A DNA stretch of 64,000 nt, taken from contig QNQO01000519.1 of assembly GCA_003290165.1 (NCBI GenBank), positions 1 through 64,000 of the forward strand, read 5' to 3'. The notes under the pieces were generated by a model. The model was not told the DNA's origin. It did not search any database and saw nothing but the letters and a program-made list of their open reading frames with translations. The stretch comes from Berberis thunbergii. Lineage: Eukaryota; Streptophyta; Magnoliopsida; Ranunculales; Berberidaceae. The stretch's first letter is position 1; every line of letters begins with the position of its first letter. Both the position numbers and the translations under genes were made by a program. This document shows positions 1 to 64,000 of this stretch, piece after piece.

Positions 1-178
1 GAACATTTCTTCACAAAGATCAAATTGAGAGAGACTACATAAAAAAATACTGAAAGGGGTAAAAGAGAACTCACCGAAGAAATCGCAAACCGTAAAGGAT
101 TTCGCAACGGATCCACGCAATAACCCTTCATAGTCAACGCCATCATCCCATTCAGACAACATTAACACACCACCTCCA
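1..178 (+). repeat. Long gypsy-type LTR, left piece (interrupted copy)
   Basis: This stretch matches the middle of the long LTR at 42890-43010: the shared run includes AAAGAGAACTCACCG and CAATAACCCTTCATAGTC. The copy continues at 9072 after the retrotransposon inserted at 179-9071, so the two pieces were once contiguous. Its 5' end lies outside the window. Confidence 0.8.
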
Positions 179-2169
179 TGATGAGGATTTAACTAACCTA
201 AATTAATAGGTTAATTTAACCCACTTGTAATAACCGCAAGTGCACGGTGCCTAACTGGTAGACAACGGCAAGTACGGGTCGATCCCACGAAAAAGGTGGA
301 TGCAATTGATTTTAGAATTTAATTAAACTAATTTATATGAAAGGGGGTTACAGCATTTTTAAAATTAAACTAAAAATAAATTAAAGATAAGAAAAATAAA
401 ACAAAATAAAATGATAAGATGGATGGAGTGGATTTTGTGCAGTTTGGATTCACCGATGAGTTAACAAAAATATATTTAAATCTAAATTACTGAAATATTA
501 AACGAGAAGCTTTAGGGATGAGAATCCCTTGCTTACACCGAAGATGTGATCATTAAAATTTCAATTCCAATCATATAAGTTTCTTTTAAACATTAACAAT
601 TTATCTCAAGCAATTGAACTTTCACCAAGCATTAAGTGTCTTTTTAGGGCACACTTAATCAAAGTTCAAGTTTAAAACTTTTTAGCATATGCTTTGAATA
701 TTAATCAAAGGTAAATCTAACTACCAAACATATCAATTTTTAATTGAACATGAAAGGTGAAAGCAATTAATCAATATTCAGAAATAAATTGTTGTTGAAC
801 AATAAAACCTTAATTCAGTAAAATAAATTTAAAATAATTCATACGACCCAAGTAGTTTATCACAAGCTTGAGATGGTGGCACTCAGCAAATCAGTATGTG
901 GATGTGCACGAATCCCGATGAAATGACCCAAAACCCGCTCGGTGGTGGTACAGAGCAAATTGGGGGTGAAATAGCCAAAACTGAATTAACTAAATCCCGC
1001 CCTCGCTACAGTGCTGCTTACAGTAGCAGCGAGGTCCGGTCTTCTTCTCCAGCGAGACGGGCGGCTCTCGCGGCCTCGTTCTCGCTCCTCGCGGCCTCCC
1101 TCGTCCTCAAATCGATCCTAGAACCTGCAAAGACGAGCAAAACAGTGAAAATAAACCAAGAAAACAACAACAAAAACCGAAAAGAAATTGGGAAGAGATT
1201 CCCTGTTTTCGCTCCCTGTTTCAGTCGGTTGCGAGCTCTGTCGCGAGGTGGTGGTTGGGGTGCTTGGTCAGGTCGTGACGGTGGTCGTGAGAGGAGGAAC
1301 TCGAGACGAAGAGAGGCCGAGAGAGGGGAGGAGCAAGCTCTGTCGCGAGACGAAACAGAGTCGCGGTGCGGCTCTGTTTCGCGGCGTGGTTGGTGGCTCT
1401 GTCGATGAATTTCTTGGCCTGTTGTGGTGATGGGACTCGTGCGGAGGTGGTGGTGGTTGTGTGGACAGGGGAGAGGAGCAGGGAGTGGTGGTGGAGTTGG
1501 CAAGTTGACGTGAAACAGGGTTGTCACGCCCCTGTTTCACGGTGGTGATGGTGGCGGTTGCGGAGCTCGGTGGTGGCGATGGCGGTTGCGGAGCTCGGTG
1601 GTGGCGATGGCGAGGTGACTGTGTGCTGAGTGAGTGGAGTGAGTGAGAGATGGATGAGTGGTGAGGGTGATTGTGAATCACCTTTGAGAGAGGAGCTCCT
1701 TTGAGGAAATCTCCATTGAGGAAAATCTCCATTGAGGAAGAGGTTTGGATTTCTAATTATCTTCTTTTCCCTTATCTTCCTCCCCTCTCATTCTTACCAT
1801 ATCCTCCTTCTATTTATAAAGAATAATCAAGATGAATAGGGATGGAATGAGGGAATGATTCATCAATTAGGGTAGGAGAAGGATTAGGTTTGGGTTTGGT
1901 TTTAGGGTATGAATTGGTTTTAGGGTATGAATTAGGTTTCGGGTTTAGGGTATGAATTAGGTTTAGGTTTAGGTTTTGTGATTGCTTTATACCACCATTG
2001 GAATCGACTAATTGTCGTTCCTTAACTTGCCGCTTTAATCTGATTTCATCGTTTACGCTCAAATTCCTACAAAGATATGAAAACGAAATAATTACTATAA
2101 AATATAATAATCGAAACACTAACATGTATAAATTAAGGGGTATATTATGTAATAATTATGTGAATATCA
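179..2169 (-). repeat. 3' LTR of element A (1991 bp)
   Basis: Direct repeat of 6839-9071, bounded by TG and CA. It contains an AT-rich half, a GC-rich CpG-dense block (about 1000-1680), and a stretch of TTTAGGG-like repeats (about 1884-1978). Open frames across the GC-rich block occur on both strands and are not credible genes. Confidence 0.92.
1884..1978 (+). repeat. Telomere-like TTTAGGG/TATGAATTAGG minisatellite inside the LTR
   Basis: About five imperfect units built from GGTTTAGGGTATGAATTA-type sequence follow each other here. The same array is in the other LTR near 8787-8881, so it belongs to the LTR and is not a telomere remnant of this locus. Confidence 0.75.
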
Positions 2170-2184
2170 AATACCCCCAAACCT
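2170..2184 (-). other. Polypurine tract of element A
   Basis: On the minus strand AGGTTTGGGGGTATT directly precedes the TGATATTC end of the LTR. That is the position and composition expected for plus-strand priming in an LTR element. Confidence 0.65.
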
Positions 2185-4190
2185 ATATTTTGCTAGTCCT
2201 CGAGCAAAACAATAAAAAGAAAATCCTAACTCACTTTCGCAGGAATCATCGGTTGCACTTACCTTAAACGTGCAACAAGGCTTTAAACCCCTAGATTACC
2301 TCTAGTGGACGAGTTATAGTCTCGTGAGGGTTTCCAGACATGTTACCCACAAACATTACTGACTCAATCAAAACTTGGTCAAATAGTGTTCATTTTAAAA
2401 CTTCAAGAAATGCAGGAAACAAATAGTGTCATTTTAGTATATCAACAAATCCCCAAATAATTTAATATTCTCCAAAGGTTAGAAAAAAATTCATAATCAT
2501 CCTCAACTCAATGTGTGTGTGTTGATAGCACTGTCAACATAACTTTTCATTTCAGAGTAAAACAATGACTAAATCTCCTGTAGAAAGTTTGTTTTGACTT
2601 CAAACCTCTCATGTCACTCACAATAAAACACTCAGAGATTTGGTATTTCACTCAGTTTATATGTGAGGAAAAGAGTAAATGATGGAAAACAATCATCTCA
2701 CATATAGTAATATGAAGAACAGACTTTTCAAGAATGGAATGAACATGATCTCATGGACAGGAATATCAATTACTTTTGGGAATGTTGAATCAAACACCAT
2801 AGGTCTTGGTTATTAAATCTCCACATCTACGAAACCAACCTTTACCTAAGATCAGCTAGGACTTTGTTGGGTTGTAATGGGGCTTGGGTAATGGTCAATG
2901 GGGGATGTCAAAGGATTCTAACAAAAATTTCTAGGAATGTATACACCCATTATACGTACAATTAGGGCTGTCAAGAATAAATCAATGTTGCGCACCATCA
3001 ATTTTTTTCTTCATTCTCACATCTTTATCCTCATTCACATTCTTCTTCTGTTTCCTTCCTTTTTTTTTCTTTTTTTTTTCTTTCTTTCTTTCTTTTTTCT
3101 TTCTTGCTTTCTTTCTTTCATAGAGGATTTATGAAATATTTCATATTTTGATCTTTCATGCCCTTTTTACACCAAGTATATTCATCCGTACACATTCCCA
3201 GAAAAATTGGGTAAAGGTTAATGGGTTAACAAATAAAAGTTAATCTAAGGCTCAAAAGGCTACAAAAAATGTTAATGTTATGGGTAAGTTAAAAGGCTAG
3301 TTAATGGTGTAAAGAAAAAAATGCCTAGATCATTTCCTAAGTTCGGGTCAGTATTATGACATCTCAATTGAATAAGCCAAGAAGTTCTAGTGTAATAATT
3401 CAATTTTGATGTCATTCCCAAAGCAATTGATCAAAAAAATGAGAATGATGAGATCATCAACGAGATAATACGGACTCAAGAAAAATCAGAGTTTATGTAT
3501 AAACCTCAGAAAAATAGAAAGACTCAAAACTTTCAGGGTTAAGTCTCCACTATTATTCTAAGGTTTTCTAGTATATATTTCACTCATCAACTTCAAATTA
3601 TGCTAACATGGCTCATGGTGCAAAGATAATCAAGTTGAAAAAAATCTTATGAACTAGATCTAACTTAAGGATCATACTAAATTTTCAGTATTTATCAATA
3701 TACCAATCTGTCAAGTTGGCTTGCATTTTCTTGAGCATAAAACATTTAAAATTCATTTTCATACTCGTAAAAGACCAAGTTTTCTTGACAGAAAAGCAAT
3801 TTGTTTTTTTTTTTTTTTTAAAGACTAAGAAAAGAAAACACTACGAAAAAATGAAAAAATTCACCGACTCATGAACCCTACCCCCAAACCTAATCCAAAC
3901 ATTGTCCTCAATGTTTAACAAAATAATTCTTACAAATGAATGAAATAAGTACAGGAGAGGAGGTTAGAACAGTATTACCGCGGTGAAGATTTTACCAATT
4001 TCCAAGAAGTCATCCATCAATGAGGCTCACAAACATAAGAGTCATGGAGTTTTCATTAGAAATCGATAAAATGCAGAATCGACACTAACAAAGAAAACTA
4101 AAAAGAAAAGGCAAGTTGGAAGGCAAAACTGTTACGGAGCTAACGAGTATGAGTGAAACACAACTAAATAGGGTACTCGAAAATCAATCC
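2185..4190 (-). other. 3' untranslated region of element A, no coding capacity
   Basis: I see no gene here. Near 2262-2335 the minus strand closely matches 28375-28440 in element B, and near 3880-3920 the minus strand carries an ATTGAGGACAATGT motif followed by a purine-rich tract, also found in element B at about 27260-27290. Both are landmarks shared by the two elements. Confidence 0.6.
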
Positions 4191-4193
4191 AGA

Positions 4194-5422
4194 CTAACAG
4201 CAAATACACACAACTAAAGCTAGGCTGTCTTCTAGGAGCGCTTGGTTTACCGTCATCAGCCCGACAAATATTCTTCCTAAAAAATGGTGTATCAAATAGT
4301 GGAGAGGAAGAACATGACAAACACTTAGTCCATGGTCGTATATCAACAACCTGAACAGTTGAGGATCAGTCCACAAAAATATAGCAATCACATGGGGCAC
4401 CAAATACACTAGGACATTCCAAAAGTGACCAGTAGTCATACACAACAGATGATCCTTGCGAGCTCCAAAAAGGGAACATCCTATGTCTGGTTCCAAATCA
4501 GATGATTGAATCATTTTCACAACAGGATGGTGAAAACTGAAATCCTCACTACAACACAAGGGATCGGTGAAAGTAGCCTTAGTAAATGGGAATGTGATGC
4601 AAGTAGATGAGGTGATGGATATATCAGGTGGTACAGGCTCATTACATGAATCATATAGAGATATTGGTCTAGACAACTCATCACCTGAAAATGCATACCT
4701 GAGGGTGTCAGGTAATTGTTTAAGGTCAAACTCAGGTGGCTCAACTGATGGGACTAGTTTTGACTCACTGAGTGGAAAAGGCTTCACTTTAGACTTCCAT
4801 TTATAACTAGGATCCACAATAGGATCTGAGTCAAGCAAATCATTGACTTCCCTAGTGGAATCATCAACATCAAAGACTAAACTAAATTGAGTCAAACAAA
4901 CCTCTAAACAGTCAAGGGGAGACTCTAAAAAATGTTCACATTTTGATTCGATGCATGAGTCACTAGGGATGCATGAGTCAACATGGGAAGGAGATGTCTG
5001 TAGTGTCTCAAAATCGACAGGTTCATCAATAAATGAATCACTAGGGAATTTTTCTGACTCTATCTCAGGAAGTGACTCAACTATCTGATTCACAGTCATC
5101 TCAAGTTTCCGGATAGCTTGAGAATTTTGTTGAAAAATAGTTGTCAATTCTGTGATATCATGAGAATTTTGCACAAGTATTTCTCCTGTTCGCTCTATAA
5201 AAATTTTCATGATATCCTCTAACTCATTATCAGGAATAAAGCTTGACGAGTCTGAGGAGTGTCTAGAGGGCCTTCATGGTACTGACCATGAACCCATGCT
5301 AAGTCAGAATGATAAGCTAGACCTGGGTAATAATCTAAATATGGATCATACTCAGGTCGTCGCATGTCATAAAATGAATTGAGTTGCTCGGAAAAATAGG
5401 CTGGATAATCCCTTGTGTTCAT
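4194..5422 (-). pseudogene. Gag-like remnant of element A with a frameshift
   Basis: Two minus-strand frames read as one decayed protein. The first (5422 to 5219) starts MNTRDYPAYF. The second (to 4194, 338 residues) follows in another frame, so a frameshift lies near 5220-5260. Early in the second frame AIRKLEMTVNQIVESLP resembles the C-terminal gag segment of Athila-type elements (typically AIRNLE.QVGQ). A little later FDLKQLPDTLRYAFSGDE resembles the linker that normally precedes reverse transcriptase (L.PLPSHLKYAFLG). This suggests a deletion joined the gag end to the pre-RT linker and removed the protease. The tail is hydrophobic and unrecognised. Its relationship to gag is by pattern and was not searched. 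Confidence 0.6.
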
Positions 5423-6814
5423 TTTTTTTTTTTTTTTTGAAAGCACTAACTCTAAAAATATACACAGGCTCACATGCAATCAGCAACCAATAAATGCACA
5501 AGAAACATGTCTCCCTAAGCAATCAACGTTTTTGAGATCAATTATCTTTTTATCTTTGGGGGACAATTATTTCTTATGTAATCTTTATGACACAACAATG
5601 GGTGCTACAAGTTGATCCTAAGAGTGTACACTTTACACCGCAAAGTTCAAAATCAGTAGGCTAGAGTTTTGTTTCAAAGAAACCGGATTACCGCACAAGA
5701 GAAGGAGGTCACAATGGTCCAATTAAGTACTTCCTTATGCTACCGCTCTGTAAGCCAATAGATGTGAGAACGATATGATGTTAAATGCACACTTGAGGCT
5801 TGTCTTCCTAACCAAAAACTGAAGGTTACACCAATTCTTCTTGTGGATCGTAGCTTACTTATGACTCGGCGTACCGGGTGAATTACCCTTGTGGCAGTGG
5901 CCTCTCGGAGTTCATTGAATGATTAAACACATCGTCACTTTTAGCTTTGGTCAACACAAATATTATTGGATTCACCTTGGTTTTGGTTGTCCTATGAACA
6001 CCGTACCTAAAAGATGTTCTATCTAACTTGCTAATTGATTTTAATTATGTTAGGCTATTGGTTGCACACAGCTGGAGTGATGAGGTGGGGATATGAAGCC
6101 CCACCAGTTTCTATTTATAAGCTGGGTCTGCTTATTATGAATTACTAAAGTTTAGCATCCACAATTACAGAAATTAAACAACCAATCACACAATTTCAAA
6201 CAATTACACCAAGCACCCTGGTCGCTAATACATTGCGTGTGATAGAAATACTTACAGTGTGCGTATTCCGTTCTGCACAAAAAGTTAGCACAATTCAAAA
6301 AAAAAGTCCGACTTCTCTTTATATGTTTCAATCAGCACACAAGCACATGCAAATAAATTTACTGGTCTTGGTCTTAGAAGTCGGATTTCTAAATCATAAA
6401 AAATTATTGAATAACAATTATAATTGTTTCCCTATAATTTCTTTTGACTTAGAAAATTTTGGGTTTTTTTTTTTTTTAATTAAACAAAATGAAAAATAGT
6501 AAAGTTCAAAAAATTATTACACCGCACACTCGTAAAACGAGGTGAAAATAAAAGTACAACTCTCCTCACAAAATAAAAATAAAAATTTTCTTGATGTTTT
6601 TGCAGGATCGTCAAATTCCTCGAGAAGCGTGTAATCTGCAAAATCAACAGAAAATGAGTGTAAAAAGAACAAAATAAAAATAAAAATAGAAATAAGAATA
6701 AATTTAAATAAAAAAATTTAAATTTTTTTTTTAATTTTTAAGTTGTTTTTGAATTTTTATGATTGTTTTTTTTAATTAGTAAAAATAAATCTTAAATTCA
6801 ATTACACCGCAAAT

Positions 6815-6832
6815 TCCCCAGCAACGGCGCCA
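6815..6832 (-). other. Primer binding site of element A (tRNA-Asp type)
   Basis: Read on the minus strand, TGGCGCCGTTGCTGGGGA lies six bases inside the right LTR. It is complementary, with one mismatch, to the 3' end of plant tRNA-Asp, the primer typical of Athila/Tat-type elements. It fixes the transcription direction as minus. Confidence 0.85.
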
Positions 6833-6838
6833 AAAACT

Positions 6839-9071
6839 TGATGAGGATTTAACTAACCTAAATTAATAGGTTAATTTAACCCACTTGTAATAACCGCAAG
6901 TGCACGGTGCCTAACTGGTAGACAACGGCAAGTACGGGTCGATCCCACGAAGAAGGTGGATGCAATTGATTTTAGAATTTAATTAAACTAATTTATATGA
7001 AAGGGGGTTACAGCATTTTTAAAATTAAACTAAAAATAAATTAAAGATAAGAAAAATAAAACAAAATAAAATGATAAGATGGATGGAGTGGATTTTGTGC
7101 AGTTTGGATTCACCGATGAGTTAACAAAAATATATTTAAATCTAAATTACTGAAATATTAAACGAGAATCTTTAGGGATGAGAATCCCTTGCTTACACCG
7201 AAGATGTGATCATTAAAATTTCAATTCCAATCATATAAGTTTCTTTTAAACATTAACAATTTATCTCAAGCAATTGAACTTTCACCAAGCATTAAGTGTC
7301 TTTTTAGGGCACACTTAATCAAAGTTCAAGTTTAAAACTTTTTAGCATATGCTTTGAATATTAATCAAAGGTAAATCTAACTACCAAACATATCAATTTT
7401 TAATTGAACATGAAAGGTGAAAGCAATTAATCAATATTCAGAAATAAATTGTTGTTGAACAATAAAACCTTAATTCAGTAAAATAAATTTAAAATAATTC
7501 ATACGACCCAAGTAGTTTATCACAAGCTTGAGATGGTGGCACTCAGCAAATCAGCATGTGGATGTGCACGAATCCCGATGAAATGACCCAAAACCCGCTC
7601 TGTGGTGGTACAGAGCAAATTCGGGGGTGGAAATAGCCAAAAACTGAATTAACTAAATCCCGCCCTCGCTACAGTGCTGCTACAGTAGCAGCGAGGTCCG
7701 GTCTTCTTCTCCAGCGAGACGGCGGCTCTCGCGGCCTCGTTCTCGCTCCTCGCGGCCTCCCTCGTCCTCAAATCGATCCTAGAACCTGCAAAGACGAGCA
7801 AACAGTGAAAATAAACTAAGAAAACAACAACAAAAACCGAAAAGAAATTGGGAAGAGATTCCCTGTTTTCGCTCCCTGTTTCAGTCGGTTGCGAGCTCTG
7901 TCGCAAGGTGGTGGTTGGGGTGCTTGGTCAGGTCGTGACGGTGGTCGTGAGAGGAGGAACTCGAGACGAAGAGAGGCCGAGAGAGGGGAGGAGCAAGCTC
8001 TGTCGCGAGACGAAACAGAGTCGCGGTGCGGCTCTGTTTCGCGGCGTGGTTAGTGGCTCTGTCGATGAATTTCTTGGCCTGTTGTGGTGATGGGACTCGT
8101 GCGGAGGTGGTGGTGGTTGTGTGGACAGGGGAGAGGAGCAGGGAGTGGTGGTGGAGTTGGAAAGTTGACGTGAAACAGGGTTGTCACGCCCCTGTTTCAC
8201 GGTGGTGACGGTGGCGGTTGCGGAGCTCGGTGGTGGCGATGGCGGTTGCAGAGCTCGGTGGTGGCGATGGCGAGGTGACTGTGTGCTGAGTGAGTGGAGT
8301 GAGTGAGAGATGGGACTCTGTCGATGAATTTCTTGGCCTGTTGTGGTGATGGGACTCGTGCGGAGGTGGTGGTGGTTGTGTGGACAGGGGAGAGGAGCAG
8401 GGAGTGGTGGTGGAGTTGGAAAGTTGACGTGAAACAGGGTTGTCACGCCCCTGTTTCACTGTGGTGACGGTGGCGGTTGCGGAGCTCGGTGGTGGCGATG
8501 GTGGTTGCGGAGCTCGGTGGTGGCGATGGCGAGGTGACTGTGTGCTGAGTGAGTGGAGTGAGTGAGAGATGGATGAGTGGTGAGGGTGATTGTGAATCAC
8601 CTTTGAGAGAGGAGCTCCTTTGAGGAAATCTCCATTGAGGAAGAGGTTTTGATTTCTAATTATCTTCTTTTCCCTTCTCTTCCTCCCCTCTCATTCTTAC
8701 CATATCCTCCTCTATTTATAAATAATAATCAAGATGAATAGGGATGGAATGAGGGAATGATTCATCAATGAGGGTAGGAGAAGGATTAGGTTTGGGTTTG
8801 GTTTTAGGGTATGAATTGGTTTTAGGGTATGAATTAGGTTTCGGGTTTAGGGTATGAATTAGGTTTAGGTTTAGGTTTTGTGATTGCTTTATACCACCAT
8901 TGGAATCGACTAATTGTCGTTCCTTAACTTGCCGCTTTAATCTGATTTCATCGTTTACGCTCAAATTCCTACAAAGATATGAAAACGAAATAATTACTAT
9001 AAAATATAATAATCGAAACACTAACATGTATAAATTAAGGGGTATATTATGTAATAATTATGTGAATATCA
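6839..9071 (-). repeat. 5' LTR of element A (2233 bp)
   Basis: Counterpart of 179-2169. It is 242 bp longer because of a 259-bp tandem duplication (8057-8574) partly offset by a 17-bp difference near 8635. It ends at CA 9071, followed by the target duplication CTCCA. Confidence 0.92.
8057..8574. repeat. 259-bp tandem duplication private to one LTR
   Basis: The block starting CTCTGTCGATGAATTTC occurs at 8057 and again at 8316, running through the GC-rich region to GAGTGAGAGATGG. The sister LTR has one copy, so the duplication arose after insertion or during the last reverse transcription. Confidence 0.88.
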
Positions 9072-10429
9072 CTCCACCATCACCACGCACTACCACTTCT
9101 TCCATTGTCAATCATCAACACCCCGAACACCTAAAGGGTGATCAACACCTCCTTTTAAAAGATCAAAATTCACTCTCTTGCAACCACAAAAAGTCGTACC
9201 CCTCGTCCGCACACTAGGGCCAATAACCATATAGCCAATTAGTTGTAAGACTAAACACAGAAAACGACATACCAAACAAGTAAGGCGAGTTACTACTGTC
9301 CAAGATCCTCTACTTTGCAGAAAACAAACTGTATAACTCATCTTCAACAGCCCGCACCAGATTGACAACCAAGCTGAAAAACGTGTCACTGATCACCTTA
9401 ATCTCCCTCCACCAATTCTCAAGGAACCAAGGAACTTTAAATTCATGGTAAAACTAATGTCTAACCAGAAGAGAATACGTCTGAACTAAAAATCTTTTGT
9501 CGCCATACCTTTGCATAGTTTTAATCCCTCCAGAAGAGCCCCTGTTTTAGCCACATTATTCGAGCCCTCTCAAAAAAAAAGAATTGCTTAGCCCCAACAC
9601 AAGAACCATCCTTGTAACTTACAATTGCTCCTCCCAAATGCAATCTAAATGAGCCCACTCCCTTATTCTCCTCTCAAGCATTTTCTCAAACATGTTCCCT
9701 GCATCCACCATTCTCTTCTCCTTGCAAAACCCAAAAATCACCCCATTATACGTAAATGAATCCGGCCTCCACGTTTCCATCGCCACATACAGACCCTCTC
9801 TCACAGCGACCACCTATGTTTCTCTCCAGTGATCGATCCCTCCCTCACACACAACAACATCCATCGTCTTCTCTCTCTGCCACCAACTCCTTTTTCATCA
9901 CAATCAATAAACAATAAACAATTGAGAAGTACACAAAACACATATCTGAACACTTACAGATTCACCAAAATCAGATTCGAAGAGAAGATGTGAACCAACA
10001 CAACACAATCGCAGTTCATCTTGCAACAACACACACATCAGCACTCGCCAACAATGCTTGAGCAATCCACTGTCATCCTCTTCGCCTCCTTGCAAATCAC
10101 CGTTCAAAACTCCTCATCTTCTCGCCTGCTCCTCGCCAATTTCGTCTCACCATCAGCCGCCATTGAGAAAAAAAAATCGTGAAGAAGGGAAAAGGAAAAA
10201 GGAAGGAGAAAAAAAGGAGAGAAAATAAAAAAGAAATAGGGTTTTTCTCTTTATAAGGTGGGTGGCTATTCGCCCCCACCGAACTTTCGAATGCACCCAC
10301 CCTCTTTCACATAATAAAACCCTACTTATTAGTTTAATAAAATCCCAAATACAATTGGGTAACAACCCATCAACATTAGGGTTTACAAAAGAATTTTTTA
10401 TTTATTTATTTAATTAGGCGGGTATTTCA
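9072..10429 (+). repeat. Long gypsy-type LTR, right piece of the interrupted copy
   Basis: Continues the LTR that starts before position 1. From about 10160 it aligns with 43600-43966: a purine-rich run, CTTTATAAGGTGGGTGGCTA (a likely TATA region near 10250), GAATGCACCCACCCTCTTTCAC and a final AATTAGGCGGGTATTTCA. The part at about 9100-9800 is not in the other copy and includes a PPR-like fragment, so this copy has gained foreign sequence or comes from a divergent subfamily. Confidence 0.7.
9619..9813 (-). pseudogene. PPR-repeat fragment
   Basis: A 64-residue minus-strand frame contains PDSFTYNGVIFGFCKEKRM followed by DAGNMFEKMLERR. This fits one pentatricopeptide repeat (PD..TYN.LI.GFCKE.R..DA..LFE.ML). 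PPR proteins bind organellar RNA in tandem arrays of many repeats; one isolated repeat cannot be functional. It lies inside LTR sequence, so it is most likely a captured scrap of a host PPR gene. Confidence 0.55.
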
Positions 10430-10684
10430 GAGCATTTTCTTTCGAATCAAAGCTCCACAACTATTTGCTAATGTTGGGCCTTGTTCACAAGATTGAGTGG
10501 TCTACTGCCAAACCCCCTTCTTTTACGAGAGTGAGATGAGTCCCAGTTCGAGGTGTGAAATCCCTCATTATCACACCATTGGAACTCTCTAACTGGAGTA
10601 CATCAATTCGCTTCAAATTGAACATATTAGTCACACTACTATCCATGAAGTAGAAAATATCATTTGCAAACCCTTACCATTTAC
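10430..10684. other. No gene seen
   Basis: Transition between the LTR end and a LINE relic. Nothing recognisable. Confidence 0.5.
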
Positions 10685-11164
10685 CTATGCATCGATGCAA
10701 TATCTTCTGTCTACCATTTTCATATCATTATATATAGCATTTCCACATTTCCACCTTAATACTGGACAATATAAAACAAATAATGGAGATAGTAGATCAC
10801 CTTGGCATATGCTTCTTGAGTTCTTAAAGGAACCTATGAGTGAATCCCCATTAAGAATAAAGAGGTGAACCGTAGTCAAAGCGACTCAGAGCCCTCCAAT
10901 CTATCCCTCATGAAACCCATCTTCCTTATGCACTATATGATAAAATTCCAACTTACATGCAGGCTTTCTCGGTCTTGCATATGAAGCCTGGGGAAGTTTC
11001 TTTTTAATTTGGAGTACATGATCAATAATGTACCACCCTTTCACAACTCCTAGCTTATAAGCAAAATTACCCTCCAAATAGGACCTCAGCCTCCTAGTCA
11101 AAGCTTTAAAGAATGCTAAAGGTGTACCAGCTAAGTTGGTAATTGTGTGGGGGGATGGAATCAC
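10685..11164 (-). pseudogene. LINE reverse transcriptase relic
   Basis: Two minus-strand frames look like pieces of an L1-type reverse transcriptase. The upstream one (11164-10901) has FFKALTRRLRSYLEG and GVVKGWYIIDHVLQIKK, resembling the KVLANRL and AFV.GR.I.D.VL blocks. The downstream one (10879-10685) has FILNGDSLIGSFKNSRSICQ then GDLLSPLF, resembling the LING...F..SRGLRQGDPLSPLF block. The stretch between them, which should carry the DM.KAYDRVEW motif, is missing or frame-broken. It is a dead fragment, unrelated in position to the larger LINE at 20-31 kb. Confidence 0.6.
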
Positions 11165-11222
11165 ACGTCACACGTTTGAACCCGGCTGACGGCATAGGGT
11201 GGGGAGGGTTAAGGGTAAAAAA
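11139..11222 (+). repeat. SINE relic (tRNA-related)
   Basis: GTTTGAACCCGG looks like a pol III B box. It is followed by a G-rich tail (GGGTGGGGAGGGTTAAGGG) and an A-run, the same order as in the better preserved candidate at 52683. The A box is not clear. Confidence 0.4.
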
Positions 11223-12540
11223 AATTATAATAAAATTTTTAGAACATTTTTCTACATGTACCCATTGAAGATCATGTGTGTCTAAAATCTTTTCTCGCGA
11301 CTATAGCCTCATTTTTTGGGTATCGGGGTGGTGAAAGCCAGGTCTCCTCCAAAGAAAGGTTGAAGTTGGATTCTCCTTTACTACCTCCATATCACATCCT
11401 TGGCACGACCACATGACTTGCCTTGTGATCTCGATGTGACCAACTGCCATAGTTTCCTCCTCTGAAAATCCTTATTGAGCCTATTTCTTGCTCCAGCGAT
11501 ATGGAATTATACTCTTGAAGCTTCCAAGCAAGCCCTCCACTATCTTGACTCATTTTGGAGATCCTTGAATTTCTCAAGGATGTGATTATGGATGTATGCT
11601 CCGTCCTACACGTCACCCTAATCTTGTAGATAGATCATTGATTTTTCTACAAGGGAACCAAAGGGTGGGAGTTCATTCTCGTTACAACGATCAACCATTT
11701 CCATCTAGAATTTAATGTCCATTTACCTTTCTTTTCCTTAAGAAGGCTCTCCACATCCATCTCTTAAATATGTTAGATCTCAAGTCCTCCAAAGACTAAG
11801 GAGAACTATCTTGCAACCTATCTAAGAACCCCTTTTAGTAATGTAACTGTCTTCCCTTGCAGATGATCCTTCTTTCACCACTCTCTAATGAATAGAAATC
11901 TAAACCTAAAACTAATTACACTTAATGAAATAAATGATGAAAGTTAAATATAACAAAAGATAAATTTAACTAAACTATCTGTGGATTATTTTCATTCCAT
12001 CAAAGCCAAGTACAAAGCTTGGTATGGTAGATTTCCTATCGACTATAGCCTTATTTATAACTTCATTGACTTGCTAATTGAGCCAACTAAAACCCTGCCC
12101 TAGACTCCAAATAGAGCCCTAACCGTAACTAGGTCCGGCTCAACTGAATAAATAAATAGCTAACTAAAAAATATTCCTAATTTCATTACTAGTTACAAGT
12201 TTGATCCCCTTAAGCTTATACCGTGATCAGGAACACATGATATGATATCGCCACTACTCAACGTTGGGTACGAGATCCATATCAGTAAACCACCTTATAT
12301 CAAATCTGAATAGATTTCTCTTGAATGAAAATTACCCTTTCAAGGAAAATAGGTGTATATATTAATGGGAACAGTTGTACGTTTGAACCAACTTTAGGGA
12401 GCACATCCACCGTTACAAACCCCAATGTTCTCTAGAAATCTCTCTAGCCTAGTTGTGAAAGCTATGTTGTCTAGAGCGATGCTCAAGCAAGCTAGCCAGC
12501 TGTAGAGACCTTCACTATATCGCCTAGCCTAGGCGACACC
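11223..12540. other. No gene seen
   Basis: The region has only short frames. A minus-strand frame at 11392-11616 is not recognised and could be further decayed LINE sequence. Confidence 0.5.
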
Positions 12541-13237
12541 TAAGGGTGTGTTTGGTTGCATGGAATCCTAAGGTGGGAATTGGAATCCCATTCCATGGCA
12601 TCCCATGCCAAGAACTTGACCAACTTTGATGTTTGGTTGTCCATGGGAATTGGATTCCGATTCCTATAGTGTGTGTTTGGTTGCCCAAAACTAATCATGG
12701 GAATTTTAAATTCTTTTTTTAATTTTGAAGATCCCGCAATTCTACTTTTATATATAAACTAGAATATGGTTTTGATTTTGCTTCCTGCAAAACATCCTTA
12801 CAATATCATTTTAAACTCGACGTCTGCTTAAATCTTTCAATGAGAAATCAACGTTCAATACTGATATTCAGAATTCTAATAAAAAAAATTTAGCAATATA
12901 TATTTTGACTAAAATTTTCAAAATGAAATCATGTTTACTGCACAAACATAACAAGTCCTAAACCACATACTCCCAAACACCAATTAAACAAAATCCAAAC
13001 TTTCTAACTCCTTGATTACTAATCAAAACACATAAAAATGATTAAAGACAAGAAGCCAATTACTTTTGCTCCAAACTAATTATCCTCCAACTCTGTAAGA
13101 ACCCAACCCTCCCTTGTTTTTTCAGTCAATCCTAAAAAGAAAGTACCAAGCTCTACGTTCCCATTGAACTTTCTCATGATTTTTAAAATTTGACGTTTGG
13201 TAAGTCCAGGAACCGCCTTTACAGCCTTCTCAACTTC

Positions 13238-13967
13238 TTACCAAGGGAAGGTTTCCAATCGTATAGGCATAGCACTCGCTTGCTCAAATGCCTTGCATAT
13301 ACTCGATATGGCCTTAGCAAACTCGGAATCATCGTTGTCACATGTTCGCTTGCGTTTGCGAGACGATGTAGTAGAACCTGAGGCAACATCTTCCCTGTCT
13401 CCAATGTTTATAAGGACACTTTCACTTGCTTCAACCATTGGTACATTGTCATCATCACGACTTGCTATACAGCGATCGCCAGTTGCTTGATCATTTCCTA
13501 TTATGATTGTAAGGTCGCCATAGTATAGAAAGATTTTGCCACGAACTTTTTTTGCTTCCTTGTGTGCCTAAACAATGTTAAGAAATATAATTGAGAAAAC
13601 AATCTAATTTAACAAAAAATTAGAACAATCAACAAAAAAAAAATAGTTGGAGAAAAGTTTTCAATAAAGATTAGAAAACTAACATTCTCAATAAATTCTA
13701 ACTAGCATTCTCAATGACATTGAAAAATAACTCGCATGAGGTCCTAGCGAACCATATTGATCCATGCTTAAGAAAGCTTACCGCAAGATAGTCTTCCCAT
13801 ACTTCGTTGTCTGCAGTGATGAGTCCGCTACTATAGTCGAATCCAAACCCACTTTGCTTGTGAACTTCTCGGACTGCCAAATATTGCTTCTTGAAGGTCT
13901 TCAGCCTCGACCGGACATGATCGTGGGTAATTACCATATTGTGAGATTTCTTAATTTCTTCCACCAC
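13238..13967 (-). pseudogene. Harbinger ORF1 relic (Myb/SANT-like DNA-binding protein)
   Basis: The upstream minus-strand frame (13967-13698) has VRSRLKTFKKQYLAVREVHK, then SGFGFDYSSGLITADNEVWE and DYLAV. This matches the Myb/SANT-like domain of plant Harbinger ORF1 proteins (K.LKKQY..V..M...SGFGWD....V.AD..VWD.YL). A downstream frame (13438-13238) has a basic SSRKRKRTCDN stretch, probably a nuclear localisation signal, and could be the second exon. The frames are separated by about 260 bp with stops, either an intron or damage. In autonomous elements ORF1 works with the transposase at the termini. Here no partner is visible. Confidence 0.65.
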
Positions 13968-16900
13968 GCGCTATAGTGCGCTTGACTTCCACCCATTATC
14001 TGTTTTTTTTCCTCCAGTATTACTCTCATCCACCAATGTTCTAATCAAAACCAAATCCATCGAATCACTCCATTGTAATTTGGATGTCATACGTACAAAG
14101 ATAACCTATCAATTATCAAAAGCAAGAGAAACATATATTAATAGATCTCAATTACCAAATGAACATAAATCACAAAACTAAAGGAAGACACAATAAACTT
14201 CTTTTACTTACATATTTTACTTACAGTCATCAGAATAAACTTTTTTCTCATCCACAGTCATCAACAACTTCAATTAAAGGAAGACTGACACATGCATACA
14301 AGTATTTTTCATGAAAAAATAGAATATACACTTAGTTATTATATATAAACATTGCTTCTCTAATAGAAACTATATAACATCATCCAATCAAGTAAAAATA
14401 CCTTTTCTATTTTTGCTAACATCCAATCAAGTAGACATGATCTGATAAATGAGCATGCTTCAACTTGCTTAACATTTCATTGTTACATAATAAGTAAACA
14501 CAATCTAGCTTAATATTAAACATATAAATATCACTACTTTTTTTTATTGGGATTTTACTCACATCACGATCCAATTGGACCATAAACTATAAACAATGAG
14601 GCTTGAATGGAGTTATTCTATTACAATGAATTTGGTAAGGTAGATCAGCAGAAGCTTCCTGATCAACTTTTTTTCTCTTCCAATTCTTAAATAGATTGTT
14701 GGATGTCAGATAATATGAATTGTTTTAATTTTTACAGCTTGTACTACTGAATGCTAATATCCAAATGGGATTGGAATAAATATTTGAATGAATTAGGGTT
14801 TGGAGCCATCACCAACAAGACAGTGGTATCTCTGCAGAGGTGGGGGAGGGTTTGGGAGGGATAGAAAAGTAAAGCTAAAAAGTCATGTGTGAGTTCGGTG
14901 TTTTCTGCTCTCTTTTCTCTGCCAACTCCAATCCAAAACTCAGAAAACTCTTCCCACACCTCTGATTTCAAAGTTGTATTGTATAGTCACTCTATCTATC
15001 TCAAAGCATTGACAATAAACTATTTTTTTTAATCTACAATAGACATGAATAAAGGGGCATGTTCTCTGCAAGAAGTGGCATGATTGGATACAAAGAATTG
15101 AAAAGATTGAGGTTTTAGGTGAGTGTTTTATCATAATCATGAATTGTAGTGCTTAAGGTTGATTAATGTAGTTAGTTTATCTGCAATGGTAGGATAGGAA
15201 TGCTACATTTTCATTTCCATCCCATGAACGAAGGTTTATAACGACCTCAAAATCTCTATAGTTTCAACTCTGAAGTAAACATCAATTCTAAGATAAATCT
15301 GCCAATATGAGGCTAACTATTATTACAATAACTCGAAAAGAAACTAACTGCAGAAAGCACAAGTATTCTAGCTATCTAGTATCTGAGTAACCTTCATTGT
15401 CTTATTTCTCCACAAATGAGTAAAATCATGAAGGATCTGCTGCTAATGAGTCTACCTAAAAGGAATCTATAAAATAGTGTATTACCAAATCTAGCACCTA
15501 TAACTAGAGAAGATTAGGGTAAAAATTAACAACCCCCTCATCTCCTAAGGGATACACATCCCTTCTGGAAACCCTTTACTATACCATAGAAGATTTTCAC
15601 TCTCCCAGGATACCGTCCCTTAATTGTGCTGAAATGACGTTTAAATCTGGCTAGACTGGAAATATATACTCGAATTGAAAAACTGGCTTAAATTTTCTAA
15701 ATAATTGTACATTTCATTTTAAAACCTCGCTCACTTTCAAGTAAAAATGATAAGTACATATTTGGTGCTAAGATGTCTAATGATTTTAATGGATGATAAA
15801 GCAAATCCCAATAGTAGAGATATTATTCCTTGGGAAATAAGAGAGTGATGAATGAGTGTGTGGAGAATTATTCATTTTTTGTGAGGAATTCAAAGGCACG
15901 TAACATGGTACATGTTTTTGGATTAAATCAAACAACAACAACAACCAACAGAACCTTCTTTGCCGAAAGTTGTGAGTGAGAATGAGATATTCTCTTCTGC
16001 ACTCAAAAGGGTTAAGCCATCTCATCCAAATACATTCATTTCTTAGGATATTAGTCATGGAAGAAATGAGGTGTGGTGTGGGTCCTTAATGTGGAGTTTT
16101 CTTGAAAATTTATCAAGTGTGTGTGTGTGTGATTTTTTCCCACAATGATTTATATGTTGAAGTTGTTAATGCCATATTTTGTAAAATTGTAATGAACCTT
16201 AAACCCTCGACCCTGAAGTATCATGAGAAGCTTCCCGTACGTCTAACAAATCATGAAATATTCATAGTGACAGTTATGGCAGGCAGCATTCTATTATGGT
16301 ATCGCTGAACTTTATATTCACCTTTCTAGTGGCACACATTGTAACAGAACTGACAAATAAAACAACAGCACAGTGATGCCTGTGGCATCCTTCAACGCAA
16401 CAATGGTAATTTTGTAACAAAACTAACAACTAAGCAGGCATCCTTGAATGTAAACATGGTAAGTCTAATATAACTTGACAAATCATACATCTACATACAA
16501 AACCAGCGTTCACACCCTAAAAACAACAAAATGCAGCATATTATTCCCATATTATTTTCAAAACTAGAACATGCCCTTTACTTCATTGATCTGATTCACT
16601 AACCCATTCAATTCAAACACCACTAATCCTAACCGATCTTCAAAATCTCCAAATTGAACCCAAATTTGAAATTTTGTTTACAAAAAATCAAGCCAAATTG
16701 ATAGATCGGCAGATGAAGAAGACGAAATCCGAACCTGAATGAGTACTCTGTGAGTGCAAAAATTACGAAGAAAATTGAAAGAGTCGTAAACACAGTTTTG
16801 CTTGAAACATTCACACGCGCACACAAAACTTCCTACCAAAAACATGAGACAAATCAACATACAAAACACTGGATGAAAAGAGATCTAAGACGAGAATACA

Positions 16901-17029
16901 ATGAAATATAATTTACCTTTGATGAGAAGCAAAGCTTGTGTTGGAAGTGGAGATCAGCCAATGAATAAGTTGAGAAGGATATGAAGAACAATAGATCCTT
17001 CTCCTTGTCAACAAACCCTTGAACTGGTT

Positions 17030-17350
17030 TGGTTTGGCTTGGCAATGAAGAGCAAATCGAGTGAGATAGGCGACGTAGGAGTCAAATCTGGTTTGGTTTG
17101 GCTTGGCAATAAAGATAAAATCGAGTGAGATCGAAGAGGAAGAGCAAGGATAGCAGAGGAAAAGCAGAGAAAGATATGAATAACAACACATATCCTTCTC
17201 TGCTCCAGATCGAAAGCAACAGATCGAGAGGAAGACGAATTGTTTTTGTCAACAGATCTGTTGAGCAGATCGAGAGGAGAGGAAGACCCTTGAACTCGAG
17301 TGCAACAGATCGAGAGGAGAGGAAGACCCTTGGACTCGAGCAACAGATCA
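17030..17350. repeat. Short tandem duplications in the right end of the Harbinger element
   Basis: Two motifs are duplicated: GGTTTGGCTTGGCAAT (near 17034 and 17095) and GATCGAGAGGAGAGGAAGAC (near 17267 and 17307, with a third partial copy at 17345). Overlapping open frames on both strands come from this repetition. Confidence 0.6.
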
Positions 17351-17539
17351 AGAGGAGAGGAGATGAAGACTCGTGAATTGTTTTCCCAATATGAGTGAGG
17401 CATCTGATTCTCACTAATGGTGGGAATCTATGGCACGTGATGGCATCCCATGCCCACCTCTAAAATCCCAAACAAACACTCAAAATGTTATTCCAAGTTT
17501 CTATTCCCACGAAATGTGTTCAACCAATCACACCCCAAG

Positions 17540-18015
17540 TGTTAAAAAAATATCAAACTTTTTAGGCAACCTAGGACTATAGATTTTTACTTTCTATTAA
17601 AAAACAATTATGCTAAACATGGCTTTTTCCTTTTGCCTAGTAGTTATTAGTTGATAATAGTAGTTATCAATGGTAAAACCAATTTTTTTTACCGAAGCTA
17701 GTAACTAATAAAAAAAATTCAACTATAAAAAATACAATGCATATATCAAATTGGATCCAAGTGTAGTCAATTTTAAGCCAAAATAAGGTCACTATTGATA
17801 ACCTTAGCAAAGAGCAAACAAGCATAATAACTAGAATATATAACTAATATCACAAAAGAGTTTGTCTAGGCAGCCAGACTTTAAAGCCATTTTTTGGCCA
17901 GGCTAGAGCATTTTTACACCTTTACCCATTCTCTTTAAAATACAATCACAAACATTATCTATAAAAGGGATAGAAATGTAAAAAACTTAAAACCTGACCA
18001 AAAAGTGGCTATAAA
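17540..18015. other. No gene seen
   Basis: AT-rich intergenic DNA. Confidence 0.5.
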
Positions 18016-18840
18016 GGCTGGTTGTCTAGAATTGAGAATCACAAAATAATTAAGATAAGTTCTAAGTGAAACTAAAAAAAATTAGAAATTTACGAATCTA
18101 ATATGATCATAATACAATTTAAAAAAAACTAGTTTATATGAGGCTCAAATTTTATACAAGTTGGCTAATGGTATATATTTTCATTGAATTCTATCGTTAT
18201 TATTTTAGATATTAATTTTAAATATTTTTTGTTAGGGGTTTAATATTACTTGTGAAAAACAATACATTTATTTAATGTTAATAAATTTTTATTAAACTAA
18301 ACATTTTTTAATGTTTGCAATTACTAATAAAATTGCATTGAAAATAAAATAAAAAATGCACTCGAAGAGTATCGAAATCGGGTCTTTTACTAAAATTTTG
18401 AAATTTGCGAATCTAATATGATCATAGTACAATTTCAAAGAAAAATAGGATAAAGCCTGGTTGTCTAGAATTGAGAATCACAAAATAATTAGGATAAGTT
18501 CTAGGTGAAGCTAAATTTTTTTTTGAAATTTGCGAATCTAATATGATCATAATATAATTTCAACGAAAAAATAGTTTATATGAGGCTCAAATTTTATACG
18601 AGTTGGCTAATGGTATATATTTTCATTGAATTCTATCGTTATTATTTTAGAAAGTAATTTTAAATATTTTTTTGTTAGGGGTTTAATATTACTTGTGAAA
18701 AACAATTCATTTATTTAATGTTAATACTTTTTTATTAAACCAAACATTTTTTAATGTTTGCAATTACTAATAAAATTGTATTGAAAATAAAATAAAAAAT
18801 GCACTCGAAGAGTATTGAACTCATGTCTTTTACTAAAAGT
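18016..18840. repeat. Two-copy tandem duplication, period about 439 bp
   Basis: The block beginning GGTTGTCTAGAATTGAGAAT at about 18019 repeats at about 18458. Both copies run through AATCTAATATGATCATA, GAGGCTCAAATTTTATAC, TTTTTAATGTTTGCAATTAC and AAAAATGCACTCGAAGAG. They differ by scattered changes and small indels, so the duplication is not recent. Confidence 0.85.
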
Positions 18841-20363
18841 AATAAACATCCAACCTCTACACCAACAAGGACATGTTTAAATATTTTCATAAACAATTAA
18901 CATATTTTATTTTACATTATATAATCAATTTTTTAAGATTAAAATATATTGTAGGTCCGCCCATTATTACATATCTGAATGAACTTGATTTAGCTGATGG
19001 ATGATTCATGTTTAATCTGCTCCACCCCGAGAAATATCTATCAACTGATTCTCCTGTATGAATTAGAAATTCTAAATGGCCAGGAAAAGGGCGAGGAAAC
19101 TCATTCTCCTGTATGAATTGAGAGAGTCCTACATGTGTTAGTCACGATACATGTGTTAGTCACGATATTTTCTTTTAATATCAAACAAACTCGATGACGT
19201 TGAAATCCTCACTCAAAACCATGGATGATTCCTACCTTACGTCTTACGATCCCTGGAAATAATTTGCCTGAAGATGTTATTGTTCAACCCAATACCCCCA
19301 ATAACTAACTCATCTGAAGTCAATATTGTTAAGGCATTTTTTACAGAGAGAATGCCCCATCCAGATCTTAACTACCCCATAAAACAATAATTTTGCCGGT
19401 TCATCCCAAAGTGGGAAGCGTTTTCCATTCAATCTTTTTTTTACCCTCATAATTTCTAATGAATCCTCTTTTTGCCTTTCTGATCTTGGTTTCAATGACC
19501 AATAAAGAAAGTATGAAAACTTGTTTCACTTTTTTATTGACATTTTGAATGCTTTCCTTCAATGTATAACCCCCAAACTGGGGACACTTCAAGCCAGAAC
19601 TTCACAACTCATGACTAACTTCTCCTTAAGAGCACAAACATATTGTCGCTACGAGTGTTCTTTGCATTCTACTGTTGATTACCTTCAAAGTCCTCTTGGA
19701 TCTCAACTGATTCATGGCACGTACACACTCTTTGCCTGACTGATTTCATCTAAATCGTTGAATATGTCTGCACTACTTATCGACCCACCCCAAATCACTA
19801 TTCTCATTCTCTTGAATTCTCAACTCAGCACAAGTAATCATTTCCGTGACCATGTTCACGTGTCTCTTCCTAACTGATAATGATTGCATGAATGCTAGCT
19901 TCACGACACAGCCTTACCCTATCAACAGGCCTTGGTAACTCATCCACAACAAGATCACGCCCCATCGAGACTGGCACGATCCCCTTACTCGAATCTTTTT
20001 GAACAAACCTCGACGTTCGTATAAGGAATGAAAGACGGAACCGAGGCCTTCTTGCTGAAGAAGATGAGCCAACTTGGACCTTTTTTAATTTATTTAATTA
20101 TTTTTATTTTAGGTTAAGCTGAAACAACTTGCAATAGTCATTAGAAGTATGTCTGTCTAATCACAAGAACGTGTTTATGCAGGGCTGTGAAGCGGGAGTG
20201 GGTAGGAGCAACAAAGTCAACATTTAGAAAGATGGGCAGGTAGATAGGGATACAACTTACCTTTATCTTTAAGATTTTTATTTTATTTTATTTTTGGTTA
20301 AAAGCCTATTGCATATATTATTAAATAAAATTATATTACTGTTGGGCTGTTGCAGCAGTGAGG
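18841..20363. other. No gene seen
   Basis: Only short frames without recognisable domains. The part just left of 20364 could be 3' UTR of the minus-strand LINE. Confidence 0.5.
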
Positions 20364-20746
20364 TTATGAACAATATTTTTGTATATTGCTAATGAGTGGT
20401 CGCCATGCCCAGTCAATAGTTGTTTTATGTTGTCGTTGATCGTCACGTAGAATAAACTGAAGCGTTTCTGAGTCTCCCATCAAAAAACATGTTCTCCACT
20501 GCTTACCTTGGATAACTAGAAGCGCCGCCTCAGTTGTATGACACTCCGCCATGGTACTATCAATCACCTTCCCTGCGATCGGGTAAGCAACTCATGGTAG
20601 CACCTCTCCAAGCATGTTGACTGAACTCTGATCGCTCCCTGTTGAGAATGAGCAAAAAAACTAGCATTGTATGTGACCAATATCATGTCCGGATCCATGA
20701 AATGTGGAATAAGTTTGAGCTGTAAGGATCTAAGGTTCCATGACAT
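20364..20746 (-). pseudogene. LINE RNase H-type domain relic
   Basis: Two frames (20746-20564 and 20567-20364) together look like the C-terminal RNase H domain of plant L1 elements: TYNASFF in place of the usual V.VDAS, MAECHTTEAALLVIQ for the AE...A..AL helix, and LMGDSETLQFIL for the GDS box. The first catalytic Asp appears as Asn. Confidence 0.65.
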
Positions 20747-20967
20747 CTAGCTGAATGGATTTGGGCTCGAATCATTGCTATCTGGGAAGTGGCTATCTCA
20801 GTGAGGGGGCTAATAGGAGATGTCGAAGGGGAAACAGAATTCGACCAGGTGTCAATGACAACCTTTTGAAGGACATGATGAATATAGTCTGGATCGTTAG
20901 CGTCTTCAGTTGTAAGGGCTTCTCAATGACTTGTTTGATTGGAATTTGTAGAAAACCATTGATGTTT

Positions 20968-21279
20968 TCAAGAAGACCATGTATTATGAAAATACATTCT
21001 AAAATTCTGATAGTTGAATTTGGTAGTATGGAAAATACAGTTATAGCGAGTCTTCCATATGGTCAGAATGAAAGCTACAAATTGAGAAAGCATTTCCCCC
21101 TTTAACTCGGGTGGGTCTTCACAGTATACCGCATGAACTTTAGAAAGAGAGAAGTACTGGCACCTCAGAGTTGGTGCATGACCGGACATAGGAAGAACAT
21201 ATGAGTCACATCTTATCTGTCTATGGCAGAAAATACAACAATCATCTAAAGGTGTGTGCAGACGGGACAGATTGGTCAT
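20968..21279 (-). pseudogene. LINE zinc-finger (zf-RVT) region relic
   Basis: The frame has DDCCIFCHRQ and a later FILTIWKTRYNCIFH. This fits the zinc-binding region after L1-type reverse transcriptase (C..C near the start, then a W..R...IF helix). Confidence 0.55.
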
Positions 21280-21474
21280 GGTGGGGAGTATATTTTGACT
21301 GATTCTCTACAGAAAAATGGTAGAAGGAGACGCCTTGATTCTCTACATATCTCTTAGCATCTTTGCATTAGTACCGAGAGAGGAGTGGAGAGAGGTGGAA
21401 CATTCAGATTGCTCCAGAACAAACACCTTGGTAGCGTTCATGACTTTGAAAAGACTTTTTATCCGGGAGCCAAA

Positions 21475-22484
21475 TCAGAGTGTCTGGACAATCTGAGCGT
21501 TGGAGAATGATATCTTGAATGTCACTAGCCACAGGGGCAGGGAAGATTGACTTGAGTAAACTATCATTTCATTGGGGGTGTTGACCTGTGGGGATGTTCC
21601 ATAGATCTGGGATCCTGTTAGGCAAATTTGGGGCCAGGGGATTGAGCATACCCAACAATCCCTCCAAAAGTTGATATTGTTTCCCGACAACACTTGTCAT
21701 TTGAGAAATCGCTTCATTTTTGGCAGTGTAGTGAGATTGCCTCTCCAAGCAAAGGATGGAGGTTTGGAAATTCGGAAGAGGCTTTTGGTGTAAAAGCAAA
21801 TTGCTTTATGTTGGGTAACCCGGGTGCTGTCGGGGAAAGAAATGGTTTGACAAATACTCTTTGCCATTAAGGCCAAGGTTTTATTCCTCATTGAAGAGAT
21901 ATTCAGACCACCCAGGTGCCGAGGCTTAGTGATTTTATCTCAGGTACACATGTGCCTAACTTTGCTATCAGCAGTCCCGTTCCACCAGAATATGCGAACA
22001 AGAACATCAATTTTGGTAGTGATCGAGGTGGAAAGTAGGAAAGTTTGCATGTTGTAAACGAGAATCGAGTTAAGGGCAGCTTTGATCATAGCCGTTATGC
22101 CAACTTGAGAAAGCATTTTGAATTTGTAGCTTGAGAATTTGACATTGATTTTAACAATAATGAATTGAAAATGAATGGCCTTTTTGTTAGACATGAGAAG
22201 AGGCGATCCAAGATATTTGTCCTTAGGGTTGTAGAATTTTGATCCCAAGATCCTATTGATAATCTTCGCATGTTTCGGGTGTACATTGGAGCAGTGGTAA
22301 ACCGAAGATTTGTCAAAATTAACCCCTTTACCCGACGCTAGACAATATTGTGGAAGGATATCTTTAACCGAGTGGGCTTCAGGAAGGGATGCTTGGGCAA
22401 AAAAAAATGAGACCGTCTGCATAAAGCAAGTGACTAAGAGAAGAAGAATGTCATTTGATTTTGATGACTTTGTTGAGCCCTACA
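21475..22484 (-). pseudogene. LINE reverse transcriptase C-terminal half
   Basis: The frame at 22422-21940 has QYCLASGKGVNFDKSSVY, DKYLGSPLLMSNKKA, KMLSQVGITAMIKAALNSI and VRIFWWNG, a run typical of plant L1 elements after the catalytic box. Overlapping frames down to 21475 add KTLALMAKSICQ, PPSFAWRG and NINFWRDCWV, the usual following segment. In another frame just before, SHLLYADGLIFF marks the catalytic box with Asp changed to Gly. Frame changes show decay. It is separated from its N-half by element B. Confidence 0.8.
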
Positions 22485-23942
22485 TGATGAGTGCATGAAA
22501 GTGCACTCCAAACATCACTTTTATAAGTATAATTGTTAGATTATTTGGTTAATTCTAGTATTTTTATAATAATTTTCTACTTAGTATGTTATCTGAATTT
22601 TGGTTTTGGAAAGTAATTTAATTGAAAAAACAGAAATTAATGCCACGTGCAAGGTCGGGTCATAAAAAAGGAAGCCTAGCGAAAAAGGAAACCCAATTTC
22701 ACAAAGACATTTATGTCTATTCTCGGTAGGAAAGGGGGCAAAATTAAAAAAGAAATAAAGGGTTTTAAAAGGGGAAAAAGAAGCAACGAATTTTCATCTC
22801 TTTTGGCTGCAATTTCGACCCCTTTCTGGCTGCCATTGAGTGAACCAACTGCTGTGCGCAAGCTGGGCTTCATCTCTGTTAGTTCCCGATTGCGTTAATG
22901 GGACAAGGAGGAGAACAAAATCTGATTTGGTTGCATCTTCGCTGCGACGTGAAGAGACGAGGAAGAGGAAGAGTGTATGCAGCTGCTGTGCGTGAAGTCT
23001 ATTTCAGGCTTTGTGAGAAAGAAAGCAACAAGGAGGGAAAAGGAGAATTAAAACTTCTTATCACTATTTGCACCACCGACTTCAATCTATATTACTGCAC
23101 ACAGTTTGTTTATTCTTTATTTTTTTTCAATGGTTTATTTCAATATGTGTAGCTAAAATATAGTTGGGGATAGATTGAAGTATTAGTTATGACTCTTAAA
23201 AATTTTGACAAGCCTTAATACACTATTTTTACTATGCTTAATTGATTAATTTCTTGTTTTATTTCATCCTTCATATTAATTTTGTTTATGCTTGATCACC
23301 ATATGCATGATTTTTATGAAGATAGTTACATAGGTAAATTTAGATGACCGAATCTTGTGCCTATGCTAAGTAACAAAAACAACCAAGTAAGACTGGTTCT
23401 TGGAATTAATCAACATAGATGACCGAAATAGATACCATATATTTGGGTTTTATGTTTTTGTCGATTTCCATTGATTTATGCATTCTTGAAATGCAACTTA
23501 GTAGATACAATGTTAAATATCTTTAGAATGAAAAGAGTTAGTGTAGACACCCATGCCTAATTCGTTGTTTAGGAAATTTCATGGCTTAAGAAGTAGACAC
23601 CCATGCCCTTAGATTGGCAAAATTTGAGCATTGAAATTTGGTTTGTATCATTGTGCATGTTATTATTCAAAGGACGATGACTAGTGGGAAATATCGAATC
23701 CCCAACTTATTTTCTCATTATTTGAATTTACATTAAATTTTTCTCATTATCTTTTCTTATTCAATTAATTATTAGGTTTCAGTGAAAAAATAGTATTAGG
23801 AAAATTGTTTTAAACATAATTGATCCAAATCCTCGTGTGAATGATCTCGTTCTTGCCATACATACTATTTGTTTGATCTTGTGCACTTACGAGTAAAACG
23901 TACAATTATAAGCTTATTATTTAGGTTAATAATTGTACAACA
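22485..23942 (+). repeat. 5' LTR of element B (1458 bp)
   Basis: Direct repeat of 28563-30019, bounded by TG and CA. It has a G/A-rich block near 22700-23050 and an AT-rich 3' half. A duplicated phrase (GTAGACACCCATGCC, near 23543 and 23593) lies inside. Confidence 0.9.
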
Positions 23943-23948
23943 AGTTTT

Positions 23949-23965
23949 TGCGCCGTTGCCGGGGA
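23949..23965 (+). other. Primer binding site of element B (tRNA-Asp type)
   Basis: TGCGCCGTTGCCGGGGA follows the left LTR after a six-base spacer. It matches the complement of the tRNA-Asp 3' end except that one G is missing next to the CCA-pairing end, a defect that would weaken priming. Confidence 0.8.
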
Positions 23966-24107
23966 TTGCGCTAAATTGTGTTTAATTTTTTTCATTTAGT
24001 TTAGTTTTTTTATAAAAATAAAAATAAAAAAATATTGCCCAACGGTTTCTATTCTTCCTGAAATATTTACTTTGTACGTATTGTCTTGCAGAATTGAATC
24101 TTGCTTA

Positions 24108-25120
24108 TGCATGGTCGTAGGTCACAGGCCGTAAACATTAGTGTATATGATCCAGAGATTGAACGAGCCTTTAGACTGCTTAAAAAGCAAGTTCTGAAAA
24201 TAGAATTTGAGGAAGAAATGGACCAACTAGGAAATCCACCTGTGTGAAAGCCAATGAAGAGCTCATTTATTCCACAAAATTTCAATCAACCGTCTTGCAT
24301 TGCATTCCAACCAACAGTGAAACACAACATCAATTTATCTCCTCACTTGCTTAGCATGGTGCCACATTATAGAGGCACGCCTTCTGAAGATCCATATCTA
24401 TACATTAGGGATTTCTATGATTTTTGCAAGACTCAGAATATCCAAGGCTTAGATCCGGAAGGAATTAGGTTAATCTTTTTTCCATTTTCTTTAAAAGATA
24501 ATGCTAAGTTGTGGTTGAACTCTTAGGCTGCAGATTCCACTAATAATTGGGAGGAGTTGGCCGCTAAATTTTTAAAGAAGTTATTTCCAACTCAAAAGAC
24601 AAGACAACTCAGAAGGGAAATTCAAACTTTCCAACAGAAAATGGATATATTTTCTTTGAAGCGTAGGAACATTTCACTGAGCTACTTATCAAATGTCCAT
24701 ACCACAATCTATCTCAAGATGATTAGGTACAAGCTTTTTACGAAGGATTAAATGATACTAACAAAAGTCTTGTTGATACTGCTTGTGGAGGTTTACTTAT
24801 AGAAAAGAACAGTGAGGAAGCCATTGAGTTGTTTGAGACCCTAAGTGAGAATTCTCAACAGATCTCATCAAGAGGGAGGTCAGGATTAAAAGGTAAGGGT
24901 GTTCATGAGGTAAGCGCTAATGTTGGAATTCAAGCTCAGATGACAGCGATGGAAAGGAAGCTAGATATGCTTGTAAAAGCAATGTCGACCTAGAACATTT
25001 GCCTAGCTCAACAAGTTTTTCAAGTCAAGGTATGTGCTACATGTTTTCATTCTAATCATACTATTGAGACTTATCCTATGTTTTCTTTTACAGAGCAGGA
25101 GCATGCAAACTATGTGTGAC
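24108..25120 (+). pseudogene. Gag of element B, interrupted
   Basis: The frame includes LSPHLLSMVPHYRGTPSEDP and RLIFFPFSLKDNAKLWLNS, which fit the conserved Athila/Tat gag core (...L..LP.F.G...EDP...L..F..F..SL.D.A..WL). A TAG stop follows that block. The same frame resumes with NNWEELAAKFLKKLFPTQKT, and further stops and shifts come near 24750. Later pieces (near 24775-24990) still resemble the gag tail up to a basic segment. Gag forms the virus-like particle in active elements. This one cannot be translated through. Confidence 0.75.
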
Positions 25121-25585
25121 AAAACAATTATCCTCCCAAAAACAATCCTTATCCCAATACTTACATTTCAGGGTAGAGAAATCACAGTTCGCTAACACTC
25201 ACCTGGAAGACTTCCACCCTCGCCCGAGGCGTCCATGGGATGTACGCTTCCTCGCATTGGGAGCTTTCCCCCCACTTCCTCTTGGAATGGAAATCAAAAT
25301 AGTTTAGATCCACAAGGGCAGCAAAGAAATTTTCAATAGGGAAATAATTTTCAACCTCCACCACAAGGGGTACATCCAAATCATGAGTAAAAGAAATATA
25401 GTCTCAAATGTGCCATACTTCAGTTCATTGCTACACAGCAACATACCAATGCTCAAACCAGTCAAGCCATTCAGAGATTGGAGGCACAAGTAGGACACTT
25501 GGCTAAAGAGTTGAGTAAGAGAAAGAATGGAGAGTTTCTAACACAAACCATACCAAACCCGAGAGGACACGAGTAGCTATAGACC

Positions 25586-26173
25586 GTGACAGTCCTTAGG
25601 AATGGTAAAATTATTAACAACAAGGTGGGAACAGATGAAAATAAGGAAGAAAAAGTGGAAGCACATCCGACAGGTACCATGAATTCCAACAAGGTAAGTG
25701 AGAAGGAGAAGGTGATATTGCCACCCTTCCCTCAAAGGTTAGTAAAACAAAAGAAAGATAACCAATTTTGTGATATTTTTGAAACGTTAAGGAAACTAGA
25801 AATTAATATTCATTTACTTGATGCAATTCAAATTATTTCATCTTATGCCAAGTTTTTAAAAGATTGTTGTACACATAAAGGAAAGTTTCAGGAATATGAG
25901 AAAGTTGCATTGAATGAAGAGGTAAGTGTCGTTTTGTTGAGAAAATTACCACCCAAAATAAAAGATCCAGACAATTTTACTATTGCATGCAGAATTGGTG
26001 GTAGATTCTTCGAACGTGTTCTGCTTGATTTAGGTGCCAGTATTAATTTGATTCCCTATTCGGTTTATGAGAAATTGAAGTTGGGGGAACTTAAACCAAC
26101 TTCAATTACATTGCAATTGGCAGACAGAAGCATCAAAAGACCTAGAGGTATTTTAGAAGATGTATTGGTTTAG
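25586..26173 (+). pseudogene. Protease region of element B
   Basis: A 195-residue frame with ILPPFPQRLVKQKKDNQF, a following NINIHLLDAIQ...YAKFLKD block, KLPPKIKDPDNFTIACRIG and the aspartic protease motif LLDLGASINLIP, then LKPTSITLQLADRSIKRPRG. This is the standard Athila/Tat protease run. The active-site triad reads D-L-G (canonical D-S/T-G), a substitution common in this clade. A stop at 26172 ends the frame. The next frame (26216) continues the domain, so a short interruption lies between. Confidence 0.82.
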
Positions 26174-26215
26174 GTAAATTAGTTTACATTACTAGTAGAT
26201 TTTATTGTCTTATAT

Positions 26216-27022
26216 ATGGAAAAACCTTTTATACTATCATCTTTGCTTATTAGTTTAGGAAGACCCTTTATGCATACTGTTGATACGAAAATTTGTGTTA
26301 AAAATGGTACTATAAGCATGAAAGTAAATGGTGAAAAGATAGAATTTAAGGTATTTGATGCATTAAAATTATCACATGATGAACATGATTGTTTTAATAT
26401 TGATGTGGTTCAAAGTACCGTTGAGCAAGTTTTTCAGGTAGACAACATTGATCCATTGGAGGTCGTTATCACTCATAGTTTCACAAAACTGAATCCTCAA
26501 CATGAAGATGATAATGTGATGATGGACATCACTGAGACCATACACTCTCTTGAGGCTTTTAAGTCTCATTCAAGTAAGTATGCACATTCTTTTGAAACTC
26601 TTGTGCCTACTAATACGACTCTTGTTCCTTCCATTGTTAGGGAACCGAATATGAAACATGCAGGTGACAAAAAGAAGTTGCAGCTAAATGAATTAGAGAA
26701 ATTAAGGCATGATGCCTATGAGAATGCCAAGTGATGCAAGGAAAGAACCAAAGCATTTCATGATAAGAACCTTATCAGAAAGGACTTTCATGTGGGACAG
26801 AAAGTGTTGATCTACAATTCAAAATTGAAACTTTTTCCTGGGAAGCTCAAGTCTAGGTGGTATGGTCCTTATGTTGTGACCAGTATTTTTCCTCATGGAA
26901 TGGTAGAGGTTAATAGCAAAGAGAAAAATCAAACATTCAAATTAAATTTACATAGAGTAAAACCCTACATTGAGATGAGTTTTGACCCTGGAGATGAGGA
27001 CTTGGCTCTCCACTCCGTTTAG
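26216..27022 (+). pseudogene. Protease tail fused by deletion to the integrase C-terminus
   Basis: The first part (26216-26734) continues the protease end: LISLGRPFMHTVDTKICVKN and KVNGEKIEFKVFDALK match the LGRPF..T...I.V..G......N...F.VF segment. The same frame then passes to QLNELEKLRHDAYENAK, which in complete elements lies in the integrase C-terminus. A stop follows and 26738-27022 gives FHDKNLIRKDFHVGQKVLIY and KLKSRWYGPYVVTSIFP, the G-KV-L-Y / L..RW.GP..V integrase tail. About 2.5-3 kb of pol has therefore been lost near 26450-26680. Confidence 0.8.
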
Positions 27023-28552
27023 TACATGGCATGAGAGTCATCTAGTCTAGCTGAAGACTGTAAATTTAGCACTATTCGGGAGGTAACCCAAGGATTAGGG
27101 AAAAACTTTATGCTCAGGCGTTCATGCGTTATAGAAATCCAGCTAAGTCCCTCCCTTGCTTACTTATTATTATTTTCATATTTTGTTTTGCTAGGTTGCT
27201 AGATCATTCTTTTTTTTCTTTCTTTTTCTTCCCTCCTTATTATAACGGATTGATTTAACATTGAGGACAATGTCCGATTTAGGTTGGGGTGTAGAAAAGT
27301 TTTTATTTTCTTTTATTAAAAAAAATAAACTTTTTTTTTTTTTGCAAGGATGTCTTGGCATGGTTAGGTTGAACTCAATGATGGATTTTTTTAGAGCATT
27401 GCTAAACTTAAGTTTTGATTCAAAATTCATTAGTGGGTTTAAAATGGTGAGCACCTGATCATATGTCTAGGAAATCTAAATTTGTACTACTTATTTTTGG
27501 TTAGTGAGTATTCCACTTGTTTCACTTTGAATTTAACACATGCACACTGACACATAATGTGAGGTATGAAAAGGTGAAATCAAATATGCATGCTTATATC
27601 TCAGGATAAATTGGAAGATTTGTTGGATGAGTAACCTTGACATAATGTTAATGTATAAATAAATTAGTTTAGATTCGTAGTCTTTTTTACTCGAGTTAGT
27701 AAACACGTACGTGTGTTTCTACACCTAATGCTCTAAAGCATTTTTGGTTTGGGAGTCATTGGTCTAAAGCTCGTTACATGGGTCAATTAGAAAACTTAAG
27801 GAGCTAAACATTGCACATGTTGAAGTCAGGTTGTGGCTAGTTTAACTTCGTAGTTTTTTTTGCTCGAGTTAGTAAACGTGTAGGGGTGTTTCTACACCTA
27901 ATGCCCTAAAACCATCTGGTTTAGGAGTCATTGGTCTAAAGCTCGTTACATTGGTCAATTAGAAAATTTAAAGGAGTTAAACATTGCACAGTCCACACAT
28001 ATATAAAAAAAAAGTATTAATTTGTGTTAGTATTCATTGCCTTGGCTGTTTCATAAAATAGAAATTTCAATGAATTTTGAGGAAGAAAATCATGTATATA
28101 GGAATTACTTTGAAGCTCCATAATTATGTGTTGGTTCACTTTACACCAACGACAACTTGTGGTTTCTTACAAGCCATTTATAAGTAATGTACCGTATTTT
28201 GAATCCCAAAACATGTGAAGATGAAATTTATTATTTTAAATTTGCTAATGAATGAGAACCAAATTTTTTTGTGATACTGTACTTTCATTGACATTTGTGA
28301 TATTTGTTGAATTAGAAGTCAAGACTGAGCAATTTGTTGAAAATAACACAGTGTTTGTGGATACCACTCTAGTAAACCCTCATGAGACTATAACTCATCC
28401 ACTAGGGACACCTAGGGGTTTAAAGGCTTGTTGCATTCACTAAATCCATTCGAAAGTGCCAGCAAAAGTGGTATAGATAAGAGTTTTATGTCAGTCCTGA
28501 GGTTTAGTTAAGTTTGAGTCGTTTGAATTGCTAGATACTAGCAATAAGCTGG
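27023..28552 (+). other. 3' non-coding region of element B
   Basis: No gene. GGGAGGTAACCCA (about 27079) and ATTGAGGACAATGTCC followed by a G-rich stretch (about 27260) are landmarks of Athila/Tat elements. Shortly before the LTR, 28375-28440 matches the minus strand of element A at 2262-2335. Confidence 0.7.
27691..28005 (+). repeat. Tandem duplication, period about 173 bp
   Basis: TCGAGTTAGTAAAC begins a block at 27691 that repeats at 27864. Both contain TGTTTCTACACCTAATG, GTCATTGGTCTAAAGCTCGT and TAAACATTGCACA. Confidence 0.82.
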
Positions 28553-28562
28553 TTCGGGGTTG

Positions 28563-30019
28563 TGATGAGTGCATGAAAGTGCACTGAACATCGTTTTTTC
28601 TAAGTATAATTGTTAGATTATTTGGTTAATTCTAATATTTTTATAATAATTTTCTACTTAGTATGTTATGTGTATTTTGGTTTTGGCAGGTAATTTAATG
28701 GAAAAAAGAAACTAATGCCACGTGCAAGGTCGAGTCATTAAAAAAAAAGCCTATTCAAAGAGGAAACCCAATTTCACAAAGAAATTTATGTTTATTCTCA
28801 GTAGGAAATGGGGCAAAATTAAAAAAAATAAATAAAGGGTTTTAAAAAGGGAAGAAGAGGCAACAAATTTTCATCTCTTTTGGCTGCAATTTCGGCCCCT
28901 TTGTGGATGCATTTGACCGAACCAACTGTTGTGCGTGAGCTGGGCGTCATCTCTGTTAGTTCCTGATTGCATTAAGGAGACAAAGAAGAAAACATAATCT
29001 GATTTGGTTGCATCTTGGTTGCGACGTGAAGAACGAGGAAGAGTGCACACAGCTGTTGTTTGTGAAGTCCATTTCAGGCTTTGTGAAGAAAAAGGCAGCA
29101 GGGAGGGAAAAGGAGAATTAAATCTTCGTATCTCTATTTGCACCACCGACTTCAATCTGTACCACCGCACACAATTTGTTTATTCTTTATCCTTTTCAAT
29201 TATTTATTAGAATATGTGTAGCTAAACAATATAGTTGGGGATAGATTGAAGTATTAGTTATAACTCTTTAGAATTTTGACATGCCTTGATACACTATTTT
29301 TACTGTGCTCAATTGATTAATTTCTGGTTTTATTTCACTATTCATATTAATTTTGTTTATGGTTGATCACCATTTGCATGATTTTTATGAGGACAGTTAC
29401 ATAGATAGGTTTAGATGACTGAGTCTTGTGCCTATGCTAAGTAACAAAACGAGCCAAGTAAGACCGATTCTTGGAATTAATCAACATAGATGACCGAAAT
29501 AGATACCATGTTTTGGGTTTTATGTTTTTGTCAATTTGCAATTATTTTTACATTCTTGAGGTGCAATTTAGTAGATACCATGCTAAATACCTTTAGAATG
29601 AAAAGAGTTAGAGTAGACACCCATGCCTAATTCGTTGTTTAGGGAAATTCATAGCTTAAGGAGTAGACACCTCTGCCCTTAGGTTGGCAAAATTTGAGCA
29701 TTGAAATTTTGTTTGTATCATTGTGCATGTTATTATTCAAAGAATGATGACTAGTCACGGATATCGAATCCCTAACTCACTTTCTCACTATTTTAATTTA
29801 TTTAGTTTTACATTTAATTTTTCTCATTTTCTTTTCTTATTCAATTAATTATTAGGTTACCTTGAAATAATAGTATTAGGAAAACTGTTTTAAACATAAT
29901 TGAACTAATCCTCATGGGATTGATCTCGTTCTTGCCATATATACTATTTGTTTGATCATGTGCAGTTGCGAGTAAAATGACTATTATAAGTTATTATTTT
30001 GGTTAATAATTGTACAACA
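28563..30019 (+). repeat. 3' LTR of element B (1457 bp)
   Basis: Counterpart of 22485-23942. It is preceded by a purine-rich GCTGGTTCGGGGTTG that could be the polypurine tract. Confidence 0.9.
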
Positions 30020-30032
30020 CTACCACTTCCGC

Positions 30033-30296
30033 TCAGGCGAGAAGACATGATAAAATTTCAGCAACCACAATGAAAATATATGGAGACATCATGGGATCCC
30101 CTTGCCGAATGCCCCTAGATGGCTTGATGGAAGAAAGGGGTGAGCCGTTAAGAAGGACCCGAAGGGAAGTGGTGGAGATGCATTGCTCAATGAGTTGAAT
30201 CCACTCTTCAGTAAACCCCAGTTGTTGAAGAACTTGTATAAAGAAATACCATTCAATTCTATCATAAGCCTTGGCCATTTCGATTTTTTTGGTCAT
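30033..30296 (-). pseudogene. LINE reverse transcriptase N-terminal half
   Basis: The 87-residue frame reads KKIEMAKAYDRIEWYFFIQV, then LGFTEEWIQLIEQCIST and SSIKPSRGIRQGDPMMSPYI, matching the DM.KAYDRVEW, MGF...WI..I..C and SRGLRQGDPLSP blocks of L1 reverse transcriptase. It stops at the point where element B inserted. The first catalytic Asp is replaced by Glu (IEMAKAYD). Confidence 0.8.
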
Positions 30297-30938
30297 CCAC
30301 TTTGTTTTTTCCTTCTAAAATTTTCATTTAAAATAAAGTCTCATGAGCGAGACAAACATCATCCATAATAGACCGCCCTGGAAGGAAGGCTCCTTAGTTG
30401 GGGGAAATGATGTTGTCTAATAGAGGTTTCATGCGATTTGCCATGATTTTAGAAATCACCTTAAAGATAACATTACAGAGGCCTATAGGGCAGAATTTGT
30501 CTGGAGTAATTGGTAAATCACCTTAAGAACGATAAATATTTCATTGAGCTTGGGATCCATCTGACGGGTATTATAAAAGTGTTTAACTACCTCGCAAACA
30601 TCCGACTTCACAATATCCTAATATTACTGAAATAAGTAGGCATGAAAACCATCATGACCTGGCGCTTTATGACTACCCATATCGAACACAATCTTTTGAA
30701 TCTCAGAGTCAGTGGGAACCGAGAGGAGAGCCTCATTTTCAGCACTAGAGATGATCGGGAGAGCAAATAGATAATTTCGGGATTAGGAGAAGGACCCGAG
30801 AAAGGAAAATGTTTTCCAAATAGTTGTTAAGACTTGACCAACAAGGCATGGGTTGATTGCTAGACATTGGATTCATCTTTCAAACGAAGAATGAGGTTCT
30901 GACATAAAAGTGTAACGAGATTAAAGAACTTAGTATTC
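30297..30938 (-). pseudogene. Decayed LINE sequence between linker and reverse transcriptase
   Basis: Minus-strand sequence is full of stops but lies between recognisable LINE blocks. It should hold the early reverse transcriptase motifs. No independent gene. Confidence 0.55.
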
Positions 30939-31409
30939 TTATATATCTCCATCCCTGAGCCAGGAGTGACCATGCTTATTTTTCCAAAAAAATTCCTCTC
31001 TAACCAGAAGATCCGAGAGCCGATCCTCCAAAAAAATAATAGCCAAAGTGTTTTGAGTGGAGGGATGTTCATTTTGGAGAACATCATCGGCTTTATGAGT
31101 CTCTTGAATGCATAATTGAATATTTTTGAACTCATTGTGGTTCCACCTAGCCCAACAGTAAATCAATTTTTTGGTTTTGATATGGAAGTTTTGAATAGGT
31201 TTGTGATGATGCATTGGAGCCCGAGAAGAGTCGGCCAGTTTCCTACACTGTGGGTCTCTAGTGCACATTTGGAAAATTTTGAAAGGCTTTAGACCATTAG
31301 AAATATTGGAAACTAGCTGCAGAGAAATAGCATGATGATCCATGGTGAAATTATGAATATTACGGGCCGTGGCTGAAAAAAACATGTTCACCCAGTCAGT
31401 GGTTACCAA
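30939..31409 (-). pseudogene. LINE endonuclease-RT linker
   Basis: A 156-residue frame with FTMDHHAISLQLV, GLKPFKIFQMCTRD, YCWARWNHNEFKNIQ and EEFFWKNKHGHSWLRDGD. These match the plant L1 order DH.PI.L, .KPF.F...W, ..WN...FGNI and EE.FW.QKSR..WL..GD. Confidence 0.78.
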
Positions 31410-31693
31410 GATGTGATCCAGTTTAGCCTTAATCCCACTGGTGTCTTTATGTTTGTTATTTCAAGTGAATTGGGAGCCAGTAAGAGGAAAATCAAGAAGG
31501 TTGTGGTTGTCAATGAAACTGAGAAAGTGACTAGGGAAGAGATAGTAGGCCGGTTACCCCCCATTGTTTTCCCTAGATTGAGAATGACATTAAGGTCCCC
31601 AATAATGATACCAGGAAGGTTTTGGCAATTGTAGAGAGTAGACATATTATCCCAAAAAGGAACCCTAAGAGATGGATTGGATTCACCATACAT
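31403..31693 (-). pseudogene. LINE endonuclease C-terminal part
   Basis: The frame has NLPGIIIGDLNVILNLGKTM followed by GGNRP, resembling the apurinic endonuclease block W...GDFN.I....EK.GG. The frame ends with NWITSW, near the usual LDR.L block. The N-terminal half of the domain is not seen. Confidence 0.7.
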
Positions 31694-32515
31694 GAAAATA
31701 GTAGACCAAGGAGATAAAACAAAGTAATCATAAATAATACAATTGAAATATTATTTCAGGATGAAATTATGGTAAAATAGATACATTCATTCCAAAATAG
31801 TGCAATACCGTCTGATTGACCCGTCGCTGCAACTGAGACTCCGTGTTTGAATATGAGTCTCCGACGTATACGATCCATATGTGCAGGAGAGGCTTTGGTA
31901 TCTGAAAATCGGATTGGACTTATGGGAAAGAGTCTTTAAACTACGGATCGCGTAGGGAGACCTTATGCCCCTTGAATTTGATGATCGTAAAAAACATAAA
32001 GGTGTGAAACCTCTCTTGATGTACTCATCCCCACACTCAAATTAATAACTGATTGTCATTGATTTGAAAAATAATGCGCCCAACCTACACGAATGACTCC
32101 CACCTTATAAAATTGCTTCAACTTAGGATTAATGGCACGACCCTACTTTGTATATGCCGTGAAACAAATTTTTCTGAAACCGTTAAATTTGATGGCACAT
32201 AAAATGATGTTGAACATGATAGGGAAATGATTGAACGACCGTCATCACGACCATTGGCAGAAATGATGAGTAAGACTTCATAACAGTCGTCAATGTGACC
32301 ATTAGCAGGATGTGAGAAGCTGATGTCTTAACTGTCCTTAACAGTGACTAGGTGGTAAACAAGATAATGGCCGTCATGTTAACTGTCAACCGAATAGTTG
32401 TCGTTTACTTTAGAACTATCTTCCATTATCTCATAAACGTAAATAAGACAACTGACTTTTGCTGCTGTAAATGAAATTGGTTGGATGACATGCGAATCAA
32501 AGCATTTAATTCAAC
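31694..32515. other. No gene seen
   Basis: No domain recognised on either strand. Confidence 0.45.
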
Positions 32516-33382
32516 TTAATTTTGCACCAGAGCCTGATCAAATGGGAGCATTTTCTGCGACGGAGAGCCAAACCAAGATGTAAAATGTCGGGGTGACACA
32601 TCATATAATGGTGACGCATCAGGCAGTGGCGTCGCCTCAGTCAGTGATGACCCATCACTTGACGGAGTACATAGGGGCATTTCAAATGGCAGTGATGACT
32701 CATCAGGCAACAATGATTTCATGTAGCTCGAGCTTGTAAAACAGCAAGGGCCTAGCAATGCGGCTTTTCGTTGTTCATCCATCCAAAGAGATGAATTTTG
32801 GGAGCTACATTCAAGCCATTCCGTGAACTCTGGGATGGATGAGGTTTGGTCGTCGCACCGTTCAACAAGAAGGGACAACATGTTATCTTAGCACCATGTA
32901 TGTTGATTTGAATTTGAGCACCCAATTGCCTCTTGAAACTGTGATATAAGTTGTTGATATCTTTGCGAGGGACTAGGAAACCCTCGTCCTCCTTGCCAAA
33001 AGGAAATCCATGAGCGAAGTAGTGAACCCCGAAGAAAATCATATAGACAATCAGGATCAGTTGTATCATGTTGTTCCATAGCAAAAGATGAATCTTGAAA
33101 GTAGTTTCATGAAAGATGCGTGGGGAAAATTCGTAGGGATTGGCATGGGCATGGAGGGGATGGTATAAATCTGGTTGTCTTTGGGTTTGGTAGTGAGGTA
33201 ATGCGTAAACCGGAGGAATCCATTAAAAGGGAGAAACAACAATAATGATCCTGAAAAATATGTGAGCACATACCATATTGGAAAGAAGGGATGGTACAGG
33301 AGCATAGAGGATGTATAGAGAGGGAAGGAGATGGTTTGGAATTTAGATTGTGAAAAAGTATAATTTCTTGTGTGAGATTCAT
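32516..33382 (-). pseudogene. Possible decayed reading frame, unidentified
   Basis: Three minus-strand open stretches (33382-33107, 33079-32888 and 32881-32516) lie in one and the same frame, separated by single stops. Together they span about 289 codons with two interruptions. The last part is rich in Ser, Pro, Leu and Asp and has internal repeats of the type LPD.S.L or SSDGSSL. I do not recognise it. It could be a broken gene or chance; the shared frame is the only positive sign. Confidence 0.25.
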
Positions 33383-34046
33383 GATTTGAAGAGATGTTCA
33401 TAATGGAATAAGATGGTGAGAGGTGTGTGATTATAGAAGGGACTATAAGAAAAATGGGAAATGGATACGCACAACATTTGAGACTTGCAAAAAACAAACA
33501 AGTGACAACAATAAAACAATAAAAAATAAATCAGAAAGCTTGAACCGTGGAAGAAAGAAAGGTACAAATTATGAAATTTATTGTGATTTTGATAAAGGCA
33601 AGAAAGATAAGGGGTAAAAAGATGAAGAGAGTTGAAGGGATATCAGGGTTTTGAATGAAAAAGACCAAGTGGACTTAACGATGATAATGTGATAGAAATA
33701 TAGAGTTTGGTTCGAGTTTGCTGATAAATGAAATTCAAACAACCAAAAAAACTCTACAAATCATAGTAACAAAGCCGAAAAACTCTCTCAAATTAGAATG
33801 TAAAAATTCTCTCCTAATGCTGATCGTACATTTATCTCCAAGATTAATTACTTTTTGTAATAGGAAACTTGGAATGGGGTTTATTGATAGAGTTTGGCAG
33901 CTTGGTTGGGCCTGATATTGATTGGAATTTGAACCCAAGGATTTTTTGGTTCAAAAGAAAATTTTGATAAAGTGAGAAGGGAGAGGTATAATAAGGAATT
34001 AAAAACATGAATAAGAAAGCTACATTTTGAGGGGAAAATAAAAGAA
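33383..34046. other. No gene seen
   Basis: AT-rich and only short frames. Confidence 0.45.
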
Positions 34047-34781
34047 TGTCACGCCCCGATTTTCAAAGAAAACGAAAATCTCAAAAGTCACGTAGGATTA
34101 TCTGTTTCCCCCAAAACTCGGGACGTGAGAATTCAATAACAACATAAACAAATAGCAGCAACAACTAAACATCTAAAACGAATAAAAATCTAACCCAGAA
34201 GACTGACATGGCTAGCTCACTAGCGGAACTCCAGTAATGCAGCTCAAAATCTCTAAACCTGAAAGGCTAATTGGCTACATTCCAAAAAGAATGTACCCAA
34301 GAAGCAAAAGCTCACTCGGGTCAGCAATAAAGCTGGTGTGAGAAATCTTCATCCCAAAATCAATAAATTCGCACATGACATCAAAATAAACAATAAACAA
34401 TAAACAATAACAACCATACATCAGGTAGTTCCTCCATGAGGCAAAGGTGTTATCATCCTAATAAATAAATATGCATTATTTATTTCTAATAAATAAAGTT
34501 TATGAGTTATCAATCCTCATAAATGCCACAACAATACAATAAATAATCATATTAGACTATTATTGAAGTATTAAACAAACACATTTTTCTACCTTTAGGA
34601 AGACATGTAGTTCTCATTCAATGGTTGAATGAGCATTTAGTTTCTTCCTTTAACGTAATCATGCACATACACAAAAATAAATCTCGCTACTTTTTCACAA
34701 TCGCACTCTCCTCCTGTGCCGAACACACCTCACCCAAGTGTGCCTTCCTTGCCTTCGAAACCACTCGGAGCGTACATGTTC
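34047..34781 (+). repeat. Long gypsy-type LTR, left piece (copy 2)
   Basis: It begins TGTCACGCCCCGATTTTC, a start common for plant Ty3/gypsy LTRs, and contains AGGTAGTTCCTCCATGAGG. It is cut at 34781 by the CACTA insertion and continues at 41709. Removing the CACTA element and one TTC gives continuous sequence. Confidence 0.75.
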
Positions 34782-34798
34782 CACTACACCAAAAACCC

Positions 34799-35093
34799 CC
34801 ATTAGCAACGGTTCTATACCGTGGGCGTAAGCCATTGCCACGGCTAAGAGCCGTGGACTACAGGGGCGTCGCGAAATCCTTTGTAACGGCTATAAACCGT
34901 TGCTAAAATTTTAGCAACGGTTTTATATTCAGGACGGTTGATGCTTTAGCCACGGTTCTAAACCGTTGCTAAACGTTTAGCAACGGTTTTAAGCCGTGGC
35001 AAGCATTAGCAACGGCTTAAAACCGTGGCCAGGCTTGCCACGGCTTAAAACCGTTGCTAAAATTTTAGCCACGGTTTTTAAGCCGTGGCTAGT

Positions 35094-35095
<2 letters not shown>
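34799..35095. repeat. Subterminal repeat array of CACTA 1, left
   Basis: At least ten imperfect copies, in both orientations, of a 15-20 bp unit such as GCAACGGTTTTAAGCCGTGG. Such arrays are transposase-binding sites in CACTA elements. Confidence 0.85.

Positions 35096-35136
<41 letters not shown>
35096..35136 (+). repeat. Poly(T) tract
   Basis: About 39 consecutive T residues directly after the subterminal array. Confidence 0.9.
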
Positions 35137-35138
<2 letters not shown>

Positions 35139-35702
35139 ATAATCCCTACAAAAACATTTTGATTCAAAACAAACAGAACCTTCTTATACATTAGCATTAC
35201 ATGTTTGTGTCCCAAAACATGAATGAAATGATAGAAAACCAGTGTTAGTTCAATTCATGTTAATTTTTCAAAGCAAATAATTAATCATTGCTCGATGTTT
35301 GTGTGATTTGGAACTAAACATCCACTCAATCCACACATCAAAGCTCACAAAAGTGAGTACAAAGTAGATCACTCCTGCTCCCAACCCAAAGTAGGGAAAG
35401 TCAACTATTATTGAACTATAATGAATTAAGTACTACTTCAAGAGTTACCATCTTTGAAACAGTCATTGCTGTCAAACAGAACCTTGGCTTTGGTGGCATC
35501 AGGTGCCAATGAGCTTGCATGCGAAACAGTCATTGCTGTCAAACAAATAGCGTAAAAAACTTGCAATGGTCCAAAATGTAGATCCATGATGACCAAGGAA
35601 AAGAGCCATTTATTAAAAAGATTAAAACAGGTCATATGTAGATGAAGTTTTCAACATAAATATTTAGAGAATATGTGCTCAAGACAGCCTAACAAGCAGC
35701 CA

Positions 35703-35903
35703 TTAATCCAAGCATCTTTCAGACACTGCTAATACGTGCTCAAGACAGCCTAACAAGCCTAGGAAAAGAAAGACCCATACAAACGAAAAGTCCACCTGCT
35801 CGACATGCTTCTTCACATAATTCAAGACCACTGTAGCTGAGGCATCATGATCTGCTATTCGTCCCAGGGAATTTTCTATCGGGAAATTGCGGAAATTATT
35901 CAA
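35703..35903 (-). pseudogene. Unidentified exon-like fragment in CACTA 1
   Basis: The frame starts NNFRNFPIENSLGRIADHD and runs to YVKKHVEQ, where a GTGGAC could be a donor. It looks like real coding sequence (mixed hydrophilic composition) but I do not recognise the gene. Confidence 0.3.
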
Positions 35904-37082
35904 ATCTGCACTTGCAAATTAGCTTTTTCAGAACAGTGGACAAAACTGCAATAAACAATATCAAACACCTTACACATTGATGCTTTTGCCATAAATGAAG
36001 ATAGAATTTGAAAAGACCGGTGAGCAAATGAAAGAGATTGGAAAGAACATGACGAGAAATGAACATAAAATAATTGACAACAATATTGTCTAGTCGAAGG
36101 TAAAATTTATTTTTGAGGAAAAATAATGGTGTTACCGTTTCTAAGAGTGAACAAAGGAAAACAAAATAGTTCTGTACATATTGAAATCTGTCATTATACA
36201 AAGATGCCTTTGTGATTATGTTGTTGAACTGTAGTAATAGGAAAGCCATGTGAACATCTTTGAACTGTAGTAAAAGGAAAGCCATGTGAACATCTTTCAT
36301 GATTTGGAATCTATTTTATGAACTAAGCATATTTAGGGAATGCATTAGTATCAAGTGGTTTGGATGCATGTTATTCAAAAAAAAAAAATTCAGTTCTAAG
36401 AGATCAATTTGAATTTTATAACCTATTTATATTTTAAGATTTTGAAAGAAATTTGAGATCCATGCCTCAGAGACTGTTTCTATCACATTCAACACATAAA
36501 AAAGACTTCCTACTGTTGCCTTTTTGAGTATTGGATGATCAATGTCCATCACTAGAAGATTAAAATAACACCAACTCAACACAACCTTAAGAAGTTTACA
36601 CCTGATCAAGTAACGTGAGGTTAAAATAGATTGATAAAAGGATAAGGCTCAAATGGCCATGGTCTCAGTCAATGTGGATATGATGTTCAGGATGGATGAA
36701 CTGCTTCCCTAAAATTTGAGATGTAACTGTCTGGTAAAGTGATAATATAACCCTTTAGCTAACTTACTTGAATATTTCTACACTACAACGTTAAAGCATG
36801 ACTTTACTTTATTTTACTCTTACTCTATATTGTTGAGTATTGGACAGAGAGGAACATGCGAATTATTACTTCCCACGAGGTCAAGGAAGTTTTGAAAATG
36901 GAAATACCACGCAGATTATCCAAACAAACTCTGTAACCTTGTTAACCAAGTTTGCAGCATAAAAAGCAAATTTACCATTTTCACATATGTCATCTTGTGC
37001 AGTTGTTTCAGCTCCCAAGCATTGACTTAAAGGGGCCTTAGTGTGAACCTTCAACCAAGAGAAATCAAATCAGGTAAATTCT

Positions 37083-37467
37083 CTACCAAGCTACTAAATC
37101 GATTACAAAAGACAATAGTCCTAACAGAGCACTAACCTCAACTGGCAGAGACTTTCCATCATTGGAAAATGACAGTCCTTGCAGACGTTGCATTGAATCA
37201 ATCAGCATCCCGGTTCTGAATGAATGCATAATCTTATACACCCTGGATGGAAATGTCTGGAAGTGGGGGAAAGAAATGAGAGAGGGTTTCCAGGAATATT
37301 CTCCAGAAGAATGGAAGACTTTAGCAATTAATTCAGTCTCTTTATAAGATAGTTTCTCTTTAAATGTGGGTCTCAGCACTGAATCATCTTTGACTTTGCT
37401 TCGAGGAATGAACCGTTCTATTGACATCTCAACATACTTAACTTCTGGTTTGCAGATATGTGGAATC
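37083..37467 (-). pseudogene. Unidentified conserved-looking exon in CACTA 1
   Basis: A long frame (over 120 codons) includes PHICKPEVKYVEMSIERFIP, ELIAKVFHSSGEYSWKPSLI and SFRTGMLIDSMQRLQG. Composition is typical of a real globular protein, and the frame stays open across more than 350 bp while the surroundings are stop-rich. I cannot name the family. It lies between the O-fucosyltransferase fragment and the left end, in the same direction as the other captured pieces. Confidence 0.45.
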
Positions 37468-38504
37468 TACAATTACAAAACTTAATTTTAGTACATAAAT
37501 ATTTATGTCAGGACCAAACATAATCTAGTTTCATGGTAGTTACCATCCTAGAACTAGAATGGAAATTAAAGCTACTCATCCCCCCATTATGCATGTGCTT
37601 CCTTATGGACTTGCTACTTGCTTGCTTTCGCATGTACCCCTTTAATTCCGTTCCTTCACATGCTAATACAAGTACTACATGTCAAGGAAACCATTTAAAC
37701 TAATCAAATTAAAATCGATTTTAAGATTGTTACGCTCAAACATATAATTAATAAATCCAAAAGAAGCAAACTATCTTCCAGCGCTTAAAATTTTTTTTTT
37801 AAAGGCTTGTTGTACTTTCTGTGACTTAAATCCAAAAGAATGTTTACATTAGCAAATAAGTACCTGCAAAACGGCTTGTTGTACTTTCTGTGACTGGCCT
37901 TTCAAAGTTTTTCCTGTCAAAGTTTCATAGCATAAATTCAGAAAAAATAACGATAACACAATCACATATGAAATGTATCCCTCTCAACTGAATCATAAGG
38001 AACTTAACATGGTAATACAACAGAACACTTTAGGAAAAGATTCCCATGACAATTAACATTGTACCTTAAGAAAGAAAAAGGAAAGAGATAAATTAGGGAT
38101 AGGGTAAGAGTCAAAGTTCCCTTCCCATGGAAACTATCATGTGATAATGTCTACTCTGAAACAGAGGCACACATGCAACCGAAGCACAAACAATTTAAGT
38201 TATTCTATCATTACATTAGCACACATTCACCTACTCCATATTTTTCAAACAAAAGATATGATGAATTCTCACTTTGAAAAGACCAACAAAAAAAAAACCA
38301 TATTTGAAAAACTAACAAAATGCACTTCCAGATGCAGCTTTTATATTAGCAAATTAAACTGAAATAAACATGTAGAAGAAAAGAAAAAATATAAAAATAA
38401 AAATAAATTAAATATTTTGTCTTTAAATCTGTGTGAGATGAAAAGTTTAGGGAGGAAACAAACAATATACCCGAGCTTTGGCCAATGAACTCAGTAGTAT
38501 TCTA

Positions 38505-38819
38505 TTGAAGACCAGCTTCGAAAATTCCTAACAGCTTTGGAAGCACTTGACAAATCCTTGAGAAGCTTCTTTATAACTTTAACATCATTAGCAAGAGCGG
38601 ATATAAAATGATCTTCATCGAAGACATCTGAAAAGTTGCTGCAGTTTCAAATTCAGTCTTTTTAGAGATTTAAATCTTCCTCACACTTTCTCAAATAACT
38701 AATAAGTATGACATGGAAAGATCCAAACCTTGAATCTTGCCAAAATGACCGTTTATCAAGTTCAGGAATGACGAGAGTGGCATTTATAATACGAGCAACA
38801 GCAACCATGTCACATATCT
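38505..38819 (-). pseudogene. O-fucosyltransferase family fragment captured by CACTA 1
   Basis: Two exon pieces on the minus strand. The first (about 38819-38729) reads CDMVAVARIINATLVIPELD then KRSFWQDS. The second (about 38645-38505) reads NFSDVFDEDHFISALANDVK then VIKKLLKDL and FRSWSS. Both are hallmark runs of plant GT106/O-fucosyltransferase-like proteins, which are Golgi type II glycosyltransferases of about 500-600 residues. Only around 80 residues are present. Upstream, 38839-38874 duplicates part of the first exon (period 57 bp). The N-terminal anchor and the rest of the catalytic domain are missing, so it is not functional. Confidence 0.85.
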
Positions 38820-39053
38820 GCAATTTAAACATGAGACAATTTATAATACGAGCAACAGCAACCATGTCACATATATGCCATGAGTTCTGCTCATATTTGT
38901 TCTTCTGCAAGTACAAGTACAAAACAAAAACTTCCCTATGAAATATCCATAACAAACAGCCATATCCACTGCATGAGTGCCCATATCTGTATAGAGCTGT
39001 GTCTAAATAAACTGGCATTCATGTTAAACTTGTATAATGAAACGGAGCTCCAC

Positions 39054-39112
39054 TAGCACTTGGTCTAGTGGTATGTTTCTCGCTTTGGGTGAGAGATTCC
39101 CTGGATGCCCCT
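39054..39112 (+). pseudogene. tRNA-Pro(UGG) relic lacking the T arm
   Basis: CTTGGTCTAGTGGTATG matches the D-arm/A-box of plant tRNA-Pro. TCTCGCTTTGGGTGAGAGA gives the anticodon stem-loop with anticodon TGG. GGATGCCCC matches the 3' acceptor side. About 15 bases containing the T arm and B box are absent, so it should not be transcribed or folded as a tRNA. Confidence 0.7.
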
Positions 39113-39374
39113 ATGGTAACATGAGAATTGTAACTATTCAATGAGCATTATGAAAGAAATCCAAACTATTCAATGAGAATTGTAACTGATCTTATTTAGT
39201 AGACATAGTGTTTACACAGATCTATATATGGCACCATGTAAGAAAAGAAATCCTGATATCCAAACTTCTGGAAGAAAAGAAAATCAAATTTTGTTTGTGT
39301 ATTAATCAAACAAATTATTGTTCTTTGCTATTGCTTGAACAATAAATGCTAGAATACACTTACGAACTTCTTAC

Positions 39375-40678
39375 CTGATTACTCATGTTATACAAGTAGC
39401 TAGTGGCGAACTTATCAAGATTTTGTGTAATTTCAGTTGCATCAACACCATTTTCCATGCTGTGCTCAGGTAAATGAACATCATCTAATACCAGACGATA
39501 TTTCAATGTTGCCAGTTGCCTCATTTCTGTGTATATCTGAAGTAAAGCATTTTAAAATCAGTTCACTGCGCTAGCATGATTTGAACCATTTCTGAAGTTC
39601 ATTTATGATAGCAAGCAAATTGAGTAATTTGAATGCTAAAGAAATCCAATGAATGATAGCATCAACCCATATAATAAGTTAAAACATCAAAAGGTAATAA
39701 TTCAAATTTTAGCTACCTTCCAATCATATGATGACATGGCTGAATGGTTGTAGAAAGCAGAGTTAAGATACTCAGTAACATGTAATTTTATGTCAATATA
39801 CTTGAATGGAAGTCGCAAAGGTTTCAGTTGTAGATACCAAGAGAGATTTCGTACACCAGTCTGATGCAAAAGTTCACAAGAATACCCTTGTTATAGAGGA
39901 ATATGGCACCAGTATAGCAAAAATTGATTGTAGTGATTCAAGGCATAAAAAATTACCTTTCTTGGGTTTACTTGCACAGATTCTTTTAAGTGGGTAGAAT
40001 GTACATGAAGCCGGAGATCAATCTCAATATCCTTGCAAAGAGGTGTAATAATTTCCTGCATTTAAAGCAAGAAGTTAATTGATCCTTGAACAATTATCAG
40101 CATATTACTAATCTAACAAAAAACTTAACTTTAGAACTATACTTGAAAATTTCAAACCGAATCCTCGATTGATAATATTAAGTCATACAACAGGGTGAAA
40201 TTCAATCATAGAAAGTTACATACATTTTTCAAAGCATTCTCTATTTCTTCCTCGTGTAAAAGCAGGGTGAACTTGCCTACATGACCAAGCTTTAGAAACC
40301 ACAGCCCATCACAGAATGCATCAAGAAGTGACCTGCAATTCATTAGCTTATTCACTGCACCTCATGTCAAGACTTCACTTGTTAAGTTGATCCATGTTTT
40401 AAATTCATTGCAGTATTATAGTAGTGATAACTCCAAAAGCAGATCCCAGCATGCATAACATATGATATAAAATTCTAAATTGGTTGTCAGACTTACTGCA
40501 ACCATGTAAACTTGTGTATATCCATATAAACCATGGAGAACCAAGTTCCCATCATTTCTTTTCTCCAATACAAGAAACTGCAATCTGTCACCTCCTCCAC
40601 CATACTCTGGAAATCAGCAATGATATCAAACTTGGATATTAGCTTCTTCATCCTGGAGTAGTTGATGTCCACGTGACC
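39375..40678 (-). pseudogene. WASH complex SWIP (KIAA1033-like) homologue, captured exons
   Basis: Five minus-strand exon pieces lie in their natural order with introns. About 40678-40499: SRMKKLISKFDIIADFQSMV and FLYWRKEMMGTW. About 40333-40224: SLLDAFCDGLWFLKLG. About 40057-39956: ITPLCKDIEIDLRLHVHSTH. About 39861-39718: RNLSWYLQLKPLRLPFKYID, then HVTEYLNSAFYN. About 39540-39375: IYTEMRQLATLKYRL, DDVHLPEHSMENGVD and a final YLYNMSNQ. These match the middle of SWIP (WASH subunit 4): PLC..IE.DLRLH.H; LKP.R....FIDIK.HVE.YLN..FYN; YAEMR.LA..KY.L......LP...LEQGLDVLEI. SWIP is a WASH complex subunit that acts on endosomes. The N- and C-terminal thirds are missing. Splice signals look largely intact (for example CAG|GTAAGA at 39375). 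The pieces probably came from one genomic segment of a full gene elsewhere. Confidence 0.8.
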
Positions 40679-41061
40679 CTGGTACAGAGGGTTTCCGAGA
40701 TATAAAATAGAAGAAAAACATACTGAAATGTGTCACAGTTGTGACTTGGAATCGAGAATGGAAGAACAAATTGAAATGCAAGTTCTATTGAATAAGAAAA
40801 GGGAAACATAAACTCTATTGCTCAGATCGATCTACAGATCCAGCCCTCAATTACAATGCTCTTCTTCCTCTCTGTTTCTTCTTCTTCTCTATTTAACTAC
40901 AGAATCACAACAAAATTTCAAATGGAGTCCAATAAGAGTTTTACAATGAGAATTGTAACTGATCTTTCGCCGTCTCATCTGATCAAAGCCAATTCCATCA
41001 TTTCACAGTTGAAAAAATAAAATAAAATAAAATAAAAAATTGAATTAAAAGATGGCTCAAA

Positions 41062-41504
41062 TCAATAACAAGAAAGGAAATCATAGTTGACGAATAAAAC
41101 CCTAAATTGAAGGAAAAAGTTTAGAGATGGCCAAACCCCATGGTGATTGGAAGATGAAGAGAAACTCCTCGATTGAAGGCTGCGAAGGTGGAGGAGGATC
41201 TCGAAGCTCGAATGGCTAGATGGCCAAACCCCATCGCGTTTTGTTGCTTGTACAAACACAGACAGCTTGGGTTGCTCGACTTCTCCCTCTCTCTTTCCTT
41301 CTCCTTCTCCTTCTCTCTTTCCCTCTCCTTGAAATTTTAGGGTTTTCACAAAGGGTTGAAAAGGGGGAGATGGAGAAGCAAAGGGTTGAGAAAAGGGGGA
41401 GATGGAGCGGGAACACAGGAAGCAAATTTTTTTCCCAAAATTTCGCCCGCCAGAATTCGACCTATTTCTCCACAGGTCCACGTGCAACACACGTGCACAT
41501 TTGC
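41062..41504 (-). other. Leader region of CACTA 1, shared with CACTA 2
   Basis: The minus strand from about 41500 reads GTGTGTTGCACGTGGA, GGCGGGCGAAATTTT, then CTCCATCTCCCCC and TTTCAACCCTTTG. It aligns with the plus strand of CACTA 2 at about 53700-53850. Overlapping frames occur on both strands and none is convincing. Position and conservation suggest the element's own 5' end, possibly promoter and untranslated leader. Confidence 0.55.
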
Positions 41505-41695
41505 AACGGTTTTGAGCCGTGGGTCACTATAACTACGGTTTTTAGCCGTGGCAAACACACCAACGGTTTAGAACCGTGGCCAAGCCTTTTTTAGCCACGG
41601 TTTTAAGCCGTTGGGCACTATAGCCACGGTTTTTAGCCGTGGCAAACACACCAACGGCTTAAAACCGTGGCCACCCCTGTGTAGCTAATCAGCCA
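41505..41695. repeat. Subterminal repeat array of CACTA 1, right
   Basis: Alternating AACGGTTTTGAGCCGTGGG-type units in both orientations, the counterpart of 34799-35095. Confidence 0.85.
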
Positions 41696-41708
41696 TTTTG
41701 GTGTAGTG

Positions 41709-43966
41709 TTCCAAGTGGGGTGCCACCTCGAGGAACATGTCATTTCTCCCGAAGTTCGATTCATGGCAAACATTCTTCCTAAATCTACACGTACAACCGA
41801 ACACACATGAAACGGTGCACCGATATGCAAGGAAGTCTGCATACCCATAATCATATCACACGTATACAAACAAGTCTGTATACAAACAATTTCTTTTCTT
41901 TTCACATTTTTTTTTCGGAGTTGTGGAAAAGAGCATAAAAATAAATAAATCCTCAAAACTTTTTTATGGTTTTGTCAACCATAAATTAATCAATCACAGT
42001 ATCCACCATTCTTTTGGGGAACAAGTAATATTTGAAACATTGCCAGTTCACATATCTCATCTCTTTGCATCATATGGAAAACAATATGCACACCAATTCG
42101 CATAACAATACAAATACTCAAACTAAAACAAGTGCTCAGTTAAATTTCAGCCAATATCTATTACTAGAAAATTTTATTCTATTTTATGTTATGCAAATTG
42201 GGATCAATCTCGCCAGCTATGTAAATAAGTCCAAAAAATACTCCAAAGATAATATTTTTCAGGTCATGATGAAAAGAGCATATGACAATGAGATACATTA
42301 GGAACTAAGAAAAATTGACTCATTTCATTCTTGTAAAACTTTCCCAAATCCATCTTCTATTTCATTAAGGAATTTCATCAAACAAATTAGCATTGTATCT
42401 ATAACCTTTGACAATCAACGAGAAAATATTTTTGATAGTGGCACAACACTTTGACAACCAACTTTAATAAATCATATGGACACATATGATGAATTTCAAT
42501 TTTAACTCGATGGGATTTGACAAATCCAAAATGCACATACACCTACTACCTAAATGTGGTAACATCTGATCTAACCTATGAAATACAATTTGTCCAAATT
42601 TTCTTCATGATAACACTCAGGGGTTCCTTAGTCTTACACAAACCCTACCCAATCACATGCTTTTCTAATGATGATGATGACCTAGAAAACCCCAAATGCC
42701 TTGACAATTGCCTAAAATCAATGTGAATTACAATGGGTATTCATTCATTGATTCAAATCAATTAGTTAAAGTAATCAAACCCCATTAATTTAATCCACCA
42801 AGTTAAGGGCAAAATCAGGAAGAAAGAAAATGAGGTTTTAATCAAAGTAGATTAAACACACAACACATAACTATCAAAACCATCACATAAAACAAACTGA
42901 AAGGGGTAAAAGAGAACTCACCGGAGAGATCGCAAACCGTAAAGGATCCACGCAATAACCCTTCATAGTCAACGCCATCATCCCATTCACATCCCTCATC
43001 ACAACCTCACAGCCACTCACAATTTAGCCCTTCACAGCCGTCAACATCCATTTATGCCTTTGTTCATACCCACACCACCATCATCCTCTGCCACTTCTTT
43101 ATTTCGACCATTAACATCGAAAGATACCAACAGTGAACAACAACCTAAATCCCTGACATACAATTTCTTACAAACAATGGGTCATACTAAATCCCTTACA
43201 TACAATGGGGTCATCCCAAATCACCTGCTGATGAGACACCACCCATCACTTGTTGTTCCTCTTCTACTACTAAAATCAGAACTTGTCATCGACATCACCC
43301 TTCCATCCATACCCAACATCTAAACTCAACTCAACCGAACAAAACCCTTTGATCTTCACCCAAATCGCAGCACCACTGTCATCCTCTTCACCTCCTTGCA
43401 GTCACCGTTCAGAACTCTTCTCATCCTCTCGCGTGCTCCTCGCCAGCTCCGTCCAGCCTCATGCACTATTTCTTCTTCAATTTACTGTCAAGGAGAAATA
43501 ACACAGAAGAAGGAAGAAAAGTCTGAAACAGATTGAAGATCATGAGGAAGAAGGAACCAGTTTGGGACGGTGGGATCGAGCTCGCTGCCAAGGAGAAGAA
43601 TTTGTGGAGAAGGGGAGAAAGGAAAAGGAATGAGAAAAGAAAAAGGAGAAAGAGGGTTATTTTCTTTATAAGGTGGGTGGCTATCCACCCACTGAATTTT
43701 CGAATGCACCCACCCTCTTTCACAAAAAAATAAAACCCTAATCAATATCAAACCCAATGAAGACCTATCTCAAGTCCAAAATATAAAAAATCAGCCCAAG
43801 CCCAAAAGAACAATAACACCAATTTACAAACTACCCCCACATTTTTATTTTATTTAGTAATGGCAAACAAAAAAATCTTTTTCCCAATAAATAAGATTAC
43901 AATATACGCCACAATTAATAAATAAGAAATTTTTTTTATATTTATTTAATTAGACGGGTATTACCA
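41709..43966 (+). repeat. Long gypsy-type LTR, right piece (copy 2)
   Basis: Continues 34047-34781. It includes the phrase shared with positions 50-160, a purine-rich run at about 43560-43660, a likely TATA region CTTTATAAGGTGGGTGGCTA near 43668, and a final AATTAGACGGGTATTACCA. Total LTR length without the CACTA insertion is about 3.0 kb. No matching target duplication or internal domain lies beside it, so I read it as a solo or truncated LTR. Frames inside are not genes. Confidence 0.7.
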
Positions 43967-43974
43967 TGGGCTTG

Positions 43975-44091
43975 TCTAATTGGCGAGGGAGGGGTGAAAC
44001 ACTCCATCCCTCTCGAGATCTGTGCATTCGCGCATCTCGAGGGGATGGAGGGTTCCACACCCCTCCCTCGTCTGTTTCCTCGCCAATTAGA
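43975..44091. repeat. 117-bp foldback (imperfect hairpin)
   Basis: The left arm TCTAATTGGCGAGG... GGGAGGGGTG... CTCCATCCCTCTCGAGAT pairs with the right arm ATCTCGAGGGGATGGAG ... CACCCCTCCCTCG ... CCTCGCCAATTAGA. The right arm has about a dozen extra bases and the loop is about 13 bases. It begins right at the end of the gypsy-type LTR. Confidence 0.85.
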
Positions 44092-44482
44092 ATTCCCCAA
44101 AATGAAAACATGAATTTGATGATCTCCATCCTCTCGGTTTTTCCTAAATTGTGGAAATTATTTTCTATGGGGGCAAATAATATTTTCCTGAGCTCAAGTT
44201 GGTAAACCTTTTTCTCACTTGCTTTTCCTGCTCTCTCCTCTTTTCAAGTTTTCCCATCTTTGCAATTTGATATGTTGGAGGAAAGTTAGGTTGGTAGTTA
44301 GATTGATTATTTGGTTTGGAAATAGGATAGATAGAAAGGTTTTCGCTGTGATTTTTTCTATTTGTTTTGGCTAAGGATCATGCCTTAGTAGTGTGCACGG
44401 TTCGGTTATGATCGTTTTCACCCTGAAATTGGTAGCCAAACCAACACCCTCGGTTTCAAATTTTTATATTTGAAATCAAAAT
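44092..44482. other. No gene seen
   Basis: AT-rich spacer between a foldback and a hAT-like element. Confidence 0.5.
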
Positions 44483-45386
44483 TAGGGATGGCAACGGGGC
44501 GGATTGGGGCGGATTTGAGCAAATCCATCCCCGATCCGTCAGGAATAACGAATCCCTCAATCTGCCCTGCAAATCCATTTATAATTTTTATTAGAAATCG
44601 TAACCGCGGACGGATTGGCGGATATCTGTCCATTTACGGTTATCCATCTAACTACAGAAATTATAACAAAAATTGCAAAGATACAAAAATTGCAAAGAAA
44701 TTACAAAGAATCCATACATATACAAAAATTATAACAAAAAAAAAATCGATCTCTGATATCAGATCTGAAATATACAAAAATTATAACAAAAAAAAAATCT
44801 GATATCAGATCTGAAATATACAAAATTATAAAAAAAAAAAAAATTCAATCTCTGATCTCAAAAAATCGATCTTGATCTTGATCTCAAAAAAATCGATCTT
44901 GATCTCAGAAGTCAGATCTTTGATCTCAGATCTGAGATCTTTGAGTGAGAGAGAAAAAGGGAGAGTCTCCGCCTTCGCTGTGAGAGAGAAAAAGGGAGAG
45001 TCTCCGCCTTCGCTGTGAGAGAGAAGAAGGGGCAACAAGAAGCGAGGTCTCCGCCTTCGCTGTGAGAGAAAAGACTGTGAGAGAGAAAAAGGGGCGACAA
45101 GAAGCGAGGGTCTTCGCTGTGAGGAGAAACGAGACTGAGGGCTCTGTCTCTGCGTGTTCGTGTGAGAAGGTGTGAGATGGTTTAATCATTTATATAGAGG
45201 AAATATATTTTTTGTAAATTTATCGAATAAACGGATATCCGTGGGGCGGATATGGACAAATCTGTATCCGCCCCGATTAATAAACGGATACAGACCGCCC
45301 CAAAATTCAGGTACCCTTTACCAAATCCGCTCCAAACGGAGTGAGTGAAGCGAATATCCGTGAAAATCCGCCCCACTGCCATCCTA
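44483..45386. mobile_element. hAT-like non-autonomous element (904 bp)
   Basis: Terminal inverted repeats TAGGGATGGCAACGGGGCGG and, from the other end, TAGGATGGCAGTGGGGCGG, are typical of plant hAT elements. Flanks ATCAAAAT (44475-44482) and ATCGAAAT (45387-45394) are an 8-bp target duplication with one mismatch. The interior has no transposase but carries AT-rich repeats (GATATCAGATCTGAAATATA, twice) and a tandem array (TCTCCGCCTTCGCTGTGAGA, several copies near 44965-45130). Confidence 0.88.
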
Positions 45387-45394
45387 ATCGAAAT

Positions 45395-46580
45395 GCCAAC
45401 CATTGAAATCAACACTTTCGGTTTTATCTCGATTGGACTTTCAGTTACTTTTCGGGTTTTCTCGATACAAATCACACAATACCAAGATTTATTCAAGGAT
45501 TCGTTGATCGAAAATGAAATTAAAAGAAATTTTGGTAAAACCCAACGAAAGGAATTGCTTGAAGAACGTAGGCTGAATGAGATTCGCAACCAAGAAGAAT
45601 TTGTGAGAATAGATCGATTGAAGTGTTGCTTCAAAAGCTTTGTTTCGATTGTCCGACCTCTTCTAACGCTTAAACAAGAATTTCTTTGCCAAAGAGAAAG
45701 TGAAGAAGATCACTGTTGGGGCTGTGGGGAATATATGCTTTTCACATTCCAGAACCATAAATAAAAGAAGACGAATCTTCTCCATGGTGTTAAATGTAAT
45801 GTTGTTTATTTAATGATTTATTGAATATGATCCTACACTTCTTGGCAAACATCATGGGGAGTGACTTTGCTTATGATTTAGGATATGATTGACATGTGTT
45901 TAAAGTAGGGTAAGTATCATTCTACAACACCATCTAAACTTTGTCTATTTCAAACATAAATGGAGTTAGTAGAATATCTCAAGCTCAATTGCCTTCAGAG
46001 TTTAAAAAAAAAACAATTATTAAGCATAATGCATATGATAAAATTAAGGAACATGCAAAGCTCTACTCGCTATAGATGCGAGGTCATGGGCCTTGTAGTT
46101 GAGGTTCCTACTGATATACACACACTGTCATCTATTAAGCAAAACAAGAAGGCGTTTAATGTTACACAAAATTGGACGCCAGGCCTAATCCAAAGCAAAA
46201 GACGAGCTATTGTCCTCTGAGAGTAGCGTCTTCAATAAGTCGGCAAAATCTCCAAAACAATATCAGATTTCCACTATTGAGCCTGAATTAACACAAGGAT
46301 TGCCTTTCTTGCAAAGAGCTAAGCCATTGTGCTATACAAGACTTTTTCCTGAATCGTAGACTGTAGCAATAACTTGTCCTCCTAGATTCATTGCTATGAC
46401 ACCAATAGTTCTCTGCTTAGAATGGTCAAATAAGCAAACATTAAAATTAACAATCACTATGTTTGGATCCAATAACTCATCATCTAGATTGATTGAAACG
46501 TAGTCATTTGGCCTTTCTCAGGTTATAGAGTTTTGAGATGGCATCTTTTGCGATTTATTTTTATAAAACAATCTTCTTCA
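45395..46580. other. No recognised gene
   Basis: A plus-strand frame of 139 codons begins inside the hAT-like element (45345) and ends at 45764. Its part outside the element is rich in Glu, Arg and Lys and I do not recognise it. Otherwise only short frames. Confidence 0.4.
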
Positions 46581-46581
46581 A

Positions 46582-46608
46582 AGATGATGATGATGATGAT
46601 GATGATGA
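46582..46608 (+). repeat. (GAT)n microsatellite
   Basis: About nine GAT units. Confidence 0.9.
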
Positions 46609-46639
46609 GTCTTCTTCAAAGAGTTACTCGATTAAAATT

Positions 46640-46767
46640 TTTTTCTATGTTAATTTTATTTAATGTTTTTATTGTTAAATTTTCACATCTTAAGTTTTAG
46701 AAAAGCGGATAATCTTAATCCTACGTGGATAAAAGCATTTTCGTTTCCCCGAAATCGAAGTGTGACA
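46640..46767 (-). repeat. Fragment of a related gypsy-type LTR, opposite orientation
   Basis: On the minus strand, TGTCACACTTCGATTTC followed by AAACGAAAATG and CCACGTAGGATTA aligns with the start of the LTR at 34047 (TGTCACGCCCCGATTTTC, AAACGAAAATC, TCACGTAGGATTA). Similarity fades after about 130 bp. Confidence 0.65.
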
Positions 46768-47060
46768 CTAGTCCTTTACCAAGACTGGAGTGGACGAACT
46801 TTCTCTAATATCAGCAACCGGTCTTAATCATTTGGGGGAAAGAAAAGAGAGAGAGAGGAACTGAATTGACTTCGATCAAGAGGTTAGTAACAATCTTAGG
46901 GACTGTAGCAATATTCACAATGATAAAAACAGAAACTTGATGCTGAAACCAACAATTTATAGAAATCATTTAAAGAAACATCAAGAAACTACTCTACTCA
47001 TCTTCTATCTACACCATAGAAAAGTTCAAGACAAGAATTATTAATAAGAATTTCTGAGTG
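46768..47060 (-). other. 3' flank of the transporter gene
   Basis: Contains the likely 3' UTR of the gene that ends at 47061. I did not identify a definite poly(A) signal. Confidence 0.45.
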
Positions 47061-49261
47061 TCACAATGGACTTGAAGCTGCATCCACAGTGTTGTCATTC
47101 TTTACCCTCATAGCTTCTAAATCAATTTGCTTCTGATGAGCAACATCGTAGGTTGCATGAAGACTGAAAAGTGCATAGTAAACCAACATCACCAAAGTGC
47201 AGATCCCAAATCTCACAAAAGCTTGGTAACCTAATGCTCCCATGAGAAACAAGTTTATGCCAATCGATAATGATGGCAGCCATGGGACAAAAGGAACACC
47301 CCACACCTTCGGTGCACGCCGCTGAGGAAGGAAGACTGCAATCCCCAATGTTCCCGAAAACCATATCGGTACAGTTACTGCATGCACTATCCACCCATTC
47401 GGGTTCAAATTATAGTAAACACTAGTTCCAACTGAAGAACCTATTATCATGAACAAGAATAGCAGTAGTTTGCGAACATCGGAATTGGAACTAACTCCAT
47501 TTACATAGTACCGTCTCATAAGCAATGCGACTGCCATCAGCATGAATATGAAGAGTGTACTAATGGAGGAAACGCTTGACAAAACGTCCAAACTTGAGAA
47601 AAGAGCTACGCATGCAGCAGTGAGGGAAACCAAGAGCATTGCGTTGATGGGTGTTCCAGTTTTAGGATGAACACGTGCAAACCAAGGTGGAATCATGTGC
47701 GAACGAGCAATCTGTGTGGTGTACCGTCCTTGCCCAAGTGTCCCGATCATTAACCCCATAGTCATCCCTTTAATTGCACCTATGGCCACTATATACTTAG
47801 CCCATTTCATTCCGACGTGCTCAAACGCCACGGAAAATGCAGCATTCACATCCAATTGAGTGTACTTTTGCAACATACTGAGTGACAGTGCCATTATGCA
47901 GTAAACCACTGTAATCATTAACATGGAACCAACCAAACCAATTGGTATGTCCTTGGATGGTTGCTTAGTTTCTTCCGCCAATGTTGCCACCATGTCGAAT
48001 CCTGTGGGGCATATAAGTCTATCAATGATTGGCTGGTTGAAATCAGAATATAATTTTTATATTGAAAATGTATTAGTGAGGAGGAGAATATAGGCGGCAA
48101 GGAATGTGATTTTTCGAAATTTCAAAGAATAATTTGTAAGAGTTTAAAATGTTTAACTTTTGATAACTTCAAAATTATATCTTGAAATCAATTTAACAAA
48201 ATATTTCTTAAAATCAATTTACCGAAATTTACCTCAAAAAACGAAATCACATATAGGTAGGTACATGGTGAGATTTAGAACTTGTTGAAAACAGGACAGT
48301 GTTGTTGTATGCATTGCATACCTGTGTAAGCCCAAAAGAGGACAGCTGCAGCTTTGAAGGTCCCTCCAACTCCATAGGGAAAGAAAGGAGATAAATTGGC
48401 TGTATCAGCCATGACAAAACCCGCAATAACCACAAACAATATGACCAGAATACTAAGCATTGAAGTGACCCAATTGACCAAGGAAGCATTCATTGTACCA
48501 AACATTGGTAAAGCAGAAGTGATGAGTAGTACCGCAACTGCAATGGGATCCAATTGATTGAACCCTTCACCGAAACCCTTAACATGAATTCTTAAAGCAT
48601 TTGGTTGGAGATTAATGAGAGTGGCAAAGTAAGAAGTCCAAGACCTGGCAAGTCCAGCAGCACCCACTACTGCTTCCAGTAATATATTCCCAGCAGCTAT
48701 GAATGCAATGAAATCACCCAATTCGATTCTAAGATAGGAAAAAGAACCACCAGCAACGGGGATTTCGACAGCGAATTCAGTGTAACAAAAGACGGAACAC
48801 AAAGCAGAAAGACCCGAAATGGCATAAGAGAGTACAATGGAAGATCCAGCGTGGTTATGAGCTTCTTGACCTGTCAAAACAAATACGCCAGTACCAACAA
48901 CAGAACCAAAACTAAGCCAAATAAGATCCCACCATGTGAGGCAACGCTTCATGGGGTTCTCACTCTCTTTGGCAAGAGTGCTGAGTTCATTTGAATCGGT
49001 AGAACGGTGGAGGAATCGGTCTTTGAATCGAGAAGGTGTTTGGGAGAGAGCAGATGTATAAGAAGACCATGATTGGAAGGATTGTTCTGGGAACATCTCT
49101 TGTTTGCTCCATCTCCAATAACTCTTCTTCTCCATGTTGCTGTTGGGATCATAGACTACATCATCATCTGAATCTGCCATGCTTTCTTGTTTCTGTGCCA
49201 CAAGAGGAGAGTACGGGATTTGAGATAAAGAGGAGGAGTTGTGCATGATTAGGAATCCCAC
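47061..49261 (-). CDS. CAT5: Cationic amino acid transporter (plant CAT5/CAT8 type)
   Basis: A membrane permease of the APC superfamily that moves lysine, arginine, histidine and similar amino acids across the plasma or internal membranes. There are two exons: 49261-48322 and 48001-47061, with a 320-bp intron bounded by GT (CAG|GTATGC) and AG (CCACAG). Joined, they give 626 residues with an open frame throughout. N-terminal KSYWRWSKQEMFPEQSFQSW, then RCLTWWDLIWLSFGSVVGTG, FCYTEFAVEIPVAGGSFSYL, LAEETKQPSKDIPIGLVGSM, and near the end KVWGVPFVPWLPSLSIGIN are hallmarks of plant CATs, with about 14 membrane segments. The N-terminus and an ALSLSMLQKYTQLD segment are closest in my memory to Arabidopsis CAT5/CAT8 rather than CAT1; the exact orthologue is uncertain. 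A second Met at 49180 (MADSDDD) may be the true start, since family members usually lack the extra 27 residues. It is the only intact gene in the window. Confidence 0.95.
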
Positions 49262-49700
49262 TAGAATCAGAGAGACTCCTTATTTTCAAAAATCTATTTA
49301 GATGGAAAGAAAGAAAGAAAAACTCTACCGTCATCTTCTTTTCAACGCTCAAATCAATTGTTATTATTGTTGCGTGCATCTCCACAAGTGTATCAACGAA
49401 CGAATTTGGTTCAAAAGTGGTTTCTCAATCAGCAACGACCCCACTTCTTTTGGATCTTACACATTACTAACATTGAAATGAATTGACGTGCTTTTCGTGT
49501 CTAAATGCATTTCACCTTATCCTCGAATGAATTGACGTGCTTCTTGTGTCTAAATGCATTCTTACGATACAACGCAGCCACTCTTTTGACATTATAGATT
49601 TTATTGTCCCGCACAATCAAATGAAATTTTTTTTTTACTTGCTAAAGCACCCCAGCAATTTAAGTCATTATTTCTCTCGTTTCTCTCACCTCTCTTTTCA
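49262..49700 (-). promoter_or_regulatory. Upstream region of the transporter gene
   Basis: About 440 bp of AT-rich non-coding sequence directly upstream of the gene. It has a near-repeated phrase (AATGAATTGACGTGCTT, near 49479 and 49525). No definite TATA box or factor site could be assigned. Confidence 0.4.
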
Positions 49701-49703
49701 AGA

Positions 49704-49705
49704 AT

Positions 49706-49743
<38 letters not shown>

Positions 49744-49744
49744 C
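49704..49744 (+). repeat. (AAC)n microsatellite
   Basis: About 13 consecutive AAC/CAA units, about 450 bp upstream of the transporter start. Confidence 0.92.
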
Positions 49745-50002
49745 GTCACTTTGCTGCAATCAATTGCAAGGGATGGTGAGACACGACCGGCGAAGGCGAG
49801 AGATAGAGGAGATGGGGTTGCGATGGTTGTTGTCTCTTCTTCCCTTCACACTCAGACTGCCCTCGGCTTCTCTCCATGTCCCAGCCATCACAGCGTCTGT
49901 CCATCATGATCTCATTCTCTCTTCTTCTCCCACCTAACCACATCAACCACCATCGCCCCTCTTCTTATTCTTTATTTTCTTCCCCTTTTTGTTTTATGTT
50001 TT

Positions 50003-50206
50003 TTTCTCGCCCTCGCGGTGGCCTGTGCGATGATGGATTCCCCATTTGCAGCGGGTTGCGCGAGGGCAAAACAATTTTGACCATCGCGGAGGCATTTGTG
50101 AATAGAAAACTCATAGGTGCTTCTGTGAGAGCCAAATTTTTTGCCCTCGCACAGCCCGCTGCGAATGGGGAACCAATCATCCAACAGGCTGCCATGAGAG
50201 CGAGAA
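50003..50206. repeat. Imperfect long palindrome (foldback element)
   Basis: The left arm contains TTTTTTCTCGCCCTCG, GGATTCCCCATTTGCAGCGG and GCGCGAGGGCAAAA. The right arm contains the reverse complements, seen as TTTTGCCCTCGCACAGCCCG, CTGCGAATGGGGAACCAATC and GAGCGAGAAAAAAA. Arms are about 90 bp with scattered mismatches. Similar peptides can be read from both strands for this reason; they are not genes. Confidence 0.82.
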
Positions 50207-50626
50207 AAAAAAATAGAAAGGGGAAGGAGAAGAAAAGGAGGGAGAGGTGCCGCCGCAAAATCCAAAAAATTTAATTGGGAGGGAAGAAGAGGGGACTGTG
50301 GAGGGAAGAAGAGGGAGTCGAGTATGGAGAGATTTTGCAATTCAAGTGGAAGTGGAATGGGATACAGTGTGTGAAGCGAGAGAAAGGGTGTCTGTGGAGC
50401 AAAGAAGAGGAAGTTGGGAATGGAGAGAGTCTGTAGAGCGAATAAGAGGAAATTGGGAGGGGAGAGGGAGTTTGAATTTGGAAAGGGATTTATGGGTAGC
50501 GTGGAAGAGAATGTGGTGTGGGATAGAAAGTGAGTGGTATGGGAAAGAAAAATTAGATGGTGAAGTGGGAAAGTGGAATCTGTGGTGTTAAACAGTCGCT
50601 GCCAATATATAAATGCCTTCCAAAAT
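50207..50626. other. Purine-rich low-complexity stretch, no gene
   Basis: Degenerate repeats of AGAAGAGG(A/G)A...TGGAGAG with a long plus-strand frame that has low-complexity composition (Glu, Arg, Trp). I do not accept it as a gene. Confidence 0.5.
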
Positions 50627-51401
50627 AGAGTGTTGATTCAACGAGGTTAACATCATGACCATTTGGTGAGGGCACACCTTTCAACCGTCAGATTAAATAG
50701 ATCTAGATGAAGTTGATAAATCAAAATAAAAAGATTTAATTTCCTAATATATGGATTTATACAGAAACTTCATTACTTTCTTCTTCCTCTTCTTTGATCA
50801 AATATATGGGTTCAATTAAGAAGCGAAAGAAAAATAAAATAAAATTATTTTGGCAATTATTGTTCATAATCTTCAGCAACCATCCCCTTATCCCTCTTGG
50901 TGTAAGGGTATGGACAAGCTTCCTGAAAGATAATCCATGCCCACATCCTTCCAGACCTCTTCAATGACCATCAAAACTACTATTTCATATAAAAACAAAT
51001 CTTCAATTTTTATAATGTTCCCAACTTTGGTAGCTGATGCCTTGTTTATGTTCTATGCAAATCATATCCAAAATCTACAAACCATAAATTCAATGATCAA
51101 AGTTTTCAGAAAATCTATTAAAATTGGGTAAAAACCAAATCTAGCATTATTAATTATATTTGTTTGAAGAAAAAAGAAACAATGGGACACCATTTGAGTT
51201 TTTTATAAACAGAAGGAAGAAGAAAAGGGAATGAAGTTTATCTAAATACCTTAAACTAAGGAGTTGGTGTCATTCTAGGAGACTAAATCTTTTCATATTT
51301 TTATATGATTATCAACTGTATCTACATCTATTTTATCCAACAATTGGGAGGTGTGCCCTCACTAAGTGTTCGTGAGGTTAACCTTATTAAATCACCACTC
51401 T
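50627..51401. mobile_element. MITE-like element with about 95-bp inverted ends
   Basis: AGAGTGTTGATTCAACGAGG at the left pairs with the reverse complement of the right end (AGAGTGGTGATTTAATAAGG). Inner landmarks agree on both sides: GGTTAAC, GTGAGGGCACACCT, AAATAGAT.TAGAT and AGTTGATAA. Length is 775 bp. No clear target duplication and no coding capacity. Long inverted ends suggest a Mutator-like origin, but this is inference. Confidence 0.7.
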
Positions 51402-52682
51402 TCAGAGTAAGCATTTTTCGGTGAAATAAAGTTATCCCCTCAAATGACCCCATAAGAAGCCAATTTGAGATGGGCTAAATTGGTCTTTGGGCTAAGGGCC
51501 AAGGCGCCAAGCCATGTTTGAAGTGGCGCTTAAGATAAGCGGCATTTGAAGTGTCAATCAAAATTTGATTTCTCCAAAAAAAAATAAAAAATCTTTGACT
51601 TTATCAAAGCTAAACCAACCTTTGAGCGACATTCGTTTTGTTGCTTCAAGCATTAGCTTAATGTGGGCGGGATAAACCCCTTATTATTATAAAATAAAAA
51701 AGTTATCCCCCAAAATGAATTGGCGTGTTATAGCGCTCCGACTACTATGAACATTCACACCCACTAAGACCATCTGAATTTAAGCCACAAGTTGCCATAA
51801 TTGTAAACAATTTTTTTTATAGGGATTGCGATATGCTCCTTATAATAAATAGTTAAATGAGATTACTCCCATAATAAATCGCTATTTCAATCTCCCCCAA
51901 GACTAGCATTCAATGTGTGTTGATAGTCAAGGTCATGAGCTGTTTTCAAAATTTTGATAGTTCCATGACCAAAATACCATCAATAAATCTAAGGCTGAAA
52001 TCAAATATTTTGTGTCTCAAAGAGTACATCTTGAAGAATATCGAAGAATCCAATCAAAATGATAATCGTATCTCAAGAAAAATCTAACAGTTAATAAAAA
52101 ACCATCTTCCCAATCACGATCATCCTCATTCCCCTTCTTTTTCATCTATTTGTTTATCATTGGCCACTACTGTCCCCTCGTCCATCCATGCCTCTTCTCA
52201 TTATCTACCACAACAACATGCCACCCCTCGCCTCCTCTCCCTTTGTTTCAACAACCCTGCCACCCACTCCCACCCACCGCCACCACCCCTTAGCTCTCCC
52301 ACTATCCTAAATTTGCTTTGAGGATTAAAAATTTTTCCATTTAACAATTTCTCGAGATGAATGCATATATTTAGGTTCGGTTTCATGGGTCATTCACAAG
52401 ATGCTTCTCGAGATAATGAAAAATTCTTGAGTTTATTTTACCCGTTTATCCCTTCTTGAGATATGTAATTGTATCTTGAAATTCATCCTGTAGTTTTGTT
52501 TAAGGGCATTTTAGTAAGAAAAATGAATGAATGTGAGGATGTCATGGTCAACGCACATTGTTACCTAGTCCTGAGGGAAGACTTAAATACCAAATTATTA
52601 TAATGGTAATATCATATTAGCTATTTATTGTAGGGGTCATATCACATTTAACCATTCTTTTAGAGGGAGTTGCTATGCCAAT
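51402..52682. other. No gene seen
   Basis: AT-rich DNA without recognisable genes. Confidence 0.5.
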
Positions 52683-52790
52683 GGGGTAATAGCTCAGTTG
52701 GTAGGCTTGTGGCGGATGATATCACAAGTCCAGAGTTCAAACCCTACCATCAGCGTTGGGGTGAGAGGGTTAAGGGGATAAAAAAGGGAG
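52683..52790 (+). repeat. SINE candidate (tRNA-derived head)
   Basis: TAGCTCAGTTGGTAG (52690-52704) is a near-perfect pol III A box. GAGTTCAAACCCTAC (52733-52747) is a B box at proper spacing. The anticodon region does not fold as a tRNA. A G-rich GGGGTGAGAGGGTTAAGGGG tail follows, as in the relic at 11139. Confidence 0.6.
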
Positions 52791-52799
52791 TTGTTATTG

Positions 52800-53495
52800 T
52801 TTGTTGGGATCATTTTATACACTCACGCACCTACATCTTTTGCTCCCACACCAACGCACAAATTTTCAAAGAAACACACGAAATTTCGAGGAGAAAAGAA
52901 GAAGCGTCCCTTTTCTTCCCAGTTTCCCCTTTCGTTAGTCTAGTTGTTTGTTAATCTTTCTTCTTCTTCCCTTCATCTCCTTCAAAATTTGATTGTATGA
53001 AGATTAATAACAATTGCAGACATTTATACAGATTTATGAAATATTTTATTTTTTTCCCTATATTGAGAATGCAAATGGGGTTTGAAGGACCTCTTAACTT
53101 CTATATTAATGAAAAAGAAGAGGACTCGAATACAATATCCCTAGAGGGAAAAAAATACCACTATTTCACTAGCATTGGGAAGTTAAAAGTTAACTTTTTA
53201 TTTGTTTCGAAGGGAATTCATCCATGCTCAATGAACTTTTTTGTTCCATTTCTAAGTTCGAGAGGATCTCCGAGGAAATAGTCTAAAATATTGGTTCCAA
53301 GTTTTTGAAAACTTTTTTTGTAGGCAATTCTTTTGCATTATCTTTACTAGGAAGACTTGTGTAACGACCACATTTTTTTTACTATAAAAATAAACTTTAT
53401 AGTTTATTTTGCGCCCCTACTTAAAATGGTTAGTTTACCGCAAGAAAGTATCTAAAATAAAAAAAGGGATTAGTTTATAATTTAATGGAAGCATG
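52800..53495. other. No gene seen
   Basis: A short plus-strand frame (52997-53281) is not recognised. Otherwise nothing. Confidence 0.45.
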
Positions 53496-53519
53496 CACTA
53501 CACCAAAAGGCCTGTTTAG

Positions 53520-53700
53520 CTACACGGCTCTAAACCGTTGATTTATTTGCAACGGCCAAAAACCGTGGCTTTAATGGCCAACGGCCTAAAACCGTGGCTA
53601 AAAAAAAGGCTTGGCCACGTTTCTAAACAGTTGGTGTGTTTGCCACGGCTAAAAACCGTGGCTATAGTGCCCAACGGCTTAAAACCGTTGCTAAATTGCA
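53520..53700. repeat. Subterminal repeat array of CACTA 2, left
   Basis: Units such as GCAACGGCCAAAAACCGTGG and its inverse are repeated about eight times. Confidence 0.85.
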
Positions 53701-55350
53701 TGTGTGTTGCACGTGGATGTGTGGAGAAGTAAGTCGATTTCTCGCGGGCGAAATTTTACGAAAAAAAATTGCTTCCCGCTTTGCAATCCCGCTCCATTTC
53801 CCCCCAACTCTGCACTTTTCAACCCTTTGTTTCAAACCCTAAAATTTGTTCCATCTCCCCACAGATCTCCCGAAAGCACACACTGATTTCCCGAAACCCT
53901 AAAATTTCACGGTTGCGAAAAAAATTTGCGTTTCGTCTTTACTGCTTCCGCATTCGCTTTCCTCAACGTGGTTTCAAAGTAAGTTGCTTTCTGGGTTTCA
54001 AGTTTGAGTTTTCTAAGTTCTTGTTTCTTTAGGGTTTCATGCTTTTGGTTCAATTTGGGTTTCTTGAGATAAAATTGGTATTTTAAAATCGATATGGGTT
54101 TTGATTTTGATTCTGTTTTTTGTTGATTTGGGGTTGTCTATTTTAGTGAAATCGATATGGGTTTTGTGTTTTGAAAGATTTTTGCAAAGAATCATGAAGA
54201 TCCAAGTGAGAAAGAGAACGAATCCCCAAAAGGAAAAAAATTTTTGTGAGAAATAAATGGAAATCCAGAGTGAGATTGTTTTGTTAGGAGTTGTAGGAGA
54301 TTCGACCACTAATGGTTATTTTTTTTAAATTCCATGAGATCCGATTGATATCTAAGGGATTTTTTTGTGTTTATTTGAGCTTTTCTTCTACTTCTGTCCT
54401 TCTATGTGCTTTGCTTTTTTTAGTTCATGAAATGAAGATAGGAAGAACCAGATTTCTTTGTACCCAATTCACCTTTTGCTTTCTTCTTTTATCCTCTTTT
54501 ACTCACTTTGATTGCTTTTTTAGTTGTTTTCATTCTCTGGGTATCTCTCGTTTATTTCCCAAAACATTCCTTTGAAAGGAGGAGAGACAGACAATGTAAG
54601 CGAGTGGGGAGAAAGAGAGAGCGAGAGATCTGCCAAGACAACTTAATTTTGTATTTTCTCTATCCATCTTTCTTTATAAAAAGCCAATTTACCTTTTTTA
54701 GTTTCATTTTCCTCTGTTTTCTGAGCCCACAGTCATGATTTTTGCTCAAATGGTTTGTTTTCTTTTCTCTTGTTGAAGGTGGTGAAGAGAACTTCACCAA
54801 AATGTCATTTTTCAGAAGGTTTTGTTTGATCATTTGTGAGCCCTTGTAATGGAAAAAGCTCAAGAAGTGATGAAACGAGGTTCAAGTTCGGGTCGGGTCA
54901 TCTTCCCCACAAAGAAACATATGAAGCAATCATGTTTTGATTCTAAAATTCTCAGAGAGAAACCCAAACTAACTCAGCATTATTTATTATTATCTGTCTT
55001 CTTCTAAGTAATCATATCTTCTATCTTGGGTTGTGTAGGTGTTTTTATTGTTATATTCTCTTATTTATTTTTTTGGTTGTATTAGTAGCTTTGAATGGTG
55101 ATGTGGGTGTTTTGGAGAGATCGAAGAAAGATAAAGATAGAGGTTCTAGAGTGAATTTGAGCAGCCAAATGGGTGGTGGTTGGTCTGAAGGCGAAGGGGA
55201 AGACGAGGAGGAGCTTCCCTTATCTTCGCCGCCACGCAATAAGAACTTTTTACTTATTTTATTTCATGTTAAGTATTGATTAATAAGGATTTGAATATGT
55301 TTTATGGCTTAATTTTAATGTGGATTAACTGTTTGCTTGTGTTGATCCAG
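53701..55350 (+). other. Leader region of CACTA 2, with unidentified exon-like pieces
   Basis: 53700-53850 is homologous to CACTA 1 (41500-41340, minus). TTTCAAAGTAAGTTGC near 53973 contains a donor-like AG|GTAAGT-type site. An acidic piece near 55160-55230 (SEGEGEDEEELPLSS) might be a captured exon of an unknown gene. Otherwise no recognisable coding sequence. Confidence 0.45.
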
Positions 55351-56600
55351 AACCTGGGAGACATTTCCGGTTCTTCTAGTCCTATATACAGCGTGGGTTT
55401 CGCCCTTTGAATTCGGGTTCCTTGACATACCGGACAGAGCTCTAACGATTACCGATAACATTGTTAATGTTTTCTTTTTCATAGACATCGTCCTCACATT
55501 CTTTGTAGCTTACCTTGACAAGAATACTTACCTACTTGTCGATGATCATAAAGATATTGCTAAGAAGTACGCAAGTACATGGTTGGTTTTTGATGTCATA
55601 TCCACAATCCCCAAAGAACTGTCTATGAAGATATTACCCAGGAGTCTCCAAACGTATGGCCTGTTTAACATGCTTAGTTTATGGCGAGTCCGAAGAATTA
55701 GTGTTTTGTTTGCTAGGTAAGACCTGAGCATTTTATTTCCACTTTCCAATTGGTCTATATGAAATATTATACTTACCTATTTCACTTCTCATTTGACAGA
55801 TTAGAGAAAGATAGGAACTTCAACTATTGTTGGGTTCGAGTTGTGAAGCTCATTGTTGTAAGTTTCTATGTGAAGAATTCCATTGTTTTCACAATAGGTA
55901 GGGTTTTATTAGCAATAGGTCTCTGACTTGGTTGAATTGATCTTGTAGGTTGTTCTATTTTATGTTCACTGTGCTAGTTGTTTCTACAATTTTCTTACGG
56001 ATCATTAGCCCGACCATTCAAAGACATGGATTGCTACATACATGCAAGACTACATTACTGCAGACGTTTGGTCCGTATACAAAACAACCTTTTACTTTGC
56101 TATCACTACGGTTACAACTACGGGCTATGGTGATTTGCACCCTGTCAATTCGTGGGAGATGGTTTTTGACATCTTCTTTATGCTCTTGAACCTTGGATTG
56201 AGTGCATATCTTATTGGGAACATGAGCAATTTGATCGTCCATGGAACCAGTCAAACTAGGAAATTTGTGAGAACTTATCTCGTAATTCTTGACTATGTTT
56301 TTTTTCTGTGCTATAGAATTATTTTTTCATACCATGATGGTATTATTCATTTATGTCCTGTGCCTGGGACGGAATTATAGAGAGGTACAATTCAAGCAGC
56401 CTCAAATTTTGCTCGTAGGAACAAACTCCCGGTCCGGTTGTAAGACCAGATGCTTGCACACTTGTGTTTGAAATGCAGAACAGATTCATAAGGGCTGCAA
56501 CAGCAAGAGACGCTTGACTCCCTCCCTAAAGCCATCCGGTCAAGCATTTCACATTTTCTCTTCTATTCTCTTATTGACAAGGCATACCTGTTCCGTGGGG
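55351..56600 (+). pseudogene. AKT1-like Shaker potassium channel, captured and broken
   Basis: Four exon pieces with introns: 55351-55716, 55800-55857, 55949-56266 and 56381-56600. They cover S1 (TWETFPVLLVLYTAWVSPFE), S2/S3, S4 (LWRVRRISVLFARLEKDRN), the pore with TTVTTTGYGDLHPVN (the GYGD selectivity filter) and S6 into the C-linker (TIQAASNFARRNK, GLQQQETLDSLPKAIRSSIS, AYLFRG). The sequence is closer to AKT1 than KAT1 (SPFEFGFL, YGLFNML). Three in-frame stops break it: one after the pore-proximal loop in exon 3 and two in exon 4. The N-terminus, cyclic-nucleotide-binding, ankyrin and KHA domains are missing. AKT1 takes up potassium at the plasma membrane. This copy cannot. Confidence 0.92.
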
Positions 56601-57786
56601 ATGAAGTGAGTTAATAGAGCTTACTTTTTTTTTTTGTGGATTTCAAAGTTTTTTTTTTTTTTTAATTTTTCAATATTTTTACTAGCTTTCTACTTTTGCT
56701 TGCAAAGGGTGACATTACTGACTTGGCTGTGAGTTCAAACAACGCTTGGGTGGTATTTTTTTTAAGTACTTTATTTGAAATGGGTTGTGTTAATAATTCA
56801 GTTCTTCTTCTTCTAAATTCTCTAAACTGGGGTTCTCTTATAGGTCTATAATGAGCATTATAGAAATGGTTGCGGTTAGTTTTCATATGGTCAGAATTCA
56901 ACATAAAATAACTAGTAATGTTGATTAACTTTTCGATGTACTGTTGCCTCATTGTTTTTCCGAAATTCAAGTTTTCTTTGATTTTAAATTAGGTATTGTT
57001 CACAATTTGCAGATCAATGCATGCAATGGGATGAAATGTGGATCAACATTTATAGGCCCCAACTCACCTAACAAGCCTGCAATTTGGACTGAGAATTGGA
57101 CCTCATTGTATCTTTTCCATCCTAACTCACTATTAAATTTCAGTATGGTTTTTTGCATTAATGTGAATAATAAAGCAGTTATTTGTTATTTCCTTTGAAG
57201 CTACCAAGCATTCGGCGGATGAATTTTCGCTCTTAGGTTGTAGCAGATATATTTATGTGCACTAATTCACATTTTTTCACTGTGTTTTCATGACAACCTG
57301 TAATTTTCACATATTTATGAATTTTCACATATTTCATTTGCAAGCAGAGAAGAGGATGAACTGAAGAAGAAGAGAAGCTCGAATTGAAGAAGGTAATCGA
57401 CCCATCGAAGAAGACGACGACTAAATTTGTTTGAGAGGAGAAGACGACCATCGAAGATCCAACTCCAAGCTCTATTCTGTTTCTGTGCTGTAAATTCTAT
57501 AAGCTCTGTTCTATTTCTATTTTTGTAAACTTTCTCCTCCCAAAACACTTCAGTCTGTTCCTCCTCCTTCTCCCAATAAACAAATTAAACTCCAACACTT
57601 CAATCTGTTCTGTATTGGTCATCTTTTCTTGTTTGTTTTTTTTGTTTTAATTGCTTCTTCTAATTATACAGTTATACTTCTTCATCTTCTTCTAATTATG
57701 CACTTCTAATTAATTTTTTGATTAAAATATATATATGATTCCATGTTTTATTCATAAAACTTAAAACTTAACATGTTTTGTCTGAT
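56601..57786 (+). other. CACTA 2 interior without recognised fragments
   Basis: Only short frames and T-rich tracts. A Glu/Lys-rich piece near 57345-57420 is low complexity. Confidence 0.45.
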
Positions 57787-58217
57787 AAAACTGCTTATGG
57801 CACATTGGCGGAGCTCTTGGAGGTCAACACTTGGGATCAACTTGGCATCCATGACAAACTTGTAAGCAACCAAAACCAAATCAAAAAACCAACCATGGAG
57901 TCTTGGTTTTTGTTACCTTCATTTGCTTGACAAAGTGAGGAAATCTGTGCAGGTGGGTTTGTTGAATGTGGATGGATATTACAACTATCTACTGACCTTC
58001 ATAGACAAAGTAGTGGATGATGGGTTTATCAAGCCTTCCCAGCGCCAAATAATTGCCTCTGCACCAAATGAAAAAGAACTTGTTGAGAAGCTTGAGGTGT
58101 GAATTAATGATTACCATTGTTGTTTTGTTGGTTTTTTAGTGTTTGTTTTTATTTGGGTTCAATGATATTGTTTTGTTTTTGCTTTGATTGTAGGCATACG
58201 TGCCTGTACATGACTAA
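57787..58217 (+). pseudogene. LOG (cytokinin riboside monophosphate phosphoribohydrolase) 3' fragment
   Basis: Three exons: 57787-57861, 57953-58096 and 58194-58217 (with TAA). They read [39 protein letters not shown], then [20 protein letters not shown] and AYVPVHD. This is the C-terminal half of LOG enzymes, which release active cytokinin bases in the cytosol. The motif GGYGTLEE appears as TAYGTLAE: both the first Gly and the catalytic-region Glu are changed, and the PGGXGT motif is cut at its start. The frame is open and splice sites are good (CTT|GTAAGC, TGCAG|GTGGGT, GAG|GTGTGA, TGTAG|GCATAC), so it could be spliced into a chimeric message, but not as an active LOG. Confidence 0.9.
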
Positions 58218-58480
58218 TAGGTAACTAATCTATACTTCAAATTACAATTCACTCAACTCATTCAATTCAATCAAATTTCATGACTTCACATGCTCAAATC
58301 TATTTTCCTTTGTTTTTTGTAACTCATCTGCATACATGCCAGTATGTATATTCACTATTCCGTTGCATAACTTTTAGATGTTATGCACTTCTATTTATTG
58401 AAGCTTTAGCCTATCTTCTCAAATATGTCCAATTAGATGTGGGAAACAAGTTTTCAATTTTATGTCTGTATTTACTGCAG

Positions 58481-58552
58481 TGACCTTGCTCAGAATCAAC
58501 TCACTGGTGAGATTCCAAGGCTAATCTATTGGAATGAAGTTCTTCAGTATCT
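58481..58552 (+). pseudogene. ERECTA-type LRR exon fragment
   Basis: A 72-bp piece directly after a CTGCAG acceptor reads DLAQNQLTGEIPRLIYWNEV then LQYL, identical or nearly so to the ERECTA LRR segment. 72 bp is the size of single-LRR exons in ERECTA genes. The following donor reads ATGAGT instead of GTGAGT, so splicing there is probably lost. ERECTA is a plasma-membrane receptor kinase. One LRR is present here. Confidence 0.85.
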
Positions 58553-58678
58553 ATGAGTATTCATCCATCACTTCTAGTAACTCTTAAACTATGTTTTCTG
58601 TTTAACTGAAATATTACTGTTAAGTTTGATCTTTAGTAGTCTTTTTATGCTAAAAGATAACGTATTTGCATTCTTATA

Positions 58679-58706
58679 CACTACACCAAAAGGCCTATTT
58701 AGCTAC
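58679..58706 (+). repeat. Internal CACTA 5' terminus
   Basis: CACTACACCAAAAGGCCTAT followed by TTAGCTAC repeats the first 28 bases of CACTA 2 (53496) with one change. No subterminal array follows. Its flanking base triplet ATA does not match the triplet after 62681 (ATG). Confidence 0.88.
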
Positions 58707-58792
58707 TAATACTACCAGGGCATTCACTGGTCTTTAATATTACTGTTTTTGGTTTTTTGTATGGGGAAGCCAAGGCATTCACTGGCCTTTAT

Positions 58793-58939
58793 ATGTACTA
58801 CCACCACTGCTGTTGCTGGTTCTTCTGGGTTTTCTTCAGCTGTCAAGAAACCTAAACTGTCTCAGACTACAAATTCACATACTTCAACTTCTAATACTAC
58901 TCCCCCTAGAAGCTTAGATACTAGCTCTAGCCACCAAGG
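58793..58939 (+). pseudogene. Ser/Thr-rich exon-like piece, unidentified
   Basis: The frame reads SSGFSSAVKKPKLSQTTNSH and SNTTPPRSLDTSSSHQ, ending at CCAAG|GTATGTT, a good donor. I do not recognise the gene. It might belong with the following TGA9 fragment, but I cannot show that. Confidence 0.35.
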
Positions 58940-59120
58940 TATGTTAAGATTCTTCTCTAGCTCTTTATTGGTTGTGAGTTCATAGATCAAAACACTTCAA
59001 ATGGTGTTTTTTTATTTATTTTTTATTTGTGATTTTATCAAATTCTAAAAGATTTTCAGTGGGCATCTCTCCTATGATCTTGTAGATCAATGGGTATTTT
59101 TTTTATTATTATTAAATCAG

Positions 59121-59216
59121 TCATCAACAAGGATCTGCAGCCTATGATTTTGGTGAGCTAGAAGAGGCAATTGTGCTGCAAGGAGTTAAGTTTGGAAATG
59201 ATGAATACAAGAAAAG
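59121..59216 (+). pseudogene. TGA9-type bZIP factor exon fragment
   Basis: After an ATCAG acceptor the frame reads HQQGSAAYDFGELEEAIVLQ then GVKFGNDEYKK, closely matching the N-terminal segment of TGA9 (GSAFDFGELEEAIVLQGVKYRNEE). It ends near AAAA|GTGGTAAG. TGA9 is a nuclear bZIP factor of anther development. The bZIP and DOG1-like domains are absent. Confidence 0.82.
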
Positions 59217-60760
<1,544 letters not shown>

Positions 60761-61024
60761 TAGATGTACACAAATCAATACATAAAGGCCACATGTGTGT
60801 TAACCAAGTTCTTGACTTATTCTTTTCTTTTCATAATTATGTAAACCAAAAACTAGTAAGCATAATGTAAGTATCAGTGGTTGTATGAAAAATTGCTCAA
60901 AAAAGAAATTGCAGTCTTGTAATCTTTGCAATTGGAATCTGTTGCATATTGAAGCTTTGAGTAAATTAAGTAGGTCTTTTGTTGAATTTCAGCTGTTGAT
61001 AGCATTTCTAATAACCAGCTTCTG

Positions 61025-61351
61025 ATGGTTCTTTTTACTAAGGAGGATCTGGACTTCTCAGAGTCATATGGATATTTTCAATTCCCATCTGATTATTTGT
61101 TGGGTTGTTTATCAATAGTGACGTTGAAATTATCAGGTTCTACGTTAATATTTTATAGTACTTTCACTGGTCTAGGATCCCTTAAGACTCTTGTTCTTAC
61201 AAATGCTTTAATCAATGAGAAAACCATCCAAACTGTCCTGGATAATTGTCTATGTCTTGAGGTTTTGGAATTATATAAGTGTCAGGGCCTATTTAATCTG
61301 AATGTTTATGCTCAGAGGCTGAAGAGATTTCAGACATTTGTTTTTATATAA
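61025..61351 (+). pseudogene. F-box/LRR protein fragment
   Basis: The 108-codon frame has CLSIVTLKLSGSTLIFYSTF, GLGSLKTLVLTNALINEKTI, TVLDNCLCLEVLELYKCQGL and NVYAQRLKRFQTF. These are consecutive leucine-rich repeats in the style of plant F-box/RNI/FBD proteins (LK.L.L..C......L...L.LK.L.L). The F-box and FBD are not present. A short piece (TATAAGTGTCAGGGCC) is duplicated directly after (61275 and 61346). Alternatively an LRR part of another RNI-fold protein. Confidence 0.75.
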
Positions 61352-61649
61352 GTGTCAGGGCCCATTTTCTAGGGCATTTGTTTTTGGTTGATGCTTTTGT
61401 TGTACAGTTTGACTGTGTTTATATGTTTTATTAGGAAATGAAATTTTGTATGCTAAGACATGACAAAGTAGGACAGCAGGACAACTGATATGTTTTCTGT
61501 GTTTATATGTTTCATTTGGAAATATAAATGGCTCCACTTGTAAATGATGACTGGCATTATTAATTTCAGGGAAGCAGGACAACTTAACTTTTTTTTTTTT
61601 TTTTCAAATATGTGAATTTATCAAATGAATACTTTGATATTCTTTCCTT

Positions 61650-61791
61650 TTGTTTCTGTATAGTGGCATCATAACAAATCTTACGCATGTATTTTCTTTT
61701 TATTTTTGGCTGGAAACACTCTTTTATAGAGTTCCTCCTGGTGCTATGGAAGTTTATAGAAAATTTGTAGAGGAATTTTGGTCTCAGTACG
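61650..61791 (+). pseudogene. Unidentified exon-like piece before the AGT2 fragment
   Basis: The frame includes PGAMEVYRKFVEEFWSQYE and ends at GAG|GTAATG, a good donor. It reads like a helical globular domain. I cannot assign it. Confidence 0.4.
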
Positions 61792-61900
61792 AGGTAATGA
61801 TTTTGCATTCTTACCTGTTTTTTCAAATGATATGTCTTGCTAGCATGATAGATGTACAAGGATATGTACTCTTTCAAAAGGAATTACATGATATGTTTAG

Positions 61901-62095
61901 GGTATTGGAAATGGCATTCCGCTTGGTGCTATTGTTACAACCCCTGAGATTGCACAGGTCTTGACGCATCGTAGTTACTTCAACACCTTTGGTGGAAATC
62001 CCGTATGCACAGCTGCTGACCATGCAGTTCTGAAAGTAATTGAGAAAAGAAAAGCTCCAGGAGGATGCAATGGACTACACAATGTCGAATTGTAA
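61901..62095 (+). pseudogene. AGT2-like alanine-glyoxylate aminotransferase fragment
   Basis: After the acceptor ATGTTTAG the frame reads [40 protein letters not shown] and [15 protein letters not shown]. This matches the region of class III aminotransferases of the AGT2 family just after the PLP-binding lysine motif (G.P.GAVVTT.EIA.VL....[10 protein letters not shown]). AGT2 enzymes are mitochondrial, PLP-dependent and over 450 residues long. About 55 residues are here, ending in a short unrelated tail and TAA at 62095. It is the last captured piece before the right end. Confidence 0.85.
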
Positions 62096-62339
62096 ATGTT
62101 GTTGTTTCTGCTGTAATGAATTGTGAATGGTCTAAATTTCTGCTGTAATGAATTGTAAATGTTGCTGCTGTAATGAATTGCTTGAAAGCAATTGTTGGAA
62201 TTTGCTGATCAGAGGTTGTAAATGTTGTTTTTAAATTTAATAAAAAGTCATATTAAATTTTATTTACTTGATGCACATGCTAAATTATACTTACCTATAA
62301 GATGTAATCAAAAGTCATTTGATAGCAACAAAAAATAAA
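62096..62339 (+). repeat. AATTGTAAATGTTG/CTGCTGTAATGAATTG repeats near the CACTA 2 right end
   Basis: The words GCTGTAATGAATTG and TTGTAAATGTTG alternate about three times between 62089 and 62180. It could serve as 3' UTR of a chimeric transcript; no poly(A) site was identified. Confidence 0.6.
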
Positions 62340-62660
62340 TTATTGCAACGGCTTAAAACCGTGGCTAAGACTGGCCACGAATTAAAACCGTGGCTAAAAC
62401 TTTGGCAACGGCTTAGAACCGTGGCTAGGCCTTGCAACGGTTTTAAGCCGTGGCTATTCCTGGCCACGGCTTAAAACCGTGGCTAACATGTTTGCAACGG
62501 TTTATAACCGTGGCTAAATCATCAATCGTCCTCGGCTTAAAACCGTGGCTAACAGTTTTGCCATGGTTTTTAGCCGTTACTGGGGATTTAGCGACGCCTC
62601 TACAACCCACGGCTCTAAGCCGTGACAATGGGTTACCCCCACGGTTTAAAACCGTTGCTA
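62340..62660. repeat. Subterminal repeat array of CACTA 2, right
   Basis: At least ten units of GCAACGGTTTTAAGCCGTGG type. It corresponds to the left array of CACTA 1 read on the other strand, including the GTAACGGCT and GGCGTCGC words. Confidence 0.85.
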
Positions 62661-62684
62661 ATGGGTATTTTTGGTGTAGTGATG

Positions 62685-63215
62685 ATATTTATTCAATGTA
62701 TAAAGTAGTTCACTATTGTAGAGAGTCTAATTAAATACAATGAGTGAGCACAATTTATTTATTTATTTATTTTTGGAAAGTGAGCAGGGGTTTTGAGGAT
62801 CCCCAAACCTTTATATTAATAAAAATCAATGATCAATGATGAACAAAGTACAATCACTCATTTGCTCACTCATTACATCATCAATGGATATTGAAATTGG
62901 CTTCAAATCCTCAACTTGCAACCTAAATATATCTAGGTCAACACTTTCTAAGTTGGGAAATAGGCCTGCAAGGTGGTTTGTTACAAAATTGGTTCCTTGA
63001 TGCACTTGCCATAATTTTACTATTTCATATGCACCAATCAGCCCTTGGATCATCCTCATTGTATGACTTATGCTTAATGGAGTGCTCAAGATGTAAGAAA
63101 AGTTGATGGATAAAACCGAAGAGCATTGAATCCTGAATGTATATCCATTGAATGCTAGCTTCAGCCTAGCATCCATACAACAACCCAACAAACACCTGCA
63201 TCCTATATGCAAAAT
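62685..63215 (-). pseudogene. Possible RNase H-type domain relic, otherwise no gene
   Basis: The minus strand near 63060-62930 reads GAYEIVKLWQVHQGTNFVTN then HLAGLFPNL, which resembles the end of LINE RNase H domains (I.HV.R.GN.VAD.LA). The frame runs through non-homologous sequence on both sides. Weak evidence. Confidence 0.35.
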
Positions 63216-63219
63216 CGTC

Positions 63220-63350
63220 GCACGGGACGGGATGGGATGAGATATACCCATCCCTATCCCATCCCGTTCATACGGGATCGGGACGGGATGGGAAAAACCC
63301 CATCCCGACCTCGTCCCATCCCAAACGGGTTCAGGACGGGACGGGATCAG
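63220..63350. repeat. GGGACGGGATGGG-rich block
   Basis: Imperfect, partly inverted units of CGGGACGGGATGGG and CCCATCCCGTCC. Such blocks are frequent inside plant hAT-type elements, so it may be a fragment of one. It lies in what would be an intron or the lost 3' part of the kinase gene. Confidence 0.6.
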
Positions 63351-63442
63351 CGTGCTAATATTGTAAATATATCGCACCCTAAGCATTTCATAGTAGGAAT
63401 GATATACATATAACAGGGAAGTTTACTTGCAAATGTCATACT

Positions 63443-64000
63443 TGGTGCAATATATCCAACAGTGCCTATAACCGTGATGGTGCGAATGGAAGTAGGGGAG
63501 TGATCCATGAACTTTGCAATGCCAAAATCAGAGATGCGAGGTTCCATGTCGGAGTCCAACAGTATGTTCTTTGGTTTTATGTCCTGGTGGACAACAGCAG
63601 GATTGCAGTCATCATGAAGATATGCAAGCCCTTCCGCAGTTCCCAGTGCTATCCTATAATGCACATTCCCTTCAACATATGGGGCAGGAGTTATCTCATG
63701 TAGAACATCGTGAAGGCTACCATTTGGCATGTATTCATACACAATAAGTCCATAGTCCTGTTGAAAGCAGAAGTCTATCAACTTCACTAGATTCCGGTGC
63801 TTGATATTGTTATGTGTCTGAATTTCTCTGAGCATGCTCATATTTCCTCCTTGATGGCCTGAAAATTCTGTCTTCTTCACAACACATGGGGAACCATATC
63901 GCAGGAATGCCTTGTAGACTGTGCCATGGGCTCCTCTGCCAATGATCAATTCCTCATTCAGGTTGTCCGTGGCCTCCATGACATCGTTCAGTGACAAAGT
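63443..64000 (-). CDS. PEPR-like LRR receptor kinase, kinase domain (partial at window edge)
   Basis: The frame enters from beyond 64000 and reads LNDVMEATDNLNEELIIGRG then AHGTVYKA (glycine loop), CVVKKTEF (catalytic Lys), REIQTHNNIKHRNLVKLIDF, YEYMPNGSLHDVLHE, AEGLAYLHDDC, VVHQDIKPKNILLDSDMEP, SDFGIAKFMD (DFG) and VIGTVGYIAP. This fits the plant LRR-XI kinases related to PEPR1/2, receptors for danger peptides at the plasma membrane. The LRR ectodomain would lie upstream, outside the window. Two oddities: the catalytic loop has HQD instead of HRD, and coding homology stops at GYIAP, where GTATGA (63441 downwards) could be a donor. No downstream exon with the rest of the C-lobe is seen before the CACTA element, so the gene may be truncated or have its 3' exon displaced. 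Confidence 0.85.

Follow-up and report, generated by a model that had tools for sequence, protein, structure and literature searches.

Structure of the element

We have analyzed a mobile element of Berberis thunbergii within a single stretch of 64,000 nucleotides, referred to here as the window. A gene neighboring the element has its top hits in Kingdonia, Protea and Macleaya, so that the sequence itself probably places the host among the early-diverging eudicots. The features that define it are as follows.

53493-53495, unstranded: left target site duplication (TSD), ATG
53496-62681, plus strand: the whole Pack-CACTA element, 9186 bp, with terminal inverted repeats (TIRs) and ATG TSD; allelic and partial copies genome-wide
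53496-53508, plus strand: left TIR, 13 bp, an exact match to the right TIR
53509-53700, unstranded: left subterminal repeat array of the GCCACGG / AACCGTGGC type, from motif counts and self-matches; borders approximate
62343-62668, unstranded: right subterminal repeat array, from motif counts and self-matches; borders approximate
62669-62681, minus strand: right TIR, 13 bp
62682-62684, unstranded: right TSD, ATG
34782-41708, minus strand: a second Pack-CACTA with the same end type and a TTC TSD, carrying exons of the WASH-complex-subunit-7 family and of an O-fucosyltransferase

At the left border GCATG is followed by the TIR, CACTACACCAAAA, which starts with CACTA at position 53496. At the right border TTTTTGGTGTAGTG ends at position 62681 and is followed by ATGATA. 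The perfect ends and perfect ATG duplication given in the first-pass annotation are therefore exact. The outer ends are identical over 13 bp and divergent beyond. Six copies of the subterminal motif fall in the first 400-bp bin and 12 in the final one (386 bp); the bins between have none. With CACTA TIRs, a 3-bp TSD and subterminal arrays at both ends, the element is a CACTA (En/Spm) transposon. Its longest stop-to-stop open reading frame is 124 amino acids (117 frames listed), and no transposase domain was found in the 20 stretches of the element scanned against Pfam. These data support the original view of 53496-62681 as one non-autonomous, gene-carrying CACTA of the Pack-CACTA type. Pack-CACTA, or Pack-TYPE, transposons are reportedly treated by Catoni 2019.

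Captured host gene pieces

The interior contains the following pieces, all on the plus strand.

55349-56605: intron-containing fragment of the AKT1 K+ channel, with the voltage sensor at 55349-55717 and the pore at 56009-56266
56708-56752: exon-like piece with AG/GT borders; no Pfam match
57013-57111: beta-galactosidase 16 (BGAL16) exon piece, GH35 (2.6e-12; 27/33 identical)
57790-58096: LOG-family enzyme, two exon pieces and an intron
58482-58553: ERECTA/ERL LRR exon piece, from a protein match
58812-58937: LRP1 (LATERAL ROOT PRIMORDIUM 1) exon piece (best 4.0e-6; 26/42 identical)
59131-59205: N-terminal exon piece of a TGA9-type bZIP with DOG1 domain (best 4.8e-4; 24/29 identical)
59504-59545: exon-like piece with AG/GT borders
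59919-60757: RAB2 (RABB1), two exon pieces and an intron
61010-61345: LRR piece of the F-box/FBD or AtMIF1 type (PF23622, 2.8e-8)
61725-61793: exon-like piece, named by no search
61889-62681: right-end module with an AGT2-homolog exon (61901-62053), common to elements of differing composition

The matches support at least nine donors: AKT1, BGAL16, LOG, ERECTA/ERL, LRP1, a TGA9-type bZIP, RAB2, an F-box/FBD-type LRR and AGT2. Seven or more had been proposed. The pieces are real, and the count is raised because the stretch previously read as TGA9 holds both LRP1 and a bZIP, and because a BGAL16 exon had been missed. No search named the exon-like pieces at 56708-56752, 59504-59545 and 61725-61793, which come on top of these nine.

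The proposed AKT1-like, LOG, Rab2 and AGT2-like pieces are supported, at 1.2e-46 (to the PDB chain of AKT1), 6.5e-17 (to At2g37210, which we take to be LOG), 5.4e-25 and 2.8e-21 (80% identity), respectively. The pore of the AKT1 piece matches PF07885 at 8.6e-12, and an in-frame stop lies at 56006. The segment 56522-56605 is presumably its cyclic-nucleotide region; an open reading frame at 56472-56606, in another frame, had no Pfam match. The piece at 56708-56752 we would liken to a WD40 of the BRWD type. The first LOG exon piece gave a match below the cut-off in the Pfam scan, and a chain named LONELY GUY scores 0.0042 with the LOG-family piece.

The ERECTA piece belongs to the ERECTA family, but its origin from ERECTA or from an ERL gene cannot be told apart. 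The stretch is significant alone solely in the ERL1 and ERL2 rows; the top row and several others are other LRR kinases that sum many weak repeats. The bZIP in the TGA9 stretch stands, with the name TGA9 as our assumed label, but LRP1 is a second donor there. The F-box/LRR piece retains its LRR; none of the stretches scanned against Pfam gave an F-box domain. Nor was there any Pfam match to 59439-59561, which is in a different frame from the exon-like piece 59504-59545. We rejected 61725-61793 as an AGT2 exon, as it gave no alignment to AGT2.

Introns with GT-AG sites are retained in the pieces. Genomic DNA rather than cDNA was therefore captured, as originally suggested.

No donor locus was found in the inspected part of the best 40 of 297 Rab2 candidates and the best 40 of 407 AGT2 candidates genome-wide; those inspected are element copies, and donors could lie among the others scored. 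Within the rest of the window, matches fall solely inside the second element, bar one of 31 bp at 49703-49733. Two candidate donors were rejected. For AKT1, C7671/C390 (AKT1 part 96%) was excluded since C390 has the family right end and rematches element positions 8394-9082. For Rab2, C10608 (a split match) was excluded since it shares element positions 6094-8394, a segment that also covers the LRR and the exon piece after it.

Copies, modules and internal ends

Contig C8219 holds an allelic copy of the element, with a 600-bp left flank that is 100% identical, and the two ends thus belong to a single element. Comparison of 21 left flanks resolved seven allelic pairs and seven single copies, so that 14 insertion sites are represented, the one in the window among them; the left module of the window element is common to the 13 others. 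Matching 3-bp TSDs were present at five of the six distinct insertion sites with both ends available: ATG for the window element (C519), ATA for C5076, TAT for C6663, TGG for C3045 and TAT for C233. The sixth, C8787, is without a matching TSD. C198 and C6663 are alleles that share 99.5% identity over 6.5 kb, yet only the C198 copy has another element nested inside it. Tandem neighbors in the same orientation lie ~0.6 kb apart in C233/C6889 and ~2.9 kb apart in C1260. Transposase_21 is abundant genome-wide (best 150 of 7809 candidates scored), with no established link between these loci and the present ends.

Modules recur across the copies in differing combinations, mostly 92-99% identical. 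The Rab2 stretch (921 bp) matches in at least 40 places (best 40 of 297 candidates), as does the AGT2 stretch (221 bp; best 40 of 407), with alleles counted separately in both cases. Since these stretches are multicopy and the modules are differently combined, the window element probably did not capture its pieces singly. Four deletion junctions (two in C5076, one each in C6663 and C427) have BLAST overlaps of 5, 2, 2 and 4 bp; two further junctions, in C427 and C6663, overlap by ~30 bp in local repeats, which is not microhomology.

Within the element there is one further feature.

58679-58706, plus strand: putative fossil of an internal left end, matching 53496-53523 at 27 of 28 bases and having no subterminal array

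No more than 17 of 28 bases matched in 40 shuffles. The internal end is spanned at 7 of the 14 sites (C519, C427, C9468, C7876, C8787, C1 and C6663), with the same upstream CTTATA at all seven and one further base changed in two. Lacking its array, it must be nonfunctional in its present state. A second left end is found in C427 at element position 8523. It is without the terminal CA, has a changed base beyond, and is followed by ~0.5 kb of array and a new leader; C7846, the allele of C427, also matches there. Both look like fossils of element-element fusion. The survival of an internal left end indicates that the outer ends of the window element probably came from different parent elements. 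Among the copies examined, none was a free-standing parent that begins at 58679 next to host DNA.

Origin of the element

In the tandem-fusion model of Pack-TYPE growth, the inner TIRs are deleted or mutated (Gisby and Catoni, 2022; PMC8903248). The present family fits this model, with altered inner ends at 58679-58706 and at position 8523 of C427 and with conserved outer ends. We consider it probable that the window element arose as older gene-carrying elements fused one after another, with additional deletions at microhomologies, and that it was moved in trans. We infer the following order of events. Stretches of host genes would have been captured by older members from genomic DNA, with their introns. 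At least two such elements would subsequently have become near neighbors pointing the same way. Transposase could then have treated the left end of the first and the right end of its neighbor as a pair, so that the whole stretch moved as one element and the inner ends survived as damaged remnants. Deletions within the elements at microhomologies, of the kind known from interrupted gap repair, may have trimmed and reshuffled the modules, and the products may have been mobilized in a burst by a CACTA transposase encoded at another genomic locus.

Alternatively, each piece could be an independent acquisition made by template switching while the gap left by excision was repaired, of the type of Rubin and Levy, with the internal left end as filler copied from another element. 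Junctions with microhomology in C5076, C6663, C427 and C233 are consistent with this. In C233 a CTTATACA microhomology marks the point where the sequence left of 58679 gives way to a different one, so that template switching could account for that junction without fusion; the Rab2 stretch of C10608 is larger than that of the window element, as if later trimmed. However, C427 contains a second left end together with its array, the right-end module is shared by elements with different middles, and there are tandem neighbors in the same orientation. We therefore regard template switching as an unlikely source of the overall structure.

Could the cargo be one or more functional chimeric genes under selection? 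Splice sites are retained, and 19 captured CACTA genes of wheat 3B are reported, in the part of that study used here, to be transcribed and under selection (PMC4290129). Yet for the AKT1 sensor the derived nonsynonymous/synonymous ratio is 1.1 of neutral over 15 copies, with 11 stops, and the six segments analyzed gave ratios of 1.1, 1.22, 1.35, 0.94, 0.77 and 2.37, with stops in four. In addition, the AKT1 piece carries its in-frame stop and no frame exceeds 124 amino acids. The pieces evolve neutrally after capture, and no coding constraint can be detected in the cargo, which is passenger DNA. On these ratios and stops we reject a functional gene as highly improbable.

An assembly artefact fusing two elements, as the different subtypes of the outer ends past 13 bp might suggest, has a negligible probability given the intact TSD, the same structure on the allelic contig, and the recurrence in unlinked copies of stretches that cross several inner borders.

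Returning to serial fusion, we can compare the family with known systems, within the portions of the published accounts on which we draw. The elements of PMC8903248 likewise have CACTA ends, a TSD, no transposase and host pieces from multiple loci; the window element differs in having at least nine donors in 9.2 kb with an inner end still readable, and sister copies together show two apparent fusion scars. Tgm-Express1 of soybean (PMC1947982) is also a CACTA with unrelated host gene pieces that retain introns and splice sites. Its 5.7 kb hold five donors, and its chimeric transcripts are proven, whereas our element has at least nine donors and is known from DNA alone. The Tpn1 family of Ipomoea (PMC5105172) is similarly large and nearly all non-autonomous, with interiors replaced by host genic DNA and conserved ends, but in another host, and module-level reshuffling is not described in the part of that account used here. 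In wheat 3B (PMC4290129) captured segments have apparently been exchanged between CACTA families, as in ours. The 140 capture events and 145 genes there imply mostly one gene per event, and most captured genes tested were under purifying selection, in contrast to the window element, where none was detected in six segments. In these portions of the literature no named CACTA element has a donor count above five; the per-element loci in the supplement of Gisby and Catoni are outside this scope, and we claim no record.

CACTA gene capture and the tandem-fusion model are thus already known; here the fusion fossils are unusually clear. The family presents inner left ends in two states, one with the tip kept and the array lost, the other with the tip damaged and the array kept. 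It also includes tandem neighbors, an insertion nested in one of two alleles, and many combinations of modules. There is perhaps an even chance that donor number grows mainly by the fusing of loaded elements, with CACTA ends recombining cassettes from an amplified pool of gene-scrap modules. If so, at least nine donors could be assembled in one element without nine capture events. The readable scars make the tandem-fusion model directly testable through a genome-wide module network, in which single captures can be separated from mergers.

Borders and donor genes of the element

The first-pass annotation had described one real element with exact borders at 53496-62681, and this is borne out by the flanks (left ...GCATG, right ATGATA...), which give the target site duplication ATG. 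The two ends have 13 bp in common (CACTACACCAAAA) and diverge beyond, and motif counts per bin place the subterminal motif in the first and last bins only. There are 117 open reading frames of at least 36 aa (stop-to-stop), the longest of 124 aa, and a Pfam scan of 20 stretches of the element found no transposase domain. Transposase_21 is abundant in the genome (best 150 of 7809 candidates scored), with many open frames of 700-859 aa; among the matches listed, no such locus was linked to the element's ends.

The earlier proposal of at least seven donor genes was right that there are multiple donors; nine are supported by the searches, more than had been thought.

Donors and exon-like pieces of the element
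AKT1: Pfam and sequence match
BGAL16: sequence match; weak in Pfam and in another sequence search
LOG family: best chain At2g37210, without LOG in its name
ERECTA/ERL: a stretch passing by itself in the ERL1/ERL2 rows alone
LRP1: sequence match
bZIP with DOG1 domain: sequence match
RAB2: Pfam and sequence match
LRR of F-box/FBD or AtMIF1 type: Pfam
AGT2 homolog: Pfam and sequence match
56708-56752: exon-like piece without donor name
59504-59545: exon-like piece without donor name
61725-61793: exon-like piece without donor name; splice acceptor damaged in this element

In the ERECTA/ERL search, the top row and several others were different LRR kinases adding up weak repeats. 'TGA9', the label used in the first-pass annotation and by us, is taken to denote the bZIP/DOG1 donor. 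The exon pieces start after AG and stop at GT at most listed borders; because these borders are kept, it was genomic DNA that was captured, as had been claimed. The Rab2 and AGT2 stretches each have at least 40 matching places (best 40 of 297 and of 407 candidates, respectively; alleles counted separately). No donor locus was recovered among the places inspected in this genome, which included contigs C10608, C457, C5494 and C839 among the new Rab2 places and C826 among those for AGT2; donors could lie among the remainder. Nine donors are not claimed as a record.

Two other features lie in the window:
34782-41708 (-): second Pack-CACTA, same end type, target site duplication TTC
47061-49279 (-): cationic amino acid transporter gene, top match Kingdonia uniflora (75% identity), pointing to a host among the early-diverging eudicots

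Ten open reading frames of the second element were scanned, of which three matched WASH complex subunit 7 (PF14744), which we take to be WASHC4/SWIP, and two O-fucosyltransferase (PF10250). Proline/histidine-rich frames that look closely similar by eye occur twice in the window, at 1018-1756 and 7928-8690.

Family copies and fate of the cargo

Searching the element against its own genome (2.24 Gb, 11,732 contigs) gave at least 73 matches (best 24 of 13,252 candidates scored). C8219 carries the allelic copy, which matches the window element at 99.6% identity across the first 8.5 kb compared and has a 600 bp left flank that is 100% identical. The 21 left flanks compared comprise seven allelic pairs and seven singles, and therefore 14 insertion sites with the window element counted; copy and site counts are lower bounds.

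Family copies have some modules in common and others replaced. C7671/C390 share the AKT1 module and right end with the window element. A 2 kb stretch common to C1 and C1042 (97%) is absent from it; 340 bp are common to C1 and C7876 (99%), and 2.6 kb to C7327 and C3045 (95%). C8787 has its middle in common with C7876 and one stretch with C1260 (97%), and in C826 a C1042-like middle is followed by the AGT2 right-end module of the window element, which starts at element position 8394. Four deletion junctions have BLAST overlaps of 2-5 bp; two others, of ~30 bp, lie within local repeats. Ten sister-copy frames were scanned: XRN, receptor-like kinase, beta-galactosidase GHD and DOG1 domains passed the Pfam cut-off, a second kinase match fell under it (9e-4), and five of the ten gave nothing usable. 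In copies L027 (C9468) and L028 (C953), unrelated sequence follows element position 7361, its translated frames retroelement-like by eye.

Distances are 4.6-8.9% for the left end (14 copies), 2.6-8.0% for AKT1 (15), 1.5-3.0% for BGAL (11), 2.4-4.5% for LRP1 (6) and 2.4-3.6% for Rab2 (5). They are star-like, with short and mostly weakly supported inner branches, and are read as a probable burst.

Selection was assessed from derived changes against the per-column consensus, as nonsynonymous/synonymous relative to neutral, treating copies as independent, which the star tree nearly permits.

Cargo segments: ratio, copies, stops
AKT1 sensor: 1.10, 15 copies, 11 stops (100 nonsynonymous vs 36 synonymous changes)
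AKT1 pore: 1.22, 14 copies, 3 stops
LOG: 1.35, 8 copies, 2 stops
Rab2: 0.94, 9 copies, 4 stops
LRR: 0.77, 6 copies, no stops
AGT2: 2.37, 4 copies, no stops (13 changes)

With ratios of 0.77-2.37, none of the six segments shows signs of having been constrained as coding sequence once captured.

Inner left ends

At 58679-58706 the element carries an inner left end, in the same orientation as the outer left end and matching it at 27 of 28 bases (maximum 17/28 in 40 shuffles), without the subterminal array. It is spanned at 7 of the 14 sites, the upstream bases being identical in all seven; C9468 and C6663 have one further base changed within it. C5076/C25 are without the region, and C233 departs from it at a microhomology. 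C427 has a second left end from position 8523, within the AGT2 exon, that has lost its terminal CA, has one base changed and retains ~0.5 kb of array; C7846 also matches there. Further family ends in the same orientation lie ~0.6 kb away in C233/C6889 and ~2.9 kb away in C1260. Near position 2100 of copy L020 (C1758), a right end is inverted relative to the rest of the copy, as if two elements had met head to head.

C6663 and C198 are alleles of one site. Another family element is nested in the C198 copy and absent from C6663; its right end is of the type of the window's second element, and its left end lies beyond the further 4 kb read. This insertion in one allele suggests recent activity.

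Gisby and Catoni (PMC8903248) describe adjacent insertions mobilised as one unit, with inner TIRs deleted or mutated; the inner-end fossils seen here fit that process. The window element is a genuine and rich Pack-CACTA, ordinary in kind, and its value lies in its probable fusion scars.
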